Of a stretch of DNA of 64,000 bases, positions 1 through 64,000 are shown one piece after another. Where the stretch lies: positions 1 through 64,000 of the IMG/VR virus record IMGVR_UViG_3300035698_006802. The stretch is one strand, 5' to 3'. The position numbers and the translations under genes are program-made. The notes under the pieces are model-generated. The model did not search any database, was not told the origin of the DNA, and was given only the letters and a program-made list of their open reading frames with translations. Each line of letters opens with the position of its first letter. Within the stretch, counting starts at the first letter, position 1. Origin of the DNA: a virus.

Positions 1-22
1 CCGCCAAGAGTATGTGTGAAAG

Positions 23-100
23 TGGCGGGATGGACGGGACTTGAACCCGCGACCTTCTGGATGACAACCAGATATCCTAGACCTACTAGACCACCACCCC
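23..100 (-). tRNA. tRNA-Asp (anticodon GTC)
   Basis: Read on the minus strand this folds as a full cloverleaf. The acceptor stem GGGGTGG pairs with CCATCCC, the anticodon loop is TTGTCAT (anticodon GTC, reading GAC/GAT), the T-loop begins TTCAA, the discriminator is G, and the CCA end is encoded. The mature body is 26-100. It is the last tRNA seen before the window edge, so the array may continue to the left. Confidence 0.93.
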
Positions 101-105
101 AAAAA

Positions 106-183
106 TGGTCCCCCCGACAGGACTCGAACCTGCGACCCCTCGGTTAAGAGCCGAGTGCTCTGATCCAACTGAGCTACGGAGGG
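106..183 (-). tRNA. tRNA-Lys (anticodon CTT)
   Basis: The acceptor stem CCCTCCG pairs with CGGGGGG. The anticodon stem CTCGG/CCGAG encloses loop CTCTTAA, giving anticodon CTT (AAG codons). The T-loop is TTCGAGT, the discriminator is A and the CCA is encoded. It is 5 bp from tRNA-Asp and directly abuts tRNA-Thr. Confidence 0.93.
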
Positions 184-258
184 TGGAGCCCCAGGCGGGA
201 GTCGAACCCGCGGCCTCTCCCTTACCGAGGGAGTGCTCTACCGCTGAGCTACAAGGGC
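184..258 (-). tRNA. tRNA-Thr (anticodon GGT)
   Basis: The acceptor GCCCTTG pairs with CTGGGGC with one T-T mismatch and one G-T pair. The anticodon stem CTCCC/GGGAG holds loop TCGGTAA, so the anticodon is GGT (ACC/ACT). Position 33 is C instead of the near-universal U, which is unusual and could impair the U-turn. The CCA is encoded and immediately abuts the 5' end of tRNA-Lys. Confidence 0.85.
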
Positions 259-263
259 AAGAT

Positions 264-340
264 TGGAGCGGCTGATGGGCGACGATCCCACTACCTCCGC
301 CTTGGCAAGGCGGTGCTCTACCAACGTGAGCTACAGCCGC
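264..340 (-). tRNA. tRNA-Gly (anticodon GCC)
   Basis: The acceptor GCGGCTG pairs perfectly with CAGCCGC. The anticodon stem CCGCC/GGCGG encloses TTGCCAA (anticodon GCC). The T-arm stem GTGGG/CCCAT is fine, but the T-loop reads ATCGTCG instead of TTCRANN, so the tertiary D-loop/T-loop contact is atypical. Encoded CCA. Confidence 0.85.
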
Positions 341-343
341 AAA

Positions 344-419
344 TGGAGCGGAAAACGAGAATCGAACTCGCAACCCTCGGCTTGGAAGGCCGACGCTCTG
401 CCAATTGAGCTATTTCCGC
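344..419 (-). tRNA. tRNA-Gly (anticodon TCC)
   Basis: The acceptor GCGGAAA pairs with TTTCCGC. The anticodon stem TCGGC/GCCGA encloses CTTCCAA, giving TCC (GGA and GGG codons). The T-loop is TTCGATT, and the discriminator T is followed by an encoded CCA. It is 3 bp from tRNA-Gly(GCC). Confidence 0.93.
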
Positions 420-486
420 TTACTCACTTTCCTTCTAGGAATTCCTTCAGGAGCTGTGCAGACCCTCTGGGAACGAACCCCCTAAG

Positions 487-562
487 TGGAGCGGGCGACC
501 GGACTCGAACCGGCGACAGCTTGCTTGGGAAGCAAGGACTCTACCAACTGAGCTACACCCGC
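487..562 (-). tRNA. tRNA-Gly (anticodon CCC)
   Basis: The acceptor GCGGGTG pairs with CGCCCGC. The anticodon stem CTTGC/GCAAG encloses TTCCCAA, giving CCC (GGG). The T-loop is TTCGAGT and the CCA is encoded. This is the third glycine isoacceptor in a row, so all four glycine codons are covered. The 67 bp between it and tRNA-Gly(TCC) holds nothing I recognise. Its 5' end directly abuts the stop codon of the upstream leftward gene. Confidence 0.93.
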
Positions 563-745
563 TTAGGTTTCTGGGTCTTCTGGGTCTGAGAAGTCCCAGA
601 GGTCTTCCAGACCCCCCATGTCCTTTATGATTTTGTTGAGGCGATCCGATTCTCGCATGCCTGCTCTACCTTCCCGGGCAATGCGTCTCCGTTCTTTTGG
701 GGTCGTGGATTTGAGCCAGTCCTCGTGTGCTTTGCTATCCTTCAT
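563..745 (-). CDS. small charged hypothetical protein
   Basis: A 60-residue, very hydrophilic protein with an Arg/Lys/Glu-rich helical first half (TTPKERRRIAREGRAGM) and an acidic C-terminus (LEDLWDFSDPEDPET). The ATG overlaps the stop of the upstream gene as TAATG, so the two are probably translationally coupled. Its TAA sits right against the 5' end of tRNA-Gly(CCC), so it is likely co-transcribed with the tRNA array. No family recognised. Confidence 0.6.
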   Translation of the reverse strand: MKDSKAHEDWLKSTTPKERRRIAREGRAGMRESDRLNKIIKDMGGLEDLWDFSDPEDPET

Positions 746-975
746 TAGCCCTGGTCCTCCAGGACCACTCCCCAGGCGGCCTGGAGATTTTCATCCAGGG
801 TGAGGACAGGGTTCATCGGAATGCCGGGAAGTGGCTTTCGAGGGGACACATTGATGAGATCCAACCAGCTGCCTCGCAGCTTGACCTCAACTTGCCCGGT
901 AGCCCGGTTCTTCCTGGCTTTTGCGTTGCCTTCGTTGTCCTTGTCGAAGTATTCGTAGGTCACGATGCCCTCCAT
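745..975 (-). CDS. hypothetical protein, 76 aa
   Basis: Encodes a soluble 76-residue protein starting MEGIVTYEYF and ending AAWGVVLEDQG. A longer reading up to 1125 is possible, but it would overlap the divergent gene at 1028 and its extra N-terminus is low-complexity Ser/Arg, so the ATG at 975 is preferred. It is coupled (TAATG) to the next leftward gene. The 52 bp to the divergent gene at 1028 must hold both promoters. Function unknown. Confidence 0.6.
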   Translation of the reverse strand: MEGIVTYEYFDKDNEGNAKARKNRATGQVEVKLRGSWLDLINVSPRKPLPGIPMNPVLTLDENLQAAWGVVLEDQG

Positions 976-1027
976 AACGCCCCTATAGTACCCGTAAAGT
1001 AGTCGCAACCTCCCCACGGGCACTAAA

Positions 1028-1594
1028 ATGACTTTCTCAGAAGCCTTCGAAACAGCGTCCACGGATGAAGAGCGTGCTCTCGTTGTCCAGGATGAGCGGA
1101 GGGAAGTCAATCGGTCGCAGAGCAAAGTGATTGAGCTGGCACCTCAATTGAAGCAGCCCACATGGCGCACCCGGCTCTGGAGGTCTATGATTACGGACAC
1201 AGAGAGCGGTGAGACCGTCCTGTTTGCTCTCAGTGTGTTTTGGTGCATCCTCCTGTTCTCTGACCAGAGTTCGTTTGAAACCTCTCCGGGCCTCTATGGT
1301 GGGATGCAGGCAGCAGCTTCCGAGTGGGTCTGGGCTTCCCTTCTTTCTGTTGGGACCGTCTGTCTAGCTCTCGGGCTTCTCACAGACAGGGCAGATGTTC
1401 GTGGGCACGGTCTGTTGTTCCTTGGTGCTACTTGGGGTGTTGCCGCTATTTCCCAGCTAGACTCTGATGTGTTCTCTGCTACGCCTGCGGTCATGGCAGT
1501 GATGGCACTCTGGTTCTACTTCACCCCCCGTCAGGGGGAATCCCAACAGGCAGGGCGGTGGCTGAACTCCTTGAAATCTTGGCTCCATATCTAA
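1028..1594 (+). CDS. multi-pass membrane protein
   Basis: A 188-residue protein. Residues 1-60 are hydrophilic. Then come about four hydrophobic stretches: around 65-80 (VLFALSVFWCILLF), 100-120 (WVWASLLSVGTVCLALGLL), 127-145 (GLLFLGATWGVAAI) and 152-168 (AVMAVMALWFYF). The tail is basic. It overlaps the start of the next gene by 37 bp. This and the next gene form a small rightward membrane cassette inside a leftward tRNA array. A holin-like or envelope-modifying role is conceivable from topology and context, but no family motif is seen. Confidence 0.7.
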   Translation: MTFSEAFETASTDEERALVVQDERREVNRSQSKVIELAPQLKQPTWRTRLWRSMITDTESGETVLFALSVFWCILLFSDQSSFETSPGLYGGMQAAASEWVWASLLSVGTVCLALGLLTDRADVRGHGLLFLGATWGVAAISQLDSDVFSATPAVMAVMALWFYFTPRQGESQQAGRWLNSLKSWLHI

Positions 1595-2031
1595 AGGACC
1601 ATCTCACTGCCGCGATTCTGTTTGAACTGCTCGTATTGATCCTGGTTTTCTGGGTCGTGCGGGGAATCGGACAGTACCTGTTGCAGTGGTATCAGGCACG
1701 CACTGCTGCTGGCAGCGGTGTCGAGGAGACTGTCCGCAAGTACTACGACAACCTGTCGGAGCGGAATCAGGAGCTGTCCAGGAAGTACGGAGAGGTGTCG
1801 GAGAAGTTGGAGGCGAGTCTTCAGCTTTGCCATGATCTGCGGGATAAGAAAGGGAATCTCCGAAACAACTTCCGCATCAAGTACAACCAAAGCCTCGGAG
1901 AGATCCGGTATGCTGTGCAGCATCACCGGGAAGGGTGTGACATCGAACCTTGCCTGTTGAGGGAGCACATCTTGGATGTGGTTGAAGGGGTTCGTGACGA
2001 TCTCGATACGCAGGAGGAAGACAAGCCATGA
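1558..2031 (+). CDS. single-pass membrane protein with coiled-coil tail
   Basis: Starts at GTG. Residues 17-37 form one strongly hydrophobic segment (AAILFELLVLILVFWVVRGI). It is followed by a long charged helical region (about 50-110) with a heptad-like pattern that suggests a coiled coil, then two Cys residues in GCDIEPCLL. The layout (short N-terminus, one membrane segment, long alpha-helical ectodomain or cytoplasmic tail) resembles i-spanin-like or phage membrane-anchored coils, but the resemblance is only topological. The stop overlaps the next start as ATGA. Confidence 0.7.
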   Translation: MAELLEILAPYLKDHLTAAILFELLVLILVFWVVRGIGQYLLQWYQARTAAGSGVEETVRKYYDNLSERNQELSRKYGEVSEKLEASLQLCHDLRDKKGNLRNNFRIKYNQSLGEIRYAVQHHREGCDIEPCLLREHILDVVEGVRDDLDTQEEDKP

Positions 2032-2261
2032 TGTACGGTGCAATTGGCGTCCCCCACTTGCAGCCCTCTGATGGCAAGTGGAGAGGCTTTGCGAAAACAT
2101 GGGCCCTGGCGGGGATGTTCTTCCCGAACAGGGGTCTCCTGGTGAGTTTCGGGATGAGCCGCCTACGCCCGGTGCTGGGCATCTTCCCCTATGGGTTCTA
2201 TGTCGGGACCGCTGGGGGAATCTTCGTGCTCGGGTTCCCTCACAAGGATCTTCTCCCCTGA
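2028..2261 (+). CDS. small hydrophobic hypothetical protein
   Basis: A 77-residue protein starting at an ATG that overlaps the preceding TGA (ATGA). It is rich in Gly, Phe and Leu, with moderately hydrophobic segments around 26-45 and 50-70 (GIFPYGFYVGTAGGIFVLGF). The third codon positions are GC-rich like neighbouring genes. It ends four bases before the convergent tRNA-His. Possibly the third member of the membrane cassette. No recognised domain. Confidence 0.5.
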   Translation: MMYGAIGVPHLQPSDGKWRGFAKTWALAGMFFPNRGLLVSFGMSRLRPVLGIFPYGFYVGTAGGIFVLGFPHKDLLP

Positions 2262-2264
2262 ATG

Positions 2265-2341
2265 TGGGGTGATCGACGGGGCTTGAACCCGCTTTAACCA
2301 GGACCACAACCTGGTGCCTCGACCTCTTCGGCATCGACCAC
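2265..2341 (-). tRNA. tRNA-His (anticodon GTG)
   Basis: The acceptor GTGGTCG pairs with CGATCAC, the discriminator is C73 as expected for histidine tRNA, and the anticodon stem CCAGG/CCTGG encloses TTGTGGT (anticodon GTG). The T-loop is TTCAAGC and the CCA is encoded. The base preceding the acceptor is T rather than the usual encoded G-1, so maturation at the -1 position is uncertain. Confidence 0.88.
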
Positions 2342-2354
2342 AGCGTGTTGACGA

Positions 2355-2400
2355 TGGGGCGAGGGGCTCGACCCCCCACCAGAAGGGAGCCCAACTCGCC
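2355..2400 (-). other. tRNA-like remnant (truncated)
   Basis: Between two intact tRNA genes the minus strand contains GGCGAG, a short G/C-rich middle, a T-arm-like GGGGTCGAGCCCC, then CTCGCC directly followed by CCA. GGCGAG and CTCGCC are complementary, as an acceptor stem would be, but there is no D-arm and no credible anticodon arm. I read it as a decayed tRNA with its middle deleted. It could also be a chance hairpin. Confidence 0.3.
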
Positions 2401-2416
2401 GTTTCATCAGAAATGA

Positions 2417-2493
2417 TGGCGCCCCCAGCAGGACTCGAACCTGCGGCCCCTTGCTCCGGAGGCAAGTGCTCTAATCCACTGAGCTATGGGGGC
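2417..2493 (-). tRNA. tRNA-Arg (anticodon CCG)
   Basis: The acceptor GCCCCCA pairs with TGGGGGC. The anticodon stem CTTGC/GCAAG encloses CTCCGGA, giving anticodon CCG (CGG codon). The T-loop is TTCGAGT, the discriminator is G and the CCA is encoded. It lies just downstream of the sigma70-like promoter at 2559-2587. Confidence 0.93.
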
Positions 2494-2558
2494 GGATGGG
2501 CCGAGAACACGATACACAGATAGGGTCTGACGCCACTCTGGCGCATCATGTCTCGGCC

Positions 2559-2587
2559 GTTTAAGCCATACATATTCGTGATGTCAA
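2559..2587 (-). promoter_or_regulatory. sigma70-like promoter of the tRNA array
   Basis: On the minus strand there is a perfect -35 TTGACA (2582-2587), a 17-bp spacer and a -10-like TTAAAC (2559-2564). It sits between the two Arg tRNA genes and points leftward into tRNA-Arg(CCG), tRNA-His and the rest of the array. The spacing and -35 fit a host housekeeping sigma factor, as expected for early tRNA expression. Confidence 0.6.
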
Positions 2588-2638
2588 AGAGTTTTCCTGC
2601 CTTTCCTCGGGTGGCCGCCCTTGGGAAGGTGGGAAATA

Positions 2639-2714
2639 TGGCACGCTCGGAGGGGTTCGAACCCACGACCTTCTGGTCCGTAGCCAGACGCTCTGTCCAC
2701 TGAGCTACGAGCGC
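2639..2714 (-). tRNA. tRNA-Arg (anticodon ACG)
   Basis: The acceptor GCGCTCG pairs with CGAGCGT. The anticodon stem TCTGG/CCAGA encloses CTACGGA, giving anticodon ACG, which must be deaminated to ICG by a TadA-type enzyme to read CGU/CGC/CGA. The discriminator is G and the CCA is encoded. It lies upstream of the TTGACA promoter, so its own promoter must lie further right. Confidence 0.93.
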
Positions 2715-2743
2715 GTGTGAGATTTTTCTGTTCCCGAAACAGC

Positions 2744-2778
2744 GAAGCCCCCGGCTCCTTTTGGGGGCCGGGGGCTTC
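2744..2778. terminator. strong GC-rich hairpin, likely transcription barrier
   Basis: A 12-bp perfect inverted repeat, GAAGCCCCCGGC (2744-2755) and GCCGGGGGCTTC (2767-2778), with an 11-base loop. It separates the tRNA array from the protein genes to its right. No T-tract follows closely in either direction, so it is not a textbook intrinsic terminator. A second small stem (CTGTTCCCGAAACAG, 2729-2743) abuts it. Confidence 0.45.
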
Positions 2779-2799
2779 GTTCGGGGGTTTCGTTTCCTT

Positions 2800-2937
2800 C
2801 TACCCCTTGTGCCTCCCGACCCTTCCGGTATCCACCGGCTGACCGCCTCCGCGCTTTGCAATCCGCTCATCACAGACCACTGCGCGGGCAATGGCGGGCA
2901 TTGCGGTCGCAGGATTGTAATGATGGATGGCGTACAC
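2800..2937 (-). CDS. possible small protein, 45 aa
   Basis: A minus-strand reading frame from GTG at 2937 to TAG at 2800, beginning with VYAIHHYNPATAMPAIARA and ending GRVGRHKG. GGAG lies nine bases upstream of the GTG. The frame stays open further upstream (GTGSEDEPPEIYT) but meets a TAA without another start. Codon third positions are GC-biased like real genes here. It may be the tail of a decayed gene. Confidence 0.35.
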   Translation of the reverse strand: MYAIHHYNPATAMPAIARAVVCDERIAKRGGGQPVDTGRVGRHKG

Positions 2938-3160
2938 GGTGTAGATCTCCGGGGGCTCATCTTCCGAGCCGGTGCCATATGATTACCCCCCTCGCGGAGG
3001 GCTGTAAAGCAGTTCGGAAAACTTTTCTGTGAAGTGGGGGTTGAACGGGGGCTTTTAGTGGGGTGTTGTGGAAGGGGTGTGGCGGGCACCCTGCGGTGCG
3101 CGGAGTGCTGGGGCCGGGAGAAGGTCACGGTGTAGGAAGCTCCCTTGGACCCAGGAACGT
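2938..3160. other. intergenic stretch, no convincing gene
   Basis: Apart from the uncertain small frame at 2800-2937 and the repeat starting at 3161, I see no gene with a credible start between the hairpin at 2778 and the stop of the leftward gene at 3214. The stretch contains G-rich runs and looks like decayed coding sequence rather than a regulatory region. Confidence 0.4.
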
Positions 3161-3433
3161 TCTTGCACCCGTTGGGATCGGCAATCCAGGAATAGGTCAA
3201 GGATACCCCTTCGTCACTCCCCGACGTCCCAAGCCCCGATGTCTTTGAGGGCATTGCCCGTGAGCACGGCATCGGGGCCGGGGTCTTCAATGGGGGTCTT
3301 CAAATGGGGGTCTTCAATGGGGGTCCTCAGCCAGTGGCGAACAGCCCTGACACCTTCACGCAGCCCGCTCCAGAACCAGTCTGGGGGTTCACCCTCTTGC
3401 ACCCGTTGGGATCGGCAATCCAGGAACAGGTCA
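3161..3433. repeat. 39-bp direct repeat, two copies
   Basis: Copies at 3161-3199 and 3395-3433 begin TCTTGCACCCGTTGGG and differ at one base. The right copy lies inside the leftward gene 3214-3678, while the left copy lies just past its stop. The two copies fall in different reading contexts, which suggests a local duplication or recombination event. Between them, 3286-3335 has about four imperfect tandem copies of GGGGTCTTCAA. Confidence 0.7.
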
Positions 3434-3678
3434 GAGCGCAGGTAGTTCATGAGAGGATCAGGGTAAGGGAAGAAGCCATCCTCCGGCTCCCCTTGCTCCT
3501 TAACCCATGCCTCTTGCCATTCCCCAGCCCTGTCTGTTGCTTCGAAGGCTGCCTTGAGGCTGCCCCAATGCGTGTAGGCATTGAAAGTGTGGGCAAAATT
3601 CCACAACTCCCAATTCTCTGCTGTGTCCGGATCCGGGACCATCTCTAGGGTCAGGTCCTCAGAGGGGATGTGTTCCAT
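3214..3678 (-). CDS. hypothetical protein with Trp-rich helical region
   Basis: A 154-residue acidic protein, MEHIPSEDLTLEMV at the start, with several aromatic helical patches (AENWELWNFAHTFNAY, PDWFWSGLREGVRAV). Near its end a short internal repeat RTPIEDPHLKTPIEDP is encoded by the GGGGTCTTCAA-type tandem repeat. The 39-bp direct repeat overlaps its middle. No family recognised. It is the last gene of a leftward run that starts at 4099. Confidence 0.65.
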   Translation of the reverse strand: MEHIPSEDLTLEMVPDPDTAENWELWNFAHTFNAYTHWGSLKAAFEATDRAGEWQEAWVKEQGEPEDGFFPYPDPLMNYLRSDLFLDCRSQRVQEGEPPDWFWSGLREGVRAVRHWLRTPIEDPHLKTPIEDPGPDAVLTGNALKDIGAWDVGE

Positions 3679-3688
3679 GGTGCTGCCT

Positions 3689-4099
3689 CTAGCCGGGGTC
3701 TACGTCGGACACCTTGAGGCTGGCGGTGACCTTGCCCTTGCAGGTGATCGTGGTCTGCGCCTTGAGAGCTGCAGCCTGCTTCTCTGCCTTTTTCTGAGCT
3801 GCCTTTGCCAAGCCGGGGTCAAGGGTGTCTGCCATGGCAATGATCTTGTCGAGATCGATGCCCACAGCACCAGCAGCCTGTGACATCTTCTCGTTCTCTG
3901 CCAGGAGAACTGCGATGATGTTCCAGGGCTTGGCCTTGTTCACGGCCTTCTGGTCGTAGTCTGCTCCGATGCGAACGGTGCCCTCAACGTGGCAGTCGAA
4001 GTTCACGTCGTACTCGCCGGGCTCCAATTCCTTCCGAGCGGTCTTGGCAGTTGCGGTCTTGATCGCCTTTGTGATGGCGAGGGTTTCGATGTCGAGCAT
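3689..4099 (-). CDS. hypothetical protein, 136 aa
   Basis: Begins MLDIETLAITKAIKTATAKT. The pattern is a beta-rich N-terminal half (YDVNFDCHVEGTVRIG), a central helix, an Ala/Lys-rich helix (LAKAAQKKAEKQAAALK), and a C-terminal strand that repeats the theme of the first half (TTITCKGKVTASLKV). The symmetry suggests strand pairing around a helical insert. A variant copy of the leftward bipartite promoter lies 16 bp upstream. Confidence 0.7.
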   Translation of the reverse strand: MLDIETLAITKAIKTATAKTARKELEPGEYDVNFDCHVEGTVRIGADYDQKAVNKAKPWNIIAVLLAENEKMSQAAGAVGIDLDKIIAMADTLDPGLAKAAQKKAEKQAAALKAQTTITCKGKVTASLKVSDVDPG

Positions 4100-4114
4100 T
4101 GGAGTCTCCTAGGG

Positions 4115-4145
4115 TTCATCCCCTACTTACGCCTGGGGTTCAAAC
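4115..4145 (-). promoter_or_regulatory. variant of the leftward bipartite promoter (site A)
   Basis: The minus strand reads GTTTGAAC, a short spacer, then GCGTAAGTAGGGGATGAA. It is a divergent copy of the element shared by six other leftward genes (TTTCAA-N12-CGCGTAGTA), with one extra base inside the right half and a different spacer length. It precedes the gene starting at 4099. Confidence 0.45.
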
Positions 4146-4164
4146 TTGAGCCCCCCTGGGGCAT

Positions 4165-4407
4165 TTACCTGTCTAGGATCTCCCGCAGCCTGTTGACCTC
4201 GTGTTCGGATCGGTGCTCCTCCCAGAAGGCCCAGGCATCGATCCCCAGGTCTTTGGCAACGGATATCACGTGGGCGACTTCCTCAGGGAGGATGGTGTTC
4301 CGGTCACCATCATCAATGATTCCGATGACACAGGAGGGGTCATCCGCCACTGCTTCAAGGAAGCTGTTGAACAGGCCTGTGAGGAGATCCTGTGTGTCTT
4401 TCTTCAT
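4165..4407 (-). CDS. small acidic hypothetical protein
   Basis: An 80-residue, mostly helical and acidic protein (MKKDTQDLLTGLFNSFLEAV ... EEHRSEHEVNRLREILDR). The ATG overlaps the stop of the upstream GNAT-like gene (ATGA), so it is translated as part of the same operon. No domain recognised. Confidence 0.65.
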   Translation of the reverse strand: MKKDTQDLLTGLFNSFLEAVADDPSCVIGIIDDGDRNTILPEEVAHVISVAKDLGIDAWAFWEEHRSEHEVNRLREILDR

Positions 4408-4823
4408 CGCTGCACCTGGTGTGAGAGAGGTATGACTCTGCCGGCTCCAGTGGGTGGGCGGAACATCAGAGATCGTTGGAGGGGGTGGTGTTGAAACCCA
4501 TGCTTTTCATAGAAGGCGTACAACATTGCATTCGTGTACCCGGGGTATGGGAGTGCTTCTAACACCGCCCAAAAACCCTTCTCATCGAAATGTTGGAGAA
4601 TGGGCTCTAACACAGCAGACCCTCCCCCTTCACCCCGGGGTTCAGAAACCACCCTGGAGAATCGAAATGTCTTGTTGAGTGGGATCCGCAAGGGGACCCC
4701 ATATTCCGAAGGGGGGTAGCCACACAGTTCAGCACTTGCTGATGCCCTGCTGAACTGTTGGGACCCCTGGGCATTAGCAGAAATGCAATGCTCTGCACTG
4801 TGTAGCTTCACGTCCCATTTCAT
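4404..4823 (-). CDS. GNAT-family acetyltransferase-like protein
   Basis: A 139-residue protein. The second half fits the GCN5-related N-acetyltransferase fold. GEGGGSAVLEPILQHFDEKG (about 64-83) matches the acetyl-CoA-binding motif A (GxGSxLL...G), and YAFYEKHGF (about 106-114) matches the conserved LYEKxGF segment near the C-terminus. The N-terminal part is short and divergent. The substrate is unknown. It overlaps both neighbours by ATGA junctions, so it belongs to the operon running from 5817 to 4165. Confidence 0.6.
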   Translation of the reverse strand: MKWDVKLHSAEHCISANAQGSQQFSRASASAELCGYPPSEYGVPLRIPLNKTFRFSRVVSEPRGEGGGSAVLEPILQHFDEKGFWAVLEALPYPGYTNAMLYAFYEKHGFQHHPLQRSLMFRPPTGAGRVIPLSHQVQR

Positions 4824-5392
4824 TCTGCCTCGTTCCCGAAGGGGGGTCTCCAGGTCTTCTCAGCCATGAGGGCCTTGACCTGCTCGTAGGAGTATGGGGT
4901 TGCAAAGGGTGTTGCCGTGTCCACCCCCACATCCATCGATCTGGAGCAGGGGTCATCTGGAAGTGCCCCATGGGAGTGCCCGTAGAGCTGCCAGGAGCCA
5001 TAATGCTTGCTGTTCCAGGTTCTCATGGCGTAGTGGCACATGACGATGAGTTGCTGCCCTGCGGGGGCATCTTCGTCAGGGACACGAATCTCCAGGATAT
5101 CAGAGATCGAGGCAAACCGGGTCCGACAGGCAGGCTTGAGTGCTATCTTGTCGTGGTTGCCTCGAATGAAATGGATGGTCCCATTGAGTCTGTCGAGGAT
5201 GGCACGCATCGACTTCGGGTTCCCCCACACGATGTCGCCCAGGTGGTACACGGTGTCTTCGGGCTCCACAACAGCATTCCACGCAGCAACCATGGCCTTG
5301 TTCATCTCGTGAACTTCCGTGAAGGGTCTCTTGGTGTAGGTCATGATGTTCTTGTGGCCACAGTGGTGGTCCGAGGTGAAGAAAATAGCCAT
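4820..5392 (-). CDS. calcineurin-like metallophosphoesterase
   Basis: A 190-residue protein with all the family motifs: SDHHCGH (D8, H10), GDIVW (G52, D53), GNHD (78-81), MCHYAM (H120) and YGHSHG (H139, H141). These build the di-metal centre that hydrolyses phosphoester bonds in this superfamily. The short length and the early DHHxGH signature resemble the stand-alone phosphoesterases common in phages. The substrate is unknown (nucleotide, RNA 2',3'-phosphate or protein phosphate are options). It overlaps the next gene by ATGA. Confidence 0.88.
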   Translation of the reverse strand: MAIFFTSDHHCGHKNIMTYTKRPFTEVHEMNKAMVAAWNAVVEPEDTVYHLGDIVWGNPKSMRAILDRLNGTIHFIRGNHDKIALKPACRTRFASISDILEIRVPDEDAPAGQQLIVMCHYAMRTWNSKHYGSWQLYGHSHGALPDDPCSRSMDVGVDTATPFATPYSYEQVKALMAEKTWRPPFGNEAE

Positions 5393-5802
5393 TAGTACAG
5401 CATCTCACTGGTGAGGCCCGAGGCCTTGTAGGAAATCTGACCTGCCCGGAAAGCGATCCTGGCCGCCTCGGGTCGTCGCACGAAGCGTCCTGTACTCGTG
5501 AGGAATCCCTGGTAACGCCCTTGGAGCACTTCTTCCCCGATGTCATCCTGTTCTTCTTGGGTCAGCCGTTCTGCCCAGGCATTGAGTGTCACATAGCAGT
5601 CGCTGTGTCTCCATCCGGTGAACACGAGTCCGGTCTTGGGGTAGCCCTCTGACATCCGTGGGGTGTGCTGGTGCAACCGGGCGTGGGCACGGGCCGGCTT
5701 TCGGAACATGGCACGAACCCACACACCGAAAATCGGGATTGCCGCGAGACCCTGTGCAATCCAGAGCCATTCCCCGTGGCAGTTGTAGAAAAGATGCTCC
5801 AT
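5392..5802 (-). CDS. membrane-anchored hypothetical protein
   Basis: A 136-residue protein. The ATG at 5802 (MEHLFYN) is chosen because GGGGGG lies five bases upstream; an in-frame ATG at 5817 would add five residues. Residues 12-31 are hydrophobic (WLWIAQGLAAIPIFGVWVRA). The C-terminal part contains GFLTSTGRFVRRPEAARIAF, a pattern I associate with widespread phage proteins of unknown function in which a conserved GFLTS...FV.R.EA..IA motif occurs near the end. Function unknown. Confidence 0.7.
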   Translation of the reverse strand: MEHLFYNCHGEWLWIAQGLAAIPIFGVWVRAMFRKPARAHARLHQHTPRMSEGYPKTGLVFTGWRHSDCYVTLNAWAERLTQEEQDDIGEEVLQGRYQGFLTSTGRFVRRPEAARIAFRAGQISYKASGLTSEMLY

Positions 5803-5804
5803 GA

Positions 5805-6137
5805 CTATTCCCCCCAAGCGGAACCTTTTGATTCCCGGTGTTTGTCCACACTAAGCCAGCGGCCTTCCTCAACTCGGTATCCCGCCATGACCGTCCGAGT
5901 GTAGACATCACCGGGACGGATCTCCTGGGGAGTTCCCTGGAGGTGAATCTTGCGGGCAACGTGCTTTGTTGCGGTGTGCAGGGTCGTGATGCGGTCACCT
6001 GTTGTGCGGGAATCATCTTCCCCACCTTCGTTTGATGTCTCACACTCGCAATCAGGAATGCCTGTGTCAGACCATCCCCGGAAGCCGCAAGTGTGGCATC
6101 GCACGATCTGGTAGCCATGATCATCTGCCCAAGACAT
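5805..6137 (-). CDS. zinc-ribbon hypothetical protein
   Basis: A 110-residue protein. The ATG at 6137 is chosen because GGAGAG lies six bases upstream. The N-terminal CHTCGF followed by CECE suggests a small zinc ribbon. The rest is hydrophilic, with a beta-rich segment GDVYTRTVMAGYRVEEGRW that resembles a short SH3-like strand pair. Copy B of the leftward promoter lies just upstream. Confidence 0.65.
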   Translation of the reverse strand: MSWADDHGYQIVRCHTCGFRGWSDTGIPDCECETSNEGGEDDSRTTGDRITTLHTATKHVARKIHLQGTPQEIRPGDVYTRTVMAGYRVEEGRWLSVDKHRESKGSAWGE

Positions 6138-6146
6138 TGTCTCTCC

Positions 6147-6184
6147 TTCACTTCTACTACGCGGCTGCGGGCAAATTGAAACCC
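6147..6184 (-). promoter_or_regulatory. leftward bipartite promoter (site B)
   Basis: The minus strand reads GGTTTCAA, 12 bases, then CGCGTAGTAG followed by AAGTGAA. Taken as -35 TTTCAA and -10 TAGTAG, the spacing is 16 bp. It lies about 20 bp upstream of the start at 6137, and its left half overlaps the stop of the upstream gene (6185). Confidence 0.65.
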
Positions 6185-6787
6185 CTAGCAGCGGCACAAT
6201 CGGGGCCCATACCCCAGGCTGATGCTACCCGGAACAGTGAGCTTGCGACCGCAGGCTCCACAGCGACCTTCATGCCAAAACTCGATCTGTTCAGGAAGTG
6301 CTGTCTTCGAGGACAGGTGGTTGTTCCAGAGCCATGCGAACACCTTCTGCTTCATGTCGATGTAGGCGATGGTGGACATTTGGATCTTGTGCTCTGCCAG
6401 ATTTTTGCGGAGGCAGTTCTCCTGGCGTGCTGTCAGGCCTTTCTCCTTCTGGAACCTCTGGAGGACGGACTTGCAGAATCCCTGAAGCCAACCATCCTTT
6501 TCCTCTGTGGCAGCTGCCAGAAGCTCACCGGCTGCGACGGGCAGACCTCGGAAGTGGTACTCACCCTTTCGGATGGTGCCCATCACCGAGTAGTGGGCCT
6601 TCGTGGAGTTGTCAGATCCGGTGAAGGCACGAACCTCGAACAGGTCCTCCCCTTCTTCTCCTGCAGAGTCCACGCGGTAGGTGACGCGGTTGCCGGTCTC
6701 GGTGTTCATCACGGTGAAGATTGCACGCCCTGCCAGAATGAAAGTGGCGGCGTGGTCGATGTCTTCGATGAGGTGACTGTGAGCCAT
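6185..6787 (-). CDS. DUF6011-like protein with C-terminal zinc knuckle
   Basis: A 200-residue protein. The N-terminal 90 residues form a beta-rich region (ATFTLAGRAIFTVMN-like strands, YHFRGLP). A helical middle follows, and it ends with GRCGACGRKLTVPGSISLGY and GPRLC, the Cys pattern and surrounding residues typical of DUF6011 zinc-binding segments in actinobacterial and phage proteins. That family often sits on proteins acting near DNA, but no activity is known. It is preceded by promoter copy C, and the start at ATG 6787 has GGAGAG seven bases upstream. Confidence 0.7.
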   Translation of the reverse strand: MAHSHLIEDIDHAATFILAGRAIFTVMNTETGNRVTYRVDSAGEEGEDLFEVRAFTGSDNSTKAHYSVMGTIRKGEYHFRGLPVAAGELLAAATEEKDGWLQGFCKSVLQRFQKEKGLTARQENCLRKNLAEHKIQMSTIAYIDMKQKVFAWLWNNHLSSKTALPEQIEFWHEGRCGACGRKLTVPGSISLGYGPRLCRC

Positions 6788-6794
6788 GGTCTCT

Positions 6795-6830
6795 CCACCC
6801 CTACTACGCGGATCCGGAGAGGTTGAAACC
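6795..6830 (-). promoter_or_regulatory. leftward bipartite promoter (site C)
   Basis: The minus strand reads AGGTTTCAA, 12 bases, CGCGTAGTAG, GGGTGG. The geometry is identical to the other copies. The TAGTAG block ends 13 bp before the start codon at 6787, so a transcript from it would have a very short leader carrying the GGAGAG ribosome site. Confidence 0.65.
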
Positions 6831-6846
6831 TAAATCCTGCACAATC

Positions 6847-7167
6847 TCATCTGCGGTACCCGGGCTTGCTCTGGACTTCGCGGAGTCGGGTGGTGGGGTT
6901 CAGGAGGACAGCTCCCTGAATCTCGAATCGCTCTCCAGTGAATGGATCCGTCCCCCTTGTGTGCCAGAGGAATAGAGGCCAGTCGGGATGTTCCAATGCT
7001 CTTGCCAGGAGGTACACATTCCTGCCCCTGAGCCGCTGCTGTCTGTGTTGCAGCCTTCGTATAAGGGTAGCCATCGAGTATGGGTGGACGGTGTAGTAGA
7101 CGCCTTCAGCGTCTCGTGTGGGCCTGTAGATTGTTCCCGGTGTAGCTTCGGATGCAGTGATTGCCAT
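6847..7167 (-). CDS. hypothetical protein, 106 aa
   Basis: Begins MAITASEATPGTIYR; the ATG at 7167 is preferred over upstream in-frame starts because GGAGG lies eight bases before it. The protein is basic and contains a helical Arg-rich segment (ATLIRRLQHRQQRLRGRNVY). The N-terminal PGTIYRP...GVYYTV could be a small beta-barrel. A large hairpin lies upstream (7211-7249). No family recognised. Confidence 0.6.
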   Translation of the reverse strand: MAITASEATPGTIYRPTRDAEGVYYTVHPYSMATLIRRLQHRQQRLRGRNVYLLARALEHPDWPLFLWHTRGTDPFTGERFEIQGAVLLNPTTRLREVQSKPGYRR

Positions 7168-7210
7168 TGGCGACCTCCGCATACAATCTAACACCGGAAA
7201 AACCAGCTAC

Positions 7211-7249
7211 AAACTCTACTCTCGGGAGACGTACCCGAAAGTAGAGTTT
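7211..7249. promoter_or_regulatory. 16-bp inverted repeat, hairpin or operator
   Basis: The arms AAACTCTACTCTCGGG (7211-7226) and CCCGAAAGTAGAGTTT (7234-7249) match except for one G-T pair, with a 7-base loop. Flanking GCTACAA/TTGTAGC extends the symmetry. On the minus strand the stem is followed after eight bases by TTTTT, so it may end transcription of the XRE gene. It could equally be a binding site for that regulator. Confidence 0.6.
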
Positions 7250-7308
7250 CAACCGTGGTTGTAGCCACCCGTTACGGGGTTTCTAGCGTCCAACCAAACT
7301 TTCTTGAT

Positions 7309-7635
7309 CTACCAAAGGAAGATCACGTGGTTTTCCGACCCATCTGGGTTGACCACGATGATTTTGGACCCCTTTTCTACCGCGTTCCTCACATAACGGT
7401 AGAGCCGAACGGCTTTGCGAACATCCTCATGGGAGAGGACATCGAGGCCTTTCTTTTGACCCAGGAAAGCTCGGATCCTGTTGACCGTATCTTGGGGTGG
7501 GTTCTTCACCTTGCCCTGGAGCAGGCGTGAGATCACAGACTGGCTCAAGCCTGTAATCTTCGCCACATCGGTCTGTGTGAACCCATCGGTCTCCATGACT
7601 GCCCGGAGCTGGGCTTGTATTTCTTCGTTCGTCAC
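7309..7635 (-). CDS. XRE-family helix-turn-helix regulator
   Basis: A 108-residue protein starting at a GTG that overlaps the upstream TGA (GTGA). Residues 15-60 carry an XRE/lambda-Cro HTH: GFTQTDVAKITGLSQSVISR followed by LLQGK and PPQDTVNRIRAFLG. The C-terminal 45 residues are a basic helix plus a short strand pair (SKIIVVNPDGS). It probably represses or times nearby genes. The inverted repeat at 7211-7249 is a candidate site. Confidence 0.85.
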   Translation of the reverse strand: MTNEEIQAQLRAVMETDGFTQTDVAKITGLSQSVISRLLQGKVKNPPQDTVNRIRAFLGQKKGLDVLSHEDVRKAVRLYRYVRNAVEKGSKIIVVNPDGSENHVIFLW

Positions 7636-8138
7636 TTGGGGGGCTCCCACCAACCGAGCAGGTTGTCTAGCTCTTTCCACATACTAACAGTGGCGGCTGA
7701 CCCTGGGACGGCACGGAGAGCCTTGCGGAATCCCTTGTGCTCTTTCTTGTACATGAACAGACGATGGTCTCGGGAGTCCCAGCAGTTGCGGACATTGGCG
7801 ATGCGATCCGCCAGCTTGAGGGTGATGGCTTCGAGGCTCTTGGCGATCTTCGGGTAGGTCTTGGTGTGCCGCTCCTGGCGATTCTTACCGGGTTCATCTG
7901 TGACGCAGAACACTACCTCTGCAACCTTGGGGCCGAACTTGGACCTCAGGTCTTCCATAGAGGTCTCTGTGTCCTCCAGGGTGTCATGGAGCCACGCTGC
8001 AATGAGAAGATCCCCTTGGATGTTGAATTCCCCCAGCACCCGCACGACATCTGCAAGGTGCTTGGTGTAGGGATCATCCATGTACTTCTGCCCCTTGTGG
8101 GCATTGGCAGCAAACCGCTTGGCATCTTCCTGTGTCAT
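7632..8138 (-). CDS. RelA/SpoT-type HD phosphohydrolase
   Basis: A 168-residue stand-alone HD-domain protein matching the hydrolase half of RelA/SpoT and the small MESH1-like enzymes: HKGQKY near the N-terminus, H27, then AAWLHDTLEDT (H51, D52, with ED at 55-56) and LKLADRIANVRN (D111). These residues bind Mn2+ and cleave the 3'-pyrophosphate of (p)ppGpp in the family. There is no synthetase, TGS or ACT domain. Breaking down host alarmone during infection is the simplest role; related nucleotides such as NADPH are alternative substrates for MESH1-type enzymes. It is in an operon with the XRE regulator. Confidence 0.82.
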   Translation of the reverse strand: MTQEDAKRFAANAHKGQKYMDDPYTKHLADVVRVLGEFNIQGDLLIAAWLHDTLEDTETSMEDLRSKFGPKVAEVVFCVTDEPGKNRQERHTKTYPKIAKSLEAITLKLADRIANVRNCWDSRDHRLFMYKKEHKGFRKALRAVPGSAATVSMWKELDNLLGWWEPPK

Positions 8139-8157
8139 CAGGTCTGTTCCTGGGGGC

Positions 8158-8280
8158 TCATCTTGGACACTGAGTGCTCCAGGGCGAGGGTTGTGATGAG
8201 GGACACTGTACGCGGGGCGGCTCGAACATGTTCACGAAGTACGGGGAAGGCCGGTATGGGATTCTGCCCCGCTTGCTCAT
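8158..8280 (-). CDS. very small basic protein, 40 aa
   Basis: The ATG at 8280 overlaps the TGA of the upstream gene (ATGA), and the frame runs 40 codons to a TGA at 8158 (MSKRGRIPYRPSPYF ... TQCPR). It fills an otherwise empty 138-bp gap inside a tightly coupled operon, which is the main argument that it is real. It is rich in Pro and basic residues, with two Cys. Function unknown. Confidence 0.5.
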   Translation of the reverse strand: MSKRGRIPYRPSPYFVNMFEPPRVQCPSSQPSPWSTQCPR

Positions 8281-9398
8281 GCAGCATCCCGAAGGGTCTG
8301 GCAGAGGGTGGTCAGGTACTCGACTGCTCTGTCTTTTCCCCATGCGTGGATTTCCAGGGCATGTGCGACGGGGCGGTCATCCTTCCAACCACCTTCACGG
8401 GTCTGCTCACCGTCCGGGTGCTTCGTTCGGTGGTTGGCCACGATGCTCTGCAACATACTCTCTGTGATGTTTTCGGGCCGCAGAAGGCACTCCACATCTT
8501 CTGCGGTTCGCGTGATGAGGGGCCCCTCTGCGATGTACGTCGTCTTGTCCCTGTCCGCGAGGGTCTTGATCTCCGCAGTGAGGATACCCTTGGGACAGAC
8601 TACCTGGATGGACACGACCCGCTTGCGCCAGCCAGCGGTGATTGTGGCTCCGTATGCGTTGAAGGTGTACCAGGGTGCTTTCCCTCCATACTGGTTCTTG
8701 ATCTCCTCTCGTTCAGGGATCGGGTCTCCGACTGCGGTTCCGACAGCTGCCCACACCTCGGAGAAGAAATTCCGATTGTTGACGAGGATGGGATCCTCGG
8801 GGGCTTTCAGCGTCTGTGAGAACTCGGGGCTGACCATCAGCCAAACCGTGCCCTTCCAGTAGGTGGTTTGGACACCTTCGATGTCAGGCATCTGTGGGGG
8901 GTAGGGCTGCTCCTGAAGATCCTCTGGGAGCGGGAGGTACTCTCCGATCTTCTGGGGTCCCTGTGTGCCCCCGAACACCTTGTCGATGGCAGCCTGTGCA
9001 TCCCCAGACAAGTCGTAGTAGCTCATGTTGTTCTGGCGGAAATCCACGTACTCCGGGAATTCCTTGTTGAACACTTCCTCTACCCACTTGCTCCATTCGA
9101 GCTTTTCGTGGGCTTTCACCTCTGCCCGGTGATGCCGCCATGTGGGGAGCAACGTGGAGTTGGCCCAGTCCATGTACTCCTTGGGGAAGGTGTGATCCCC
9201 GTCTGGGCCCTCGATGAGGCTTGACGGGTGGAAGAACGTCGCGAGCTGGCACTTGCCCATGCTCATCAGTTCGACGTGGGTGCCACACTGGACACATCGG
9301 AATCCCTGCTGGGAGAGCCCTGGGGAGATGTGGCTACCCCCGGGCTTGAATTCAGAGCAATTGCAGAAGGGGCAGAGGGGAACTTCAGAGGGCAGCAT
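8277..9398 (-). CDS. zinc-ribbon hypothetical protein, 373 aa
   Basis: Starts MLPSEV with CPFCNCSEF (C9, C12, C14) and later CVQCGTH (about 36-42), together a typical treble-clef or zinc-ribbon head. The remaining 330 residues are a mixed alpha/beta protein with many aromatic residues and no motif I recognise. The start overlaps the stop of the AAA+ gene as TGATG, so it is coupled to the AAA+/VWA pair and may be a partner or substrate of that machine. Confidence 0.75.
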   Translation of the reverse strand: MLPSEVPLCPFCNCSEFKPGGSHISPGLSQQGFRCVQCGTHVELMSMGKCQLATFFHPSSLIEGPDGDHTFPKEYMDWANSTLLPTWRHHRAEVKAHEKLEWSKWVEEVFNKEFPEYVDFRQNNMSYYDLSGDAQAAIDKVFGGTQGPQKIGEYLPLPEDLQEQPYPPQMPDIEGVQTTYWKGTVWLMVSPEFSQTLKAPEDPILVNNRNFFSEVWAAVGTAVGDPIPEREEIKNQYGGKAPWYTFNAYGATITAGWRKRVVSIQVVCPKGILTAEIKTLADRDKTTYIAEGPLITRTAEDVECLLRPENITESMLQSIVANHRTKHPDGEQTREGGWKDDRPVAHALEIHAWGKDRAVEYLTTLCQTLRDAA

Positions 9399-10642
9399 CA
9401 GAATCCACCGAGGGGGTCAGGGTTAGTGCCAGTACTCACGCCGGCACCAATGGCGCCGCCTTTTACGAAGGGGTCAATGAGATGGAGGGCAGCCATCCGC
9501 GTCTCTGCATCTGGCATTCCGTCGAGCCATGCCCGTGCAGAGCGTAGAGTGATATCGTCGGGGACCTTCCCAGTCATGGCGATGATGTCCTCAGCATGCC
9601 CGAGCCATGCACACACAGCCCGGTGAGAGAACTCTGCGTAGAGCTTCTGCTGCATGATGGAGCTACGCAGGGCTTCAGTGGCATTCCCGACCTGGGAGAA
9701 CATCCCGGGGCACTTCTCTGCCAGAAGGGGGAACTTGGCAAGGCAGATGGGGCCTTCGTCTCCCCACTCCAGCCAGTGGAATTCAAACTTGCGCTCGAAA
9801 CGGTCCAGGATGGAACCGTCGATCACATTTGCAGAGATCATCCGGCCTCGTTGGTCTCCACCACCGGCGGTGTTGGCAGTGACCACCACCTGAGTGCCGG
9901 GGAACACGTTGTAGATCTTGCCACCAGGACCCTCGACACGACCCGAGATGGAGTCGAGAACCAGACGGAGTGCCTCTGCCTGACTCTTGGTCGCACGGTC
10001 GAAGTCGGTGATCAGAATCAGGTATGGGATCTTGCGTCCTGTCGTGGTGGTGTACCCGTCACGGAGGGCGCGAAGCAGTTCCCCCTCTTCCCAAGAGGTG
10101 CCGTCCTTGTCGAAGGAGCGGTGGAAGAACCAGCTCTGGATATCAGCACTGGGCTGTACCTGCTTGATCAGTGCTGGCCTTCGTTGGATGTAAGACACGG
10201 CATGAATCAGAGCATCCTTACCTGTTCCGGGAAGACCGTAGATGTACAGGTGACGCCCCCGGAACAGGGCGATCAGAGTCTCCACCACATCAACGGCAAG
10301 GTCCCCGTGCTCGGGGAACTTGTAGTGCTCGGGGAGAGGGAGGCAGTCGATCCTGGGGACATCGGGGTTCACCGGAACCGGGAACCCCCGGATTTCCACC
10401 TTCAGGTCTTCCGGCTGAGGCGGACCTTCCCTCCGGGCATTTTTTTGGCGCTTCTTCTCAAGAGCATCGAGAGACTCCTGGGATGCCGTGGGGGCCCCCG
10501 GGTGTGCAATGAGGTAGTCCACCACGGACACACCATGGACTTCGGACAGGTGTTTGGCCAGAACGTGGCTGCGTACTCCGCAGATACGGCACTGTGGGCA
10601 CGTCTCAGGGGTGCTCTCAGGGATCGTGGGAAGGTCAGTCAT
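9398..10642 (-). CDS. CobS/MoxR-like AAA+ ATPase
   Basis: A 414-residue protein. The N-terminus has a C2H2-type finger (C18, C21, H31, H36 in CRICGVRSHVLAKHLSEVH). The Walker A is GLPGTGKD (136-143). A Walker B-like strand, YLILITDFDRA, has Asp where Asp-Glu is usual. Downstream, GTQVVVTANT and LDRFERKFEF match sensor-1 and arginine-finger regions of the CobS/MoxR clade. In this clade the ATPase works with a VWA protein, here encoded immediately upstream. Aerobic cobaltochelatase CobS is one relative, but phage copies may be general remodelling ATPases. It is preceded by promoter copy D. Confidence 0.8.
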   Translation of the reverse strand: MTDLPTIPESTPETCPQCRICGVRSHVLAKHLSEVHGVSVVDYLIAHPGAPTASQESLDALEKKRQKNARREGPPQPEDLKVEIRGFPVPVNPDVPRIDCLPLPEHYKFPEHGDLAVDVVETLIALFRGRHLYIYGLPGTGKDALIHAVSYIQRRPALIKQVQPSADIQSWFFHRSFDKDGTSWEEGELLRALRDGYTTTTGRKIPYLILITDFDRATKSQAEALRLVLDSISGRVEGPGGKIYNVFPGTQVVVTANTAGGGDQRGRMISANVIDGSILDRFERKFEFHWLEWGDEGPICLAKFPLLAEKCPGMFSQVGNATEALRSSIMQQKLYAEFSHRAVCAWLGHAEDIIAMTGKVPDDITLRSARAWLDGMPDAETRMAALHLIDPFVKGGAIGAGVSTGTNPDPLGGF

Positions 10643-10660
10643 CAGGTACTCTCTCCTCTC

Positions 10661-10692
10661 CTGTACTACGCGGAACCGGGGGAGTTGAAACC
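10661..10692 (-). promoter_or_regulatory. leftward bipartite promoter (site D)
   Basis: The minus strand reads GGGGTTTCAA, 12 bases, CGCGTAGTA, CAGGAG. It starts right after the stop of the VWA gene (TAG at 10694-10696) and drives or regulates the AAA+ gene starting at 10642. Confidence 0.65.
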
Positions 10693-10693
10693 C

Positions 10694-13675
10694 CTAGATT
10701 GCCGTTTTCAGCGGAGTGCCACGCCGCAGCCCCCGGAAGTCGAGCAGGGTTGCCAGCTTTCGAACCAGCTCTTGGGGCAGTTCCGAGACAGTCTGTGTGT
10801 ACACAGAGTCCGGGAAGACCTGTGTCACATAGGACGCACCGGAACCGATGCCCACACCGACCACATGGATTCCAGATTCCTTCGCCAGCCTGATTTGACG
10901 CTGGATGACTTCTTTGTGCCCACCGTTGGGCTGCCCGTCGGTCACTACGAACATGATTCGGTGTGCCTCTCGACGCTCTGAAAGGGCCTCTAGGCCAAAC
11001 TGCACACCGTCTGCCATGGGAGTCCCGCCGACCGCACGGGTGTTGGCAAACCTCCACTTGGTTGCGGTGAATCGCTCCTCGAAGGTCTTGAAGATGTCAA
11101 TGTGGATGTACTGGCACCTGTGGAAGTGGCGGGTGCTGGTCTCTCCTGGGCGGGTGTTGCTATTCCAACCACCAATGCCATCACGGAATCCAATTGCCAT
11201 GACAGGGCAGCCCAAGGCATCGAGGGGTTCCGTCAGTGACAGGAATACCTTGGTGGCTATCTTGAGGCGCTCTCCGATCATGGAGGAGGACTCGTCCATG
11301 ATGATCACAGCCGCTAGGGAAGTGTCGATCTGGGCCTCTTCATCGAAGTATGCCCGGTTTGGCATCCTTCCGCCCCGCAGGCATGCCACGTCATCCACGA
11401 ACATCCGCTCGGACAAACCACGACCCCTGCGTGTGCCGTGGTCGATTGCGGTCTGTTCTACGGACTTGACCAGTGTGCGGAGCCTTGCCCTCAGGTATGC
11501 ACACTGTGTCTTGACCGAGTCCAGGATATCCTGTGCTCGGGAGATGTCTCCCATACGCCCTGCTGTTGAAGGGGGCACCATTGCCACGGTGTCCTGTGTG
11601 GTGTCATAGGGGCGGTACGGTTTTTCTCCGGGCTTGCAGGTTGAATCTTCCTTGTCGAAAACCTCATCAAACCCATTTGCAAGGGCTTCCTCCAGTTCGA
11701 GGAGTCCAGTGTCTTCCTGGTTCTCTGCACCGTCGATGAAGTCCTGTGCAGCACCACTCCAGTCTACGGGGTCCGGGTCCCACTGGTGGCCACCACCAAT
11801 CGGGGAGTCTCCTTCCTGCTGCTGACCATCACAATCTCCTTCCTCGGGGTCATCGTCTCCATCGTCTCCATCGCCGGAGTCTTTGTCGCCGGAGTCTTTG
11901 TCGCCGGAGTCTTTGTCGGAGTCGTCGTCGGAGTCGGAGTCGTCGTCGGAGTCGTCGGAGTCGTCGGAGTCGGAGTCGGAGTCGTCGTCGTCGGAGTCTT
12001 CATCGTCGGGGTTGCAGTCATTGTCGTCGCTGTCGTCGTCGGCACAGTCGGAGTCGTCGGAGTCGTCGGCACAACCGTCGTCCCCTTCGTCGGACTCGTC
12101 GTCGGAGCCACCTTCGTCGGAGCTACCTTCGTTATCATCGGAGTCTTCGTCGGAGCTACCGGAACTTTCGGACTCATCCTCGCCATCGGAGTCCTTGTCA
12201 TCGGAGCTACCAGAGCCTTCAGAGTCATCGTCGGAGTCATCGTCGGAGTCGTCTTCACCCTTGGAGCCCTTGGAGCCCTTGGAGCCCTTGGAGCCCTTGG
12301 GCTTGTCATCGGACTCCTCGCCTTCGGACTCCCCGCCTTCAGACTCCTCGCCTTCGGACTCCCCGCCTTCAGACTCCCCGCCTTCGGACTCCCCGCCTTC
12401 AGACTCCCCGCCTTCGCCACTCTCGGAGCCCTCGGAATCGTCGTCGGACTCCGCACCACTCTCGGAACCTTCAGACTCGTCATCACTCTTGTTGTCGTCG
12501 GAGTCTTCCCCGTCATCACTCTTGTTGTCGTCGGAGTCTTCCCCGTCAGAATCCGAGGGGTCCTCGGGGTCCGAGGGATCCTTAGGCTCATCGTCATATT
12601 CTACAGCATCATCATTGTCTGCGGCCTTGCCCTTGCCTTCAGTCAGGTCTACATCTTCCTGATACTCACAGACCGTACACACCAGGACGCCCTTTCCCTT
12701 GACGGTGCCCCCAGCACCATCACTCTTGGGGTGCACCTTCAGCTTGGAATTTGGGGCACCGCAGTTTGGGCATCCCTGTGGAGGTCCACCCTTGCCGGCA
12801 TCAGGCTCTTCCTTGTCTGCCTCGTTCTGGATGACGCCCAGCACTAGCATCGCAATGCGCAGGGAACCCGAGTCGTCCCGGGGAGTCAGGGCAATCGCTT
12901 CTCGCAGGAGATCCGACAGCGGGCCCTTGAGAACGAAATCTGCCGCTTTGCTGTTCTGTTCCCGGTATTCATCCAGTGCCTTCCGCTGGCGGGTGGTGTT
13001 GTACCCGAGTCCCACATCCCGGAAAACAGCCGTGATGATGGACTGGGTACTGTTGAGGCGTTCTTCAGACACACCCTTCTGGAGTGCCTTCAGGCGGATA
13101 TCCTTCTCTTGATCGAGGATGTATGCCTGAAGCTGGTGCATCTTGGGGCTGATGCCCGGGTATTCACGGCAACCGCACCGCTCAATGCGGATGTCCTCTA
13201 CGATGTTGCTCCAGGACAGGATCGCCCCGCTCAGCTTTGCCCAGTTGGGAGATGCGGTCCAGACCTCATTCACGAGATCCCACATCTCGCGGGCTCCCAC
13301 ACTCCGACGCCGGCTGTACTTCGTGTGGAGAGCTTCGTGGTCTGCCCCTCCGATCAGTGCCATTGCGAGCGGAAGGGGTAGCTTCTCGGGAGTGCCCGCG
13401 ATTACGATGTGGGGCTGGCTGACATCCTCAGCGTTGGAACGCTTGCACCACTCCTTCACATCTTCGAGTGTCGGCTTGTTTCCAGCGTTCCGGCTTGCCC
13501 AGGAGCACAGGTGCTTCACGAAAAAACGAAGAACCCAGCGGTCGCGATTGAAGAATCTGCCACCATAGGAGTAGACTCGACGGACGTTCGGCCCCAGGAT
13601 CGCATCTACGGATCGCTGGTGGGCCATGCGGTAGCGTGACCCTTGGAGCATTGGCATTGTGGGGTTGGGGATCAT
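10694..13675 (-). CDS. CobT-like VWA protein with giant acidic linker
   Basis: A 993-residue protein. The ATG at 13675 has GGAGAG seven bases upstream; an in-frame GTG at 13690 lies inside promoter copy E. Residues 1-300 are a helical N-terminal domain (HEALHTKYSRRR, possibly metal-binding). A zinc ribbon follows (CPNCGAPNSKL ... CTVCEY). Then comes a roughly 290-residue Ser/Asp/Glu/Gly linker. The C-terminal VWA domain has the MIDAS set DESSSM, GGTPM and TDGQPNGG. CobT has the same order of parts (helical region, acidic linker, VWA) and pairs with CobS, here encoded just downstream. The linker is far longer than usual. A cobalt-insertion role cannot be proven from sequence. Confidence 0.8.
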   Translation of the reverse strand: MIPNPTMPMLQGSRYRMAHQRSVDAILGPNVRRVYSYGGRFFNRDRWVLRFFVKHLCSWASRNAGNKPTLEDVKEWCKRSNAEDVSQPHIVIAGTPEKLPLPLAMALIGGADHEALHTKYSRRRSVGAREMWDLVNEVWTASPNWAKLSGAILSWSNIVEDIRIERCGCREYPGISPKMHQLQAYILDQEKDIRLKALQKGVSEERLNSTQSIITAVFRDVGLGYNTTRQRKALDEYREQNSKAADFVLKGPLSDLLREAIALTPRDDSGSLRIAMLVLGVIQNEADKEEPDAGKGGPPQGCPNCGAPNSKLKVHPKSDGAGGTVKGKGVLVCTVCEYQEDVDLTEGKGKAADNDDAVEYDDEPKDPSDPEDPSDSDGEDSDDNKSDDGEDSDDNKSDDESEGSESGAESDDDSEGSESGEGGESEGGESEGGESEGGESEGEESEGGESEGEESDDKPKGSKGSKGSKGSKGEDDSDDDSDDDSEGSGSSDDKDSDGEDESESSGSSDEDSDDNEGSSDEGGSDDESDEGDDGCADDSDDSDCADDDSDDNDCNPDDEDSDDDDSDSDSDDSDDSDDDSDSDDDSDKDSGDKDSGDKDSGDGDDGDDDPEEGDCDGQQQEGDSPIGGGHQWDPDPVDWSGAAQDFIDGAENQEDTGLLELEEALANGFDEVFDKEDSTCKPGEKPYRPYDTTQDTVAMVPPSTAGRMGDISRAQDILDSVKTQCAYLRARLRTLVKSVEQTAIDHGTRRGRGLSERMFVDDVACLRGGRMPNRAYFDEEAQIDTSLAAVIIMDESSSMIGERLKIATKVFLSLTEPLDALGCPVMAIGFRDGIGGWNSNTRPGETSTRHFHRCQYIHIDIFKTFEERFTATKWRFANTRAVGGTPMADGVQFGLEALSERREAHRIMFVVTDGQPNGGHKEVIQRQIRLAKESGIHVVGVGIGSGASYVTQVFPDSVYTQTVSELPQELVRKLATLLDFRGLRRGTPLKTAI
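11862..12580. repeat. low-complexity Ser/Asp/Glu-coding repeats
   Basis: Encodes the acidic linker of the CobT-like protein. It contains families of tandem units: GTCGGA-type units (SDD repeats), GCCTTCGGACTCCCC-type 15-mers around 12316-12415 (ESEGG repeats), GGAGCCCTT units around 12260-12300 (KGS repeats) and an exact duplication around 12482-12545 (DDNKSDDGED). Such arrays expand and contract by slippage, so length probably varies between isolates. Confidence 0.9.
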
Positions 13676-13685
13676 CGTCTCTCCG

Positions 13686-13723
13686 TTCACCCCTACTACG
13701 CGGAACCTGTGGGTTTGAAACCT
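13686..13723 (-). promoter_or_regulatory. leftward bipartite promoter (site E)
   Basis: The minus strand reads AGGTTTCAA, 12 bases, CGCGTAGTAG, GGGTGAACGG. It is one of the best copies. It lies 11 bp upstream of the CobT-like start at 13675. The rightward element at 13730-13749 lies back to back with it, so the 105-bp gap is a divergent control region. Confidence 0.7.
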
Positions 13724-13729
13724 CCAGGT

Positions 13730-13749
13730 TTACGGTATCTGCTCTATAG
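13730..13749 (+). promoter_or_regulatory. rightward TCTATA-type promoter element
   Basis: Contains CGGTATCTGCTCTATAG, matching elements at 30869-30888 and 61670-61689 (consensus CGGTrTyTkyTCTATA). The CTATA block lies 35 bp before the ATG at 13781. This copy is the most divergent of the three. Confidence 0.45.
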
Positions 13750-13780
13750 GGAAAGGGGTGTAGCACCATAAGGCTCCCAC

Positions 13781-14233
13781 ATGTCTCTACGCTCTCGTAT
13801 CGCCAAGACCGCCCTGGACAATCCGGGGGAGCTTCGGGATCACCTTGTGCATCTCCTTCAAGCATCTTCCCCTAAGAGGTCTAGCCTCGACATTCCGACC
13901 TTGAGGAAGATCCTGCGCCCGTATGGGCCAGCGAGAATCACCCCTGCCTTGGTCAAGGCAGCAGATGAGTTTGCTCGATCTGTGTCCAAGATGCTCTCCG
14001 TCTGGGTGCAGAAGTACCCGTCCGAGAATGGGGTGAATGTTGCAGGCATGATGGACATGGGCGCCCCCTATCTGGTGTTTGAGACTCTGGAAGGGACAGG
14101 GCCCGGAGTGGCTGCGAAGGCCTGGAAGCCTCTGTATGAAGACACACGAGAGCTGAAGACTTTTCTACAACGAGCCCTACGAAAAGACTATGCAGATTTC
14201 AAGAGTGAAATCCTGAATTCCGCACAGGAGTAG
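13781..14233 (+). CDS. hypothetical protein, 150 aa, possibly virion-associated
   Basis: Starts MSLRSRIAKTALDNPGELRD. The first 27 residues follow the pattern LAKxAxxxPxELRxxLVxLLxA, also found at the start of the protein encoded at 60393 among virion-like genes. The rest is helical, basic at the C-terminus (LQRALRKDYADFKSEIL). The ribosome-binding site is weak. The shared leader suggests both products go to the same place, perhaps the capsid, but this is inference. Confidence 0.65.
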   Translation: MSLRSRIAKTALDNPGELRDHLVHLLQASSPKRSSLDIPTLRKILRPYGPARITPALVKAADEFARSVSKMLSVWVQKYPSENGVNVAGMMDMGAPYLVFETLEGTGPGVAAKAWKPLYEDTRELKTFLQRALRKDYADFKSEILNSAQE

Positions 14234-14237
14234 ACCG

Positions 14238-14717
14238 ATGCCCTACGATGCAGACAAGCCTGCTGACATCACCGAAATGACGGACAAGCTGAAGAAGACC
14301 TATGCCAATGTGAGTGCCACTGCAGCTCGACAGGCAATCGCTGTCTTCAACTCCGTAATGAAAGAGCACAGCGATGAGGGCCGTGCATGGGCGGGTGTCT
14401 ACTCACAGCTCAACAAGCGGGGGATCTCCAAGAAAGCATCCGTCCGACTTGCAGAGGACATCATCAAGGTTGCAAACCTGCACCCGGCACACAGGGAAGC
14501 ACTGTTGGCCATCGCCAAAGAGGCTGCTGCCTGGGTCCCTGGTCAGCTGAAAGAGGAGACCTGGACGCCCGGGGAAATGGATGTCAACTCCCCTTCTGTT
14601 GAGGACGCACCCACAGGTTCACAGATGCCCCCAGCCAGTGACAACAACAATGAGGACCTGGACGAGGAGTGGGGGGAGCTGGCTGCTCGGAATGCTCGGA
14701 TGCGTGAAGACCGCTAG
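14238..14717 (+). CDS. ChaB-like domain protein
   Basis: A 159-residue protein beginning MPYDADKPADIT. Residues 30-62 (ARQAIAVFNSVMKEHSDEGR followed by AWAGVYSQLNK) resemble the ChaB family pattern AFNSAxxEYxDExxAxxxAWxxVK. ChaB itself is a small Escherichia coli protein of unclear role, and ChaB-like domains occur in several large DNA viruses and phages. The C-terminal half is acidic and disordered, rich in Asn, Asp and Glu. Its stop shares the bases CTAG with the convergent Nudix gene. Confidence 0.55.
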   Translation: MPYDADKPADITEMTDKLKKTYANVSATAARQAIAVFNSVMKEHSDEGRAWAGVYSQLNKRGISKKASVRLAEDIIKVANLHPAHREALLAIAKEAAAWVPGQLKEETWTPGEMDVNSPSVEDAPTGSQMPPASDNNNEDLDEEWGELAARNARMREDR

Positions 14718-15466
14718 TGCCTGTTGAACTTGTAGACCTTCGCAGGGCGTGAACTGGTCAGCCTCTTGCCCGGGGCTTCCTCGATCACACCATCGGTGCA
14801 CATTCTCTTGAACCTACGCCTGAAGCTGGAGGGTTCGTAGGTCTTGCCCTTGATCGCCTCATAGACAGAGCGAAGCTCGGCCACGGTGAAGGTGGGAGGA
14901 ACCAGTTCGAAAGCGATGGGGGCGTAGTCGATCTTGCCCCTGATACGCTCGACTCCAACCCGCAGGATCTCTACATGATCGAATGCGAGGGGCATCTTGC
15001 CCACAACCTCGTGTTCCACAGAGAACCACTGGGCGTCAGAGGCATCGTCCCCGGCGTGTACCCTGTGTACCTTGTCGGGAGAAATCAGGGCGTAGAACGC
15101 CACCGTGATGATCCGCAACCGGGGATCCCGGTTGGGCTTCCCAAATGTGTAGAGCTGTTCGAGGAAGCAGGAGCCCCGAGGGAGCCCCGTTTCCTCTGAA
15201 AGCTCCCTGTGGGCAGCTTCCTCGACACTCTCCCCCTGACACTCGAAGCCGTCTCCGACCTCCACAAAGCCACCTGGGAGAGCCCAGGAGCCCTTGTGGG
15301 GGTGACCCTTGCGTCGGATGAGCAGCACCTTGAGATCGGTGTCGGTGACCGTGAAGATCACCAGATCGGCGGTCACTGACGGCTTGGGGTATTCCTGCTT
15401 CTGATAGCCCTTCAGGAATTCTTCTTCGGTCATGTCTGCCGTGTGGTCAAGCTTGCCAGTCATCAT
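14714..15466 (-). CDS. Nudix hydrolase with NrtR-like winged helix
   Basis: A 250-residue protein. Residues 30-160 are a Nudix domain with a complete Nudix box (GX5EX7REUXEEXGU realised as G-FECQG-E-SVEEAAH-RELSEETGL), preceded by WALPGGFVEVG. Residues 185-250 are a winged helix (FTVAELRSVYEAI ... SSFRRRFKRM) like that of NrtR, the Nudix-related repressor of NAD biosynthesis operons, and of ADP-ribose pyrophosphatases. An intact Nudix box argues for catalysis, probably on ADP-ribose, although NrtR repressors usually have a decayed box. It is the last gene of the operon with pncA, pncB and nadE, which supports a role in NAD metabolism or its control. The start overlaps the kinase stop. Confidence 0.85.
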   Translation of the reverse strand: MMTGKLDHTADMTEEEFLKGYQKQEYPKPSVTADLVIFTVTDTDLKVLLIRRKGHPHKGSWALPGGFVEVGDGFECQGESVEEAAHRELSEETGLPRGSCFLEQLYTFGKPNRDPRLRIITVAFYALISPDKVHRVHAGDDASDAQWFSVEHEVVGKMPLAFDHVEILRVGVERIRGKIDYAPIAFELVPPTFTVAELRSVYEAIKGKTYEPSSFRRRFKRMCTDGVIEEAPGKRLTSSRPAKVYKFNRH

Positions 15467-17157
15467 TTCATCCTCAGGCTGAAGACATCCTTGCCCCTTG
15501 GGAACACCACCCTACCGCCTTGCTGGGTCAGATGCATGTCGCCACCGAGGACAGGGTCGTCTACCACCTTCAGTGCGGGGGAGCCCTTGCGGGCAGAGAA
15601 CAACTCCAGCTTCTCATCCTCTGTCATGCAGATGCACACCCCGGAGTCGAGAAGAACGAAGTTCAGTCCCGAGAGGTTCACATCTTCGATGACACGCACA
15701 TCGTAGGACTTGTAGTCACTGCTGAAGCGGAGCACGAGCCGGTCGTACTTGCCATTCTTGGAACCGACGACCATGAGCACCCCGGCTGTGGGGGTGTTGT
15801 CGAACTTGGCATCCAGGATGCGGTAGTCGTCCAGCTCTTGGATGTGAAGCTGGTGTGCCATCCCTGTCTCGGGAAGCAGTGACACCCATTTGGATCCCAG
15901 GAGATCCTGAACCACGATGCCCTGGTAGAGCTTCGTGGCGTGCTCCAAGCAGGTGGTCACGGGAAGGCTGCTTGCTAGGACCCTGGAGCCTACATCGTTG
16001 AGCATGATTTGGAGAATCTGATCCTGGTTGCGAACGTAGATGCGACCCCCGTGGGCCATCACTGCATCTGCACGAAGGATTACGGGGATCGGCAGTCCTG
16101 ATGACACATCGAGCAGCTTGAGCATCCCCTGGGAGGAACCCGCAACTATGGGCCGTCCCATCCTCGGAGTGAAGCCCACCCCAGAGATCCCATGGACGGG
16201 CCCATGAAGGCGCCGCTTGCCATGGTAGATGCCCTCGTCTGTCCAGACGAGGAGATCCCCGCGGTGGTCCCACATGCCACGAACGGCACCCTCGAATTCC
16301 AGCAGCTTCGAGATGTCCAGCTTGTTGGTGCCCTTGATGAGGCGCACAGTGGGTAGCACCACAAGGGTGCCCTGGAGGGACTGCGGTGGGGGAAGTCGCT
16401 GGCCCCGCTCAAGGACAGCCTCGTACCATTGCCTGTAGACGGGGGGAATGACATCGAAGGGAAGCACGACCCTCGGGACTCGAACGGAAGTGTTGAACAC
16501 GGAGACCCCAGCGGCCATCCTGTGCTCCATACCCTTGATGGAAGGGTGTTTTCCCTTGTAGGGGTGGATGCCTGTGAACAGGTTGAAAGTCACACATGCA
16601 AAGGAGAACCAGTCCGACAGCTCTGTCCAATCCAGGTTGGACACCTGGGGGTCTCGGATGGACGCCATGATGACTGTGGCTGGGTAGTGGGGGGTCTGGT
16701 AGCTGTCCACGTCGATGGCGTAGACTGTCTGGAACGCAGGGTCGACCAGAAAGTTCATCTCGTTGAGGTCTACTGCCAGGATTCCGGCCTTGTGGGTGTT
16801 GCCCACCCTCTCCTGAAGGGACCTCACCAGATCGAGAGTCATCTGTGGGGAGACGTTGTTTCGCTGGCGGAACACAGGGGGGAACAGCTCACAGAGGGTG
16901 TGGGTGTCGGGGAGGAACCGCATGGTGTAGCCCAGGGGTGTCCCCTGCTTGTCGTTGACTACACGTTCGGGCTTGATGATATCGGGGTCGGTGAGTGCCT
17001 GCAGTTCTCGGATTTTGCCCACTGCCAGCATCTTGGTACGGTCATGGTAGATCTTGTATGCCGTGGTGCCCTTGACGTAGACGTTCCCTTCTCCGCCACC
17101 ACCAACGTAGTCAGCCTTTGACAAGTTGACGGCTGTGCCATGGACGTAGACTCTCAC
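15463..17157 (-). CDS. protein kinase with C-terminal beta-propeller-like region
   Basis: A 564-residue protein starting at a GTG that overlaps the phosphatase stop (GTGA). The kinase part has a glycine loop YVGGGGEGNVY (17-27), the ATP-anchoring lysine in TAYKIYH (K35), a catalytic loop HKAGILAVDLNEMNFLV (about 126-142) with Asp and Asn in place, and AIDVDSYQ as the metal-binding DFG equivalent. Residues 290-564 are repetitive beta-rich segments (GDLLVWTDEGIYHG, GGRIYVRNQDQILQI) that look like a beta-propeller. Atypical kinases of this kind are partners of PP2C and TerY-like VWA proteins in the TerY-P triad described for bacterial tellurite/stress loci. All three lie in this operon. Confidence 0.82.
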   Translation of the reverse strand: MRVYVHGTAVNLSKADYVGGGGEGNVYVKGTTAYKIYHDRTKMLAVGKIRELQALTDPDIIKPERVVNDKQGTPLGYTMRFLPDTHTLCELFPPVFRQRNNVSPQMTLDLVRSLQERVGNTHKAGILAVDLNEMNFLVDPAFQTVYAIDVDSYQTPHYPATVIMASIRDPQVSNLDWTELSDWFSFACVTFNLFTGIHPYKGKHPSIKGMEHRMAAGVSVFNTSVRVPRVVLPFDVIPPVYRQWYEAVLERGQRLPPPQSLQGTLVVLPTVRLIKGTNKLDISKLLEFEGAVRGMWDHRGDLLVWTDEGIYHGKRRLHGPVHGISGVGFTPRMGRPIVAGSSQGMLKLLDVSSGLPIPVILRADAVMAHGGRIYVRNQDQILQIMLNDVGSRVLASSLPVTTCLEHATKLYQGIVVQDLLGSKWVSLLPETGMAHQLHIQELDDYRILDAKFDNTPTAGVLMVVGSKNGKYDRLVLRFSSDYKSYDVRVIEDVNLSGLNFVLLDSGVCICMTEDEKLELFSARKGSPALKVVDDPVLGGDMHLTQQGGRVVFPRGKDVFSLRMK

Positions 17158-17957
17158 GTCTCATCTCCCAGGTAGAGGGTGGCAACTGCGAGATCATCGT
17201 AGTGCTGCCAGCCGTTCTTGACGCAGAACCGATTGAGGAACCCATTGCGGATTCTCCGCACGACGAATTCCCCTGTGGTGTTCTTCACAGCCATGATCTG
17301 TTCCACCACTTCCCCCACAGGTACCCGAACAAGCTCTGTGGGGGTCTTCTTCTGGAAGGACTGTGCACCATCCGAGATGAGGGTGACCATGTCGAATTCA
17401 GCCACCGGGAACCGGAACACCAGAGGATCGAACCCCCGGGCGATCTCCCAGGATGGCTCTTCCTCGTCCTTCTCCGTGTCATAGAAGTAGATCGTGCGGT
17501 AGCCCGAGTCAGTCAGCTCGTTGTAGGTGTCGAGTCGGTCGGGGTCAAGCTGGTAGGACAGGTAGTTCGGGGCACCTGCTGCAAACTCAATGCTGTGGTA
17601 CTGCAGGAACCCGTGCCGATTCCGAGCAGCCACTACACCGTCTCCCCAGACCCTGACCACTACCTCATCTCCTTCCACGACAGCAATGAGCAACGTGGCG
17701 TCGAGACATTGGAGGGGGAGTCCAGTCGGAACAGACATAGCGAAAGCTTTGAGAGCAATCTGCAGGGGTGTGGGCTTCTTCCCCTCCCGCACCTGTTTTG
17801 CTGCTGCCAGACACATGAACCGGGACCCGAAGTCAGTGGCCGGAGAACTGGAGCAACCATCCGACAGGAACGCTGCTTTCAGGTCGATGTCGACAACGGC
17901 ATAGTCCTGGCACACGGTGTGCTGGCTTCCCATGGCAAAGTAGCGGTCAACGTTCAT
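17154..17957 (-). CDS. PP2C-type Ser/Thr phosphatase
   Basis: The ATG at 17957 (MNVDRYF) is chosen because AAGGA lies upstream and longer readings would run through the previous gene. It encodes 267 residues with PP2C/PPM motifs: QDYAVVDI (D18), FLSDGCSS (D33, G34), DATLLIAVV, WGDGVV, LISDGAQSF and a C-terminal DDLAVATLYL. The acidic residues bind two Mn2+/Mg2+ ions. An insert around 150-180 is rich in Asp and Tyr. It presumably reverses phosphorylation by the kinase encoded just downstream. Confidence 0.87.
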   Translation of the reverse strand: MNVDRYFAMGSQHTVCQDYAVVDIDLKAAFLSDGCSSSPATDFGSRFMCLAAAKQVREGKKPTPLQIALKAFAMSVPTGLPLQCLDATLLIAVVEGDEVVVRVWGDGVVAARNRHGFLQYHSIEFAAGAPNYLSYQLDPDRLDTYNELTDSGYRTIYFYDTEKDEEEPSWEIARGFDPLVFRFPVAEFDMVTLISDGAQSFQKKTPTELVRVPVGEVVEQIMAVKNTTGEFVVRRIRNGFLNRFCVKNGWQHYDDLAVATLYLGDET

Positions 17958-18135
17958 GGGATGTTCCTTCATTTCTTCGAGCCTTGATGGCGGCCCGCAG
18001 TTCGCCCACAACGGCAGCAACGATGGGGTCCGCATAGACCCCATACTCAAGCCGGTCCTGAATCAGGCGGTGGAAATCGTCGGATTCCAGCAAGGAATCG
18101 ATCATCTCAGCGACAACGGGAATCTTGCCGTTCAT
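17947..18135 (-). CDS. small helical hypothetical protein
   Basis: A 62-residue protein from ATG 18135, overlapping the upstream stop as ATGA (MNGKIPVVAEMIDSLL ... ARRNEGTSHER). Acidic N-terminal helices and a basic C-terminus. Its end overlaps the phosphatase start by 11 bp. The 13 bases CATCCCATGAACG occur at both its start junction and the phosphatase start. Function unknown. The position within the triad suggests an accessory subunit. Confidence 0.6.
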   Translation of the reverse strand: MNGKIPVVAEMIDSLLESDDFHRLIQDRLEYGVYADPIVAAVVGELRAAIKARRNEGTSHER

Positions 18136-18458
18136 GGGATGCTTTTCCAATCAGGCTGCGGGTTCTTTGCTACCCACTGCTTCACAAGCTCTCGGGCTTC
18201 TGCGGCATAGATCTGGGCTTTCTCGTTTCTGGTGTGTTTCCAGGACTGGTGCTCGGTCAGAATCCGCTCGGTACGGTGCGTGCAGAGGCCTGAGCTGCAG
18301 ACCAGAATCCGACCCCCGGCATCGATGTGGTGCCATCCAGTCGGGATGGTCTCGACCTGCTCGTAGTTGGAGTGCCCCAAGTAGCGGCCATACCCCGTGC
18401 CCGCGGGTGCTGAAATGCCACAAAGGTCACAAATGTAGGAAGCAGACTGTCGTCCCAT
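18132..18458 (-). CDS. zinc-binding hypothetical protein, 108 aa
   Basis: Contains YICDLCGIS near the N-terminus and LVCSSGLCTHRTERI about 40 residues later, i.e. two Cys pairs that could form one zinc site. Between them, GYGRYLGHSNYEQVETIPTG looks like a compact beta region. The C-terminus is helical (ARELVKQWVAKN). ATG 18458 is preceded by GGATTC. It lies in the TerY-P/NAD operon. Function unknown. Confidence 0.65.
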   Translation of the reverse strand: MGRQSASYICDLCGISAPAGTGYGRYLGHSNYEQVETIPTGWHHIDAGGRILVCSSGLCTHRTERILTEHQSWKHTRNEKAQIYAAEARELVKQWVAKNPQPDWKSIP

Positions 18459-18474
18459 GGGAGAATCCTCCGAG

Positions 18475-18621
18475 CTAGAACAGGTTTCCCTGGCTGTCGA
18501 TCATGCCCTCATAGCCACACCACAAGCACCGGGCGTGGACTGAGCACCCATCAAACCCCGTGGTATCGAACCCCGCGAAGATGGAGTGCCAACCAATCCA
18601 ACAAAGGAAGTGCTTGACCAT
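18475..18621 (-). CDS. small zinc-knuckle protein, 48 aa
   Basis: A minus-strand frame from ATG 18621 to TAG 18475 (MVKHFLCWIGWHSIFAGF ... ARCLWCGYEGMIDSQGNLF). GGGGGAG lies six bases upstream of the start. It contains C7, C30 and CLWC, enough for a small zinc site. It exactly fills the gap between the VWA gene and the next operon gene, and its codon use matches neighbours. Function unknown. Confidence 0.65.
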   Translation of the reverse strand: MVKHFLCWIGWHSIFAGFDTTGFDGCSVHARCLWCGYEGMIDSQGNLF

Positions 18622-18634
18622 GAGGGCACTCCCC

Positions 18635-19378
18635 CTAGAAGGTGAGAGACTGCGAGGGGCCTCCTGTGCCCAGCGACTGGGACTGAGAACTCACCGATTT
18701 GGACATGAAGGACGCGAGCCTTGCCAGCGTCTTCGTGTCTGCCTTGTCCACAGCGATGTACTGGGAGAACCCCGCATCCTTGTGGAGCTGATCGAGGTAG
18801 TGGTTGAGACCCGTGGTGGAATCGACGTTGACTCCTACGAGGATGCTGACCAGGGACTCCAGGTTCTCACCCTTCACGGCGTCGGTCAGGGCTTCCTTGA
18901 GGGAGTTGACCGTCAGCTTCGAGGCGTTCTCCTGACCATCGGTCAGGACGAAGACGATGCCGTTGGCCTCGAAGTCCTGGTCGATGAGGTCCTTGCCATA
19001 GCGTGCCACGGACTCGACTACGTTGACCGAAGCATCGTAGAGGGCTGTGGTGTAGCCGGGGGACACGATGTCCTTGTAGTCGTCCTCGTTGCACTGGCTC
19101 AACGGCTTGAAGCCGTGAGCCTCCTTCACGTGGTTGTCGAAGGTGACGAGACGCAGCATGAGATTGTCAGCTCGGGGTGACAACCGGCACGCCTTGACCA
19201 CTTCCTGGATGCAGCGGTTGAGATCCTTCTGGAAGCCTGAGATCGAGCCAGAGGCATCCGCCGTGATTCCGACGAGGGTGTACTCCGAAGCGCCCAGGTC
19301 TTCGACACGGGTGGCACTGAAGCCGTACCCTGTGCCGTCGGTGTGGGTGCTCATGTTCTGTGAGTTCAGGACGGGCAT
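18635..19378 (-). CDS. TerY-like VWA-domain protein
   Basis: A 247-residue, single-domain VWA protein. The MIDAS is complete: DASGS (41-45), the Thr in PGYTTALYD (about 104-112), and LTDGQENAS (about 144-152). It ends with a Ser/Gln-rich tail. The size and lack of other domains fit the TerY branch found with PP2C and kinase partners in TerY-P triads. Here those two are 1.5 kb downstream in the same operon, with three small proteins in between. The VWA probably binds metal-dependently to a partner or phosphoprotein. It is only 3 bp downstream of pncA. Confidence 0.82.
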   Translation of the reverse strand: MPVLNSQNMSTHTDGTGYGFSATRVEDLGASEYTLVGITADASGSISGFQKDLNRCIQEVVKACRLSPRADNLMLRLVTFDNHVKEAHGFKPLSQCNEDDYKDIVSPGYTTALYDASVNVVESVARYGKDLIDQDFEANGIVFVLTDGQENASKLTVNSLKEALTDAVKGENLESLVSILVGVNVDSTTGLNHYLDQLHKDAGFSQYIAVDKADTKTLARLASFMSKSVSSQSQSLGTGGPSQSLTF

Positions 19379-19381
19379 GGT

Positions 19382-20194
19382 CTACTCCTTCAGGAAGTCG
19401 GTGGTGAGGGCGGTGCGAGCACCCATGGCAGTCAGGTCAGCGATGAACTGCTTGCCAAAGTCGGAGAACATCGTGGTTCCGGGGGGATCCGGAACATCGG
19501 ACATGGCGTCGGTGAGCAGCACGAGCTTGCTGACCGATGCGGGGTCGAAGTTGGTGGCGATATCGCGGACGGTGTGGGCCACGCAGTGAGAGCGAGCCTG
19601 ACCCGCGAGCAGAACGATGTCTGCTGCTTCCAAGGTCTCGATGAGCCTTGCGTTGAGCTGTGTGGTGTGGTCGGACGGGTCCGGAACCTCTGCCTGGACT
19701 GCGGAGAAGTGCTCCGTCCAGATGTTCGAACCCTTGGTCACGTAGTCGGTGGTGGCGAACCGGGACTCCCAGTCTGCCAGAGCTTCGTAGAGGACGGGCA
19801 GCACGTTGTGACCCGAAGACCCGATGAGGCAGTGGGGAGGCCAGATGCAGTGCGGGTAGCGACCGCTGGCTTCCAGGTCTTCGAGGTACTTCAGGGTCTT
19901 GGTGAAGAACGACGGGACAGTGGTTGTCCAGACTCCGCTCTTCAGATCGGCTGCGGTCATGATGGTGAAGGGTGACGGGTTGTTCCCGGCGGAATCCTTG
20001 TACCAGATCGGGTGGGCGATATCCACGAGACGGTGGCTGTCGAGGGTAACATGGATGTCATCGATCTTGCCCTTGAGGCGGTTGATCATGGCAGCCAGAC
20101 GCTCCATGTCCTCGGTGGCACCGGGGACGAAGAGGGAGCCGTCCTTGTGGCAAAAATCATTCTGGGGGTCAATTGCCAGCAGATGAATGTTCAC
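19382..20194 (-). CDS. pncA: nicotinamidase, isochorismatase-like family
   Basis: A 270-residue protein. The catalytic triad of the family is present: D9 in AIDPQNDF, K154 in VTKGSNIW and C204 in ARSHCVAHTV. The PncA-type metal site is also there (D52, H54, H61 in LDSHRLVDIAH), as is WPPHCLIGSSG, the WPxHC motif of nicotinamidases. The enzyme converts nicotinamide to nicotinate. The longer than usual C-terminal part (FSDFGKQFIADL) may form an extra helix. The product feeds the phosphoribosyltransferase encoded upstream in the operon. Confidence 0.9.
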   Translation of the reverse strand: MNIHLLAIDPQNDFCHKDGSLFVPGATEDMERLAAMINRLKGKIDDIHVTLDSHRLVDIAHPIWYKDSAGNNPSPFTIMTAADLKSGVWTTTVPSFFTKTLKYLEDLEASGRYPHCIWPPHCLIGSSGHNVLPVLYEALADWESRFATTDYVTKGSNIWTEHFSAVQAEVPDPSDHTTQLNARLIETLEAADIVLLAGQARSHCVAHTVRDIATNFDPASVSKLVLLTDAMSDVPDPPGTTMFSDFGKQFIADLTAMGARTALTTDFLKE

Positions 20195-20209
20195 GATGTT
20201 CTCCTAGAG

Positions 20210-20434
20210 CTACTTGAAGCAGTTTCCAGTACAGGTGAGTTTCCCGCAGAAGCCACAATGGCCCTGCGAGGAGTCGAAGGTTGTGAACCCCGAAATGGGG
20301 TCCGGGAGGGTTTCAGGTGGGCCAGGGATGCGGTCTCCGCTGGCATCGTGGATGATGTTGCCGCTGGCATCAGTGAGCCAGGTGTTGCCGTCCCTATCGG
20401 TCGTGTGTCGGACATCTCTGCCGTCCCGTCCCAT
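20210..20434 (-). CDS. small zinc-knuckle protein, 74 aa
   Basis: Starts MGRDGRDVRHTTDRDG. The N-terminal half carries repeats of DxxG type (RDGNTWLTDASGNIIHDASG), as in short beta-hairpin repeats. The C-terminus HCGFCGKLTCTGNC has four Cys that could bind one zinc. It lies between nadE and pncA with only 3 and 15 bp gaps. Function unknown. Confidence 0.65.
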   Translation of the reverse strand: MGRDGRDVRHTTDRDGNTWLTDASGNIIHDASGDRIPGPPETLPDPISGFTTFDSSQGHCGFCGKLTCTGNCFK

Positions 20435-20437
20435 TGC

Positions 20438-21550
20438 TTAGATCTCCGGGAGGGTGTCAGTGAGGATGCCAGCCTTGACGAGGTCTGCCCGGGTACCCAT
20501 GGTGGGGATGTTGGGGTTCATCTTGTGTCGTGTCTGGCGTTCGATGCGACGGGCAGCTGTGAGGAGCTTGTTGACCAGCTTGGTGGGGATGCCCTTGAAG
20601 GGGTTGTTCTTGGGGCCCCGCGGTCCATCCATGTGATAGGCCATAATATCCTCGAAACGGGCACGGACACCGGGCTCATCAAAGAGCCATTCCTCCTGGG
20701 TGAACATGGTGGTCGTTCGGCAGCGAGGATCTGCGCTCGCCCCAGACCCTGCCTCAGCATCCAACCACCGGCTCACCCGTTCGATGAGACCCACACTCGT
20801 GTAGGCACCAGTTTCCGTGTCGATGTAGCTGTAGAAGGTCTGCCCGTACTCCTGGGCGTCGAACCCGAAGTAGTTGGCAAGCTCACTCTCATCTGTCATG
20901 GGGTTTGAAGTGCCCCAGAGATCCGCAGTGGGCTTGGTGTTGATGATGTCCTTGGGGACACCGAGGGCAAGTGCGAGCTGATAGACCTCACCCTTGGACA
21001 GCATCGCGAGGGGGTTGGTATCTACCTCACCATCGCCACCCTTCTGGTAGTAGCGGAGCCACCGGTCCTCACATTCATTCCCGGTGCCATGTCGGATGCC
21101 ACCGCCCATCATGCGGTTGAAGCCACGACCCACAGGGGCACGGAGACAGGAGCGGATGGACCCCAGGATGGTGGGGTCAGCCAGAGCCTTCTCATGCAGC
21201 CGAACCCGAATGATTGGGTCCGACTCCCCATAGGCAGCTTCGATGCCTGCAAGCATCGTGTCCACCAGGGACTCGTAGATCTCGGTCAGGTCTACCTCGA
21301 TGAGCTTGACATCGAAGGTCTTGGCTACCTCACGGGCAGCTTCCAGCGATTCCGGGCTGCTGTTGATGCCCTGGTAGGCAGTGGTGACGTTCTCCGCCCC
21401 GAGAGCCTGAACGAGGAGTCCCAGCATGACAGCGGAGTCCACGCCACCCGACAGATCGAGTTCTGCACGTCCAAGCCCTGTCTCGATGTGGTACTTGCGG
21501 ATTGCCTGCACGCGGTTGTGGAGGAGCTTCTTGGGGTCAAGTACGGGCAT
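20438..21550 (-). CDS. nadE: NAD synthetase
   Basis: The ATG at 21550 overlaps the stop of the upstream gene as TGATG. It gives 370 residues. The PP-loop LDLSGGVDSAVMLG (SGGVDS at 34-39) marks an adenylating N-type ATP pyrophosphatase, and TNPLAMLSKGEVYQLA and TADLWGTSNPMTDESELANY match the NadE substrate segments. There is no N-terminal glutaminase domain, so it should be the ammonia-dependent form that converts nicotinate adenine dinucleotide to NAD+. It is longer than the typical 275-residue bacterial enzyme, with extra segments around 225-300. Confidence 0.88.
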   Translation of the reverse strand: MPVLDPKKLLHNRVQAIRKYHIETGLGRAELDLSGGVDSAVMLGLLVQALGAENVTTAYQGINSSPESLEAAREVAKTFDVKLIEVDLTEIYESLVDTMLAGIEAAYGESDPIIRVRLHEKALADPTILGSIRSCLRAPVGRGFNRMMGGGIRHGTGNECEDRWLRYYQKGGDGEVDTNPLAMLSKGEVYQLALALGVPKDIINTKPTADLWGTSNPMTDESELANYFGFDAQEYGQTFYSYIDTETGAYTSVGLIERVSRWLDAEAGSGASADPRCRTTTMFTQEEWLFDEPGVRARFEDIMAYHMDGPRGPKNNPFKGIPTKLVNKLLTAARRIERQTRHKMNPNIPTMGTRADLVKAGILTDTLPEI

Positions 21551-23043
21551 CAGTGCATTCCTCGTCGGAGGTTGGAGTAGAGAGTGTCCACGAGGGCTTG
21601 GGTGTCCTCGCTGTAGGCGGGACGTGTCTGCCGCACTACCCACGCCAGAGCTTCGGCGGGGGTAGTGCGGAGACTGAGGGGAAGCTCTGGGAGTCCTGTG
21701 AGGATGACGCCCTGGTCGTGCGGGGCTTTCTCGCCGTCCTGGAGGATGACTCCAGTGGGGCCGTTGTAGGCGGCCTGTCCTAGGAAGGGGCGAAACACTA
21801 CTGGCAAGCCGGGGATGCTCTCTTTTCCTGCACCGGGTTCGTCCCCGAATTTCATGGTCGGGGTATCGCCGGTCTGTGTGACCTTCCAGACGGCGGCAAC
21901 GCGGTCTCGGGTCAAGGGGTCCCCGGGGGCCTTTACGATGTAGCCACCGTAACCATACAGCTGGTCCTCGGGCTTGACGCCCGTGAACTCCCGCAGTTTC
22001 TCGAAGTTGTGGGTCTTGGCCTCGGTGAACCCATCTTCCAGGATGAAGCGGGGATCGATGTCACAACTTTCCGCCATGGAGCAGGCAATGAGGTACTGGC
22101 TTTTGATGTCGCCGGAATCGAACCGCACACTGTCACCACGGTCCGGGTCTTCTGCGATGAGCTTGAACGCCTCGGGAAGTCCCGACCGGATGGTGTCGAA
22201 GGTGTCGAGCAGGAAGCTGCTTGCCTTGGGGACGCGATCTCGCATGGCTCGGAAGGCGGCTTTGTCGCTGCCGTACCGTTGAACGTGCTCGTGACCCATT
22301 GTGCCCACGGGCACCAACCCGAGTTCTTTGGCCAGGGCGACATTGCTGGTTGATCGGAGACCAGCCTCCCTGGCAGCCTGGAGAGCGATGCGGTGCTGTT
22401 CAATGCAGGTGGCAGCACGCATCCCGACCTCGAAGATGCGGGTAGGGTCTCCACCCACTGCATCGATGAGGCGGGTGACCCGATTGAACACATGCTCGTG
22501 GTAGGCCGCGTAGTTGACGGTGATTTCAGGTGCCGGGACACCAATGGCATCCAGAGTCTGCAGCACGATGTCCTTCTGCTCCTGGCAGGTGACGTTGTGG
22601 ATGAGGATGGGCAGCCGCTCGGGCTCCAGCTTGGCGAAGGTGGCGATCTGAATGCGGTAGTGGAGTTGGAGGGCCAGGGGCTCCAACCAGGAGACAAGAG
22701 CAGAGGGGCCGGTCACGGTGAAGACGGGCTCACGGTCGAAGAACCACGACCCCTTGGGGAGAGCATTGACCACCAGCTTGTCCTGCTGGCTCATTGCCGC
22801 CCAGTAGCCACCACCCATCCCGTAGCCACAGGCAGTCAGGTAGTCCTGGGATGATCTGGACTCACGGGAGTCTTCCCACTTGGCGGGCAGCAGGGACCGG
22901 ATCATCTCCTCGACATCGAACGGGAGGTAGTGTGAGCCGCCCCTGCGATGGGAGTAGTAGAAGGTTTCCTCACGGAGCGGCCAGCCTGCCTCAGCCATCG
23001 AGAATTTGTAGGCATCAGTCGAAAGTATGGAATGGGAATCCAT
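21550..23043 (-). CDS. pncB: nicotinate phosphoribosyltransferase
   Basis: A 497-residue protein. ILSTDAYKFSMAEAGW (6-21) is the N-terminal signature of this family, LRSTSNVALAKELGLVPVGT followed by MGHEHVQRYG is the phosphate-binding region, and RFDSGDI and ILEDGFTE follow in order. The motifs resemble nicotinate rather than nicotinamide phosphoribosyltransferase (no NAMPT-type GTD/VAG segment seen), which also fits the neighbouring nicotinamidase. It would make nicotinate mononucleotide from nicotinate and PRPP. It is the first gene of the leftward operon, with a sigma70-like promoter 38 bp upstream of the start. Confidence 0.85.
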   Translation of the reverse strand: MDSHSILSTDAYKFSMAEAGWPLREETFYYSHRRGGSHYLPFDVEEMIRSLLPAKWEDSRESRSSQDYLTACGYGMGGGYWAAMSQQDKLVVNALPKGSWFFDREPVFTVTGPSALVSWLEPLALQLHYRIQIATFAKLEPERLPILIHNVTCQEQKDIVLQTLDAIGVPAPEITVNYAAYHEHVFNRVTRLIDAVGGDPTRIFEVGMRAATCIEQHRIALQAAREAGLRSTSNVALAKELGLVPVGTMGHEHVQRYGSDKAAFRAMRDRVPKASSFLLDTFDTIRSGLPEAFKLIAEDPDRGDSVRFDSGDIKSQYLIACSMAESCDIDPRFILEDGFTEAKTHNFEKLREFTGVKPEDQLYGYGGYIVKAPGDPLTRDRVAAVWKVTQTGDTPTMKFGDEPGAGKESIPGLPVVFRPFLGQAAYNGPTGVILQDGEKAPHDQGVILTGLPELPLSLRTTPAEALAWVVRQTRPAYSEDTQALVDTLYSNLRRGMH

Positions 23044-23068
23044 TGCACGGCTCCATCGGAGTTTGTGT

Positions 23069-23094
23069 CCCCGTGGACTCTTTCTAGCACGGGG
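23069..23094. promoter_or_regulatory. candidate operator in the pncB promoter
   Basis: An inverted repeat CCCCGTG-N12-CACGGGG surrounds the -10 element of the leftward promoter. It is well placed for a repressor that blocks RNA polymerase. The NrtR-like protein or another phage regulator could bind here. Only the symmetry and position support it. Confidence 0.4.
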
Positions 23095-23108
23095 AGCCCT
23101 TTAGTCAA
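23081..23108 (-). promoter_or_regulatory. sigma70-like promoter of the NAD/TerY-P operon
   Basis: The minus strand has TTGACT (23103-23108), a 16-bp spacer and TAGAAA (23081-23086), 38 bp upstream of the pncB start. It lacks the TTTCAA/CGCGTAGTA element used by other leftward genes, so this operon may be expressed early by host polymerase. Confidence 0.5.
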
Positions 23109-23205
23109 ACCCCGAAGGAGAGATTTTTTCAAAGTACCTTTAATCCCAAGGTCGGGAGTACTCTTTGGTTCGGATTTTCTTTCTCTGCCGGGGGTAGAGT
23201 GCCCC

Positions 23206-23616
23206 ATGCCTGAAGTGCCCCCGCGTCCCTGGTTGAAGGGCGAACAAGAAAGCTACTCCAGCCTCGTGCTTGAGGTCAGCATCTGCCTGGATGAGCACGG
23301 GCGTGTGTTCTCTGCCCACGGCCTACAAGACAAGCAGGACGTATCCACTGCAATGAAGTGGTCTTCTGGCGGTCAGGAGCAGGTGGCACATGGGATGTTG
23401 ACTGAGGCAGTGCGACGGGAAGCCCTTCTGGACTTGCTGATTCAGATGAGTCGGGATCCCGAATTCTTGCCTCGACTCAAGGCAGCTTCCCCTGAGGAAA
23501 GAGAGACTGCCCTCAAGAAGATGGCAGTCTCTCTGCATGTCCAGATGGCGAACACCATCAGCCGTATCGCGGCGGCAGCCCTTGGTGAGGCATACCTGAC
23601 GGTCTCTGAAGACTAG
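23206..23616 (+). CDS. hypothetical helical protein, 136 aa
   Basis: Starts at ATG 23206 (MPEVPPRPWLKGEQESYS). The N-terminal region is beta-like (SLVLEVSICLDEHGRVFSAH), the rest helical (EALLDLLIQMSRDPEFLPRL, VQMANTISRIAAAALG). Divergent from the NAD operon. Its stop shares CTAG with the convergent gene at 23613. No family recognised. Confidence 0.65.
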   Translation: MPEVPPRPWLKGEQESYSSLVLEVSICLDEHGRVFSAHGLQDKQDVSTAMKWSSGGQEQVAHGMLTEAVRREALLDLLIQMSRDPEFLPRLKAASPEERETALKKMAVSLHVQMANTISRIAAAALGEAYLTVSED

Positions 23617-25073
23617 ATCTGGAGTCCTCTGCTCGAACGCACTGAGCGGATCCGGTCCAACAGCACAGTCTTGCCACCGGGGATCTTGCTGGCTCTCGGA
23701 ATCCCGAGATCGTGAAGGGCATACTTCCGCAGGAGGGTCAGGCTCTGGCTCCGAAGCTCTGTGAATGCCATGGAGCGGAGAGGTGCCCACATGATTGCTG
23801 GCTCGACAATCACCACGGGCTCGACCACCACGGGCTCGACCACCACGGGTGCGACCACCACGGGCTCGACCACCACGGGCTCGATCACCAGGGTTGCGGG
23901 TGTTGAGAACGTTGCAGGTGTGGTAACCACCGGAGCAACCTTGAGAGGGTTGGCCACCAGAGGGTTGGCCACCAGAGGGTTGGCCACCAGAGGGTTGGCT
24001 GTGAGGGGCTTTGAGGTGTCCCGGCTTTCCAGCACTCCCCTGATGCTTTCCAGCAGAGCTGGTTTTCCACCCGGGAGCTTGCTTGCCTTCTTGATCCCCA
24101 GCTCTCTGGCTGCGAACTTCCTGAGAAGCAAGAGGGTCTGCCCTTCAAGCTCGGAGAAGGTCATGGAGCACAGGGGAGCCCAGATGTTGAGCCCTTCGGT
24201 CTTTGGTATCTTGAGAGGTTCGGGGGTGGCCGTCCCCAGGACGATGGGCTCAGGGGCTACAACCTGGAGGGGTTTCTGGTTGCGGGTCTTCCTGCGTCCA
24301 GAGCGGCGCTCGTAGTTGGCCCTGGCGGTCTTCTTCCGACAGCTGTCAGAGCAGTACTTCCTGCCTTCCATGGGGGGCAGAGGGCAGCCCTCACGAGCAC
24401 AGGTGACCCCTTCCACGATAGGCACGGGTACCACAGGGCGAATCCCTCTGTTGTTGACCACCTTCCATGCAGCGCTCTTGGCAACTTCGATGTGCATGAG
24501 GATCTTCGCCACCCGTGCTGTGATCTCGCGAGAACGCTCCATGGCCTGCCGGAAGCTCTGGAGTGATGCTGTTGCCCCCTGCCTCAAGATGGAGTGTACG
24601 AGGCTGTCGAGAAGGCGTGCATCATGATCTACGCCTGCAACCTCCACGTCGACCACATTGCGCTTCCAGCGGGCTTCATGTTCACCAGAAGGCACTGAGA
24701 GCTTGTCCCACAGGATCTCCACTTCCTTCTTCTGTTTCTGCACTTGTGTTGCCAACTTGTTGGCACTCTCTGTTGCCTGTGCGATGTCACGACGCCGCTG
24801 CTCCAGGTAGGCATCCCCTTTTTGTACGGGCTTGTTCTTCTGGAGGAGGGTCTTGGCACTGGGTCGCTTGTCGGGGGTCTTGACTCGGTGGTTCTCCCAC
24901 TCAATCTCTTGAGCGATGACGAACTTGTTGACTGAGTCCCCGTAGATACGCTTCCCACAGACTTTGCAGGAAAACACAGCCTGTTGAACGTGCCCTCCCC
25001 AAGGGTTGTCCAGAAAGATCTCGATGTTTGTGGCACTGCATTTCGGGCATTTTGGCTTGAACGTTGTGTTCAC
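23613..25073 (-). CDS. zinc-ribbon protein with two SAP-like repeats
   Basis: A 486-residue protein starting at GTG 25073. Order: N-terminal zinc ribbon (CPKCSATNI ... CKVCGKRIY), a basic coiled-coil region (about 75-130), a helical middle, and a second Cys cluster (CAREGCPLPPMEGRKYC, CRKK, about 225-255). Then come two homologous segments of about 55 residues: WAPLCSMTFSELEGQ ... KASKLPGGKPALLESIR and WAPLRSMAFTELRSQ ... RASKIPGGKTVLLDRIR. They resemble SAP or Rho N-terminal DNA/RNA-binding helices. The linker between them is built of NPLVA and EPVVV repeats. Probably nucleic-acid binding. Confidence 0.7.
   Translation of the reverse strand: MNTTFKPKCPKCSATNIEIFLDNPWGGHVQQAVFSCKVCGKRIYGDSVNKFVIAQEIEWENHRVKTPDKRPSAKTLLQKNKPVQKGDAYLEQRRRDIAQATESANKLATQVQKQKKEVEILWDKLSVPSGEHEARWKRNVVDVEVAGVDHDARLLDSLVHSILRQGATASLQSFRQAMERSREITARVAKILMHIEVAKSAAWKVVNNRGIRPVVPVPIVEGVTCAREGCPLPPMEGRKYCSDSCRKKTARANYERRSGRRKTRNQKPLQVVAPEPIVLGTATPEPLKIPKTEGLNIWAPLCSMTFSELEGQTLLLLRKFAARELGIKKASKLPGGKPALLESIRGVLESRDTSKPLTANPLVANPLVANPLVANPLKVAPVVTTPATFSTPATLVIEPVVVEPVVVAPVVVEPVVVEPVVIVEPAIMWAPLRSMAFTELRSQSLTLLRKYALHDLGIPRASKIPGGKTVLLDRIRSVRSSRGLQI
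23795..24005. repeat. coding minisatellite (EPVVV and NPLVA repeats)
   Basis: Two short tandem arrays inside the SAP-like protein gene: repeats of CACCACGGGCTCGAC around 23811-23886, and of GGTTGGCCACCAGAG around 23946-24000. They encode a flexible spacer and are likely to vary in copy number. Confidence 0.85.
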
Positions 25074-25079
25074 GTGAAC
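25068..25079. promoter_or_regulatory. perfect 12-bp palindrome at a start codon
   Basis: GTTCACGTGAAC overlaps the GTG start of the leftward gene (25071-25073). It lies 15 bp from the CTATATA sequence (25094-25100) that precedes the rightward peptidase gene. A dimeric regulator could control both, but the palindrome may be chance. Confidence 0.3.
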
Positions 25080-25164
25080 TCCTCTCCTGGCGTCTATATA
25101 CCCCGGTAGTCAGCCTATGCACCCCACGAAGTAGGAAGCTGCCGTTCTACCAGGGAATTCATGG

Positions 25165-26025
25165 ATGCCCGTAAAAACCGCCAAGGCTGACGTTTCTCCA
25201 GTACGACAGCGAACCCAGTACACATGTATGAGCACATCCATGGCGATGTGCCTCAATGCAGTGGGTGTCGACACGGACGAAGACGAGGTCAACAAAGTCA
25301 TGGGGGCCCGCCCGATGAAGGGTGCTGCGTGGGAACAGGTCTTGGCGTGTGCACAGCACTATGGATGTCGAGCCACCCTGACGGTCCCATCCACGCTGCG
25401 GCAGGTCAAAGAGTGGACTGACCGTGGTGTCCCGGTGATGATTGCGTGGAATCCCGAAGGGCGAGAGTGGAGCCATGCCTCTGTCATCTACGATGTGGAC
25501 GAAGATTTCAACGTCTTCGTAGCTGATCCGAACATCCCTGATCCCGATGAGACATCCAGAACCGTCCCCAAGGGTGAGTTCTACGGGAAATGGTATGAGA
25601 AATGGCCCCGATATCTCGTCCGACGGCCAGCTTGCGCCATTGAACGCGAGGTAACTCGGGAAGGGAGACAGGTCATGGCTTCTACAGGTACCGCGACTCA
25701 GATTCGCAGGGAACTCACTCGGGTCGCAGACTTCTACGAGGCTGCCCGGAAGAAAAGGCCCACCCATGAGGTCCGAGAGAAGAAGGACCCCAATGCCCCG
25801 ATCAGGGTGCCGGGTTCCAGGCAGCGGAATGACGCCGCCCGAGATCTGGCAGAAGGTCGGGTCAACATCCGTAGCGGTCCCCACAAGAACAAGGGCCAGC
25901 AGGGCCAGGGCCAGAAGGGCAAGGGCAAGCCCCAACGGCATCCGAAGCACAAGCGGGATCTACGGCCGCACATGGCCTCTCGGGTTGCGACCCGGTTCCT
26001 GCTCCAAGGAGACACCAATGAGTAA
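25165..26025 (+). CDS. C39-like cysteine peptidase with basic tail
   Basis: A 286-residue protein. Residues 1-150 fit the papain-like C39/peptidase fold: RQRTQYTCMSTSMAMCLNAV with oxyanion Gln18 and nucleophile Cys21, then REWSHASVIYDVDEDFNVFV with the catalytic His and VADPN with the third residue, as in bacteriocin-processing peptidases. The C-terminal 110 residues are basic and disordered (KNKGQQGQGQKGKGKPQRH). It overlaps the start of the next, virion-like gene by 8 bp, so it may process a virion protein or cleave host peptides. CTATATA lies 65 bp upstream. Confidence 0.68.
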   Translation: MPVKTAKADVSPVRQRTQYTCMSTSMAMCLNAVGVDTDEDEVNKVMGARPMKGAAWEQVLACAQHYGCRATLTVPSTLRQVKEWTDRGVPVMIAWNPEGREWSHASVIYDVDEDFNVFVADPNIPDPDETSRTVPKGEFYGKWYEKWPRYLVRRPACAIEREVTREGRQVMASTGTATQIRRELTRVADFYEAARKKRPTHEVREKKDPNAPIRVPGSRQRNDAARDLAEGRVNIRSGPHKNKGQQGQGQKGKGKPQRHPKHKRDLRPHMASRVATRFLLQGDTNE

Positions 26026-27652
26026 GGGTCTGAGCATCGACAACTACACGGAGCTATTCCGCAACGCCAAGCACCCGAAGGGCAAACCCGTTGACGTGCC
26101 TGCCTATCTGGAGGGCCACGGGAATCCCGAGGCTGCAGAGCGTTGGCGCGAGGAGCACGAGAAGAACAAGAACAAGTTCAAGGGTGCTTCCGATGAGTCC
26201 GACTCCGAAGCTCGCTTCGAGAAGGGCAAGCCCGCAGATCCCTGCCAGAACATGAGTGAGGCAGAGTGCGCGGAGTGGAAGAAGCAGAATGAACAGCACC
26301 GAGATCAGTTCAAGGGTGCTGCTGAGTCTGACTCCGAAGCTCGCTTTGAAGAGGGCAAGCCCGCTGACCCCACGAAGAACATGAGTCCTGAGGACAAGAA
26401 GAAGTGGAAGGAGGAGAACGACAGGAACCGTGACAACTTCAAGAGCGGGGGAGCTGACTCTGACGATGAGAAGGCAGAGGGTGCAGAAGATCGTGCAGAG
26501 GCTGATGAGGAGAAGGCAGAGGCAGAGCGTCACGAGTCCGATGCAGATCGGTCGGATGCTGCTTCCAAGGAAGCAGGTCAGCGCCAGCGCCTCACCTGGA
26601 CAAACCGAGAGGCAGCTACAGGGCTCTACGGCTACACGAAGGCCACACAGCGGGATGTTGAATCCAGCATCCGCAAGGTGCAGGGTCGTGCAAGCAAGGT
26701 CGCCCGCCGAATCTGGGCCACTGATGAGCGGGTGGCAGAATTCCTGACGACCCACTCCAAGAGGGGCAAGTCTGCTTCAGCAAAGATCCTCTTGTCTGCT
26801 CTCAAGAGTGTGGGCCCCAAGGTTGCCTCCGAGAAGGAAGCACGGAATGTCACACATGATGGTGCTTGGGATGCGTTCAGTGCCATGCGTAAGCTGCTCC
26901 GCTCGGAGCGGGGTCCCGCAGCTAAGGCGTTCGTTCGTGCAGTGACAGAAGACCCTGATGTGTACCTCCCGACACAGCGTGACTTCAGCAAGCTGTTCCA
27001 GATGCTGCTGTCTGTCGAGGATGAGCTTGGCGAAGACTCCATGGTGTTCTCGAAGCTCCAGAAGCTCTGGATTGTCTTCATGGACTACAAGAGGAGTGCA
27101 GAGATTCTTCAGCGTGGTGGGATCGAGATCCCTGTCAACTGGCCCAATTCCAGTGTCAGTGCTGTTGGGAAGGACAAGGGCAAGTACTATTCCCTCATAC
27201 ACGGGATGCGAACGAGCTACCGGAGTCGTGAACGGTTCATCTATGTCATGAACAACGAGGCACAACTTCCGACCCGCATGGTGGAGACGTTGCTCAAGCA
27301 GCTCGACTCCGGCAAGAGGGCATCCGAGACCCACACAGCATCCGACAAGACGGCGGAGTACAGCTGCTACGGCTACGCCCGCAAGACTGCGACCCTGGGT
27401 ATCAATGCCTGTGCAGAGGTCCGGGAGTATGCAGGACACGTCGCATCATCCCTGCACCACCGCAGAACTGCCAAGTACGACAAGATCACCGGGTTCCTCA
27501 AGGAGCACGGCAAGGCGGGGCGTTGCCGCTACAGCAAGCTCCTGCTGTCGAACTACCCTGATGCCCCTGCTGCACTGGGTAAGGCAGCTAGTGAGGAGTC
27601 TCGGGAGGCTTCTTCACCTTCGTCGGTTGACGACTGGCTGGCTTGGGAGTGA
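26018..27652 (+). CDS. repeat-containing virion-like protein
   Basis: A 544-residue protein; ATG 26018 has AAGGAG upstream and overlaps the previous gene. Residues 20-150 hold three copies of a roughly 40-residue unit (KGKPADP..NMS.....WK..N...R..FK). An acidic Glu/Asp/Ala linker follows (150-185). The rest contains two homologous blocks of about 65 residues, around 200 (LYGYTKATQRDVES ... ILLSALKSV) and 455 (CYGYARKTATLGIN ... KLLLSNYP), flanking a helical region. The three-unit head and the duplicated YGY...FLxxHxKxG...LLS block are unlike any family I know. Confidence 0.75.
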   Translation: MSKGLSIDNYTELFRNAKHPKGKPVDVPAYLEGHGNPEAAERWREEHEKNKNKFKGASDESDSEARFEKGKPADPCQNMSEAECAEWKKQNEQHRDQFKGAAESDSEARFEEGKPADPTKNMSPEDKKKWKEENDRNRDNFKSGGADSDDEKAEGAEDRAEADEEKAEAERHESDADRSDAASKEAGQRQRLTWTNREAATGLYGYTKATQRDVESSIRKVQGRASKVARRIWATDERVAEFLTTHSKRGKSASAKILLSALKSVGPKVASEKEARNVTHDGAWDAFSAMRKLLRSERGPAAKAFVRAVTEDPDVYLPTQRDFSKLFQMLLSVEDELGEDSMVFSKLQKLWIVFMDYKRSAEILQRGGIEIPVNWPNSSVSAVGKDKGKYYSLIHGMRTSYRSRERFIYVMNNEAQLPTRMVETLLKQLDSGKRASETHTASDKTAEYSCYGYARKTATLGINACAEVREYAGHVASSLHHRRTAKYDKITGFLKEHGKAGRCRYSKLLLSNYPDAPAALGKAASEESREASSPSSVDDWLAWE

Positions 27653-27740
27653 CCAAAGAAGGGCGTTTGGCCTGACCGGCCGTTGCGTTCTTCTCGATTT
27701 TCTTCTTCCGGCGCCGCATTCTATTTCTGCCCTTACCCAT
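27588..27740 (-). CDS. small very basic protein, 50 aa
   Basis: A minus-strand frame from ATG 27740 (MGKGRNRMRRRKKKIEKNAT) to TAG 27588, preceded by AGAGGAGA. About one third of residues are Lys or Arg, and the C-terminal half is Pro/Lys/Thr-rich. It overlaps the end of the rightward gene by 65 bp in antisense, which lowers confidence. A nucleic-acid-binding peptide is plausible. Confidence 0.4.
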   Translation of the reverse strand: MGKGRNRMRRRKKKIEKNATAGQAKRPSLVTPKPASRQPTKVKKPPETPH

Positions 27741-27785
27741 CGGTGGGAATCTCCTCTGTGGTTGCACTGTACACGGCAGGTGCCG

Positions 27786-28271
27786 CTAGGAATCATGGGG
27801 TCTTCTGAAAGAGACTCTAGGGGTTTCTGGAGTCTCTTTCAGAGATGCTAGCAGAAGGCTTCTAGCAGCACCGGGGGGAAGTGCCGCAACCAGATCTCCT
27901 GCCCCTTTGCAGGGGGTGTGGGTGATCTTGGTGGTGAAGAACTTTGAGAATTCAACCCCTAGGGTGCTTTGAAGGGCACCGATGTCAGCATCCTTGACGA
28001 GCTTCAGCTTTGGGTTTGGGACAGTGACTGTGGCTTCACCTTCAGCGTCACCGTTGAAAAATGCTTGCCCCGGAGTGCGGTTCAATTCCTCCAGGGCATC
28101 TTCCCTGAGTACAGTCTTGACCTCATTGAGGGTGCCTGTTGCTGAGGTGATGACAGCAAAGAACACTGTCCCCACTTCGACGTACTCCTCAACAGTGGAA
28201 TCCTCACACAGACCCACAGTCATCCTGTCTAGGATTTGGCGGATCCGGGTGAGCCCTTCCACTGGTGTCAT
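27786..28271 (-). CDS. hypothetical protein, 161 aa
   Basis: ATG 28271 overlaps the upstream TGA (ATGA). It starts MTPVEGLTRIRQILDRMTVG. The pattern is alpha-beta, with a strand-rich centre (EATVTVPNPKLKLVKDADI) and a Cys in TPCKGAGDLVAALPPGAAR. No motif recognised. It lies in an operon with the Mrr-N-like gene upstream. Confidence 0.65.
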   Translation of the reverse strand: MTPVEGLTRIRQILDRMTVGLCEDSTVEEYVEVGTVFFAVITSATGTLNEVKTVLREDALEELNRTPGQAFFNGDAEGEATVTVPNPKLKLVKDADIGALQSTLGVEFSKFFTTKITHTPCKGAGDLVAALPPGAARSLLLASLKETPETPRVSFRRPHDS

Positions 28272-29152
28272 TTGGGAGCCGTGTAGCAGCCAGGGTGGTA
28301 CATCCCCGTGCCACGAAGCCACTTGGACGGGTCTCCGCGCGAGATCTTGCCCTTACATTTGGTGCACAGGACATCAGCGGACGCGATCATGTCTTGTGCA
28401 GGATCTGTGGCACTGGGTGCCGGTTCTGACTCATTCTCGATGGCATTGAGAATGTCCTCGATGTCGAGGTCATCTTCAGGCTCAGCCTCAGGTGCAGGTG
28501 CAGGTTCCGGTTCCGGTTTTGGTTCCGGTTTGGGCCGTCTTGCTTCTGCATCTCTCTTGTCGAGCTGATCCCCGATCTCAGAGAGTGTTGTCATGAGGGT
28601 GGCCTTGCAGGCTCCAGAGATCTGGCAGCTCTTGCAGACATCAGAGCGAGAGGACCACTCCCCGAAGCAGCGGGTGGCACTGATTGCAAGCCCCTGGATG
28701 TAGGGGTCTACGTTGTAGTTGTTGACCTGTTCTCCCACAGTCCAACAGACGCCTGTACCATCACCGTGGATGCCTACAGGGGTGGATGTTTGTGCTGGGG
28801 CGGGTTCGGGATCCTTGGTGGATTCTTCCACAGGCTCTGGGGTGGTGCCGGGAGAGAGGGTCTGCACCACACCGACCCCTTCATCGGTGAGGTACCAGTT
28901 ACCCCGCGACCGCGAGCCGGTGAGGCCCCGCTTCTTCAGGTTTTTGTTGAATGCCTCGTTCAACCAGAGGCGTGTCTTGGGGCGCCCATTCTGGTCATCA
29001 CCGAACTGATCTTCCTTGAGCCCTAGATCCTTGAGCACCCAATCGAACACTTCCCCGAAAGGAACCTCCTTGCCCGCGATCCCCCCACTAAGGGCGCCCA
29101 GGGCTTGGAGAATTGGGTCTCTGAAGATGGAAGCTGTGGGGGATCGAGTCAC
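28268..29152 (-). CDS. Mrr-N-like winged helix plus zinc-finger protein
   Basis: A 294-residue protein starting at GTG 29152, with AGGAGA seven bases upstream. Residues 10-95 resemble the winged helix at the N-terminus of Mrr-type proteins (PILQALGALSGGIAGKEVPF ... NLKKRGL ... GNWYLTDEG). A middle cluster VCKSCQISGAC could bind metal. A Pro/Glu spacer (PKPEPKPEPEPAPAPEAEPE) and DLDIEDILNAI follow, and the C-terminus has a further zinc finger (CTKCKGKISRGDP ... MYHPGC). No nuclease domain is present. Probably DNA binding. It is controlled by promoter copy F. Confidence 0.65.
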   Translation of the reverse strand: MTRSPTASIFRDPILQALGALSGGIAGKEVPFGEVFDWVLKDLGLKEDQFGDDQNGRPKTRLWLNEAFNKNLKKRGLTGSRSRGNWYLTDEGVGVVQTLSPGTTPEPVEESTKDPEPAPAQTSTPVGIHGDGTGVCWTVGEQVNNYNVDPYIQGLAISATRCFGEWSSRSDVCKSCQISGACKATLMTTLSEIGDQLDKRDAEARRPKPEPKPEPEPAPAPEAEPEDDLDIEDILNAIENESEPAPSATDPAQDMIASADVLCTKCKGKISRGDPSKWLRGTGMYHPGCYTAPK

Positions 29153-29172
29153 GCTGTCTCCTGGGGATCCGG

Positions 29173-29210
29173 TTCACCCCTACTACGCGGAATCGAGAGG
29201 TTTGAAACCT
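29173..29210 (-). promoter_or_regulatory. leftward bipartite promoter (site F)
   Basis: The minus strand reads TAGGTTTCAA, 12 bases, CGCGTAGTAG, GGGTGAACC. The TAG overlaps the stop of the sigma-like gene (29209-29211), so the promoter begins exactly at the end of the upstream gene. It precedes the start at 29152. Confidence 0.7.
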
Positions 29211-30726
29211 AAAGCGTGAGGCTCTCGATGATGTTTTCCGAGCTTGAGGTGCCATCGTCAAGGAAGGTCGTACCTTCTGTTGAGATCCAGTAGGTGGGCA
29301 CAGGATCCTTACCGCGTTCAACAGCCATGTCGCGGATTTGCACTCGCCCAGAAGCAGCCAGACGCTTGAGGAGCTTCTTGGTGGCCTTGGGCGTGAGGGC
29401 ATTGGTGCTCGTGAGCTTCGTCCAGGGCTTGTCCTCGATGTAGGGGCCAAGGTTCTGGAAGTCCTCGATGACCTCATCCCTGGTGGGTCCCCAGGTATTT
29501 TCATTCAGGTAGGTGAGGATGCGAAGGGCATCCAGGTAGTCCTGACGGGCTGCACGAAGTGCTGCTCGGACTGCACCCATAAGATTTCCAGCTCGATTTG
29601 GGCTCACTCCCATCTCCTTTGCGATCTGCAGCTTGCTCTCTCCGCGGACCATCATCTTCCAGATGTTGACGTAGCGTTCGGGGTTGCCACCCTTGTAGCG
29701 GCGAATCGCATCCTCGATCTTCGTGCCACCTTCAAGCCAGTAGCAGTCATTGGTCATCCGATCGGTCGCAGAGAAGTCACAGAGCACGAAGATGGAGTCG
29801 GTGTCTTCTTCACCGTGGAGCAGGACTCTCTGATAGTCGGATGCCACCATGGCCTCGGAACCGATACCCCGGACGTTGCCAGCGGCATCTTTTGCCCGCT
29901 CAACAGATGTGCGGGCACCACGCATCACACGGCCGTGTGCATCATGGGAATTCTTGCGGTAGGTCGTATAGGCAGACCGCAGGCACCAGTTCTTCAGCTG
30001 GTAGAGCGTAGGTGCATTTCCGGCTGCCAGGCGGGTGCAGAAAGCATCGCGGTGGATGGCGAGTGTGAGGTAGTTCTGCACACAATCCCACACCTGCCCG
30101 ACCTCGCGCTCCTTGGAGACACCGGGCTCGTACTGGATGGCATCGTAGAGCTTCTTGTGCAGATGTTCACCGCCCCACTTCGATGCGATCCACTCTGCTG
30201 TGACATTGCGGACTGGCTGGAATTCACTGCGGACGAGAGTGGCTGCTGCTACACCCTGCTCGGTCAGTGCCCAGACGGGGCTCTGCCGCCTATTGAACCG
30301 GGTGAACAGGGGCACACTGTTGGTCTTGGGGCGCTTCTTGCCGCCGGTCATGTACTCGACGGAGAAATCCCGATGGATGTACCAGATCCTTCGGTACATG
30401 CTCTCGAACCCATCCCGGTCCATACGACCCCAGAGAGGTACAGGGAGGCTGGCAGGGATGTCGGGGTTGAAGCCTGCAATTCGAAGGATCTCGTCCCGAG
30501 GGGCATCCCGCTTCTTCTGCTTATGCATCACCATAGGGAAATCTACGGGGACTCCGGGGCGGTACCCGGCCTGCTCTGCCATGTAGTAGAGGACAGGCCC
30601 CAAGAGCCGACCACGCAAAACGATCTTAGGTTTTGGTGGTGCTTCCGCTTCTTCTCCTTCAGGAACCAGGTTTTCCAGAGAGTACGGCAGGTCACAGCTA
30701 GGGCTGACACCCTCGAATTCCGCCAT
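29209..30726 (-). CDS. sigma-70-like transcription factor
   Basis: A 505-residue protein; ATG 30726 has GGAGC upstream, while a longer reading would extend through the divergent control region. Residues 205-275 resemble a sigma region 2 core (VWDCVQNYLTLAIHRDAFCT ... LKNWCLRSAYTTYRKNS). Residues 360-400 hold a region-4-like HTH (WKMMVRGESKLQIAKEMGVS followed by PNRAGNLMGAVRAAL). N- and C-terminal parts look like winged helices (SPVWALTEQGVAAATLV, TPKATKKLLKRLAASGRV). I infer an alternative sigma or related factor. It could also be a DNA-binding regulator that shares the HTH only. Confidence 0.55.
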   Translation of the reverse strand: MAEFEGVSPSCDLPYSLENLVPEGEEAEAPPKPKIVLRGRLLGPVLYYMAEQAGYRPGVPVDFPMVMHKQKKRDAPRDEILRIAGFNPDIPASLPVPLWGRMDRDGFESMYRRIWYIHRDFSVEYMTGGKKRPKTNSVPLFTRFNRRQSPVWALTEQGVAAATLVRSEFQPVRNVTAEWIASKWGGEHLHKKLYDAIQYEPGVSKEREVGQVWDCVQNYLTLAIHRDAFCTRLAAGNAPTLYQLKNWCLRSAYTTYRKNSHDAHGRVMRGARTSVERAKDAAGNVRGIGSEAMVASDYQRVLLHGEEDTDSIFVLCDFSATDRMTNDCYWLEGGTKIEDAIRRYKGGNPERYVNIWKMMVRGESKLQIAKEMGVSPNRAGNLMGAVRAALRAARQDYLDALRILTYLNENTWGPTRDEVIEDFQNLGPYIEDKPWTKLTSTNALTPKATKKLLKRLAASGRVQIRDMAVERGKDPVPTYWISTEGTTFLDDGTSSSENIIESLTL

Positions 30727-30868
30727 GTAATGTAGCTCCAAAAAGCCGTTTAAAGCTCGCGAGCGAGCAGGACGACTGTGGACAAGGGGGGTGTGTCGCG
30801 ACGGGGACAAAGAAGGTCAGGACGCGACATCAGGAGTCTATGGGCAGCAATCTCAAAAATCAATCCCT

Positions 30869-30888
30869 GCTCGGTGTTTTTTCTATAG
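30869..30888 (+). promoter_or_regulatory. rightward TCTATA-type promoter element
   Basis: GCTCGGTGTTTTTTCTATAG matches 17 of 20 bases with the element at 61670-61689. The CTATAG lies 38 bp upstream of the ATG at 30926. It occupies the divergent gap between the sigma-like gene and a virion-like gene. Confidence 0.6.
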
Positions 30889-30925
30889 ACCCTGTGTGAG
30901 TGAGACCTCAACCTGAGAGAAATCC

Positions 30926-31861
30926 ATGAATTCCCGATCACAGACCCTCTTTGCGGTGCGGGTGGCATACCGGTACCTCATGAAGATCGCGGGCAGCGAT
31001 CTCGATATGGATATCCAGGCACGGGGGAGAATCCTTGAAGCTGCAGCGGGGCTTCAGAAGTGGTCCCTCTCCCGCAACCCCAGGGTATTCCTGTCAATGG
31101 GCCCTGCTACCTTCCCCGATGCAGATCCCAAGTGGTTCTCCCCTCGGAACGAGGGAGTCTATGATGCAGTGCGGCGAGGGGCCCTGCGTGTTCTCAGAGG
31201 CGGTGGGGGTGCCGGTGCGGGCACTGTGGATGAGGTGGTGCAGCACGCCATCGGTCTGAAAGACGTTTTCGGGTATGCCGGGAAGAACGATGCAAAGAAA
31301 ATCCTGAATGGGACGATGCTCCCCAAGGGTGTGCTGGGAGTTCTCTACAGGGCAGGCACGCAGGTTGCCATAGATGTGAAGAAGCGGAACACCACCGAGA
31401 AGAAAAACCGGGAAGACGGGCACCCCGTCTTGGTCTCCCCAGGTCAGGAGGGGTCTCCCGGAGTGGGGAGGCACAACCGACGCCCAGAAGACTACTACAT
31501 GGATCTGATGAACAATCCGAAGGGGCAACCTTTCAGGGACTGGGCATCCAGGGTCTTGGGTCTGAACACCTCAAGAGAACAGCGCACACCGATGCAGTCC
31601 GTGATGAGCGCGTGGTTCAAAGACCCCGCCATCACAGGAAAGCAGATGGTGAATGCCATCGTGCAGGACGGTGGGAAATCAATCTCGACTGCCATGGCAG
31701 GGAAGCATCGGGATGCTGCACTCGGAATCCTGGCCAAGGCAATGCGGTCGGATTCCCGGATGCAGAACTGGGTCAACACTTTCCTCGACACACAGCTCAT
31801 GAGTGACCGCCGCGCAAAGAAGCTTGCAGACCGCTACCTAGAGACACGAGAAGTGGCCTGA
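30926..31861 (+). CDS. hypothetical protein, possibly virion-associated
   Basis: A 311-residue basic protein, starting MNSRSQTLFAVRVAYRYLM. Mostly helical, with a Gly-rich loop (RGGGGAGAGTVDEV) and a Lys-rich stretch (VKKRNTTEKKNRED). The C-terminal 100 residues are a helical bundle-like region (SVMSAWFKDPAITGKQMVNA ... RRAKKLADRYLE). It stands alone between divergent and unrelated genes and uses the rightward TCTATA-type promoter shared with virion-like genes. No family recognised. Confidence 0.65.
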   Translation: MNSRSQTLFAVRVAYRYLMKIAGSDLDMDIQARGRILEAAAGLQKWSLSRNPRVFLSMGPATFPDADPKWFSPRNEGVYDAVRRGALRVLRGGGGAGAGTVDEVVQHAIGLKDVFGYAGKNDAKKILNGTMLPKGVLGVLYRAGTQVAIDVKKRNTTEKKNREDGHPVLVSPGQEGSPGVGRHNRRPEDYYMDLMNNPKGQPFRDWASRVLGLNTSREQRTPMQSVMSAWFKDPAITGKQMVNAIVQDGGKSISTAMAGKHRDAALGILAKAMRSDSRMQNWVNTFLDTQLMSDRRAKKLADRYLETREVA

Positions 31862-31896
31862 GGGGAGTCCGAGGATCAGTTTGATCCCGACCCTGC

Positions 31897-31925
31897 TTGA
31901 CAGACTCTGCCGCACCCTCTAATTT
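31897..31925 (+). promoter_or_regulatory. strong sigma70-like promoter before the replication region
   Basis: TTGACA (31897-31902), then TAATTT (31920-31925) at 17-bp spacing, or TCTAAT (31918-31923) at 15 bp. The perfect -35 and rightward direction make it the best candidate for early transcription of the replication and recombination genes. A transcript would have a leader of nearly 490 bases before the first convincing gene. Confidence 0.6.
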
Positions 31926-32412
31926 CTTGGGGCTGTCTCCCCTCATTCAGAGGAGAGCCTTCGGGGTCTGTGATGCTTTTGGCCGGTTGTCTGGACTGGA
32001 GCTATCCGACTGAGCAGACCGTCGTTGTCTGGGAAACCAGGGCGGAAGGGAACCACCGCTTGGGACAGTGGACACTAGGAAGTGATCAAACAAAGGCACC
32101 TATTATGGGAGGAGCCCTCACCTGCTTGCAGGAAGGACCCTCGGGAACAACATCGACATGGCCCCCTCGGGGCGAGCTATCAGAGTTGAGTCTCTATCCT
32201 TTAGACCCAGTCCCCCTATTCCTCATCCATTCAGACAGAGAAGAGGATCTATATAGGGGAGAGAAGGAGTCCGAAGGACGACCTAATGAAAAAGTTGAGC
32301 GAAGCGAAACGAACAGTGAACGACAAAGCCACCTACATGAGAACTGATAGTAAGAACGACACCAGAGCTAAACGATAAAGAGTCAATGAGATATCCCCTG
32401 GTAGGGGGATGA
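31926..32412 (+). other. about 490-bp leader without a convincing protein gene
   Basis: This stretch follows the sigma70-like promoter. An open frame with a GTG start at 31970 (125 codons) exists, but it has no ribosome-binding site and ends in an unlikely Ser/Glu/Arg-rich tail. The right end (32260-32400) is clearly more A-rich than the rest of the window (GAAAAAGTTGAGCGAAGCGA). ATCCATTCA (32226-32234) and TGAATGGAT (32409-32417) could pair across it. Options are a structured leader, a small RNA or a replication origin. I cannot decide. Confidence 0.4.
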
Positions 32413-32799
32413 ATGGATCACCGAAGAGGAAGAGGCCAGATCCGCACAGCTGATGAGCTACAAGCCCTATTAGCTGTTCCTCTCTACTACATCCTCGAAG
32501 GATCTGCCCAGGCAGCTTTTCCGGGGTCATCTACACCAGCACCATCTCCATTTGTACAGGTGGTGCGTGTTGGAAGGATTCATCCTCAACACACGGCTGC
32601 ATTCCCCGTCTATGTGAACTGGAGACAGTGGAATGAACTGGTAGTCCCTGTGCTGTCCAACGACAAGTGGGCAAAGGGATCCCTGATGTTCGTGGGCGGC
32701 ATGTACGAGAAGATCGCCTTGATCGGGAAAGACCTGTGGGGGAGAGCAGTGGCAGACGGTTATGGGTCTCCTGATCAGGAGTTCCCCGAATCCTGCTAG
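32413..32799 (+). CDS. hypothetical protein, 128 aa
   Basis: Starts MDHRRGRGQIRTADELQALL at an ATG preceded by GGGGG. The second half is a compact alpha/beta region (FVQVVRVGRIHPQHTAAFPV, GSLMFVGGMYEKIALIG) in which VVRVGRIHP...FPVYV resembles a small beta-barrel. It is the first gene after the leader. Function unknown. Confidence 0.6.
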   Translation: MDHRRGRGQIRTADELQALLAVPLYYILEGSAQAAFPGSSTPAPSPFVQVVRVGRIHPQHTAAFPVYVNWRQWNELVVPVLSNDKWAKGSLMFVGGMYEKIALIGKDLWGRAVADGYGSPDQEFPESC

Positions 32800-32849
32800 G
32801 TGCCTATGCCGAAAAGTGGGGTATATGGCTTCCGAGGCAAGGAGCCTTG

Positions 32850-33044
32850 ATGGCAAGAACACCCCCCAAGCCTGCACCTAAATGTAAGGATGCAGGGAAG
32901 ATCGTCTGGATAGCCTGTCGTGCAAAGAGCGGTTGTCCGGGGCAACAGGCAGCATTGGTGTGGAGAAACAAATCTGGGGGCGGCGGCTACAATGCCCGCT
33001 ACCGCTGTCAGGTCTGTGGTGGTGCATTCCACATCAACACCTGA
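32850..33044 (+). CDS. zinc-ribbon protein, 64 aa
   Basis: ATG 32850 has AAGGAG five bases upstream. It encodes MARTPPKPAPKCKDAGK and ends YRCQVCGGAFHINT. C12, C24 and C30 with the C-terminal CQVC suggest a zinc ribbon, preceded by a Lys/Pro-rich head. It sits just before the holB-like gene. Function unknown. Confidence 0.65.
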   Translation: MARTPPKPAPKCKDAGKIVWIACRAKSGCPGQQAALVWRNKSGGGGYNARYRCQVCGGAFHINT

Positions 33045-33058
33045 GGAGGGCTTCCCCT

Positions 33059-33673
33059 GTGAGCTGCATCATGTTCCATGGCCCCAACGCTCGTGAAATG
33101 GTCCTGAAAAGGGCACATGAGTTGGGTCGCCTTCTTGCGAAGCCCTACGGGGATGACGGCTTGAAGGTGGGTACGTCACGACAGATCGTGGAGATGTTGT
33201 CTGCTGTCCCTGTGGGGGACAAGCTGGGTGTTGTTGTGATCGGCCCCATGGACAAAGCTGCATCGTCCGAAGCAGTCGACGCCCTGCTCAAGACATTGGA
33301 GGAGTTCGATAGCAGATACCTGCAACCTCTCCTGTGGGCAACGGATGCTGCCGCTGTGATTGGGACAGTGAGGTCCCGGTGCCTGGAGGAATGGTGTCCA
33401 CAGGAAGGGAATGTCACCCCGGAAAACCCCTACCTGCCAGCAGCAACAGCTCTGTGTGAGGCTGCACTCCGGCGCAGAGTGTCTTCGGTGATCTCTCTCC
33501 TGAAGGAGAACGAAGGCTCGGAAGACATGATCCTGAGAGCAGCTGCTGAAGTGCTTGCCACGAAACAAGATTGGTCGTTGAAAGCCCGGTTGAAGCTTTG
33601 GGAGAACCTAAGGCCCTACCTGAAAACCCCCCGCCCAAGTAGCCGCATGGCTCTTGCGGCATTCCTGGTGTGA
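33059..33673 (+). CDS. holB: DNA polymerase III delta'-like clamp-loader subunit
   Basis: A 204-residue protein from GTG 33059, with GAGGAGG nine bases upstream. The segment GVVVIGPMDKAASSEAVDAL followed by LKTLEEFDSRYLQPLLWATD and IGTVRSRCLEEWCP has the delta' order (NALLKxLEEP...flL.T..........I.SRC). The P-loop position reads FHGPNAREMVLKRA, lacking GK, as in non-hydrolysing delta'. It is much shorter than bacterial HolB (about 330 residues), so the C-terminal collar is reduced. With delta and DnaX it would load the beta clamp. Confidence 0.75.
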   Translation: MSCIMFHGPNAREMVLKRAHELGRLLAKPYGDDGLKVGTSRQIVEMLSAVPVGDKLGVVVIGPMDKAASSEAVDALLKTLEEFDSRYLQPLLWATDAAAVIGTVRSRCLEEWCPQEGNVTPENPYLPAATALCEAALRRRVSSVISLLKENEGSEDMILRAAAEVLATKQDWSLKARLKLWENLRPYLKTPRPSSRMALAAFLV

Positions 33674-33675
33674 CG

Positions 33676-33885
33676 ATGCCTGTGACAAGCATGACGATTA
33701 AGTGCGGCCCCACCCCGAAGCGGCGTCCGCAGATTGGTGATACAAAGGTAGCCAAGGACGGCACGATCCTGGAGCGCCGGCAGTGCTACGCCTTCGCAGG
33801 TGGTCAGTGGTGTGGGATTGTGCAAAACAGTCGAGACGTTGCAGAGTGGGTACCTAAGGAGTCTCTCTGGCCTTGGGAGGAATAG
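33676..33885 (+). CDS. small hypothetical protein
   Basis: A 69-residue protein; ATG 33676 lies two bases after the previous stop, and an in-frame GTG at 33670 overlapping that stop is an alternative start. It has a basic N-terminus (IKCGPTPKRRPQIGDTKV) and a compact beta-like remainder ending ESLWPWEE. It lies between delta' and delta genes. No family recognised. Confidence 0.55.
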   Translation: MPVTSMTIKCGPTPKRRPQIGDTKVAKDGTILERRQCYAFAGGQWCGIVQNSRDVAEWVPKESLWPWEE

Positions 33886-34908
33886 GTGGCAAAGGCGACT
33901 GTAGGTTGGCACAACCCACCACCTGTGATGGTGATCTCTGGCAACGAGGGTTTCCTTCGAAGGCAACAGCTGTCCAAGGCCCTGACTGCTGCACGGGTTA
34001 CCGGACGCAGGGTTGAAGACATTGAGGATCCCGAGTCTGGTGCAGTATCTGCCATCTTGGATGCAGGGTTCTTCTTGTCCGAGCCGGTTTTGGTTCTCGT
34101 GAGGAACCCCGACAAGATGGACATGAAGGTCGTCCTAGACCACAGTGAGTCGGGCAGTAAGGAGATCTGCCTTGTCCTCTACTATGAGGGCAAAATCCGC
34201 AGCAACTCCGCACTGGGTAAGGCTTTGGAGGCACTGCCCAAGAGGTTCAAGCTCACATTCCTCAAGCCTGACAAGGACCACCTGATCATGGATCGGGCAA
34301 TCAAGTTCGTCTGCACAGAATCCCAACAGCGTGGCAAGCAGATTGGGACTGGCCTTGCGGAGTCTTTGGTGAAAGGGGTTGGGGATGACCTTGGTATTCT
34401 GTACTTCGAGGTCCTGAAGGCAGCTACCTATGCAGATGCAATGGGGTCTCCTGATGTAATTGAACCCCTGCATGTACGGGCAACGGTTGCGAGGAACAAG
34501 GAAGCTGACATCATCCCCATTTCGGATGCAATGGCACGGGGGTCATCCTTGAGGGTTCTTCGGGAGATGCAGAAGGTCAGGGAGAGGTCAATGGTTCCAA
34601 TTCCGAAGTTGACCTCAAATGTTTGTGCTCTGGTTGGAAGCCAAGCTGCCCGTTGGCTTCATGCTGCAATTATCCACAAACAGGGTGGTGACATGAGTGA
34701 GGGTGCTTCTCGATTGGGTGTCACCCCATATGTCTATAGGCAATACATTCTGCCCCCAGCCCAGCTTTGGGGGCATCGTTTCCTGAAGGGGCTCATTAAG
34801 AAATGTGCCCGCGTCGAAATATCCGCTAAAACGGGGCATATCGATCCTTGGATCGAATTGGAATGTGCTCTCGTGTCGTCATGTCAAAACCTGGCTGCAC
34901 GCGGGTAG
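33886..34908 (+). CDS. holA: DNA polymerase III delta-like clamp-loader subunit
   Basis: A 340-residue protein from a GTG immediately after the previous stop. PPPVMVISGNEGFLRRQQLS at the start matches the delta pattern (vyLlxGxexfLxxxxxxxl). AGFFLSEPVLVLVRNPDKM corresponds to the 'slf...rlvvvrn' strand. The C-terminal helical collar (ALVGSQAARWLHAAIIHKQG ... LGVTPYVYRQYILPPAQ) matches HolA's domain III. Delta opens the sliding clamp. The neighbouring delta' and the distant DnaX and clamp genes support the call. Confidence 0.78.
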   Translation: MAKATVGWHNPPPVMVISGNEGFLRRQQLSKALTAARVTGRRVEDIEDPESGAVSAILDAGFFLSEPVLVLVRNPDKMDMKVVLDHSESGSKEICLVLYYEGKIRSNSALGKALEALPKRFKLTFLKPDKDHLIMDRAIKFVCTESQQRGKQIGTGLAESLVKGVGDDLGILYFEVLKAATYADAMGSPDVIEPLHVRATVARNKEADIIPISDAMARGSSLRVLREMQKVRERSMVPIPKLTSNVCALVGSQAARWLHAAIIHKQGGDMSEGASRLGVTPYVYRQYILPPAQLWGHRFLKGLIKKCARVEISAKTGHIDPWIELECALVSSCQNLAARG

Positions 34909-34987
34909 TGTCTTCCCCTCGGGTGTCGGTAGCTTCCCGATAGGCACCCCCTATTGCGAGTCTTCTCCACTCCCCCACCCCATCCGG

Positions 34988-37057
34988 ATGTCTTCAATCA
35001 TGCGTGAGCTGTCGATGTACCCCTCTCCCGCCGATTCTGGTGCCTACACCCCGTCCCAGGTGCCAACCCTTCCCACCAACGAGGTGGAGCAAACGCCCTT
35101 CCCGAACCTGCTGAGCCAATTTGTTTACACCCGCACATACTCCCGGTGGCTGGAGGAAGATGGTCGTCGTGAGACGTGGGCTGAGACAGTCAACCGTTAT
35201 GTGGACTTCCTGACGACCGAGCGTGAGGTTCCAGGGCACATCACGGCACAGATCCGCAGGGCTATTTTGCGTATGAAGGTACTCCCGTCCATGCGGGCTC
35301 TCTGGTCTGCCGGGGATGCCATGTTGAGGGACAACACCTGTGCGTACAATTGTGCGTTCGTGCCTCTGGATTCCCTGCGGTCCTTCGCAGAGCTGCTGTA
35401 CATCCTGATGATGGGCACTGGGATTGGTTACAGCGTCGAGAAGCAGTTCGTGAACAATCTGCCCTGTGTAGCAGAGACCAACGGTGAGGTGCTGGACTAC
35501 GTCGTCCCGGACTCGACCGTGGGGTGGGCAGATTCTCTGTACTACGGGCTGTGCCGATGGTTTGAAGGCTACCAGATTCGGTTCGATTTCAGTCTTGTGA
35601 GAGAGGCAGGTGCCCCCCTCAAGGTCAAGGGTGGGCGTGCCAGTGGTCCCGACCCTCTCCGCAGACTGTTGGAATTCTGTGAGAAGACTATCCTCGCAGC
35701 AGCAGGCAGGAAGCTTCGCCCCATCGAGGCACACGACATCGCCTGCATGATCGGTGAGATCGTCATGGCTGGTGGGGTTCGCCGTGCGGCTCTCATCTCC
35801 ATCAGTGACATCGAAGATGAGGAGATGCGTCACGCAAAGGACTGGAGCCGGGGAGAGTTCCCGACCATCCGCTACATGGCGAACAATTCAGCTTTCTACG
35901 CTGAGCGTCCTGCCCAACAAGTGTTCGAGAGTGAGTGGGATGCCCTCAAGGCGTCGATGTCTGGAGAACGGGGACTGTCGATTGACTCTTGGCATCGCAG
36001 GTCGGATAGGCCAAAAGGTCAGGTTCGACCGAATCCGTGCGGAGAGATCAGCCTGCGGTTCCTCCGGTCTACGGATGGTGTGACAGGTGAGGGCGGGTCT
36101 GGGCAATTTTGCAACCTTTCTGCAGCAATCATGCGACATGACGACACCATCGAGACCTTCTCGGAGAAGGTGCGCCTTGCTGCATGGATTGGGGCTGTCC
36201 AGTCGAGCTTCACCCACTTCCCGTACCTGAGGCCCGGATGGTCACAGACTTGCGAGGAAGACCGCCTTCTGGGCGTCGACATCACAGGGCAGTGCGACAA
36301 TCCGACACTCTCTGGTGATCCCGAGGCGATGCGACACTTCAACAAGGTCGCACTGGATGCAGCAGCCGAAGCAGCGGCATACCTCCAGATCAACATGCCA
36401 GTGGCAGTCACCTGCGGGAAGCCCAGCGGCAACAGCTCCCAGCTTGTGGACTGTGCCAGCGGATTCCACAACAGGTTCTCTCCGTACTACATCCGGCGTG
36501 TTCGCATTGCGTCTACGGATCCCCTGTTCCATCTGGTTCGTGACAGTGGCATCCCTGTCCACAAGGACAACCAGTTCACCGACTGGGCGGATGAAGATTG
36601 CCCCACCTGGGTGGTGGACTTCCCCGTCAAGGCTCCCGTGGATGCAGTGTTCCGGGGCAGTGAGACTGCTCTGGATCAGTGTGATCGGTACCTCCATGTG
36701 CTGAGCACCTGGTGTGGGCGTAGAGGGCACAACCAGTCTGCCACCATCTATGTTCATGAGCATGAGTGGGATGAGGTTGGTGCTTGGGTGTGGAAGCACT
36801 TCGATGAGATCACCGGCCTGTCCTTCCTCCCGTTCGATAACGGGGGCTATGATCTCACCCCCTATGAGGAGATCACTGAGGAGGAGTATCTCGTGTTGGA
36901 GGCAGCAATGCCCAACGTGGACTTCTCGTTGCTTGCGCTCTATGAAAAAGAGGATCGGGGGGAGGGCTCCGTAGAGCTTGCATGTTCCGGTGGCGGGTGC
37001 GAAGTCGATTATGACCGGGAGTCCTTGGAGCAGGGGAAGCTGGAGCTTCCCAGCTAG
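34988..37057 (+). CDS. nrdJ: class II (adenosylcobalamin) ribonucleoside-triphosphate reductase
   Basis: About 690 residues; ATG 34988 or ATG 35000 are both possible starts. The protein matches the monomeric B12-dependent RTPR of Lactobacillus type (about 740 residues). NTCAYNCAFVPLD holds the first redox cysteine, RPNPCGEISLR the thiyl-radical cysteine, FCNLSA its redox partner, and ELACSGGGCEVD is the C-terminal shuttle pair (CX4C). It reduces NTPs to dNTPs without a second subunit or oxygen, provided coenzyme B12 is available. Its stop shares CTAG with the convergent gene. Confidence 0.92.
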   Translation: MSSIMRELSMYPSPADSGAYTPSQVPTLPTNEVEQTPFPNLLSQFVYTRTYSRWLEEDGRRETWAETVNRYVDFLTTEREVPGHITAQIRRAILRMKVLPSMRALWSAGDAMLRDNTCAYNCAFVPLDSLRSFAELLYILMMGTGIGYSVEKQFVNNLPCVAETNGEVLDYVVPDSTVGWADSLYYGLCRWFEGYQIRFDFSLVREAGAPLKVKGGRASGPDPLRRLLEFCEKTILAAAGRKLRPIEAHDIACMIGEIVMAGGVRRAALISISDIEDEEMRHAKDWSRGEFPTIRYMANNSAFYAERPAQQVFESEWDALKASMSGERGLSIDSWHRRSDRPKGQVRPNPCGEISLRFLRSTDGVTGEGGSGQFCNLSAAIMRHDDTIETFSEKVRLAAWIGAVQSSFTHFPYLRPGWSQTCEEDRLLGVDITGQCDNPTLSGDPEAMRHFNKVALDAAAEAAAYLQINMPVAVTCGKPSGNSSQLVDCASGFHNRFSPYYIRRVRIASTDPLFHLVRDSGIPVHKDNQFTDWADEDCPTWVVDFPVKAPVDAVFRGSETALDQCDRYLHVLSTWCGRRGHNQSATIYVHEHEWDEVGAWVWKHFDEITGLSFLPFDNGGYDLTPYEEITEEEYLVLEAAMPNVDFSLLALYEKEDRGEGSVELACSGGGCEVDYDRESLEQGKLELPS

Positions 37058-37488
37058 ACGGCCCGCAGGATGTTGTGGGGGTTGGCATAGACACCCCTCG
37101 GGAAATCCGGGATGTCGGTGATGGTGACGCGCTTCTGGTTGATGCGCGTCACGCGCCCCTGGTACGAACTGCCTCGGAAGGTGAACTCGACGGTGTCCCC
37201 AGACCGGATGCCCTTGGCAGCGAGGATCTCGCGGGGGCTCTGCAGGAAGCCGCCTGTCAGGGGGCGCTGTTGGACCACGGGGGTTGTGGAATCCGCGGGG
37301 CGGCACAGGGTAGGGGGGACGACCCACATAGTGCCCACGGGATGGGCCTTCATGGTGCCACGGGCTTCCAGCTGCTTCACCTTCAGCTTCACCCTGTTGA
37401 CCTTCATGACCTCACCGAGGGTCTGTTCGCCGCGACCCTTACCAAAAAGAACCCTCTGACCGACATGGAAATCACTGATTGTGTGCAC
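37054..37488 (-). CDS. hypothetical protein with two SH3-like repeats
   Basis: A 144-residue protein, the only leftward gene between 31897 and 64000. Two similar halves, VGQRVLFGKGRGEQTLGEVM ... GTMWVVPPTL and SGDTVEFTFRGSSYQGRVTR ... YANPHNILRAV, look like tandem SH3-like barrels, with a spacer containing VQQRPLTGGFLQ. It is preceded by promoter copy G. Function unknown. SH3-like barrels of this sort often bind nucleic acid or ribosomes. Confidence 0.7.
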   Translation of the reverse strand: MHTISDFHVGQRVLFGKGRGEQTLGEVMKVNRVKLKVKQLEARGTMKAHPVGTMWVVPPTLCRPADSTTPVVQQRPLTGGFLQSPREILAAKGIRSGDTVEFTFRGSSYQGRVTRINQKRVTITDIPDFPRGVYANPHNILRAV

Positions 37489-37502
37489 TGTGTGCTCCTT
37501 TG

Positions 37503-37540
37503 TTCACCTCTACTACGCGGAACTCAGGAAGTTGAAACCT
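37503..37540 (-). promoter_or_regulatory. leftward bipartite promoter (site G)
   Basis: The minus strand reads AGGTTTCAA, 12 bases, CGCGTAGTAG, AGGTGAAC, then AGGAG and the start at 37488. It controls an isolated leftward gene inside a rightward region, which is good evidence that the element is a real promoter rather than an operon-internal spacer. Confidence 0.72.
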
Positions 37541-37597
37541 CTTGTGGGATTTTTCTTGGCGGGGGTTCTTATCAGTAGAAAGGTGGTAGTTGGGGGT

Positions 37598-37693
37598 ATG
37601 CAAGACTCCACAACTTGTCAGCCGGAAGACTGGTGTTCTTCCTACCGAGGCAACCTCTGTGGGAGTTTGAGGGGAGATCTGCGAAATGGCTGA
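37598..37693 (+). CDS. possible leader peptide, 31 aa
   Basis: ATG 37598 preceded by GGGGG, giving MQDSTTCQPEDWCSSYRGNL and 11 more residues, ending at a TGA that overlaps the helicase start by 8 bp. Three Cys residues. It may couple translation into the helicase gene. Very short, so uncertain. Confidence 0.3.
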   Translation: MQDSTTCQPEDWCSSYRGNLCGSLRGDLRNG

Positions 37694-40145
37694 ATATCAC
37701 TCAGGCCGCGTCAACGTGGTGGTGTTTTCTAATGAGGCCCAGGATTTCTATGTCCTCCGCATGGTGTTGGATAGGAAATCCGGTGTTGAGGAGATGTTCG
37801 GATTCGACTCAAACCGATCTTCCAAGATTGTGTCGGTTCGGGGGAATGTCCCTGGCATGTCTCTGCAGATTGGTTCATGGTTCGGATTTGAGGGCCGCTG
37901 GGAAGAGCACAGCAAGTACGGCAGCCAGCTCGTGATCACGAAGGCCCCTGTGGTGAAAGGGGGTTGGACACCTGATACAGCCATGTCGACTCTGGCATCC
38001 CACGGTGTGGGGGAGCAGGTGTGCCAACGCCTGCTGGCAGAGTTTGGTGACAAGCTCGTGGACGTTCTGGATGCAGGAGACCCCCTTCCACTTCAGGTCG
38101 TCCCAGGGCTCACACCCTTTGCGGCTGCCCACGTCATGGATCGCTGGGCAACCATCATTGCGTACTTCAAGACCTTGGAGTTCCTGTCGGATGCAGGTGT
38201 GCCGAAGACAAAGGTCAGTCAGGTGTGGTCGCATTTCAAGGAGGATGCACAGGAGGTTCTGTCCAAGAATCCCTGGGCTCTCGTTGAGATCGAGGGCATC
38301 CGATTCGATCAGGCAGATGAGGTTGCACTAAAGCTCGGTCTTGATCTGGAGAGTCCACTCCGGGTGGAAGGGGCAACCCTCTTTGCATCCAAGGGCAGGA
38401 GGGGGATGGGACACCTGTTCCTGTCGTCTGGGGAGATGGTAGCCGAGACACAGAATCTTGTGCCCGGTACGAGTGGTCCGGAAATCGCCCAGGCCCTTGT
38501 GACATTGCACAAGAGAAAGAAGCTCATCATCGACAGGAGCACTCGGAAGGGGACAGTTGCAATCTATGAGCCCTGGCTCCATCACGTTGAGCTGGAGGGT
38601 GCTGCCCTCTTGCATGAGCGGACACAGTCTGCGGATCCTGATGCACCGGCCCCAGTGAGAGCACCCGTGGGTGACAGTGATGGGCTGGCTAACTACCTGA
38701 GGGATATCTCGGTCAAACCCTACACCGAGAGCCTGTCAAGGCTGGGTCCGAAGGCAACTGCTGCATTCGAGAAGGATCCCAAGGATCTGGAGAGCATTGC
38801 TCGTGCAGCACTGGTGGATTGGAGTGAAGGCAGTCGCATCACCCTGACAGCAGCCCAACTCAAGGGTGCTCTCAACGCCCTGACCACTGCTGTGAGCATC
38901 CTTACCGGACTTCCGGGCACGGGTAAGACCACAAGCTGTCGAGCCGTTGTGGGCGTTCTGAAGGATGCAGGCATCCCCTTTTTGCTCTGTGCTCCGACAG
39001 GGATTGCTGCAAAACGCCTATCAGCTCTGGCAGGGGCCCCGGCTTCCACCATCCACAGGGCATTCAAGGCGAAAGGGTGGGGCAGCGGGGAGGAGCGCAA
39101 GGCAACCTATGCTGGAGTGGTGGGTGAATCGAAGGACCCATCAGCTGCGGACGGTCTACAGGAGGCATGGGGCTACAGCCAGGACAACCCACACCCTGCA
39201 CGGGTCGTTCTGGTGGATGAGTCCTCGATGGTGGATCAGCACCTGCTGTTCCGTATCCTGACCTGCACGTCCCCTGGAACCCGATTGGTGTTCGTGGGGG
39301 ATGCAGCACAGCTCCCCTCGGTGGGTCCTGGGAATGTCCTGCGGGATATGGTGCGGTCGAAGCTGTTCCCCACCGTGGCTCTGACAGAGATCTTCAGGCA
39401 GGAGGAAACCTCTGGCATCGTGCTGGCTGCACATGCCATTCATCGTGGGGACATCCCAACCTACGGTTCTGGCAAGGGCTCTGACTTTGTGTTCCTGCCC
39501 TCTGCATCTGAGGACGGGATTCTCAAGCTCATCCTGGGGCTTGTCGGGAAGCTGTACGCAAAGAAGGTGAACTTCCAGGTGCTGTCTCCACGACATGCAG
39601 GAACACTTGGTGTGACGAATCTGAACCAGAGGCTTCGTGAAATCCTCAACCCAAAGGCCCCTGGTCTACAGGAAATGCGGTTGGGTCGTGAAGTGGTGCG
39701 TGAACATGACCGGGTCATGGTCGTGAAAAACGATTACAAGTTGGGCGTCTACAATGGGGATACCGGCAAGGTGATTCGCATTGATCGAAAGGCCCGCACG
39801 GTTGTGGTCAAGCTCCACGGGGTTCCCGAGGTACAAGTTTCGATTCCATTCAAGGATGCACCGAAGTACCTCCGGTTGGCGTATGCCATCACGATTCACA
39901 AGAGCCAGGGATCCGAGTACGGCATGATCATCCTCCCCTTGGTAAAGGAGTTTGGGGGTCAGCTTCAAAGGAACCTATTCTACACAGCGATCACACGGGC
40001 AAAGGATCGCGTCGTCCTAATGGGACACCGGGACGCCATGGTGAAAGCGGTGTTCAACAACAGGGAGGACGTGAGAAACACGTTGTTCCCAGAACGGCTT
40101 ATCCAAGCTGCAGGTGGGGGGTCTTCTCCCAGTGCTGTGGGGTAG
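37686..40145 (+). CDS. recD2: RecD2-like superfamily 1B DNA helicase
   Basis: An 819-residue protein. ATG 37686 has GGGGAG nine bases upstream. The N-terminal OB-like region (GRVNVVVFSNEAQDFYVLRM) and helix-hairpin-helix part match RecD2. The helicase motifs are in order: LPGTGKTTSCRAVV (Walker A, about 410), CAPTGIAAKRL (Ia), VVLVDESSMVDQ (II), VFVGDAAQLPSVGPG (III), LTEIFRQE, and the C-terminal YAITIHKSQGSEY and YTAITRAKDRVVL (V-VI). RecD2 moves 5'-3' on single-stranded DNA. It could serve as a replicative or repair helicase, as no DnaB-type helicase is seen in the window. Confidence 0.9.
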   Translation: MAEYHSGRVNVVVFSNEAQDFYVLRMVLDRKSGVEEMFGFDSNRSSKIVSVRGNVPGMSLQIGSWFGFEGRWEEHSKYGSQLVITKAPVVKGGWTPDTAMSTLASHGVGEQVCQRLLAEFGDKLVDVLDAGDPLPLQVVPGLTPFAAAHVMDRWATIIAYFKTLEFLSDAGVPKTKVSQVWSHFKEDAQEVLSKNPWALVEIEGIRFDQADEVALKLGLDLESPLRVEGATLFASKGRRGMGHLFLSSGEMVAETQNLVPGTSGPEIAQALVTLHKRKKLIIDRSTRKGTVAIYEPWLHHVELEGAALLHERTQSADPDAPAPVRAPVGDSDGLANYLRDISVKPYTESLSRLGPKATAAFEKDPKDLESIARAALVDWSEGSRITLTAAQLKGALNALTTAVSILTGLPGTGKTTSCRAVVGVLKDAGIPFLLCAPTGIAAKRLSALAGAPASTIHRAFKAKGWGSGEERKATYAGVVGESKDPSAADGLQEAWGYSQDNPHPARVVLVDESSMVDQHLLFRILTCTSPGTRLVFVGDAAQLPSVGPGNVLRDMVRSKLFPTVALTEIFRQEETSGIVLAAHAIHRGDIPTYGSGKGSDFVFLPSASEDGILKLILGLVGKLYAKKVNFQVLSPRHAGTLGVTNLNQRLREILNPKAPGLQEMRLGREVVREHDRVMVVKNDYKLGVYNGDTGKVIRIDRKARTVVVKLHGVPEVQVSIPFKDAPKYLRLAYAITIHKSQGSEYGMIILPLVKEFGGQLQRNLFYTAITRAKDRVVLMGHRDAMVKAVFNNREDVRNTLFPERLIQAAGGGSSPSAVG

Positions 40146-40151
40146 GTTGGT

Positions 40152-41768
40152 ATGAATTCGGGGGTTGGTGTGGTCGAGCTGCCTATTGTCAATCAGGATC
40201 TGTTTCGTTCGATCTTCAAGCGGTTGGAGGGTATGGAGGTTCTTCTCGATGCAGATCCTCTCGTGTTTGGCCCTAAGCGGCTGAACCTGAAGGTCAGCCA
40301 GGTGCGGAGTCTGTTGAGCCAGTGTGAGCGGATCTTCCTGCAGGTGGCGAGTGATCTGCATGAGTACAAACATGCTCATCGCAAGGGTCAGCTGACATTT
40401 GACCTGGAGATGCAAGACCTCCTGGCAAACGACCCCGAGGTGCGTGCTGGTCGCAATGTGAAGGACCGTGATGCCCTGGGCACGATGAAGCTGCGGGCGG
40501 GTCGTGAAGCACTGATGACATTGGAGATTGCCATTCAAGATCTTGAGATGGTCCAGACCGTCATCAAGGCGAAGCGGGCTGATCTCCGCGACATGCAGGG
40601 GCGTCTACGGGACCAGCTCAAGCTCTGTGAACATGAGATCGGTCTGGGTGCTCCGTGGGGTTCACGTGCTCCTCCAGGGGTGGAGTATCCGGACATCGAC
40701 AATGCTCCTCGGATTGACCCCCAGGCGTTGAAGGAAGCACAAGACCTCCTTCTTGAGAAGGAGGAGGTGCACCTAGTCGCCGGGGATGTGGACTGGATGG
40801 AGGAATCCCCCCTAGAATCACTGGAGAAGGTCGGGTACTGCGCAGTCTGTGGGGAAGAGCAGTACAACACCCCCTCGGGTTCGACCTGCAAAAACGGGCA
40901 TGGTGGGGCACTCACCCTGTCCGAATTCCCTGGAGGAGACGAAGAACCAGAACCCGATGAAGACACAGATGAAGTGGATGTCGCTCTTGGCTCAATCGAT
41001 TCCCCAGAGGGTATCGAGGGCTCTGCATCCCGTGGACGTGTGAGCGAACCCGAATCAGAGCCCGAACCCGAACCCGAACCCGAATCAGAGCCCGAACCCG
41101 AACCCGAACCCGAACCCGAACTGAATGGCACCGAAGAATTGGATTCCCTGTTCGACGCTCTGGGTGCATCGGATCCGGATCCCGAACCGGATCCCGAACC
41201 GGATCCCGAACCGGATCCCGAACCGGATCCCGAACCGGATCCCGAACCGGATCCCGAACCGGATCCCGAACCCGAGCCAGAGACTGTTGACCCGTCTGAC
41301 ATCTCAATTGACGACCTGCTTGAGACGTTCGGAGGTCCCGACCCCGACCCCACACCCAAGAGAGAGATCGAGGACCTGGGTGATGTCGAGCTAGAGCCAG
41401 AAGTTGCCACCCGTGTGGAGGCGACCATTGAGCAGGCTGAGGCAGACATCGCAGAACCTGAACCAACCCCGGAACCTGAACCGGAACCAACCCCGGAACC
41501 CGAACCGGAGCCCACTCCTGAGCCAGAACCCGAACCAGAACCCGAGTTGGACATTGGGGACCTGTTCGAGGATAGTGAGTTGGGTGAAGTTGATCAGGAT
41601 GCAGACTCGATCGACGCAATGCCTGCAGTGACATCGGACGAAGAAGTAGATGACATCTTCGCCCGGTTGGATGCAGGTCCCCTTCCCAAACCTAAGGCAA
41701 AGTCCCTTCCGGAAGCAGAGCTTAGAGGGGAAGACCTAGAGGACATCTTTAATTTCTTGGCCTCCTGA
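40152..41768 (+). CDS. coiled-coil protein with acidic-Pro repeats and repeated short motifs
   Basis: A 538-residue protein. Residues 1-190 are helical and likely coiled coil. A zinc knuckle follows ([20 protein letters not shown], about 233-252). Residues 270-480 are EP, DP and TPEP repeats, among them about eight DPEP units. Interspersed and at the end are five similar short motifs: [37 protein letters not shown] and [10 protein letters not shown]. Similar acidic-hydrophobic tails occur on other replication proteins here, so this may be a scaffold. It lies between the helicase and SSB genes. Confidence 0.75.
41041..41560. repeat. EP/DP-coding tandem repeats
   Basis: An array of CCGGATCCCGAA 12-mers (about 41172-41270), with flanking GAACCC units. 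It encodes the Pro/Glu/Asp linkers of the coiled-coil protein. Repeats are near-perfect at DNA level, so slippage is likely. Confidence 0.9.
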
Positions 41769-41810
41769 TTCTGGGGGGTTCGTTTGTGAAACCTGGGGGT
41801 ACGTCCCCAT

Positions 41811-41850
41811 AGCGGCACCTGTCGACATCCACATGACTTTTTGTGCCGCT
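41811..41850 (+). promoter_or_regulatory. hairpin in the SSB-gene leader
   Basis: AGCGGCAC (41811-41818) and GTGCCGCT (41843-41850) form an 8-bp perfect stem ending one base before the GGAG ribosome site of the next gene. A smaller stem GGGGTACGTCCCC lies upstream. The position suits translational autoregulation by the single-strand-binding protein, as known for T4 gp32. Confidence 0.45.
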
Positions 41851-41861
41851 CGGAGAATGCG

Positions 41862-42575
41862 ATGAGTAACGATGGCTACATGGAGTTTGGCTTTGACTCC
41901 GGTGACGAGAACATTGGCAAGAAGGCAAAGCGTTTCAAGGGCAAGGAGGGTGAGACCTACCGCACCAGCTTCGTCTGGACCCGGAAGAACAAGGACGGCG
42001 ACAAGGTTGTCCGGTTCCTCGGGTGCGAGCGCAACTACCTCGCGGGTGTGGGCTACTTCCTGAACAAGGGTGCCGAGTACAGCCGTCTGGCTGGACAGCC
42101 CGCCAAGCAGGCTGTGTCAACCATCATCGTCTCCTGGCCGATGAACTCCCGTGGAAGGCTCGATGCAGAGCGCTTCAAGAAGGGAGAGGGTTGGGAAGTG
42201 ATGCCCTGGGTCTTCTCCGCAACGCGGTACGACCAGCTTCGCCGTCGCAACGATCAGTTCCCCCTGACCGAGTTCGACCTGTCCATCAAGTGCGAAGACA
42301 CGCAGTACCAGAAGATGGATCTCTCCGCCTGCAAGGAGAGCCTGTTCCTGCGCCTCCGCAAGTCGGAGAAGGACAACATTCGTGCCATGGTCGATGCCAT
42401 CAATCTGGAAGTCGAGGAGCTGGCCAAGACGCTTCAGAATGACATGGCCCGTGACATGACTCTCGATCAGATTCGTGAGAAGATGGGCGGTGCTGGTGGC
42501 AGTCCCGTGACTTCGTCCGGGTCGGTGGAAGACGTAGACGGTCTCCTCGATGATCTGCTTGAGGATGAGGACTAG
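41862..42575 (+). CDS. ssb: single-stranded DNA-binding protein, gp32/SSB-like
   Basis: A 237-residue protein; ATG 41862 has GGAG six bases upstream. The N-terminal segment is basic (GKKAKRFKGKEGETYRTSFV). The centre is beta-rich with aromatic residues spaced as in an OB fold (VVRFLGCERNYLAGVGYFLN, VSTIIVSWPMNSRG, WEVMPWVFSATRYDQL). The C-terminus is a flexible linker and acidic tail (VEDVDGLLDDLLEDED), typical of SSBs that recruit partners. The family is not certain, but the tail, the OB-like core and the place next to helicase, RuvC-like and RecA genes agree. Confidence 0.7.
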   Translation: MSNDGYMEFGFDSGDENIGKKAKRFKGKEGETYRTSFVWTRKNKDGDKVVRFLGCERNYLAGVGYFLNKGAEYSRLAGQPAKQAVSTIIVSWPMNSRGRLDAERFKKGEGWEVMPWVFSATRYDQLRRRNDQFPLTEFDLSIKCEDTQYQKMDLSACKESLFLRLRKSEKDNIRAMVDAINLEVEELAKTLQNDMARDMTLDQIREKMGGAGGSPVTSSGSVEDVDGLLDDLLEDED

Positions 42576-42600
42576 ACATCCCCAGTGACGGGGGTGGTTA

Positions 42601-43236
42601 GTGAGAGTTTTGGGCCTCGATCCCAGCCTGACGAATTTCGGTTGGGCAGTTCATGACACCGATGCGACGGGAAGGGACCGTTGCCCCGCAAGGGGCAGAT
42701 ACCAGACCGCCGCAAAGATGGGCTTTGTAGACCGGTACGTCTACATGCGGGAGTCTCTACGAGAGACCATCCGTGAGACAAAACCGGACTGCATGGGGAT
42801 CGAGTTCCCTGTGTTCGGGAACAACTACTCAGAAGGTATGTACGGGCTGTTCCTGTACAGCTGTGAGGCAATCAAGTTGGAGAGGCAGAACGTTGTGTTC
42901 TGGTCCCCTCTCCAAGTAAAAGCCCACGCCAGAGACACCCTGACCCTTCCTCCAGGGTGGAAGATGGCAAAGACCAATATGGTGGATGCAGCCAAGGCAG
43001 ACACCGGTGGCACAGGTAGGTGGAACCACAACGAGGCAGACGCCTACCTTGTCGCCCGACTAGCAGCACGTTTCTGGCTCCTGCACGGGGATGCCATTCG
43101 AGAGCGGGACTTGACCCCCACAGAGCGCAAGGCTTTCCTGAAAATCCATAGGTACATCCGTGGAAAGAAGGCAGGGAGGGTTGTGAAGCAGGGGTCCATG
43201 TACCGCGAAAATGACCGTTTTTTCCTTTGGAAGTGA
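42601..43236 (+). CDS. ruvC: RuvC-like Holliday-junction resolvase
   Basis: A 211-residue protein from a GTG start. VLGLDPSLTNFGWAV gives the first catalytic Asp (D7), MGIEFPVF the Glu, and NHNEADAYLVA the C-terminal acidic pair, in RuvC/RNase H-fold order. It is longer than bacterial RuvC (about 170), with a basic C-terminal extension (IRGKKAGRVVKQG). It would resolve branched DNA during recombination-dependent replication and packaging. RecA is encoded 5 bp downstream. Confidence 0.8.
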   Translation: MRVLGLDPSLTNFGWAVHDTDATGRDRCPARGRYQTAAKMGFVDRYVYMRESLRETIRETKPDCMGIEFPVFGNNYSEGMYGLFLYSCEAIKLERQNVVFWSPLQVKAHARDTLTLPPGWKMAKTNMVDAAKADTGGTGRWNHNEADAYLVARLAARFWLLHGDAIRERDLTPTERKAFLKIHRYIRGKKAGRVVKQGSMYRENDRFFLWK

Positions 43237-43241
43237 GACCT

Positions 43242-44540
43242 ATGCCCAGAAAGAAGACACCCGCAGCAACAGCCTCAGTCAGAAAGAAGACAGCCGGGAA
43301 GAAGGATTCAAAGGCTGATGCCCTCCGCAAAGCGAGGATGAAGCTGTTCCTCACGTCGGGTGAGAAGGCATTGGGTAAGTCCTCACGAGAGTGGCAGGTC
43401 CTCCTGGATCCGGATCAGCTCAAGGAATCGCTGCCCCACATCCCCACAGGCTCCCTGGTCATCGACTACCTCATTGGCGGTGAGCCCAACATGCATGGTG
43501 TGCCTCCGTGCCCTGGTCTCCCAAGGGGTCGTGTATCCCAGGTCTGGGGGCATGAGAGTGCAGGCAAGACGACTCTTGCCCTGACGGCAGCAGCTACGGT
43601 CTGCAAGCGGAATGGTTCTGTTCTCTACATCGACTGGGAGAACGACATTGTCCCTGACTATGCAGAGGCACTGGGTGTGCCCGTCTCTGATCCCGAGCGG
43701 TTCATCCTGGCACAGCCTGACACCCTGGAAGATGGGCTCAAGCTGGCTATGGTGGCTGCCGCCGCCGGTCTTGACCTGATCGTGTTCGACTCTGTAGGTG
43801 CAGCAGTGACTGCCCGCATTGCGACCCGAGGCATGGAGGAAGTGGGTGAGCAGTCGAAGGTGGGCGATCTGCAGGCAGTGTGGTCACAGGAGCTGCCCAA
43901 CCTGAAAGGCAAGATCGCCAAGAGCGGTACACACGTCATGGGCATCTCCCAGATCCGAGCCAAGATCAGCACAGGTGGTGGTGGTCATGGCCCCAAGACG
44001 CAGCCCCAGGGTGGCAATGCCTGGAAGTTCTACTCCTCGGTGCGCCTGGAGCTTCGCAGGATCAAGATGGAGAAGAGCAAGGAGTACAACACCCTGAAGC
44101 ACCGGTCAGATGACCGTGTCACTGGTGGAATCATCAACTGCAAGGTGGTCAAGTGCAAGCTCTCCAAGAGCCAGGGTCGTGAGGAGACGTTCTACATTCG
44201 ATGGGGAGAGGGGATCGATGACATCCGCTCTGTCATGGAGATCGGAAAGGCACATGGTGTCATCAAAAAGAGTGGTGCATGGCTTCAGTGGGAGGGTCCC
44301 GGTGGTCTGTCGCTCAACCAGAATGGCACCAATTCTGCCCGCAAGTACCTGAAGGAGAACAAGGAAGTGTTCCAGGCGCTCTACAACGCAGTAATCCCGT
44401 TCCTCGGAAGCCGTCAGGTGGCTGAGGAGGAGCTGGAAGACCTTGAGGGGCTCGTGGAGATGCTTGCATCGGAGGCAGACGAGTTGCAGGACGGCCCTGA
44501 CCTGTCTGAAGTGGAAGTGGAAGTGGAAGTGAAGGCCTAG
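43242..44540 (+). CDS. recA: RecA/UvsX-like recombinase
   Basis: A 432-residue protein. ATG 43242 (MPRKKTPAATAS) is chosen because an upstream TTG overlaps the previous gene and looks unlikely. A Lys-rich head is followed by the RecA core: VSQVWGHESAGKTTLALTAA (Walker A), VLYIDWENDI, LDLIVFDSVGAAV (Walker B), MGISQIRAKIS (loop L1/L2 region) and a Gly-rich loop TGGGGHGPKTQPQGG. The C-terminus is acidic (VEVEVEVK). It would form presynaptic filaments on ssDNA. Confidence 0.9.
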   Translation: MPRKKTPAATASVRKKTAGKKDSKADALRKARMKLFLTSGEKALGKSSREWQVLLDPDQLKESLPHIPTGSLVIDYLIGGEPNMHGVPPCPGLPRGRVSQVWGHESAGKTTLALTAAATVCKRNGSVLYIDWENDIVPDYAEALGVPVSDPERFILAQPDTLEDGLKLAMVAAAAGLDLIVFDSVGAAVTARIATRGMEEVGEQSKVGDLQAVWSQELPNLKGKIAKSGTHVMGISQIRAKISTGGGGHGPKTQPQGGNAWKFYSSVRLELRRIKMEKSKEYNTLKHRSDDRVTGGIINCKVVKCKLSKSQGREETFYIRWGEGIDDIRSVMEIGKAHGVIKKSGAWLQWEGPGGLSLNQNGTNSARKYLKENKEVFQALYNAVIPFLGSRQVAEEELEDLEGLVEMLASEADELQDGPDLSEVEVEVEVKA

Positions 44541-44549
44541 GGGGCAGAG

Positions 44550-45785
44550 ATGGCGATCACCGTTCGAGTCCAGAATTTCCAGTCAGTTGTGGATGCCACC
44601 ATCGTGATCGATGGCTTCACGGTGATGACAGGGGGGAACAACAGCGGCAAGACCGCCCTGATGCGAGCCATCCAGGGGGTCTTCACCAACGCTGCTGCAG
44701 GCCCTCTGGTTCGCCATGGGTGTGCCCACCTGACTGTGACCATTGACTTCGGAGATGGGAACGTCGTTAAGTGGGAGAAGGGTTGGAACAAGCCTGGGAA
44801 GAAGGGGGGCACCATCAATGCCTACACCCTCAACGGCAAGCTTCTTGAGAATGTGGGGGCAAAGTGTCCCCCCGAGGTGCTCAGTCTTGGTGTCGAACCC
44901 ATCAGGGCTGGATCGTCCACTATGTGGCCCCAGGTGGCAGACCAATTCAAGGGTGTGTTGTTCCTCATAGGTTCTGCCGGTTCCGCAACTGCTGAAGCCA
45001 TCGCAGATGTCAAGCGTGTGGGCAAGCTGTCAGGTGCCCTGAAGATCGCAGAAACGGACAAGCGGGCTGTGGTTTCTACGTTGAAGGTTCGTCGCAAGGA
45101 CGAGGAATCCCTGGAGAAAGAGCTGGGGAGCTACGAGGGTCTTGACGATGTGGGGATCCTTGCAGACCGCACTGAAGCTGCCCTCAAGGGTGCCCGTGTA
45201 GCAGCCGTGGGGGTGGTCTCTGCCAGTGCCCTGAGGGACCAGCACACCACCTTCACCAGTCTGATTGGGGGGCTTTCTGGCATTGCAGATGTGGAAGTTC
45301 CGGGATCGGGCAGGGTGGCAACCTGTGTCACACAGAAGGGGAGCTTGAGAACAGCTCGCCGTCTGCAGAAGGACTACAACCTAAAGTCCTCAATCGTGGA
45401 GAATCTGTCGGGTATCTCTGATGTCCCTGTGCCCGCTGCATCTAAGGTGGTGGAAGCACAGGAGGCACGGGTATCGGAAAGGGAAGCTCTGGGTCTTCGC
45501 AAGAGGGTCGCTGCTTGCCAGTCATCGTTGACTGCCGCAGAGGCGGCAGCTGATGTGGCTTCCACGCTGAGTTTGTCCAGCACGTCCAAGGCATCCAAGA
45601 CAAAGAGGCTGTTGTCCTCCTTGGGGGATCTCAGGGATCGGATGGTCAAGGCTTCAAGGCTGGTTGGAGGCCTTGAAGGCAAGCTGGGCAAGGCAAAAGA
45701 GGCTCTGGAAAGCTCCCGGGTTTCTGTGAAGGAGATTCTAGGGGATATGGGCGAGTGTCCAACCTGTGGGACGGTGACAACATGA
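44550..45785 (+). CDS. sbcC: N-terminal half of a Rad50/SbcC-like ATPase (split gene)
   Basis: A 411-residue protein. FTVMTGGNNSGKTALMRAIQ carries the Walker A (GNNSGKT, 29-35). A second part of the head follows (LGVEPIRAGSSTMWPQVADQ, Q-loop region). From about 170 on it is coiled coil, and it ends with GECPTCGTVTT, i.e. a Rad50 zinc-hook CxxC. No signature motif or Walker B is present, and these are encoded by the separate gene at 51915. It therefore appears to be one arm of a Rad50 that stops at its hook. The stop overlaps the next start (ATGA). Confidence 0.85.
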   Translation: MAITVRVQNFQSVVDATIVIDGFTVMTGGNNSGKTALMRAIQGVFTNAAAGPLVRHGCAHLTVTIDFGDGNVVKWEKGWNKPGKKGGTINAYTLNGKLLENVGAKCPPEVLSLGVEPIRAGSSTMWPQVADQFKGVLFLIGSAGSATAEAIADVKRVGKLSGALKIAETDKRAVVSTLKVRRKDEESLEKELGSYEGLDDVGILADRTEAALKGARVAAVGVVSASALRDQHTTFTSLIGGLSGIADVEVPGSGRVATCVTQKGSLRTARRLQKDYNLKSSIVENLSGISDVPVPAASKVVEAQEARVSEREALGLRKRVAACQSSLTAAEAAADVASTLSLSSTSKASKTKRLLSSLGDLRDRMVKASRLVGGLEGKLGKAKEALESSRVSVKEILGDMGECPTCGTVTT

Positions 45786-47101
45786 AGCCAGTAATTCTCT
45801 CTCCTGGGATCGGTGATGATCGCCCAGAGGCTCGCCTCTACTATGGGCAGGATGTCAGGAAGACCTTGAGAGGGCTTCCCGAGGGGTCTGTCCACACGGT
45901 CTGCACTTCTCCCCCCTACTGGGGTCTCAGGGACTATGGTTCTGATGGTCAGCTAGGTTCTGAGCCTACTCCCGAGGGATTTGTGGAGAACATAGTTGAA
46001 GTGTTCAGGGAGGTTGCACGTGTCTTGAGGACTGATGGCACTGTCTGGCTCAACCTTGGGGACAGCTACACATCTGGTGGAAGGGTGGGGCACGGGACAA
46101 GGGTAGGCTTCAAACAACAGACCAACCGTGGGATGAATGGCACGAACGACCCACAAGGACCTGCCCAACCCCCGGGGCTCAAGCCCAAGGATCTCGTCGG
46201 GATCCCCTGGCGTGCAGCCCTCGCCCTCCAGGCAGACGGTTGGTATCTCCGGTCCGAGATCATCTGGTACAAGCGAAACGCGATGCCAGAGAGTGCAAAG
46301 GACCGCTGCACAGGGTGCCACGAACATGTGTTCATGCTGGCACACCCGAAGTCCAAGGGTCGGTATTTCTACGACAACGAAGCTGTGCAGGAGCGTGCCA
46401 TCTGGGCAGGTGATGACCGAGGGTCCCGACCTGATGCTCGCCGTGGAACAGAGTGCAATGCCATGCACTCCAAGACGGGGGATTGGAAGAACAAGCGAGA
46501 TGTGTGGGATGTCCCCACTTCTCCCTACGGGGGAGCCCACTTCGCAGTCTGGCCTACGAAGCTCGTTGAGCCGATGATCAAGGCGGCTACGAGTGGGCAC
46601 GGAGTGTGCTCTGACTGTGGTGTTCCCTGGGCACGAGTCACCGGACGCCCCTGCCAATCCTGTGGGGAGTTGATTCGCACTCAAGGCAATTCGTGCACCC
46701 ACTGTAAACATGTCAACGACTGGAAGTCCGAGCGGACTCCACCAGAGGCTCTGGGTTCTACGGAATGGTCTGGTAAAGGGCGCACCACACCCCGAAAGGT
46801 CAATGTAGATTCTGGCAAGGAAGCAACCCTTGGGTTGAGCAAGACCATCTCTGTAGGCTGGGAGCCTACTTGTGCCTGTGAAGGTGCTGGGCTGTCCAGA
46901 GCTGTCGTCCTGGATCCCTTCTCTGGATCAGCCACCACGGGGCTGGTTGCCCTGAAGTTGGGTAGGGACTACATCGGTGTAGACCTGCAGACCGACTACC
47001 TCCCTTTGGCACAGTCCCGGGTTCGGGGAGAGAAGGCTCCAAAGCCACCTGAAGACGTAGATGGTGAAGACGTGCTCGATTTCTTTGGGGGTGGTGAGTG
47101 A
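45782..47101 (+). CDS. DNA methyltransferase, beta-type (paralogue 1)
   Basis: A 439-residue protein. CTSPPYWGLRDY (motif IV) near the N-terminus, then LDPFSGSATTGLVALKLGR (motif I) near the C-terminus: the beta-class order. TSPPY occurs in N4-cytosine and some N6-adenine enzymes. Between them a zinc-ribbon insert (CSDCGVPWARV, CQSCGELI, CTHCKH) could bind DNA. It ends GEDVLDFFGGGE. No restriction enzyme is adjacent, so it may protect phage DNA. It is a clear paralogue of the next gene. The start overlaps the SbcC-like stop. Confidence 0.88.
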   Translation: MKPVILSPGIGDDRPEARLYYGQDVRKTLRGLPEGSVHTVCTSPPYWGLRDYGSDGQLGSEPTPEGFVENIVEVFREVARVLRTDGTVWLNLGDSYTSGGRVGHGTRVGFKQQTNRGMNGTNDPQGPAQPPGLKPKDLVGIPWRAALALQADGWYLRSEIIWYKRNAMPESAKDRCTGCHEHVFMLAHPKSKGRYFYDNEAVQERAIWAGDDRGSRPDARRGTECNAMHSKTGDWKNKRDVWDVPTSPYGGAHFAVWPTKLVEPMIKAATSGHGVCSDCGVPWARVTGRPCQSCGELIRTQGNSCTHCKHVNDWKSERTPPEALGSTEWSGKGRTTPRKVNVDSGKEATLGLSKTISVGWEPTCACEGAGLSRAVVLDPFSGSATTGLVALKLGRDYIGVDLQTDYLPLAQSRVRGEKAPKPPEDVDGEDVLDFFGGGE

Positions 47102-48396
47102 AGCCAGTAATCCTGTCACCAGGGCTTGGGGACGAGCGTCCTAAAGCCCGTCTCTACTACGGGCAGGATGTTCGGGAGACCCTGTGCGAGCTTCCTGAGG
47201 GATCTGTCCACACGGTCTGCACCTCACCTCCCTACTGGGGCCTTCGGGACTACCAAGTGGAGGGTCAGATTGGCCTTGAACCTTCCCCAGACAGGTATGT
47301 TGAGGAAATCGTGCAGGTGTTCCGAGAGGTTGCACGTGTCTTGAGGACAGACGGCACCCTTTGGTTGAATCTGGGTGACAGTTACCAGAACAGTAAGGGT
47401 ATGGCAGGGGGTGCAAAGAAGTATCAGACAGGGGAGCACACAGTCGACAAGAAGAACGCGGCCCGGCGTTTTGGGCTTCGACCCAACGATGTTCCGATTC
47501 CCGGACTCAAGCCCAAGGATCTCGTTGGGATCCCTTGGCGTGTTGCTCTTGCCCTCCAGGCAGATGGTTGGTACCTCCGGTCAGACATCATCTGGACCAA
47601 GACATCCGTGATGCCAGAGTCTGTGCGGGACCGCCCCACGAAGGCACATGAGTACGTGTTCCTGTTTGCCCATCCCGACAGTGGTGGCAGGTATTTCTAC
47701 GACACAGAGGCGGTGAGGGAACCTTGCACACAGGGGTCTATCCTGGATATCCAGCGGAGATCTCCCGAGTCTCGCAAGACGGATCATGGGGGGTCCCGTG
47801 TGGACATGGGTGATCGTCCTCGCACTGCATATGTTCGGCAGGATTACACCCGGAACAAGCGGACGGTCTGGAGCGTGAACCCCACTCCCTATGCGGGGGC
47901 CCACTTCGCCGTGTGGCCTCCGAAGCTCGTGGAGCCCATGATCAAGGCAGGGACATCCGAGAAGGGTGTTTGTTCAAAATGTGGTGCTCCTCACAGGCGG
48001 GTGCTGGAGAAAGGGGCAGTCGTGAGTACAGGAGGCTCTGACAAGGGCTCTCGTGCTTCGAACATGGGGCAGGTCTCCCCCCTTGGCCAAGACCCCTCCT
48101 CAGGGGCATACAACACCGGGAACATGGTTCAACGAGAGCACATCACCACAGGATGGGAACCCACCTGTGCATGTGAAGGTGCTGATCTGTCCAGAGCTGT
48201 GGTGCTCGATCCCTTCTCTGGATCAGCTACCACGGGCATGGTCGCTCTGGATCTGGGTCGGGACTATATCGGGATCGACTTGCAGGAAGACTATCTCCCT
48301 CTAGCACAGGCCCGAATTCGAGGGGAGAGGGCTCCACAGGAGCCTGAAGACGTAGATGGAGACGACGTGTTCGATCTCTTTGGGGGTGGTGAGTGA
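47098..48396 (+). CDS. DNA methyltransferase, beta-type (paralogue 2)
   Basis: A 432-residue protein starting at a GTG overlapping the previous TGA. The same motifs occur: CTSPPYWGLRDY, LDPFSGSATTGMVALDLGR. The first 60 and last 90 residues are nearly the same as in paralogue 1, but the middle, which should determine target recognition, differs: there is no three-pair zinc insert, only CSKCGAPH. It ends GDDVFDLFGGGE. The tandem duplication with divergent middles suggests two target sequences. The stop overlaps the SbcD-like start. Confidence 0.88.
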   Translation: MKPVILSPGLGDERPKARLYYGQDVRETLCELPEGSVHTVCTSPPYWGLRDYQVEGQIGLEPSPDRYVEEIVQVFREVARVLRTDGTLWLNLGDSYQNSKGMAGGAKKYQTGEHTVDKKNAARRFGLRPNDVPIPGLKPKDLVGIPWRVALALQADGWYLRSDIIWTKTSVMPESVRDRPTKAHEYVFLFAHPDSGGRYFYDTEAVREPCTQGSILDIQRRSPESRKTDHGGSRVDMGDRPRTAYVRQDYTRNKRTVWSVNPTPYAGAHFAVWPPKLVEPMIKAGTSEKGVCSKCGAPHRRVLEKGAVVSTGGSDKGSRASNMGQVSPLGQDPSSGAYNTGNMVQREHITTGWEPTCACEGADLSRAVVLDPFSGSATTGMVALDLGRDYIGIDLQEDYLPLAQARIRGERAPQEPEDVDGDDVFDLFGGGE

Positions 48397-49355
48397 TCAA
48401 GCTTGTGTGGCGTACCGATGTGCATCTGTCGGATCAGTCCCCAGTGTCCAGGAAGGATGACTGGGTAGAGGCGGTGTTCCGCAAGCTAGAGCAGGTTCGT
48501 CTTGTTGCAACCAAGGTGAATGCTCATGCTGTTCTCGACGGGGGAGACTTCTTCCACGTCAAGAGTCCCAGCCGGAACTCTCACCGCATTGTGGAACGGG
48601 CTGCAACTCATCATGCGAACTACCCGTGCCCTGTCTACTGCACGCCGGGAAACCACGACTCTGTGTACGGGGACTATGGGTTCTTGGAGCAGCAGCCTCT
48701 CGGGGTCCTGTATGCCGCCGGTATCTTCAAACGGCTTTACGATGCACATGAGGCTGTGTTTGAGGAGGATGGCGTCAAGGTCCGTGTCGTAGGTGTTCCC
48801 TACCACGGCACTTCCTACGACATGGAAAGGTTCTCCTCGATCAAGAAGGGGGACGAAGACCACCTCGTAGCTGTCGCCCATGTGTTGGCTTCCCCTCAAG
48901 GGGGATCCATGTACGAGGGTGAGGACGTGCTCAAGTACAGTGACCTCGCCCAGTTTGCCCCCGATGTTTGGCTGACGGGCCACTGGCACAAGGATCAGGG
49001 CATCCAGAGGGTCGGCGGGAAGCAGTTCGTGAACATCGGAGCATTGACCCGAGGGTCCCTGTCAAAGGATGACCTGGAGCGTCGTCCGGGCATTGCTTTG
49101 CTGTCGTTCACTGCAGATGATTGCAAGGTTCAGATTGCACGTCTGCGGGTGAGTCCTGCTGAAGACGTGTTCGACCTGGATGCCAAGGTCCGTGCAGAGG
49201 CTCGGACAATGACGGTGGATGCCTTTGTTGCGTCTGTTGAGAGTGCCCTGGGGAAGAACAACACCGGATCCCTGACGGATCTGGTGGACGGCATGGCATC
49301 AGTGCCGGAGAAGGTGCGGGAACGTGCCCTCCTCTGTCTGGAGAAGGCACCGTAG
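48393..49355 (+). CDS. sbcD: SbcD/Mre11-like nuclease
   Basis: A 320-residue protein from a GTG overlapping the previous stop. The phosphoesterase motifs are in Mre11 order: RTDVHLSD, DGGDFFH, TPGNHDSVYG, AVAHVLAS, LTGHWHKDQG. The C-terminal 90 residues are a helical cap (VDAFVASVESALG). It would work with the split Rad50-like pair at DNA ends and hairpins, as T4 gp47 does with gp46. Confidence 0.9.
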   Translation: MIKLVWRTDVHLSDQSPVSRKDDWVEAVFRKLEQVRLVATKVNAHAVLDGGDFFHVKSPSRNSHRIVERAATHHANYPCPVYCTPGNHDSVYGDYGFLEQQPLGVLYAAGIFKRLYDAHEAVFEEDGVKVRVVGVPYHGTSYDMERFSSIKKGDEDHLVAVAHVLASPQGGSMYEGEDVLKYSDLAQFAPDVWLTGHWHKDQGIQRVGGKQFVNIGALTRGSLSKDDLERRPGIALLSFTADDCKVQIARLRVSPAEDVFDLDAKVRAEARTMTVDAFVASVESALGKNNTGSLTDLVDGMASVPEKVRERALLCLEKAP

Positions 49356-49457
49356 TTCGGAATGGAAGACCAACACGTTCTCAAAATTGGAGACAAGCAC
49401 TGGCTACAAGGCTCTGGTTGACCTTGTGTCGGTATACTGTCCTGCTAGGAGTTTCAC

Positions 49458-50417
49458 ATGGCCCGCAAGTTCACATTGTATTGGAGCAGCCTGGACAGAT
49501 ACGAGCATTGCCCCCTAGGGTTTCTTTGGAATCGAGGGTGGGGGAACATTGATGTGGGTGGTGGCCCTGGAAAGGGCAAACCGAAACCCCTCCGATCAAG
49601 CCGTCACCATGCAGTGATGGGCATCGTGATTCAGGGTGTCATCGAACGCATGTACAACGATGAGCTGTGGCGTGAGCCCCGGGGTCTGAAGGACCGCCTT
49701 CTCAAGATGGTGGATAAGGAGTGGGAGTACCAGACCCGAAAGAAGTGGAACTGGATCGACTACCGCGTTGCGGGCACCAAGAGGGAGATGCTCAAGGTGT
49801 GCAAGGACGGTGTCGGTGGCTACCTGCGGACGATGAAGCAACACAAGCTCCTGGGAGAGTACAGCCGGGGCGAGGTCGAGCTGCTGGGTTGGGTCAACCA
49901 GTACAACCCTGTGGGGGGTCGTGCTGATGTGATTCTCCGGAGAAAGGACACAGGGATCACGATCCTGGACGGCAAGAACGCCAAGTCCAAAGGCAAGTAC
50001 ACGCACCCTGACCAGCTCCGTTGGTATGCCCTCCTGTTCCATCTGGCATACCGCCAGCTTCCTGACCGGATCGGGTTCAACTACTTCCGCTACCCCTACG
50101 GGGAACCCATTCTCGGTGAGGACGGCAATCAGCTCATCGGGGAAGATGGCAAGCCCGAGATCGAGGAAGGGGTGGAGTGGGTTGAATTCACGAAGGACGA
50201 CTTGCGTGGCTTGGCTCACCGTGCCGTGGAAGCCCGTAGAGGGATGGACAAGGAAGAGTTCAACCCGACACCGAAGCCCGCATATTGCCGGTGGTGTGAC
50301 TACGAGACGATCTGTGAGGCACGGCAGGCACAGAAGGAGAAGAATCGTGGGCGTAGGAAGGCAAAGACCGTCGAAGGCGTCACAGGCGCAGGGGGTTTTG
50401 TTGACCTGGAATTCTAG
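49458..50417 (+). CDS. RecB/Cas4-like PD-(D/E)xK nuclease
   Basis: A 319-residue protein. LYWSSLDRYEHCPLGFLW with C18 matches the N-terminal Cys of Cas4/AddB-type nucleases, and AYCRWCDYETICE near the C-terminus gives three more, i.e. a likely 4Fe-4S cluster. The nuclease core has GGRADVILRR and ITILDGKNAK (D and DxK), with a downstream QLRWYALLFH helix (QxxxY motif). Probably an exonuclease with roles in recombination. It is preceded by a 100-bp gap with a TATACT sequence at 49431. Confidence 0.82.
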   Translation: MARKFTLYWSSLDRYEHCPLGFLWNRGWGNIDVGGGPGKGKPKPLRSSRHHAVMGIVIQGVIERMYNDELWREPRGLKDRLLKMVDKEWEYQTRKKWNWIDYRVAGTKREMLKVCKDGVGGYLRTMKQHKLLGEYSRGEVELLGWVNQYNPVGGRADVILRRKDTGITILDGKNAKSKGKYTHPDQLRWYALLFHLAYRQLPDRIGFNYFRYPYGEPILGEDGNQLIGEDGKPEIEEGVEWVEFTKDDLRGLAHRAVEARRGMDKEEFNPTPKPAYCRWCDYETICEARQAQKEKNRGRRKAKTVEGVTGAGGFVDLEF

Positions 50418-50468
50418 GGGGGCTCCCTTTCAAGTGGTGGGGGTATCTCCAACGAGGAGGACAGCATC

Positions 50469-50738
50469 GTGCAGACCCTAGACGAACGCTTGGACACTGC
50501 CATCCAGGCCAGGAACGACGTGGAGGCATCTGTTCAGCGGATTGGGGGCAAGCTCGAAGCAGCCCGCACATCCCTGGCAGCAGTCGAGACAGAATGCAGA
50601 GAGAAGGATCTTGATCCCGACAAGCTGGATGAGATCGTGAAGAAACTTGCGGAGCGGTACCAGTTGCTGGTTGAGCAGCTGGAAGAAGATGTTGAGAAAG
50701 CCAACGTCGCCCTCTCCCCCTTTTTGACGGAGAACTGA
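50469..50738 (+). CDS. small coiled-coil protein, 89 aa
   Basis: A GTG start with GAGGAGG eight bases upstream. It is almost wholly helical with heptad periodicity (LDTAIQARNDVEASVQRIGG ... LAERYQLLVEQLEEDVEKAN). One Cys. It sits directly before the clamp gene, between the two halves of the split Rad50, and could supply coil or bridge them. This is speculation from position and structure. Confidence 0.65.
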   Translation: MQTLDERLDTAIQARNDVEASVQRIGGKLEAARTSLAAVETECREKDLDPDKLDEIVKKLAERYQLLVEQLEEDVEKANVALSPFLTEN

Positions 50739-50739
50739 T

Positions 50740-51915
50740 ATGCGGATCGTGATTCCGAGGAAGAACCTGGAAGCTGCCCTGCGTGTGGCTGACATCAGTG
50801 TCAACAGTGGTGAGGGGTCGGAAGTGACATCTCACTTCCTGTTTCGCATCTACAAGGGTGTGGCCCAGGTTCTGAGTCAGAGCCAAAGTGTTTGTGCGTT
50901 GGTCCCTCTCGTCTGTGAATTTGAGGGGGAAGAAGGAGATGCCTTCACCATGGAGGCCAAGCGCCTCATGGGGTGGGTGAAGCCGGGCAAGGAGCGGGAC
51001 ATCACCCTGGAGACCACAAAGGATCCCGGAGAGGTGAGGCTCGGTTGTGCCCAGAACACGATTCACTGCCAGAGCCTGAGTCCCACAACCTTCACCACCT
51101 GGGATGGCACTCTTGCGAAAGCAGATGTCGTTGCAGAGGGTGTGGATTCCGGGCGTCTGACCATGTCCTTCGGCTACGGCCAGCACTTCGTCTTTGACGG
51201 GCAGACCACGATGCCCCAGGTCTCACAGATCGAGGTCATGGATGGTACCATCTGGAGTACGGACCGCAAGGCCGTCTCACTGGTGACCCTGGCTGATGCA
51301 GTGGGTGAGGATGCGGAGGGAGATCCCACGGTGACCCTCGCCAAGGCAGAGAGCCGCATTATCGGCAAGGATGTCGCATCCGTAGTCAAGTTCTTCTCCC
51401 TGAAGGAGACTGAATTTGTGGATGTGCTGCAGCATGAAAGGGCTGTCTACTACCGGCGCAAGTCTGATGGTGCCACCTTCGGAGCTACACGCCCCCTGAA
51501 CCCCTTCCCGACTCTGAATGTCCCGAAGGACGGGGAAGATGAGATCACCTGGGAGATCCCCTCCGCTGAGGTGACTGATGGCATTCAGTACCTGTGCTCT
51601 GCTGCCGCATGGGGGAATAGCCGTATGCGATTCACCTATGATGCAGAAACCAACAAGGTCATCCTTGGGGTGGAGTCTCTCACGGGAAGGATCGATGTCC
51701 ACTCTGTGAGCGTCCTGAAGCAGAGCAATGCGGACAAGCTTCCCTCTGGAGGCTTCTGGATGGACTACATCTACGTCAAGAAGATCATCCAGCACTTCAA
51801 GGAGAAGAAGTCCATCATCTTCGGTGTCAACCAGCGTGCCGGCAAGGGCTACGTCCGGTTCCGCCATCACGAAGGTGAGGACGTGTACCTAACCGTGGTG
51901 GTGTGGGTCTCCTGA
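50740..51915 (+). CDS. dnaN: beta-type sliding clamp
   Basis: A 391-residue protein starting MRIVIPRKNLEAALRVADIS, the usual DnaN opening in which an early strand and helix build domain 1. The length equals three clamp domains. WSTDRKAVSLVTLADA around 180 and the C-terminal FWMDYIYVKKIIQHFK ... YVRFRHHEGEDVYLTVVVWV are like the third-domain 'lNxxYlxdxlkal ... yvvMPmr' region. The final MPxR motif is not conserved. Similarity is structural rather than strong. The presence of delta, delta' and DnaX genes supports the call. Confidence 0.7.
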   Translation: MRIVIPRKNLEAALRVADISVNSGEGSEVTSHFLFRIYKGVAQVLSQSQSVCALVPLVCEFEGEEGDAFTMEAKRLMGWVKPGKERDITLETTKDPGEVRLGCAQNTIHCQSLSPTTFTTWDGTLAKADVVAEGVDSGRLTMSFGYGQHFVFDGQTTMPQVSQIEVMDGTIWSTDRKAVSLVTLADAVGEDAEGDPTVTLAKAESRIIGKDVASVVKFFSLKETEFVDVLQHERAVYYRRKSDGATFGATRPLNPFPTLNVPKDGEDEITWEIPSAEVTDGIQYLCSAAAWGNSRMRFTYDAETNKVILGVESLTGRIDVHSVSVLKQSNADKLPSGGFWMDYIYVKKIIQHFKEKKSIIFGVNQRAGKGYVRFRHHEGEDVYLTVVVWVS

Positions 51916-52559
51916 TGCTTTCCCCTCTCCCAACCGCTGCTGTCCAAGACTTGCGATCCCGGCTCTCAAAGGCACAGGGTCATCGAGACTCTGTGAGCAC
52001 GCGGTTGGGGAAGGTGAAGACGGAGATTCAGGGGCAGGAAGCAGAGAACGAGCTGTTGCAGCTCGTTTGTGAGCTGTTCCGTGCCCTGATTGACAACGAG
52101 GTCACAGAGAACGCTCAAGCCGTAGAGCGTCTGCTGACTGAGGGACTCCAAGCTGTCTACGAGGACATGGACCTTCAGGTGAAGGCCAAGATCGAAGTAC
52201 AACGGGGCAAGGTCTCCGTGGACTTGATCACGGTACAGACAGAGGGTGACGGCACAGTCACAGAGGGTAGTGCCATTGACGCCTATGGCGGGTCTGTCTC
52301 TACAATGGAGTCGATCCTGCTTAGGATTATCGTGGTTCTCATCCGAGGGATGCGCCCGATACTCCTCCTTGATGAGTCTATGGCTGCTGTGGCAGACCAG
52401 TACGTTCCGAATGTTGGGAAGTTCCTGTCTCTCCTGTGCAACAGGCTCAACATGGACGTTCTAGCAGTGACCCACAATCAGGTGCTTGTCGAGGCAGCAG
52501 ATCGGGCATACCGGATCCGCAAGGTGGCAGGAGCTGCAACGTTCAAGGAGCTTCGATGA
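51915..52559 (+). CDS. sbcC: C-terminal half of a Rad50/SbcC-like ATPase (split gene)
   Basis: A 214-residue protein; the ATG overlaps the clamp stop as TGATG. Residues 5-55 are coiled coil (VQDLRSRLSKAQGHRDS). The head has SAIDAYGGSVSTMESILLRI (ABC signature-like, around 117-136), then RPILLLDESMAAV (Walker B with catalytic Glu) and LAVTHNQVLVEAADRAYRI (H-loop). No Walker A and no CxxC hook exist here; they are in the gene at 44550. The two should associate through their heads to form one composite ATPase with the SbcD nuclease. The coil is much shorter than that of the N-terminal half. Confidence 0.82.
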   Translation: MLSPLPTAAVQDLRSRLSKAQGHRDSVSTRLGKVKTEIQGQEAENELLQLVCELFRALIDNEVTENAQAVERLLTEGLQAVYEDMDLQVKAKIEVQRGKVSVDLITVQTEGDGTVTEGSAIDAYGGSVSTMESILLRIIVVLIRGMRPILLLDESMAAVADQYVPNVGKFLSLLCNRLNMDVLAVTHNQVLVEAADRAYRIRKVAGAATFKELR

Positions 52560-53248
52560 AAGATCCAGGGTCCGTTCGGCAACAGATCAAGCAGGTTCAG
52601 TTTCGGTACCTCAAGCAGCGCCTGAAGGGCCGCCTTCGGGTTGTCCCCCAAAACTGCACCCACAATGCTCTCATTCAAAACCCGCCTAGAAGGATCTGCA
52701 CCAAGCTGCTCAATGAGGGTGCATCCGATGTGGGGTGTGAGGAGTGTGAGGGCATGAACCGGGCTCCCACATGCGAGTGGTTCAAGGTTCGGCGCACGAA
52801 GGAAGACCTCAAGGAGGGCTTCAAGACGTTTCTGACATCTGCTACGTTGGCAGAGATTGCAGCAGAGTACCCCGACATCGCAGCTCTCTTGTGGGTCCTG
52901 CAAGAGGATGCTCCGAACCGGGACATCGAGATTGAGATCGAGGGTGAGGAGATCCATCTTCCCGAAGTTCAGATCAACGGGGTGACGGTGCAGGTGCGAG
53001 ACATCGAAGCACAGGCACATCTGGAGAAGTACCTCGTAGAGCAAAAGCAGCTCCAGGGGCGGACAGAAGGTGCCCTCCTGAAGGCGACTGCTATTGTTCA
53101 GGCATCTGAAATCAGAGTGAAAGCCCTAGAGGGAACCCAGAGCGACCTGACAGCGCGGCTCGTGTTGGCGACAAACCCTGTGTCCCAGCCCAATGCACCT
53201 GTTGAAGTGGTCAAACCCGTGAAGACATGGTGGTGGCCCTTTGAGTGA
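52556..53248 (+). CDS. Cys-cluster hypothetical protein
   Basis: A 230-residue protein; ATGA overlap with the previous gene. The N-terminus is basic (RQQIKQVQFRYLKQRLKGRL). Five to six Cys between residues 34 and 74 (QNCTHN, RICTKL, GCEECEG, TCEW) form a likely metal or Fe-S site. An acidic beta segment (IEIEIEGEEIHLPEVQINGV) and a helical C-terminus follow, ending KTWWWPFE. It lies among replication genes. No family recognised. Confidence 0.65.
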   Translation: MKDPGSVRQQIKQVQFRYLKQRLKGRLRVVPQNCTHNALIQNPPRRICTKLLNEGASDVGCEECEGMNRAPTCEWFKVRRTKEDLKEGFKTFLTSATLAEIAAEYPDIAALLWVLQEDAPNRDIEIEIEGEEIHLPEVQINGVTVQVRDIEAQAHLEKYLVEQKQLQGRTEGALLKATAIVQASEIRVKALEGTQSDLTARLVLATNPVSQPNAPVEVVKPVKTWWWPFE

Positions 53249-53831
53249 TCTCTCTAGCAGCCTGTTGCAGGTGATTGTGAATGAGGACCGGGCTTCGAAG
53301 CGGGGACAGCCCCTCCTCATTGAGTTTCCGGTGAACCGGAATCTTGAGCCTTTCCTGGTCACGTCGTCCCAAGCAACCCTGTGGGTCAAAGCATTCCCCA
53401 ACGGGAAGGTGCGTTCAGCTTGGCGGAAGCTGGAGTCCCTAGATGCATACTTCCTGGAGGTAGTGAAGGCGGTTGTCGGTGAAGGTGTCCGCAGGGGTTG
53501 GGGGAATACTCACCCCTTGACGAAGGCCGGGGTGACGGCTGCTGTTGAGTACGTCCGAGGCTATGGCTTCGAGGAACTGGAAATCCTGGCTAATCCCGAA
53601 CTGCCCTGGCAGGAAGTAGACCCCGAGTGGGCAGTTGAGGACAACGGTCTCGTGTTGGCGGCCTTGGGTCTCCCCGTCCAACCTGCCCTGTGGCTCCCAC
53701 CCAACACCGTGGTGGTGGTTCCTCGAAACCGGGAGTATGTCGGATTCGTGCTCCTCCTCCAGCAGAGGATGGCATCCCTGGTACACAACGCAGCCCGTGG
53801 GATCGGGATCTCCACCTGGGGGCTTGAGTGA
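53241..53831 (+). CDS. hypothetical protein next to the primase
   Basis: About 196 residues if the TTG at 53241 is used (overlapping the previous stop); later in-frame GTG codons are alternatives. Content is alpha/beta with many aromatic and Val residues (NTVVVVPRNREYVGFVLLLQ). The stop overlaps the primase start as GTGA. It could be a primase accessory or the missing N-terminal part of the primase, but there is no zinc-finger signature. Confidence 0.6.
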   Translation: MSDLSSSLLQVIVNEDRASKRGQPLLIEFPVNRNLEPFLVTSSQATLWVKAFPNGKVRSAWRKLESLDAYFLEVVKAVVGEGVRRGWGNTHPLTKAGVTAAVEYVRGYGFEELEILANPELPWQEVDPEWAVEDNGLVLAALGLPVQPALWLPPNTVVVVPRNREYVGFVLLLQQRMASLVHNAARGIGISTWGLE

Positions 53832-54550
53832 GGGCTTGGGTCCAGAGTGCTCTGGACACAGGCAGGGATCTGCCAGAGGAAGCTGAAGGCTACCTCCTCG
53901 GTAGGGGGATGCAGGAAGCCACTATCCACAGGCTGGGGATAGCTCTGTGGAAAACCCCACCAGGGACTGCCCCTGATCCCGTGTTCCGGGAGAAGTACAA
54001 GAAGGGCAGGTTCCTGCAGGACCGGCTTGTGTGCCCATTCCTGTCACCTCGTGGAGACCTTATCGGTTTTGAGGCACGGGCATGGGAAGGGAAGAAGCGG
54101 ATCAGCGGGTACCAGCTACCGAACACCGGGTGGAACCCTTTCTTCTTGGGCCTGACCCAAGAAGCTATGCAGAAGCTGTGGGATGGTGGGGATGTCTGGA
54201 TTGTGGAGGGGCTCTTTGATCTCGCCCCCCTGGAGCGTGTGGTCCCCGAGAAGGATGTCGTGCTAGCTACAGTGCGTGCCCGGCTGTCCTGGGATCATGT
54301 TGAGTTTCTACGTCGCATCCTCCAGCCCGGTGCCACTGCCCACATGGCTTATGACAACGATGAGACCGGGCAGAATCAGACACATGGGTGGACTGATGAC
54401 ACGGGGAAGTGGCGTAGGGGGGCTCTGGAAGCATTGCAGTGCGTAAGAGTGCCGTGTCGAGCCATCCGGTACACGGGTGGCAAGGATCCCGGTGAGATCT
54501 GGGACAGCGGCGGAATCCAAGGGCTGCGCAAGGCGTTCGCCCACATCTGA
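53828..54550 (+). CDS. dnaG: DnaG-like primase (TOPRIM core)
   Basis: A 240-residue protein from GTG 53828. LPEEAEGYLLGRGMQEATIH followed by RLGIALW, then RLVCPFLSPRGDLIGFEARA and LPNTGWNPFFLG, match the DnaG RNA-polymerase domain. The TOPRIM acidic residues are VWIVEGLFDLAP (Glu) and MAYDNDETGQ (DxD). The N-terminal zinc-binding domain and the C-terminal helicase-binding domain are absent, so the enzyme is shorter than bacterial DnaG (about 600 residues). It would make RNA primers. Confidence 0.8.
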   Translation: MRAWVQSALDTGRDLPEEAEGYLLGRGMQEATIHRLGIALWKTPPGTAPDPVFREKYKKGRFLQDRLVCPFLSPRGDLIGFEARAWEGKKRISGYQLPNTGWNPFFLGLTQEAMQKLWDGGDVWIVEGLFDLAPLERVVPEKDVVLATVRARLSWDHVEFLRRILQPGATAHMAYDNDETGQNQTHGWTDDTGKWRRGALEALQCVRVPCRAIRYTGGKDPGEIWDSGGIQGLRKAFAHI

Positions 54551-54559
54551 GGGAATTCA

Positions 54560-55027
54560 ATGGCAGTGGAATACTGGAAAGCAAAGAAGGACATCATGGA
54601 TGCAGTGCTGGCTCTTGTGGGTCAGAACCATCCGGATCTGGCACTGGTCAGCAGTGAGATCGTGGTCGTGTTCCGTGAGAAGGCCAGCAAGGCAGGCGGA
54701 ACCGTCGTTCTGGGTGCATCCAAGAAGGCAACGGCTCTTGCCAACGCCCTGGCGAATGCTGACTACAAGTTCATCCTGGAGCTGGCAGCAGATCAGTGGG
54801 AGGAGTTGGACTCCACGAAGCGTGAAGCCCTTCTTGACCACCTGCTCTGCGGGTGCCGTGTCGAGGAGGACCCCAAGTCGGGCAAGGTCAAGTACTTCAT
54901 CGCAAAGCCGGATGTGATGGCATACCACGACAATGTGGAGCGCTACGGCATGTGGTTCCCTCGTGGCGAGGACGATGATGCCGGCCCGAGTCCCGTGGAC
55001 GAGGTTTTCGGGGAAGACGAAGAGTAG
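54560..55027 (+). CDS. phage metallopeptidase-family protein with degenerate active site
   Basis: A 155-residue protein. The segments DLALVSSEIVVVFREKASKA, GGTVVLGASKK, YKFILELAADQWEELDSTKR and EALLDHLLCGC follow the widespread small phage metallopeptidase family, whose active site reads ALLDHELCHC. Here HELCHC is changed to HLLCGC: the catalytic Glu and second His are lost. It therefore probably no longer hydrolyses peptides and may act as a binding or structural protein. The C-terminus is acidic (PVDEVFGEDEE). Confidence 0.75.
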   Translation: MAVEYWKAKKDIMDAVLALVGQNHPDLALVSSEIVVVFREKASKAGGTVVLGASKKATALANALANADYKFILELAADQWEELDSTKREALLDHLLCGCRVEEDPKSGKVKYFIAKPDVMAYHDNVERYGMWFPRGEDDDAGPSPVDEVFGEDEE

Positions 55028-55042
55028 CCCCAGGAGCAATAG

Positions 55043-56488
55043 ATGGCACTGGATACCAAGTATCGACCGCTCACCTTCAATGATCTGCTCGGGCAAGACG
55101 CAACCGTGCAGGTGCTCAGAGAGTTTGTGCGATCGGGTGCTGGGTTTCACCAGAGTTACATGTTCGCAGGGCAGCACGGGTCGGGGAAGACCACCGCAGG
55201 TCGGCTCCTGGCTCGTGCTCTGCTTTGTGAGGACAACCAGAATGGAGATCCCTGTGACAAGTGCCCGTCTTGTAGAGCACTTCTAGACCGGGGGTCCCAT
55301 GAGTGCTTTGTAGAGTTTGATGCTGCCACGCATTCAGGGACGGCAGACATCACCCGAATCGTGGATGGGCTCGGGTACAGCACATTTGCGGGCAAGCAGG
55401 TGATCTACCTGTTTGATGAATCACACCAGCTCTCCAAGAAGGCTCTGGACGGCCTGTTGAAGTCCATGGAGGACAATCGTCCGGGAAGTGAGAACAAGAT
55501 GCTGGTGTGCATCTTCTGTACGACTGAACCGAACAAGATGCGTAGCACCATCTTGTCGCGGTGTGCCCCTGCGTTCATGGTTCGGATTGTGCCCCCGGAG
55601 AAGATTGCAGACCGGTTGGTGTACGTCTGTGAGCAGGAAGGGATCACTTATGAGAGGGATGCCCTTGTAGCGATTGCTGCTGCCAAGGAGTGCCACATTC
55701 GGGACGCCCTGAAGGCTGTCGAGGGTATCTCGATGCTGGGGGCTGTCACCTGGGAGACGACCAACAGGTATCTCCGGCTGGATGCCAACGACTCCATCCT
55801 CAAGATCCTGGCATACCTGGGAACGGATCTTCCTGCGGCCCTGGCACTTCTGGATGGACTTGTGGAATCGATCTCTCCTACAAGCTGCTACGAGCGGCTC
55901 GGTAGTGCATGCATGTTGGCCTATCGTTCCTATATCAAAGCGGGGAAACCACCCCTCTTTTGGAATTCCGATTCCCTACAGAAGCTAGGCAACCACCACA
56001 GAGATTACCTGCTGGTGTTTGCACAAACCTTCTCCTCACGCCCCAGGAACGTGTCTGCATCGATGCTCGCAATGGATCTTGCTCGTGTGCATCAGGTTCG
56101 CTGTGGGCTCCTTACGGTGCCTACAGCGGCACCCCAAGTTCTATCAAACGGTACATCAACAGAACCGAGTAAAACTCCGGTACCCGCAGGGGGTAAGGTT
56201 GATGTCTCGGTACCCCCACCTGTGCCCTCTACGGAGGAACCAGAAAGAACCACCGCATGGGAGACGTCCACAGGGCGCCACATTGATCCTAGGGGTATCA
56301 AGAAAAGGCGTAGTTCTAATGCTCGAACGAAAGAAAATGGTGCCGATCCCCTGTCACCACAGGATTTCAACAGTCTTTTGCATCGCAAGCTCTCGGAGAT
56401 AGATGCAGATGGCAGCTCAGGACCAACGGGACAATCTCACTTGGGTGGTGCTGGAACTCACCCGGTTGGGGGAGACTCGGGCAAATGA
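55043..56488 (+). CDS. dnaX: DNA polymerase III gamma/tau-like clamp-loader ATPase
   Basis: A 481-residue protein. ALDTKYRPLTFNDLLGQ is the classic DnaX opening. The Walker A is GQHGSGKT (43-50), with the zinc module C62, C71, C74, C77 (CDKCPSC), YLFDESHQLSKKALDGLLKS (Walker B DESH in place of DEVH), TTEPNKMRSTILSRC (SRC motif), then the sensor-2 and collar regions. The C-terminal 130 residues are Pro/Ser/Thr-rich and disordered. It is the motor of the clamp loader. The end overlaps the next gene by 86 bp. Confidence 0.93.
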   Translation: MALDTKYRPLTFNDLLGQDATVQVLREFVRSGAGFHQSYMFAGQHGSGKTTAGRLLARALLCEDNQNGDPCDKCPSCRALLDRGSHECFVEFDAATHSGTADITRIVDGLGYSTFAGKQVIYLFDESHQLSKKALDGLLKSMEDNRPGSENKMLVCIFCTTEPNKMRSTILSRCAPAFMVRIVPPEKIADRLVYVCEQEGITYERDALVAIAAAKECHIRDALKAVEGISMLGAVTWETTNRYLRLDANDSILKILAYLGTDLPAALALLDGLVESISPTSCYERLGSACMLAYRSYIKAGKPPLFWNSDSLQKLGNHHRDYLLVFAQTFSSRPRNVSASMLAMDLARVHQVRCGLLTVPTAAPQVLSNGTSTEPSKTPVPAGGKVDVSVPPPVPSTEEPERTTAWETSTGRHIDPRGIKKRRSSNARTKENGADPLSPQDFNSLLHRKLSEIDADGSSGPTGQSHLGGAGTHPVGGDSGK

Positions 56489-56966
56489 GGGCGTCCTGGC
56501 GGACGTGCTCCTAGACGCCCTGGGAGCACCCCCAGACCATCCCATCTTCATACCTGCAATCACATACGCCAAAGCAGAGCAGCGTGTCACGATCCATTTG
56601 ATGGAAGGCTATGCCTTTGTGGCATCCGGTCTCAACGGCGTGGCATTCTTCGGGCTGGAGCGCAGTTGCCCCTATGTGAAGAGGGTCTTGGCATCCGGCG
56701 GTGGGGAAACCCTCCCTGTACTGTCCGTTATCCAGGATCAGGATGTGGAGGACATGCGGCAGAGTCTTCGGGAAGCTGTTTCCCAGGATATCGAGGAAGG
56801 CATGAAAGTTCGCATTAGCCACGGCACCTATGCCAAACTGGAAGGTGAAGTTGTTGGGCTGGAAGGCAACACCGCCTTTGTGCATGTAGTGCTTCGGTCA
56901 TTCCAGGCGATTCAAACCGTCCCTCGGATTTTCTTGGATCCGATTGAAGACGAAGAAGACGAGTGA
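56403..56966 (+). CDS. NusG-like transcription factor
   Basis: A 187-residue protein starting at ATG 56403 or 56409 inside the dnaX end. The N-terminal part fits an NGN domain: LTWVVLELTRLGETRANEGV (first strand and helix), HPIFIPAITYAKAEQRVTIH, then LMEGYAFVASG and YVKRVLASGGG. The C-terminal 50 residues fit a KOW domain: EEGMKVRISHGTYAKLEGEV with VHVVLRSFQ. NusG/RfaH proteins bind RNA polymerase and change pausing or termination. A phage copy could favour long phage transcripts. Confidence 0.68.
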   Translation: MQMAAQDQRDNLTWVVLELTRLGETRANEGVLADVLLDALGAPPDHPIFIPAITYAKAEQRVTIHLMEGYAFVASGLNGVAFFGLERSCPYVKRVLASGGGETLPVLSVIQDQDVEDMRQSLREAVSQDIEEGMKVRISHGTYAKLEGEVVGLEGNTAFVHVVLRSFQAIQTVPRIFLDPIEDEEDE

Positions 56967-57592
56967 CAGTGGAGGCTTGCATGCAAGGTTATTGGTCTGG
57001 GCACAAAGTTCTTGATCCAACGGAGCTGGAATCCCGGTTCAGCATTGAAGATGGGATTGCGTTCCTCGATGTGACGGGGAATGAGTCAATCTCTGAGGAA
57101 AGCGAGGAACTGTTAGATCAGGTTCGTAAGGTTCTTCCACGCCTCCCAGACCGGGAGGCTGATTTCGTTGAGCTGTACCACTTCAAGAAGATGAAGCAGA
57201 CCGACATTGCAACGATCTTCCGCGTGAGCCAGCCCACGGTTTGCTACCGGCTCCAACGAGCCGTGAATCGAATCAAGTTCCTGTTGTCTCTCCCGGATCT
57301 TGCAGACGACGAGCTTGCAGAGGCAATGCAAAGCTTCTTGACAGACGCCCTGGACATTCGGATCATGCTCCTCATGTATGAGACCACCTGTCAGAGTGAG
57401 GTAGCCAAACGTCTCGGTGTCACTCAAGGTCTTGTGCGGCATCGGTTCATTCGCAGCATCGACAACATGCGTGAGCAGGATGGGCTGGAGAAGTATGTCC
57501 GCATGTTTGATGCTGTTTCGAAGAACCTGAACATCCTTCGTGAAGTGCAGAGGGCAGCTTGGGGCCCCCGAGTGTTGTATCTGGTGGAGTGA
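56963..57592 (+). CDS. sigma region-4-like HTH transcription factor
   Basis: A 209-residue protein from a GTG overlapping the previous stop. LLDQVRKVLPRLPDREADFV ... FKKMKQTDIATIFRVSQPTV ... RLQRAVNRIKFLL (about 49-107) is a convincing sigma-70 region 4. A second HTH of the same type follows (YETTCQSEVAKRLGVTQGLV then RHRFIRSIDNM, about 130-170). Region 2 is not evident, so it may be a -35-binding or late-transcription co-activator rather than a full sigma factor. Coupling to the NusG-like gene suggests a joint role. Confidence 0.75.
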   Translation: MTVEACMQGYWSGHKVLDPTELESRFSIEDGIAFLDVTGNESISEESEELLDQVRKVLPRLPDREADFVELYHFKKMKQTDIATIFRVSQPTVCYRLQRAVNRIKFLLSLPDLADDELAEAMQSFLTDALDIRIMLLMYETTCQSEVAKRLGVTQGLVRHRFIRSIDNMREQDGLEKYVRMFDAVSKNLNILREVQRAAWGPRVLYLVE

Positions 57593-57651
57593 GCACGGGG
57601 CTGATGTCGATAGTTCGTCTATGGGATCCGGCTGGTAGACCAGAGGACTGC

Positions 57652-57963
57652 ATGAGCGACAAGGCATCAAAACGCAGAGTGGTGATGGCCAAGCTTGTGG
57701 CCCTCCGTTGGGTTGAGGGACGCACTACCCCAGAGTACCGACTGAAGGTGCTCTATGGTGCCAAGGAGATACGGAAGGTCCCGCAACTCCTTCGGTCTTT
57801 CCGGGATGGCAAGATCAAGCTCGGATCCGTAGAGCCTATCAGAGACCTGGGGATCCAAGAAGGCTTTGACCACCTTATCGTGTGGTCCTCCCAACGACAG
57901 GGGATGATCGAACTCCAGGGGTGGTTTGAGAGCCGTGGTTGTGAAACATCAGGGGTCTGGTAA
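57652..57963 (+). CDS. hypothetical protein, 103 aa
   Basis: ATG 57652 has AGAGG upstream. Basic and compact (MSDKASKRRVVMAKLVALRW ... LIVWSSQRQGMIELQGWFES). Alternating strands and helices suggest one small alpha/beta domain. It ends by overlapping the ATG of the next gene (TAATG). No family recognised. Confidence 0.65.
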   Translation: MSDKASKRRVVMAKLVALRWVEGRTTPEYRLKVLYGAKEIRKVPQLLRSFRDGKIKLGSVEPIRDLGIQEGFDHLIVWSSQRQGMIELQGWFESRGCETSGVW

Positions 57964-58391
57964 TGGCTGGGACATTGCTTCTCTCTGAATTCACCTACTC
58001 CTCTGGGGTCTCCCCAGACGTGTACTACTACACCATCGTGATTGACCAAAACGACCTCCTGTCCGTGCGGAATATCCAGAGCCCCTATGGGCTCATTCTC
58101 GATTCCATGACCTCTGTGCCTGAGTCGGTGGTTGCAGACATCAACACATCAATCACACAGGTGGAGAGCATCATGGCGGCAACTTCTGCCATTAACGGCA
58201 CTCTGGTATTTGCAGCAGAGACCTCCAAGACCGTGACATTTGCTACAACACTGTCGAGCACCACTTACCGTGTGCAGTTGTCTTCCGACACTTTTGTGCC
58301 CCTTCGCATCTCGGGCAAGACCACCACGGGGTTCACTGTGCAAGCTGCAGCGACCTTCACTGGTAACGTCGGCTACGACGTGTTCATCTAG
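57963..58391 (+). CDS. beta-rich virion or fibre-like protein
   Basis: A 142-residue protein, rich in Ser, Thr and Val. The last 65 residues (LVFAAETSKTVTFATTLSST ... KTTTGFTVQAAATFTGNVGY) share a pattern with the C-terminus of the fibre-like protein encoded at 58825 (VAFAASASEAVAFD ... KAASGFTITTSAPVTGTVYY). That beta-sandwich-like unit is common at the ends of phage fibre or baseplate proteins. It starts a rightward structural cluster. Confidence 0.65.
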   Translation: MAGTLLLSEFTYSSGVSPDVYYYTIVIDQNDLLSVRNIQSPYGLILDSMTSVPESVVADINTSITQVESIMAATSAINGTLVFAAETSKTVTFATTLSSTTYRVQLSSDTFVPLRISGKTTTGFTVQAAATFTGNVGYDVFI

Positions 58392-58401
58392 GGGGAGTCC
58401 C

Positions 58402-58821
58402 ATGTTCTACCAGAAAGTTCGTGATCAGATTCTCAAGAAGCTGAAGGCAGCTGGAATCCCAGCTCGGAAGGATTCTGCGGGTCACAAGTCCATGGAAGTC
58501 GGGCTTTCGATTCGTGGCCCTTACGCAGCGGTTGTTTCTGTCCTCGATTCCCTTCCGTTCAAACAGCTTGACGAAGATGAATACCGGGAGAATGCACACT
58601 ACGTTGTGAAGGCTCCTGTGAAGCCCGGAGGGCGTGTTGGGTACGCCGTGATTGAGCTGGAGGGTTACAGTGAATCCGAGAGTGAGATCACCGTTAAGCT
58701 GTCCGGTACCCCCCGTTGGGCAGCCACATCTCTCCGTGTCCGCACCCTCCGATTGGCATCTCGCTTCCCTGTGGGAAGTGTGGAACGTCGCCAGCTTCTA
58801 GCAGTAATCAAGGAACGGTAG
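58402..58821 (+). CDS. hypothetical protein, 139 aa
   Basis: ATG 58402 has GGGGGAG upstream. MFYQKVRDQILKKLKAAGIP, then an alpha/beta domain (GRVGYAVIELEGYSESESEI) and a basic C-terminus (LRVRTLRLASRFPVGSVERR). It lies between two fibre-like genes. Function unknown. Confidence 0.65.
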   Translation: MFYQKVRDQILKKLKAAGIPARKDSAGHKSMEVGLSIRGPYAAVVSVLDSLPFKQLDEDEYRENAHYVVKAPVKPGGRVGYAVIELEGYSESESEITVKLSGTPRWAATSLRVRTLRLASRFPVGSVERRQLLAVIKER

Positions 58822-58824
58822 CCG

Positions 58825-60384
58825 ATGGCACAAATCCCACTGCAAGTAGATCAGGTTCAAATTGAGCCGGGAACCTCAACCTATGGCACTCGTGTAGTCG
58901 ACCGTGACTCCACTGATGGTGGTCTTCGTTTCGCTGACCCGAACGTCACAGCATCACTGTTGGCGTTGGTGGGACTCCGCAATGTCACGGGTGTCTACCT
59001 TGTGGGCCAGGGTGGTGACGGGGCACCGTACACGACCATCCAGTCAGCCATCAATGCTATTCCAGACACAGCATCTCGTTCTGCACCGGGTCTGGTGGCA
59101 GTTTTGGGGGGAGAGTACTCCGAGAACATCGTGATCGATAAGGATGGTGTGTCCATCGTGGGGCTCGGCACCACGGTGTTGACCAATGCTGCTGCAGACG
59201 CCACGATCAAGATTGAGGATGCCGCCACCACAACTCCAGAGTGGGTTGAGCTTCGAGGACTCACCATTCGGAACACCACCGACGCAGAGGAGTGTATTCT
59301 GGTCGAAGGTGCCGGCACCTATGCTTCGGGGACTGTGACAGCTACGGCTGCACCCCTGGCAGTGGCGGACACCATCACCATCGGAGGCACAGCTCTGACA
59401 GGGGTAACTGGGGCTCGGGTGTCTGGTAGCGACAACTTCTCTGTGGATGGCACTACAGTGTCAGCTCTTGCTGTGGAGATCCTGGCTGCCATCAACGATG
59501 TTGCCAATTCCTTCGCAGCAACCGTGGAGGCAACCTACCTGCTAGGTGTGGTCACCATCACGGCAGTTTCCCCTGGAGCAGGTGGCAACGCCATTACTCT
59601 GGTGGTGTCCACGACCCCTGTCGGCACACTGACGGTGTCTGGGGCGACCCTGACGGGTGGTGGTGCAGCGGGTTCTCGTGTTGCCTATGATGAGATTGCC
59701 ATTCTCGACTGTGACCTTGTTGCATCGGGGAATGGTGGATTCCAGATTCAAGCAGATACCGTGAACAATGTTCGTGTCCATGGGGGGACCTGGCGTGGGT
59801 CATCTTCCACATCCTCCTGTGTGGTGACGAACTGTGCAGCTTTCCGCATGTTTGATGTCGAGTGGGCATCTGACCTGGAGCTGGCATACAACACAGGCAA
59901 TGACCAACCTGCCACTACAACCTCTGACTACAGGGTGCAGAATTGCGGGCGTCTAGGAGATGTCCTGTCCAGTGAAACGGGTGCGGGATCTCTGTCTATT
60001 GACTACTGCCCCGCTGCAGGGGATGTCACACAGGGTGGAGACCGAGACCTTCTGGTGTCCCACAGTAATGCGGGAGACATAGCTCTTTCCGGCACAGCCG
60101 TGGCAACCCTCATAGGGTCGACCCGAGGGACAGTCACTGTCCCATCAGGCACCCCCACTCTGGCAGAGTCCTCCCAAACAGGGTCCGTGGCATTTGCTGC
60201 ATCGGCATCAGAGGCCGTGGCTTTCGATGCCACCCAGCCTGATGCGGTGTACGCAGTGCTTGTGGACGTGCCCACTGCGGGCATCACAGCGAATGTGACC
60301 GCCAAGGCGGCTTCCGGATTCACCATCACAACTTCGGCCCCTGTCACAGGAACGGTTTACTACACCGTCCTGCGGCAGATGTAG
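58825..60384 (+). CDS. beta-helix fibre or tailspike-like protein with inserted domain
   Basis: A 519-residue protein. YTTIQSAINAIPDTASRSAP is the usual start of right-handed beta-helix (pectate-lyase-like) phage proteins, with later coils (ENIVIDKDGVSIVGLGTTVL, WVELRGLTIRNTTDAEECIL, EIAILDCDLVASGNGGFQIQ). Residues 168-285 interrupt the helix with a repeat-like insert (SGTVTATAAPLAVADTITIG ... VTITAVSPGAGGNAITLVV), a module seen in many tail proteins. The C-terminal beta-sandwich resembles that of the gene at 57963. Likely a receptor-binding or decoration protein. Confidence 0.75.
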   Translation: MAQIPLQVDQVQIEPGTSTYGTRVVDRDSTDGGLRFADPNVTASLLALVGLRNVTGVYLVGQGGDGAPYTTIQSAINAIPDTASRSAPGLVAVLGGEYSENIVIDKDGVSIVGLGTTVLTNAAADATIKIEDAATTTPEWVELRGLTIRNTTDAEECILVEGAGTYASGTVTATAAPLAVADTITIGGTALTGVTGARVSGSDNFSVDGTTVSALAVEILAAINDVANSFAATVEATYLLGVVTITAVSPGAGGNAITLVVSTTPVGTLTVSGATLTGGGAAGSRVAYDEIAILDCDLVASGNGGFQIQADTVNNVRVHGGTWRGSSSTSSCVVTNCAAFRMFDVEWASDLELAYNTGNDQPATTTSDYRVQNCGRLGDVLSSETGAGSLSIDYCPAAGDVTQGGDRDLLVSHSNAGDIALSGTAVATLIGSTRGTVTVPSGTPTLAESSQTGSVAFAASASEAVAFDATQPDAVYAVLVDVPTAGITANVTAKAASGFTITTSAPVTGTVYYTVLRQM

Positions 60385-60392
60385 GAGAGCCC

Positions 60393-60866
60393 ATGTCGAC
60401 CCCTATTCAGAAGCTCGCAAAGCTGGCTTACGAACACCCTGAGCTGCGTCCTGATCTTGTTCCTATCCTCAAGGCAGCAGTAGCTACGACTGACATCTAC
60501 CCCGTGGAGATCGACCACGGGTACGAGCAGCCCCTTTCAGGTGGCACCGACGTGATGAAGCGTCTGCAGGATCAGTTCCTCATTGAGCAGGGCCGCCCGC
60601 CTCGGGAGAAGAATCCCCGTCTGGCAACTGAGGATGCGAGGCTGGCGTTCTGCCAGAGTGTTCAGAAGAAGCTCATCGCTCATGTGCAGAGCCCCACGGG
60701 GAAGGCCATGGTGCGGGAGTCCCTGGTGAAGTACGCAGAGGACACAGCAGATGTTCTCGTCATCAATGCCGCTGTGAACGACATCATTTCGGATGCTGTG
60801 GCTGTAGCACTTGACCCCCAGAAAATGGGTAAGATCGTGGGCAAGTACACAGCCCCGAAGGAGTAA
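60393..60866 (+). CDS. virion-like protein with shared N-terminal motif
   Basis: A 157-residue protein starting MSTPIQKLAKLAYEHPELRP. The leader LAKLAYEHPELRPDLVPILKA matches the leader of the protein at 13781, separated by 46 kb. A possible conserved targeting signal is followed by a variable helical body (VRESLVKYAEDTADVLVINA). It lies among fibre-like and other virion-like genes. Confidence 0.65.
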   Translation: MSTPIQKLAKLAYEHPELRPDLVPILKAAVATTDIYPVEIDHGYEQPLSGGTDVMKRLQDQFLIEQGRPPREKNPRLATEDARLAFCQSVQKKLIAHVQSPTGKAMVRESLVKYAEDTADVLVINAAVNDIISDAVAVALDPQKMGKIVGKYTAPKE

Positions 60867-60868
60867 CG

Positions 60869-61669
60869 ATGCCTGGTTTCAATGACTTCTGGGACACCCT
60901 GTTGAAGGAAGCGGACCTCTCCACCGGAGGCACCGAATCCGTGGACTCATACCTATCCGAAGGAACTCCCCTGGAGGGAGAGCAGTTCACGTCCGTCCGT
61001 CAACTGACGGAGAAGCACCGTGCGGCACATGCCTTGAGCCTTCCGGTTGAGGCAGGGGCTCGGGTGTCCTTTGCTTCCAACGTGGGTGCTGTCCTCAGCT
61101 ACCCGGATCCCCCAGAGCCTAAGATGCTGGGGTCCGTGGTGACCGTGAAGTCTGCCAACGGCGACATCACAGAGCACAACGGGGTCGTGTTCGTGGCCTG
61201 GGATGACGGCAAGTTCCGGGGCATCCATGCAGAGCACCTGCGTCCCACAAATTCACGACAGGCTGCTTCCCAGAAGTGGTTTGTGACCAAGCGTGGGGAT
61301 CAGCCTTATGGGGGGCCTGCTTGGAAGGGGGACAAGCCTCGCTGGTTTGATTCCGAGAAAGCTGCCAAAACTATGGCAGCAAAGCTGGGCGAGCGGAACC
61401 CAGCGGGCTTCAGCGTCAAGCAGGTTCCTGCAGGCTACAGTGCAGGGAAGTATCCTCTCATGAAGAAGGCTGGCCAGCAGAAACGCGGTGATGCTGTTCC
61501 TGCTCAGATCCGTGTGGCAAGCCTCGGAGACCTCGGGGACTTCCTGAAGGTCGCCAATGACACACTTATCCACAAGAGCACTCGTGATCTCTGGAGTTTC
61601 CGCTCGGAGGGTCCTGAGTATGTCATCGAGAGGCTGTTCAATGGACAAGGCGAGCCCGTCAAGGGCTAG
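60869..61669 (+). CDS. hypothetical protein with SH3-like segment
   Basis: A 266-residue protein starting MPGFNDFWDTLLKEADLSTG. Residues 50-125 are beta-rich (GARVSFASNVGAVLSYPDPP, VTVKSANGDITEHNGVVFVA, WDDGKFRGIHAEHLRP), like an SH3 barrel. Residues 130-190 (WFVTKRGDQPYGGPAWKGDK ... KAAKTMAAKLGERNPAGFSV) look like a small repeat-type domain. It begins three bases after the previous stop. Virion role inferred only from position. Confidence 0.65.
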   Translation: MPGFNDFWDTLLKEADLSTGGTESVDSYLSEGTPLEGEQFTSVRQLTEKHRAAHALSLPVEAGARVSFASNVGAVLSYPDPPEPKMLGSVVTVKSANGDITEHNGVVFVAWDDGKFRGIHAEHLRPTNSRQAASQKWFVTKRGDQPYGGPAWKGDKPRWFDSEKAAKTMAAKLGERNPAGFSVKQVPAGYSAGKYPLMKKAGQQKRGDAVPAQIRVASLGDLGDFLKVANDTLIHKSTRDLWSFRSEGPEYVIERLFNGQGEPVKG

Positions 61670-61689
61670 GCTCGGTGTCTTCTCTATAC
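61670..61689 (+). promoter_or_regulatory. rightward TCTATA-type promoter element
   Basis: GCTCGGTGTCTTCTCTATAC matches the element at 30869-30888 in 17 of 20 positions. The CTATAC block lies 26 bp upstream of the GTG start at 61715. It overlaps the end of the upstream gene, so it is an internal promoter of the virion-like cluster. Confidence 0.6.
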
Positions 61690-61714
61690 TCTCCCACGGA
61701 TGAAGGGGGACGCA

Positions 61715-62359
61715 GTGCCTCGACCAAATGCAACTAAAGTAGCAGACCGCTTCCTGACGGGGAGCACCATAGACCAACGGCGTTCAAAAACCGCTGGTGA
61801 AGTGCGTTTCATCAAGGATCGCAGCGGTGACAAGAATGAGTGGGGTTGGGGAACCCCGGGACCTTCCGAACGTGCGATCGGTAAGGATTTCGTGTTCAAT
61901 CCCAAGTTCCTCAAACCCTTGGCCAGCTCGCTCCGTTCAGCTCTCATGGCTCTCGGACACGCTCATTCTTCCTACGCCACATTCACGAAGCTCAAGAGCC
62001 GCAATGTCAGTCCAGATGGAAATCTGGGAGGCAAGGGGTACATTCAGAAGATCTCTGAGCAGCGGCGTCAGATGATGAACTGCATCGAAGCTCTGTCCGC
62101 GTTCACAGACACTGTCTATGACGAGATCAAGGCTCCCCATTGGGACCCCGCAGAGGACAAGCTTGACCCCCGCGACCGCGACGAAGTTCGTGAGATCGTG
62201 CAGGACGCAGAGGAGATCAAGAAGGATCCCGAGGGTTGGGCAGAGGACGAAGAAGCAGAGTTGGATGAGGACGGCAAATCCACAGAGAAGAGGGCGTCCC
62301 GCAACAAGGTCGCAAATCTGTGGGTGAGCACCCAGGTGCAAGACAGGAGGGCTCTATGA
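61715..62359 (+). CDS. hypothetical virion-like protein
   Basis: GTG 61715 is preferred over ATG 61700 because AAGGGGGA lies just upstream of the GTG and the promoter element is too close to the ATG. It encodes 214 residues, MPRPNATKVADRFLTGSTID. The centre is helical (LKPLASSLRSALMALGHAHS) and a Gly-rich loop follows (VSPDGNLGGKGYIQ). The C-terminus is acidic, then basic (EDEEAELDEDGKSTEKRASR). Its stop overlaps the next start (ATGA). Confidence 0.65.
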   Translation: MPRPNATKVADRFLTGSTIDQRRSKTAGEVRFIKDRSGDKNEWGWGTPGPSERAIGKDFVFNPKFLKPLASSLRSALMALGHAHSSYATFTKLKSRNVSPDGNLGGKGYIQKISEQRRQMMNCIEALSAFTDTVYDEIKAPHWDPAEDKLDPRDRDEVREIVQDAEEIKKDPEGWAEDEEAELDEDGKSTEKRASRNKVANLWVSTQVQDRRAL

Positions 62360-64000
62360 GCAAGAAGGGCAAGCAAATGGATGTGCTCGGAGAGACCATC
62401 CTCCCTGCAGACCTGTTCACTCCCACTTTGGGAAGCAACTGGGGTCTCGATGGTTACCCGGATATGGATTATGGGATGGGTGTCCTTGAGGGGCTGTTCC
62501 CTTCGGACACTGCAGGTATCCCAGAGGGTCTGACTCCGAAGGAAGCCTCAGAGAGGGAAGCCGCCACGTTCATGGACACTGATTCGAGTCGGGGGATGGA
62601 CCTCTCAGAGATGATGAAGGAGGGAGGTCTTGCAGACCTTTCTTGGCTTGATCTGAACGAGCAGGATCCTGACCGCCTTCCCAAGAATCCCGTCAATCTG
62701 GCAATTCCCGAGCTGGAGGAAGCCTGGGGTGTCAATCGCCGCACTGATGGTGTGCATCTCGTAGCCAATGTGGACATCGAGAAGGCCCGGTACGACGAGG
62801 GCATCAAGAACGGTTCGAAGCCTTCCCACAAGTTCTCACAGACAGATCTCCTTCGTGTGGTCCGCAAGGCCATGCGGCGTTCCACTGTCGGACATGACCT
62901 GACAGCAATCCTGAAGGAAGCCGCTGAGACCCTTGGTGCGGAAGCTCCTCGCATCCGGCGTGCAATGCAGGTGGTCAAGGCTGAGCACGGTCTTGTGGGC
63001 AACGTGTTCATTCGGGCAGCTGCGTTTCCTGGTATCGAGCAGGGCAAGTGGGCGAAGACTCTCAAGGGTCTGAACGCCAACTACATCATCATGGATGGGC
63101 GCACCCTCACTGGGTCTGTCAACGTCCACAACAGCTACTTCAAGGGAAAGAAGGCTGTCCTCCAGGTGCCCTGGAAAGAGGCCCTGGCACACTACAAGCC
63201 TTACCTGGAAGCATCAGGACACAAGGTCGCAGAAGGGGACCCCAAGAGTTCTCTCCGTGCCGCTTTCCTGTCGCACTCCACGAAGGTGTCAACAACCAAC
63301 ACTCCTCGCCCCACCCACAAGGCACCTGCACAGCGGATCAGCGGGAAGCAGGCACGCAAGGAGCTGAGGGCAGCAGCCAACACTCCTCGTCGGGTCGTAG
63401 ACCCCGCGGTCAATCGGAAGTTCAAGGCTCGTCAGGCAGCAATGTCGAAGATCAACGCCTGGGCTTCCTCTGGGTTGCTGGCAAACGATGAAGCACAGAA
63501 GGTGATTCAGTCGGGTGCAGGCCCTCTCCATATGCTCAGTGCAGCAGCAGACATGGTGCTGGGTGCAGAGACTGCCAAGTATTCGGGAATCGAGAATGAC
63601 CTGAGACCCACGGTGGAAGCCTCGGTGGAGAAGGTCAAGGCAGCGATTGCTTTTGCAAAGAAGTTCAATGCCGGCCAGCAGGCAAAGGTCGATGGTCTTG
63701 TTGCAGAGCGTAAGCAGTCCACAACTCGTGAGGCCCGCCAGATCAAGGCTGCTCGGGTGTTGGTTGCCAAGATCACGAATGCCATCGACAAGGGTGTTCG
63801 AGGTCAGCCTCTCCGGGATCTCATCCTCCGCACCATCCCTCGGGATCAGGTTCGTGTAGCTTCGAAGCTTCTGAACCCCGTGCTGAAGAAGACAGGAGCC
63901 TTGGAAGACTCCCCGGGCTCGCACAATAGCTACACTGGTAGGCAGTACCGGCCCGCCCCACAGCGGGTCAGCTCGGTGACTCCACACGCCAATGAGACCA
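62356..64000 (+). CDS. large virion-like protein, runs off the window
   Basis: An open frame from ATG 62356 to the right edge without a stop (at least 548 residues). It starts MSKKGKQMDVLGETILPADL. Residues 150-260 are alpha/beta (FSQTDLLRVVRKAMRRSTVG, LVGNVFIRAAAFPGIEQGKW, LNANYIIMDGRTLTGSVNVH). From about 300 on it is very basic and helical, with an Ala/Lys-rich coil (EASVEKVKAAIAFAKKFNAG ... RQIKAARVLVAKITNAID). Such long basic helical proteins are often virion-internal or injected, but no family match is claimed. Confidence 0.75.
   Translation, partial: MSKKGKQMDVLGETILPADLFTPTLGSNWGLDGYPDMDYGMGVLEGLFPSDTAGIPEGLTPKEASEREAATFMDTDSSRGMDLSEMMKEGGLADLSWLDLNEQDPDRLPKNPVNLAIPELEEAWGVNRRTDGVHLVANVDIEKARYDEGIKNGSKPSHKFSQTDLLRVVRKAMRRSTVGHDLTAILKEAAETLGAEAPRIRRAMQVVKAEHGLVGNVFIRAAAFPGIEQGKWAKTLKGLNANYIIMDGRTLTGSVNVHNSYFKGKKAVLQVPWKEALAHYKPYLEASGHKVAEGDPKSSLRAAFLSHSTKVSTTNTPRPTHKAPAQRISGKQARKELRAAANTPRRVVDPAVNRKFKARQAAMSKINAWASSGLLANDEAQKVIQSGAGPLHMLSAAADMVLGAETAKYSGIENDLRPTVEASVEKVKAAIAFAKKFNAGQQAKVDGLVAERKQSTTREARQIKAARVLVAKITNAIDKGVRGQPLRDLILRTIPRDQVRVASKLLNPVLKKTGALEDSPGSHNSYTGRQYRPAPQRVSSVTPHANET

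Follow-up and report, generated by a model that had tools for sequence, protein, structure and literature searches.

A phage operon joins genes for deamidating NAD+ salvage to a VWA, phosphatase and kinase triad that accompanies nicotinamidase in viruses and bacteria

An eleven-gene operon in a phage genome

The locus lies in a 64-kb stretch of DNA (the window), part of a 98.7-kb IMG/VR contig, and its surroundings are those of a phage, encoding ribonucleotide reductase, UvsX, a clamp loader and a Dda-like helicase. Eleven closely spaced ORFs, all leftward, run from 14714 to 23043 in one operon (Table 1), and at all ten junctions neighbouring ORFs either overlap or leave a gap of no more than 16 bp, which bears out the tight layout proposed in a sequence-only reading of this DNA. 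The single sigma70-like promoter of that reading fares less well: a TTGACT-16 nt-TAGAAA element can be seen by eye, but a consensus scan of 14500-23700 returned no sigma70-like site, and the promoter is a weak part of the evidence for the operon. An inverted repeat around the putative -10 element is a possible candidate operator. Near the leader promoters of some relatives, palindromes of different sequence are also visible by eye.

Table 1. Features of the operon; for each gene the higher coordinate is the preferred start
Feature	Position	Strand	Basis or remark
Putative promoter, TTGACT-16 nt-TAGAAA	23081..23108	-	seen by eye
Inverted repeat, TCCCCGTG-12-CACGGGGA	23068..23095		perfect 8-bp arms
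pncB, nicotinate phosphoribosyltransferase, 497 aa	21550..23043	-	TIGR01513, E = 1.5e-32
nadE, NAD+ synthase, 370 aa	20438..21550	-	PF02540 (NAD_synthase), E = 1e-26
74-aa protein, C-terminal Cys motif (CGFCGKLTCTGNC)	20210..20434	-	homologue in relative L210
pncA, nicotinamidase, divergent ~270-aa subfamily	19382..20194	-	profile match to PDB 2h0r, E = 1.3e-9
VWA protein, 247 aa	18635..19378	-	AF2 pLDDT 83; Foldseek VWA/integrin I domains
48-aa small Cys protein	18475..18621	-	ORF only, no family
108-aa small Cys protein	18132..18458	-	ORF only, no relative found
62-aa helical protein	17947..18135	-	ORF only, no relative found
PP2C-family phosphatase, 267 aa	17154..17957	-	PF13672 (PP2C_2), E = 1.5e-11
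Kinase, 564 aa	15463..17157	-	YegI/TerY-P-like domain ~1-258, beta-propeller ~280-564
NrtR-type regulator, Nudix + NrtR winged helix, 250 aa	14714..15466	-	PF00293, 2.9e-20; PF21906 (NrtR_WHD), 1.3e-13

PncB, NadE and PncA had been proposed as NAD+ salvage enzymes, and their profile matches support this. PncB finds the NAPRTases 2f7f (E = 8e-20) and 4yub (E ~1e-19) in the PDB, with Nampt-like chains only at ~1e-6, and its motifs GTMGHEHVQR and VRFDSGD are mostly kept among relatives; this ranking and NCBIfam TIGR01513 rule out the nicotinamide phosphoribosyltransferase suggested by phrog_448. The nicotinamide-using Nampt- or Namat-like transferase that marks NARP1 and NARP2 was not what we found, the phosphoribosyltransferase here grouping with the nicotinate enzymes. 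NadE, whose ATG overlaps the pncB stop (TGATG), is of the ammonia type, without a CN-hydrolase domain, and matches TIGR00552 over the family cut-off (E = 3.9e-25). PncA has only a weak Pfam match (Isochorismatase, 0.0012); its profile retrieves the yeast and mycobacterial nicotinamidases with every catalytic position aligned, and D9, D52, H54, H121, K154 and C204 are present in 125 of 125 sequences. These enzymes are components of the Preiss-Handler route, of which NadD (NaMN adenylyltransferase) gave no PF01467 match across the 98.7-kb fragment; some relatives, L017 and L008 among them, do have a NadD-like gene in the operon. The last gene, which had been read as Nudix/winged-helix, can now be specified by its domain matches as an NrtR-type regulator of NAD genes: both Pfam domains score over their cut-offs, NF050029 aligns at full length (1.2e-54, under its curated cut-off) and PDB 3gz5 matches at 9.5e-35. 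As in bacterial NrtR regulons, a regulator with Nudix and NrtR_WHD domains stands alongside NAD genes, but here it sits in a phage operon and adjoins a phosphorylation triad.

The triad itself had been likened to TerY-P, and profile comparison upholds this in part: a VWA protein with a MIDAS, a PP2C and a kinase of the YegI family share one operon, but the described TerY-P kinase carries a zinc ribbon or OB fold (PMC11090510), the present one ends in a beta-propeller, and the triad is linked to PncA and NAD genes. In the AF2 model of the kinase (pLDDT 87, pTM 0.85) the C-terminus is an all-beta propeller, with neither zinc ribbon nor OB fold there, and Foldseek matches kinase domains, DDB1/clathrin propellers and the LRRK2 kinase-WD40; because the propeller takes the place of those domains, we regard the kinase as TerY-P-like and not as a typical TerY-P member. 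The VWA protein matches Pfam weakly (8e-4) but its predicted fold is clear; its MIDAS (D41, S/T43, S45, T111, D147) is conserved, and it ends in a disordered, conserved, Ser-rich tail (SSQSQSLGTGGPSQSLTF). Neither the VWA nor the PP2C profile found a match in sequence searches of the PDB. Catalytic residues are almost invariant across 125 sequences per family, with kinase D130 and D149 in 125 of 125 and K35 in 124, and PP2C D18, D33-G34, D106, D196-G197 and D254 without exception in 124-125; the active sites are intact. A close known counterpart is E. coli YegI-PphC-YegL, to which the kinase (hhalign probability 98%, E = 8e-14) and the phosphatase (80%, E = 1.4e-5) match; the VWA protein aligns to YegL in its MIDAS part only (21%, E = 0.001), and YegL likewise has a Ser-rich C-terminal stretch. 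The K-12 stretch, however, lacks NAD genes, and YegI has no propeller match.

The 74-aa Cys protein is 54% identical (E = 1e-21) to a protein of L210 (12150-12368) encoded directly downstream of the kinase, and the 48-aa one has a single weak match (E = 0.015) downstream of the kinase in L009. With a clear relative for the 74-aa protein only, the small Cys proteins are unsupported as core components.

Recurrence in viruses and bacteria

The order PncA-VWA-PP2C-kinase (A-V-P-K) is exact in 80 of 97 dereplicated viral groups and recurs in 40 of 62 bacterial loci, a sampling of the families that is centred on the known linkage because the profiles for the two viral scans and the genome scan were built from loci originally found via the kinase. 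PncA adjoins the VWA gene in nearly all groups (median gap 62 bp), and the four core proteins show correlated distances (r 0.57-0.73; permutation maxima 0.05-0.10). The core genes thus keep their linkage and co-evolve. Around or within this core, PncB, NadE, NadD and NrtR occur in many differing arrangements (b1-e1-A-V-P-K-R-d; A-V-b2-eG-P-d-K; A-V-P-b2-e2-K; R-A-V-P-K-b2-eG), and the NadE near it is of three distinct types. Of 26 large viral contigs that have both the core and NadE, 16 place the two no more than 10 kb apart (2.1 expected), and PncB is near the core in 11 of 23 (1.9 expected), in a test that counts related contigs as independent. NrtR profiles match in 20 of the 97 viral groups and 33 of the 62 bacterial loci. 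Other neighbours are NadM-like+Nudix, NADAR, macro, NAD kinase, ADP-ribosylglycohydrolase, KptA, PRPP synthetase and NAD-dependent DNA ligase genes; about half of the viral groups have no NAD gene within the stored flanks. The idea of one system rather than two neighbours, which the earlier reading held, thus survives for PncA, found with the triad in nearly all relatives and repeatedly joined by other NAD enzymes. The separation of the two modules in related phages, which was to count against it, is seen in part: in some large phages NadE and PncB are tens to hundreds of kb off, but PncA stays with the triad.

The bacterial carriers include Patescibacteria, Acidobacteriota, Myxococcota and Burkholderiales, among others, with Paraliomyxa miuraensis and Variovorax as cultured examples, and because so many phyla carry the module it is not a phage invention; a phage-only module is rejected. 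Mis-binned phage contigs are insufficient as a full explanation of the bacterial loci, because a Parcubacteria contig carries a ribosomal protein S12 gene together with the module, one Armatimonadetes contig is 1.36 Mb long, and some bacterial loci group in taxon-consistent clades (FastTree, midpoint-rooted, with supports modest in places).

Discussion

The explanation we favour, with a probability of roughly 0.6, takes this operon as the phage version of a conserved module that is found widely and has a nicotinamidase at its centre: around the enzyme stands a VWA-PP2C-kinase phosphorylation switch, and the whole is tied to NAD+ salvage by the deamidating (Preiss-Handler) route. Cleavage of NAD+ would yield nicotinamide and ADP-ribose, the latter lifting NrtR repression so that the operon is expressed. 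ADP-ribose is the signal sensed by NrtR according to work cited in PMC9503650, and we infer the same ligand, and an operator, for the phage operon. PncA would convert nicotinamide to nicotinate, PncB would make nicotinate mononucleotide, a NadD from the host or from a phage gene beyond the fragment would form the dinucleotide, and NadE would amidate it to NAD+. The chemistry in the cell belongs to this model, as do the kinase substrate and the direction of the switch: the VWA metal site may bind PncA and perhaps further salvage enzymes, the kinase may phosphorylate the VWA protein (perhaps its Ser-rich tail) or an enzyme, using the propeller for docking or sensing, and PP2C would undo this. 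Transcription would then be set by NrtR, and salvage flux switched post-translationally by phosphorylation.

How far is this new? NARP1 (Adps + Namat) is a phage pathway of NAD+ reconstitution that also occurs on bacterial chromosomes and is proven counter-defence (PMC12774641), and NadV/NadM (NARP2) is common in jumbo phages (PMC9503650, PMC7824862). Like these, the present genes would rebuild NAD+ from nicotinamide, but by a deamidating PncA-PncB-(NadD)-NadE route with an NrtR-type regulator and the kinase/PP2C/VWA triad. ARG-centred systems combine a Nudix regulator, a phosphatase and a vWA in an ADPr context, but the PncA, kinase and PP2C core is not described there (PMC9503650), and ADP-ribosylglycohydrolase, central to them, is an occasional neighbour here. 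That the earlier reading knew of no described phage operon with both modules agrees with our search: the open-licence literature yielded no description of nicotinamidase in combination with the VWA/PP2C/kinase set, nor of nicotinamidase with VWA and phage, though one may exist elsewhere. The individual parts are of known kinds; what has no precedent in the literature that could be searched is their coupling.

A purely metabolic role, in which the operon supplies NAD+ to a lengthy infection with a heavy biosynthetic demand, flux is balanced by the phospho-switch and host defence is uninvolved, differs from our explanation in purpose only. It suits the chromosomal copies in bacteria, the PRPP synthetase and NAD-dependent DNA ligase genes nearby and an operon without a visible dedicated counter-defence gene; we consider it rather unlikely nonetheless, since NrtR and the ADPr-processing neighbours fit NAD+ breakdown products and NARP1, another phage NAD pathway, acts in counter-defence. 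One might also suppose that the core governs ADP-ribosylation and nicotinamide, not NAD+ supply, with the phospho-switch gating PncA and the NAD synthesis genes optional. PncA would then serve to remove nicotinamide, which inhibits ADP-ribosyltransferases and sirtuins. PncA is the sole NAD enzyme almost always present, and NADAR, macro, ADP-ribosylglycohydrolase and KptA are repeatedly nearby; in Variovorax, minimal A-V pairs stand beside NAD kinase without PncB or NadE, with NrtR-like, macro and Nudix genes close by. The repeated recruitment of PncB, NadE and NadD makes this improbable, however, and among the neighbours noted here no ADP-ribosyltransferase was a regular partner.

A further reading, which we think quite improbable, makes the triad a TerY-P-like cassette of its own, for defence or superinfection exclusion, that shares an island with NAD genes through selection for common expression. 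TerY-P does act against phages by itself (PMC11090510, PMC7699616). A close relative, L051 (PncA 74% identical), has kept PncB, NadE, PncA and NrtR but lacks VWA, PP2C and the kinase domain, through either a true deletion or an assembly error, so salvage genes are able to remain where the triad is gone. Set against this are the near-universal adjacency of PncA and VWA, the co-evolution of the four core proteins, and bacterial chromosomes that carry the module with NrtR, one of them confirmed by the same-contig ribosomal gene. That the genes fell together by chance, in a compact phage genome where operons of mixed function are frequent, is refuted: the cluster recurs across 97 viral groups and 62 bacterial loci, at counts many-fold over expectation.

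To return to the switch around nicotinamidase, depletion of NAD+ is central to antiphage defence, and to our knowledge the described phage answers to it are the NARP1 and NARP2-type pathways. A counter-defence role for the phage operon is plausible. More tentatively, PncA-VWA-PP2C-kinase could be an undescribed cross-phylum signalling system that switches NAD+ salvage by reversible protein phosphorylation, with the VWA protein, whose Ser-rich tail is near-invariant, as adaptor; phages may use this system to control NAD+ against NAD-depleting immunity. If our explanation is true, phages would possess a third, deamidating route to NAD+, controlled by an NrtR-type regulator and a kinase/phosphatase switch, and this module would be common to phages and many bacteria, including Patescibacteria. 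We know of no described inputs or substrates for TerY-P-type phosphorylation modules, which would thereby gain a concrete metabolic target, with PncA and the VWA tail as candidate substrates.

Results

The operon's eleven leftward reading frames are as real and as tightly packed as they had appeared from the sequence alone, with all ten junctions overlapping or at most 16 bp apart. Profile searches bore out PncB, NadE, a divergent PncA, VWA, PP2C and kinase, and narrowed the last gene, earlier called a Nudix/winged-helix protein, to Nudix plus an NrtR winged helix; we therefore take it to encode an NrtR-type regulator, a family that controls NAD genes and senses ADP-ribose (work cited in PMC9503650). 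The proposed sigma70-like promoter is readable but does not match the consensus. The window is phage DNA, encodes ribonucleotide reductase, UvsX and a clamp loader, and is part of a 98.7-kb viral contig in which we found no NadD. Its source is probably a huge phage, since the complete operon also occurs on related contigs as long as 402-619 kb. The CobS/MoxR-like ATPase and CobT-like VWA protein just downstream both recur near the operon in two relatives (L002 and L051), the ATPase also in a third (L017); MoxR-vWA pairs are known in jumbo phages (PMC7824862).

Features of the window and of related loci
Feature	Location	Strand
Operon	window 14714-23043	-
Promoter-like sequence	window 23108-23081	-
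VWA C-terminal tail, SSQSQSLGTGGPSQSLTF	window 18635-18690	-
Nine tRNA genes, three Gly	window 23-2714	-
CobS/MoxR-like AAA ATPase (with the CobT-like protein, in region 8277-13690)	window 9398-10642	-
Acidic CobT-like VWA protein, 998 aa	window 10694-13690	-
PncB-NadE-PncA-NrtR locus in which, beyond PncA, the first VWA codons run into a kinase propeller remnant	L051:8001-10093	
ClpB D2-small and Peptidase M41 between PP2C and kinase	L009:8230-9975	
Second large VWA protein between VWA and PP2C	L014:5890-8460	
NAD/ADPr/RNA-repair neighbourhood around core (NADAR, KptA, RtcB, Thg1), examples	L016:1880-4045; L236:16424-17710; L215:17787-18536	

Likeness to TerY-P-type families was upheld for the kinase, which matched E. 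coli YegI at 98% probability; PP2C matched PphC moderately, and VWA matched YegL in the MIDAS part only. The kinase AF2 model (pLDDT 87) has a kinase domain and a C-terminal beta-propeller, and with it Foldseek returned kinases, DDB1/clathrin propellers and the kinase-WD40 protein LRRK2. The VWA proteins share a disordered tail of low pLDDT, FVSxSISSQSQALGTGGPSQ...F/I (final residue F in 100/150 sequences, I in 45/150), near-invariant in phage, Patescibacteria, Acidobacteriota and Burkholderiales proteins; because a disordered Ser-rich tail is conserved in phages and between phyla, it may serve for docking or be phosphorylated. In PncA, the catalytic Asp, Lys and Cys and metal-binding Asp/His/His of yeast Pnc1 all align and are invariant (125 sequences), and PncB is a nicotinate rather than a nicotinamide enzyme.

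The gene order does recur in related phages: a kinase search gave 18 viral loci, all PncA-VWA-PP2C-kinase (A-V-P-K, the core) in the same order and strand. In wider scans seeded by linked loci, exactly this order was found in 80/97 dereplicated viral groups (PncA, VWA and kinase profiles) and, in a scan of genomes, in 40/62 bacterial loci, where other arrangements are A-V-K (mainly Myxococcota) or A-V only. One Parcubacteria contig carries the core together with ribosomal protein S12, and Variovorax WDL1 has an A-V pair on an 816-kb replicon, adjoining NAD kinase, Nudix and macro domain genes. The four proteins show correlated pairwise distances (r 0.57-0.73); for the most part, then, the core travels together. 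Viral and bacterial tips mix in the A+V tree (15 changes versus 46 with shuffled labels), which indicates several transfers between viruses and bacteria, the window's own placement being poorly supported.

In 51/97 viral groups the stored flanks contain same-strand homologues of PncB, NadE, NadD or NrtR, and 41/62 bacterial loci have at least one of the four, NadD being called with a small home-made profile that may take in related nucleotidyltransferases. Among large viral contigs carrying each gene, the distance to the core is at most 10 kb for NadE in 16/26 (expected 2.1, nominal P ~5e-12) and for PncB in 11/23 (expected 1.9, P ~6e-7), P values that assume independence among contigs that are not fully independent. 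Counting against the sequence-only reading of one system, some phages have NadE or PncB far from the core. The NAD genes are not one frozen block: with R for NrtR, d NadD, b PncB and e NadE types, orders include b1-e1-A-V-P-K-R-d, A-V-b2-eG-P-d-K, A-V-P-b2-e2-K and R-A-V-P-K-b2-eG, and one of three NadE types is fused to a CN-hydrolase glutaminase domain. Other repeated neighbours are NADAR, macro, NadM-like+Nudix, ADP-ribosylglycohydrolase, KptA, PRPP synthetase, NAD-dependent ligase, RtcB and Thg1. By eye, short palindromes of differing sequence, possible operators, lie near promoter-like TTGAC(A/T) upstream of the leading gene in four loci (L188, L212, L226, L008).

In the close relative L051, which has PncB-NadE-PncA-NrtR, there is no VWA, PP2C or kinase domain. 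This structure is either a natural deletion or an assembly chimera; if the gap is real, the triad is dispensable there.

Discussion

NAD salvage is already known from phages, and TerY-P triads are likewise a known kind. In the openly searchable literature we found neither the two combined nor the PncA-centred core, this propeller kinase or the distribution over phages and bacteria. The operon is best read as an NAD+ salvage module with two layers of control, NrtR acting on transcription and a phospho-switch on proteins. From the linkage we infer that VWA would be a direct partner of PncA, since minimal A-V pairs exist, with the kinase as writer and PP2C as eraser of phosphorylation. Its purpose could be counter-defence, as for the phage NAD+ reconstitution pathway NARP1 (PMC12774641), or it could be NAD+ supply for a long infection. 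Because bacterial copies exist, we argue that the module's basic function is NAD homeostasis, adopted by phages.
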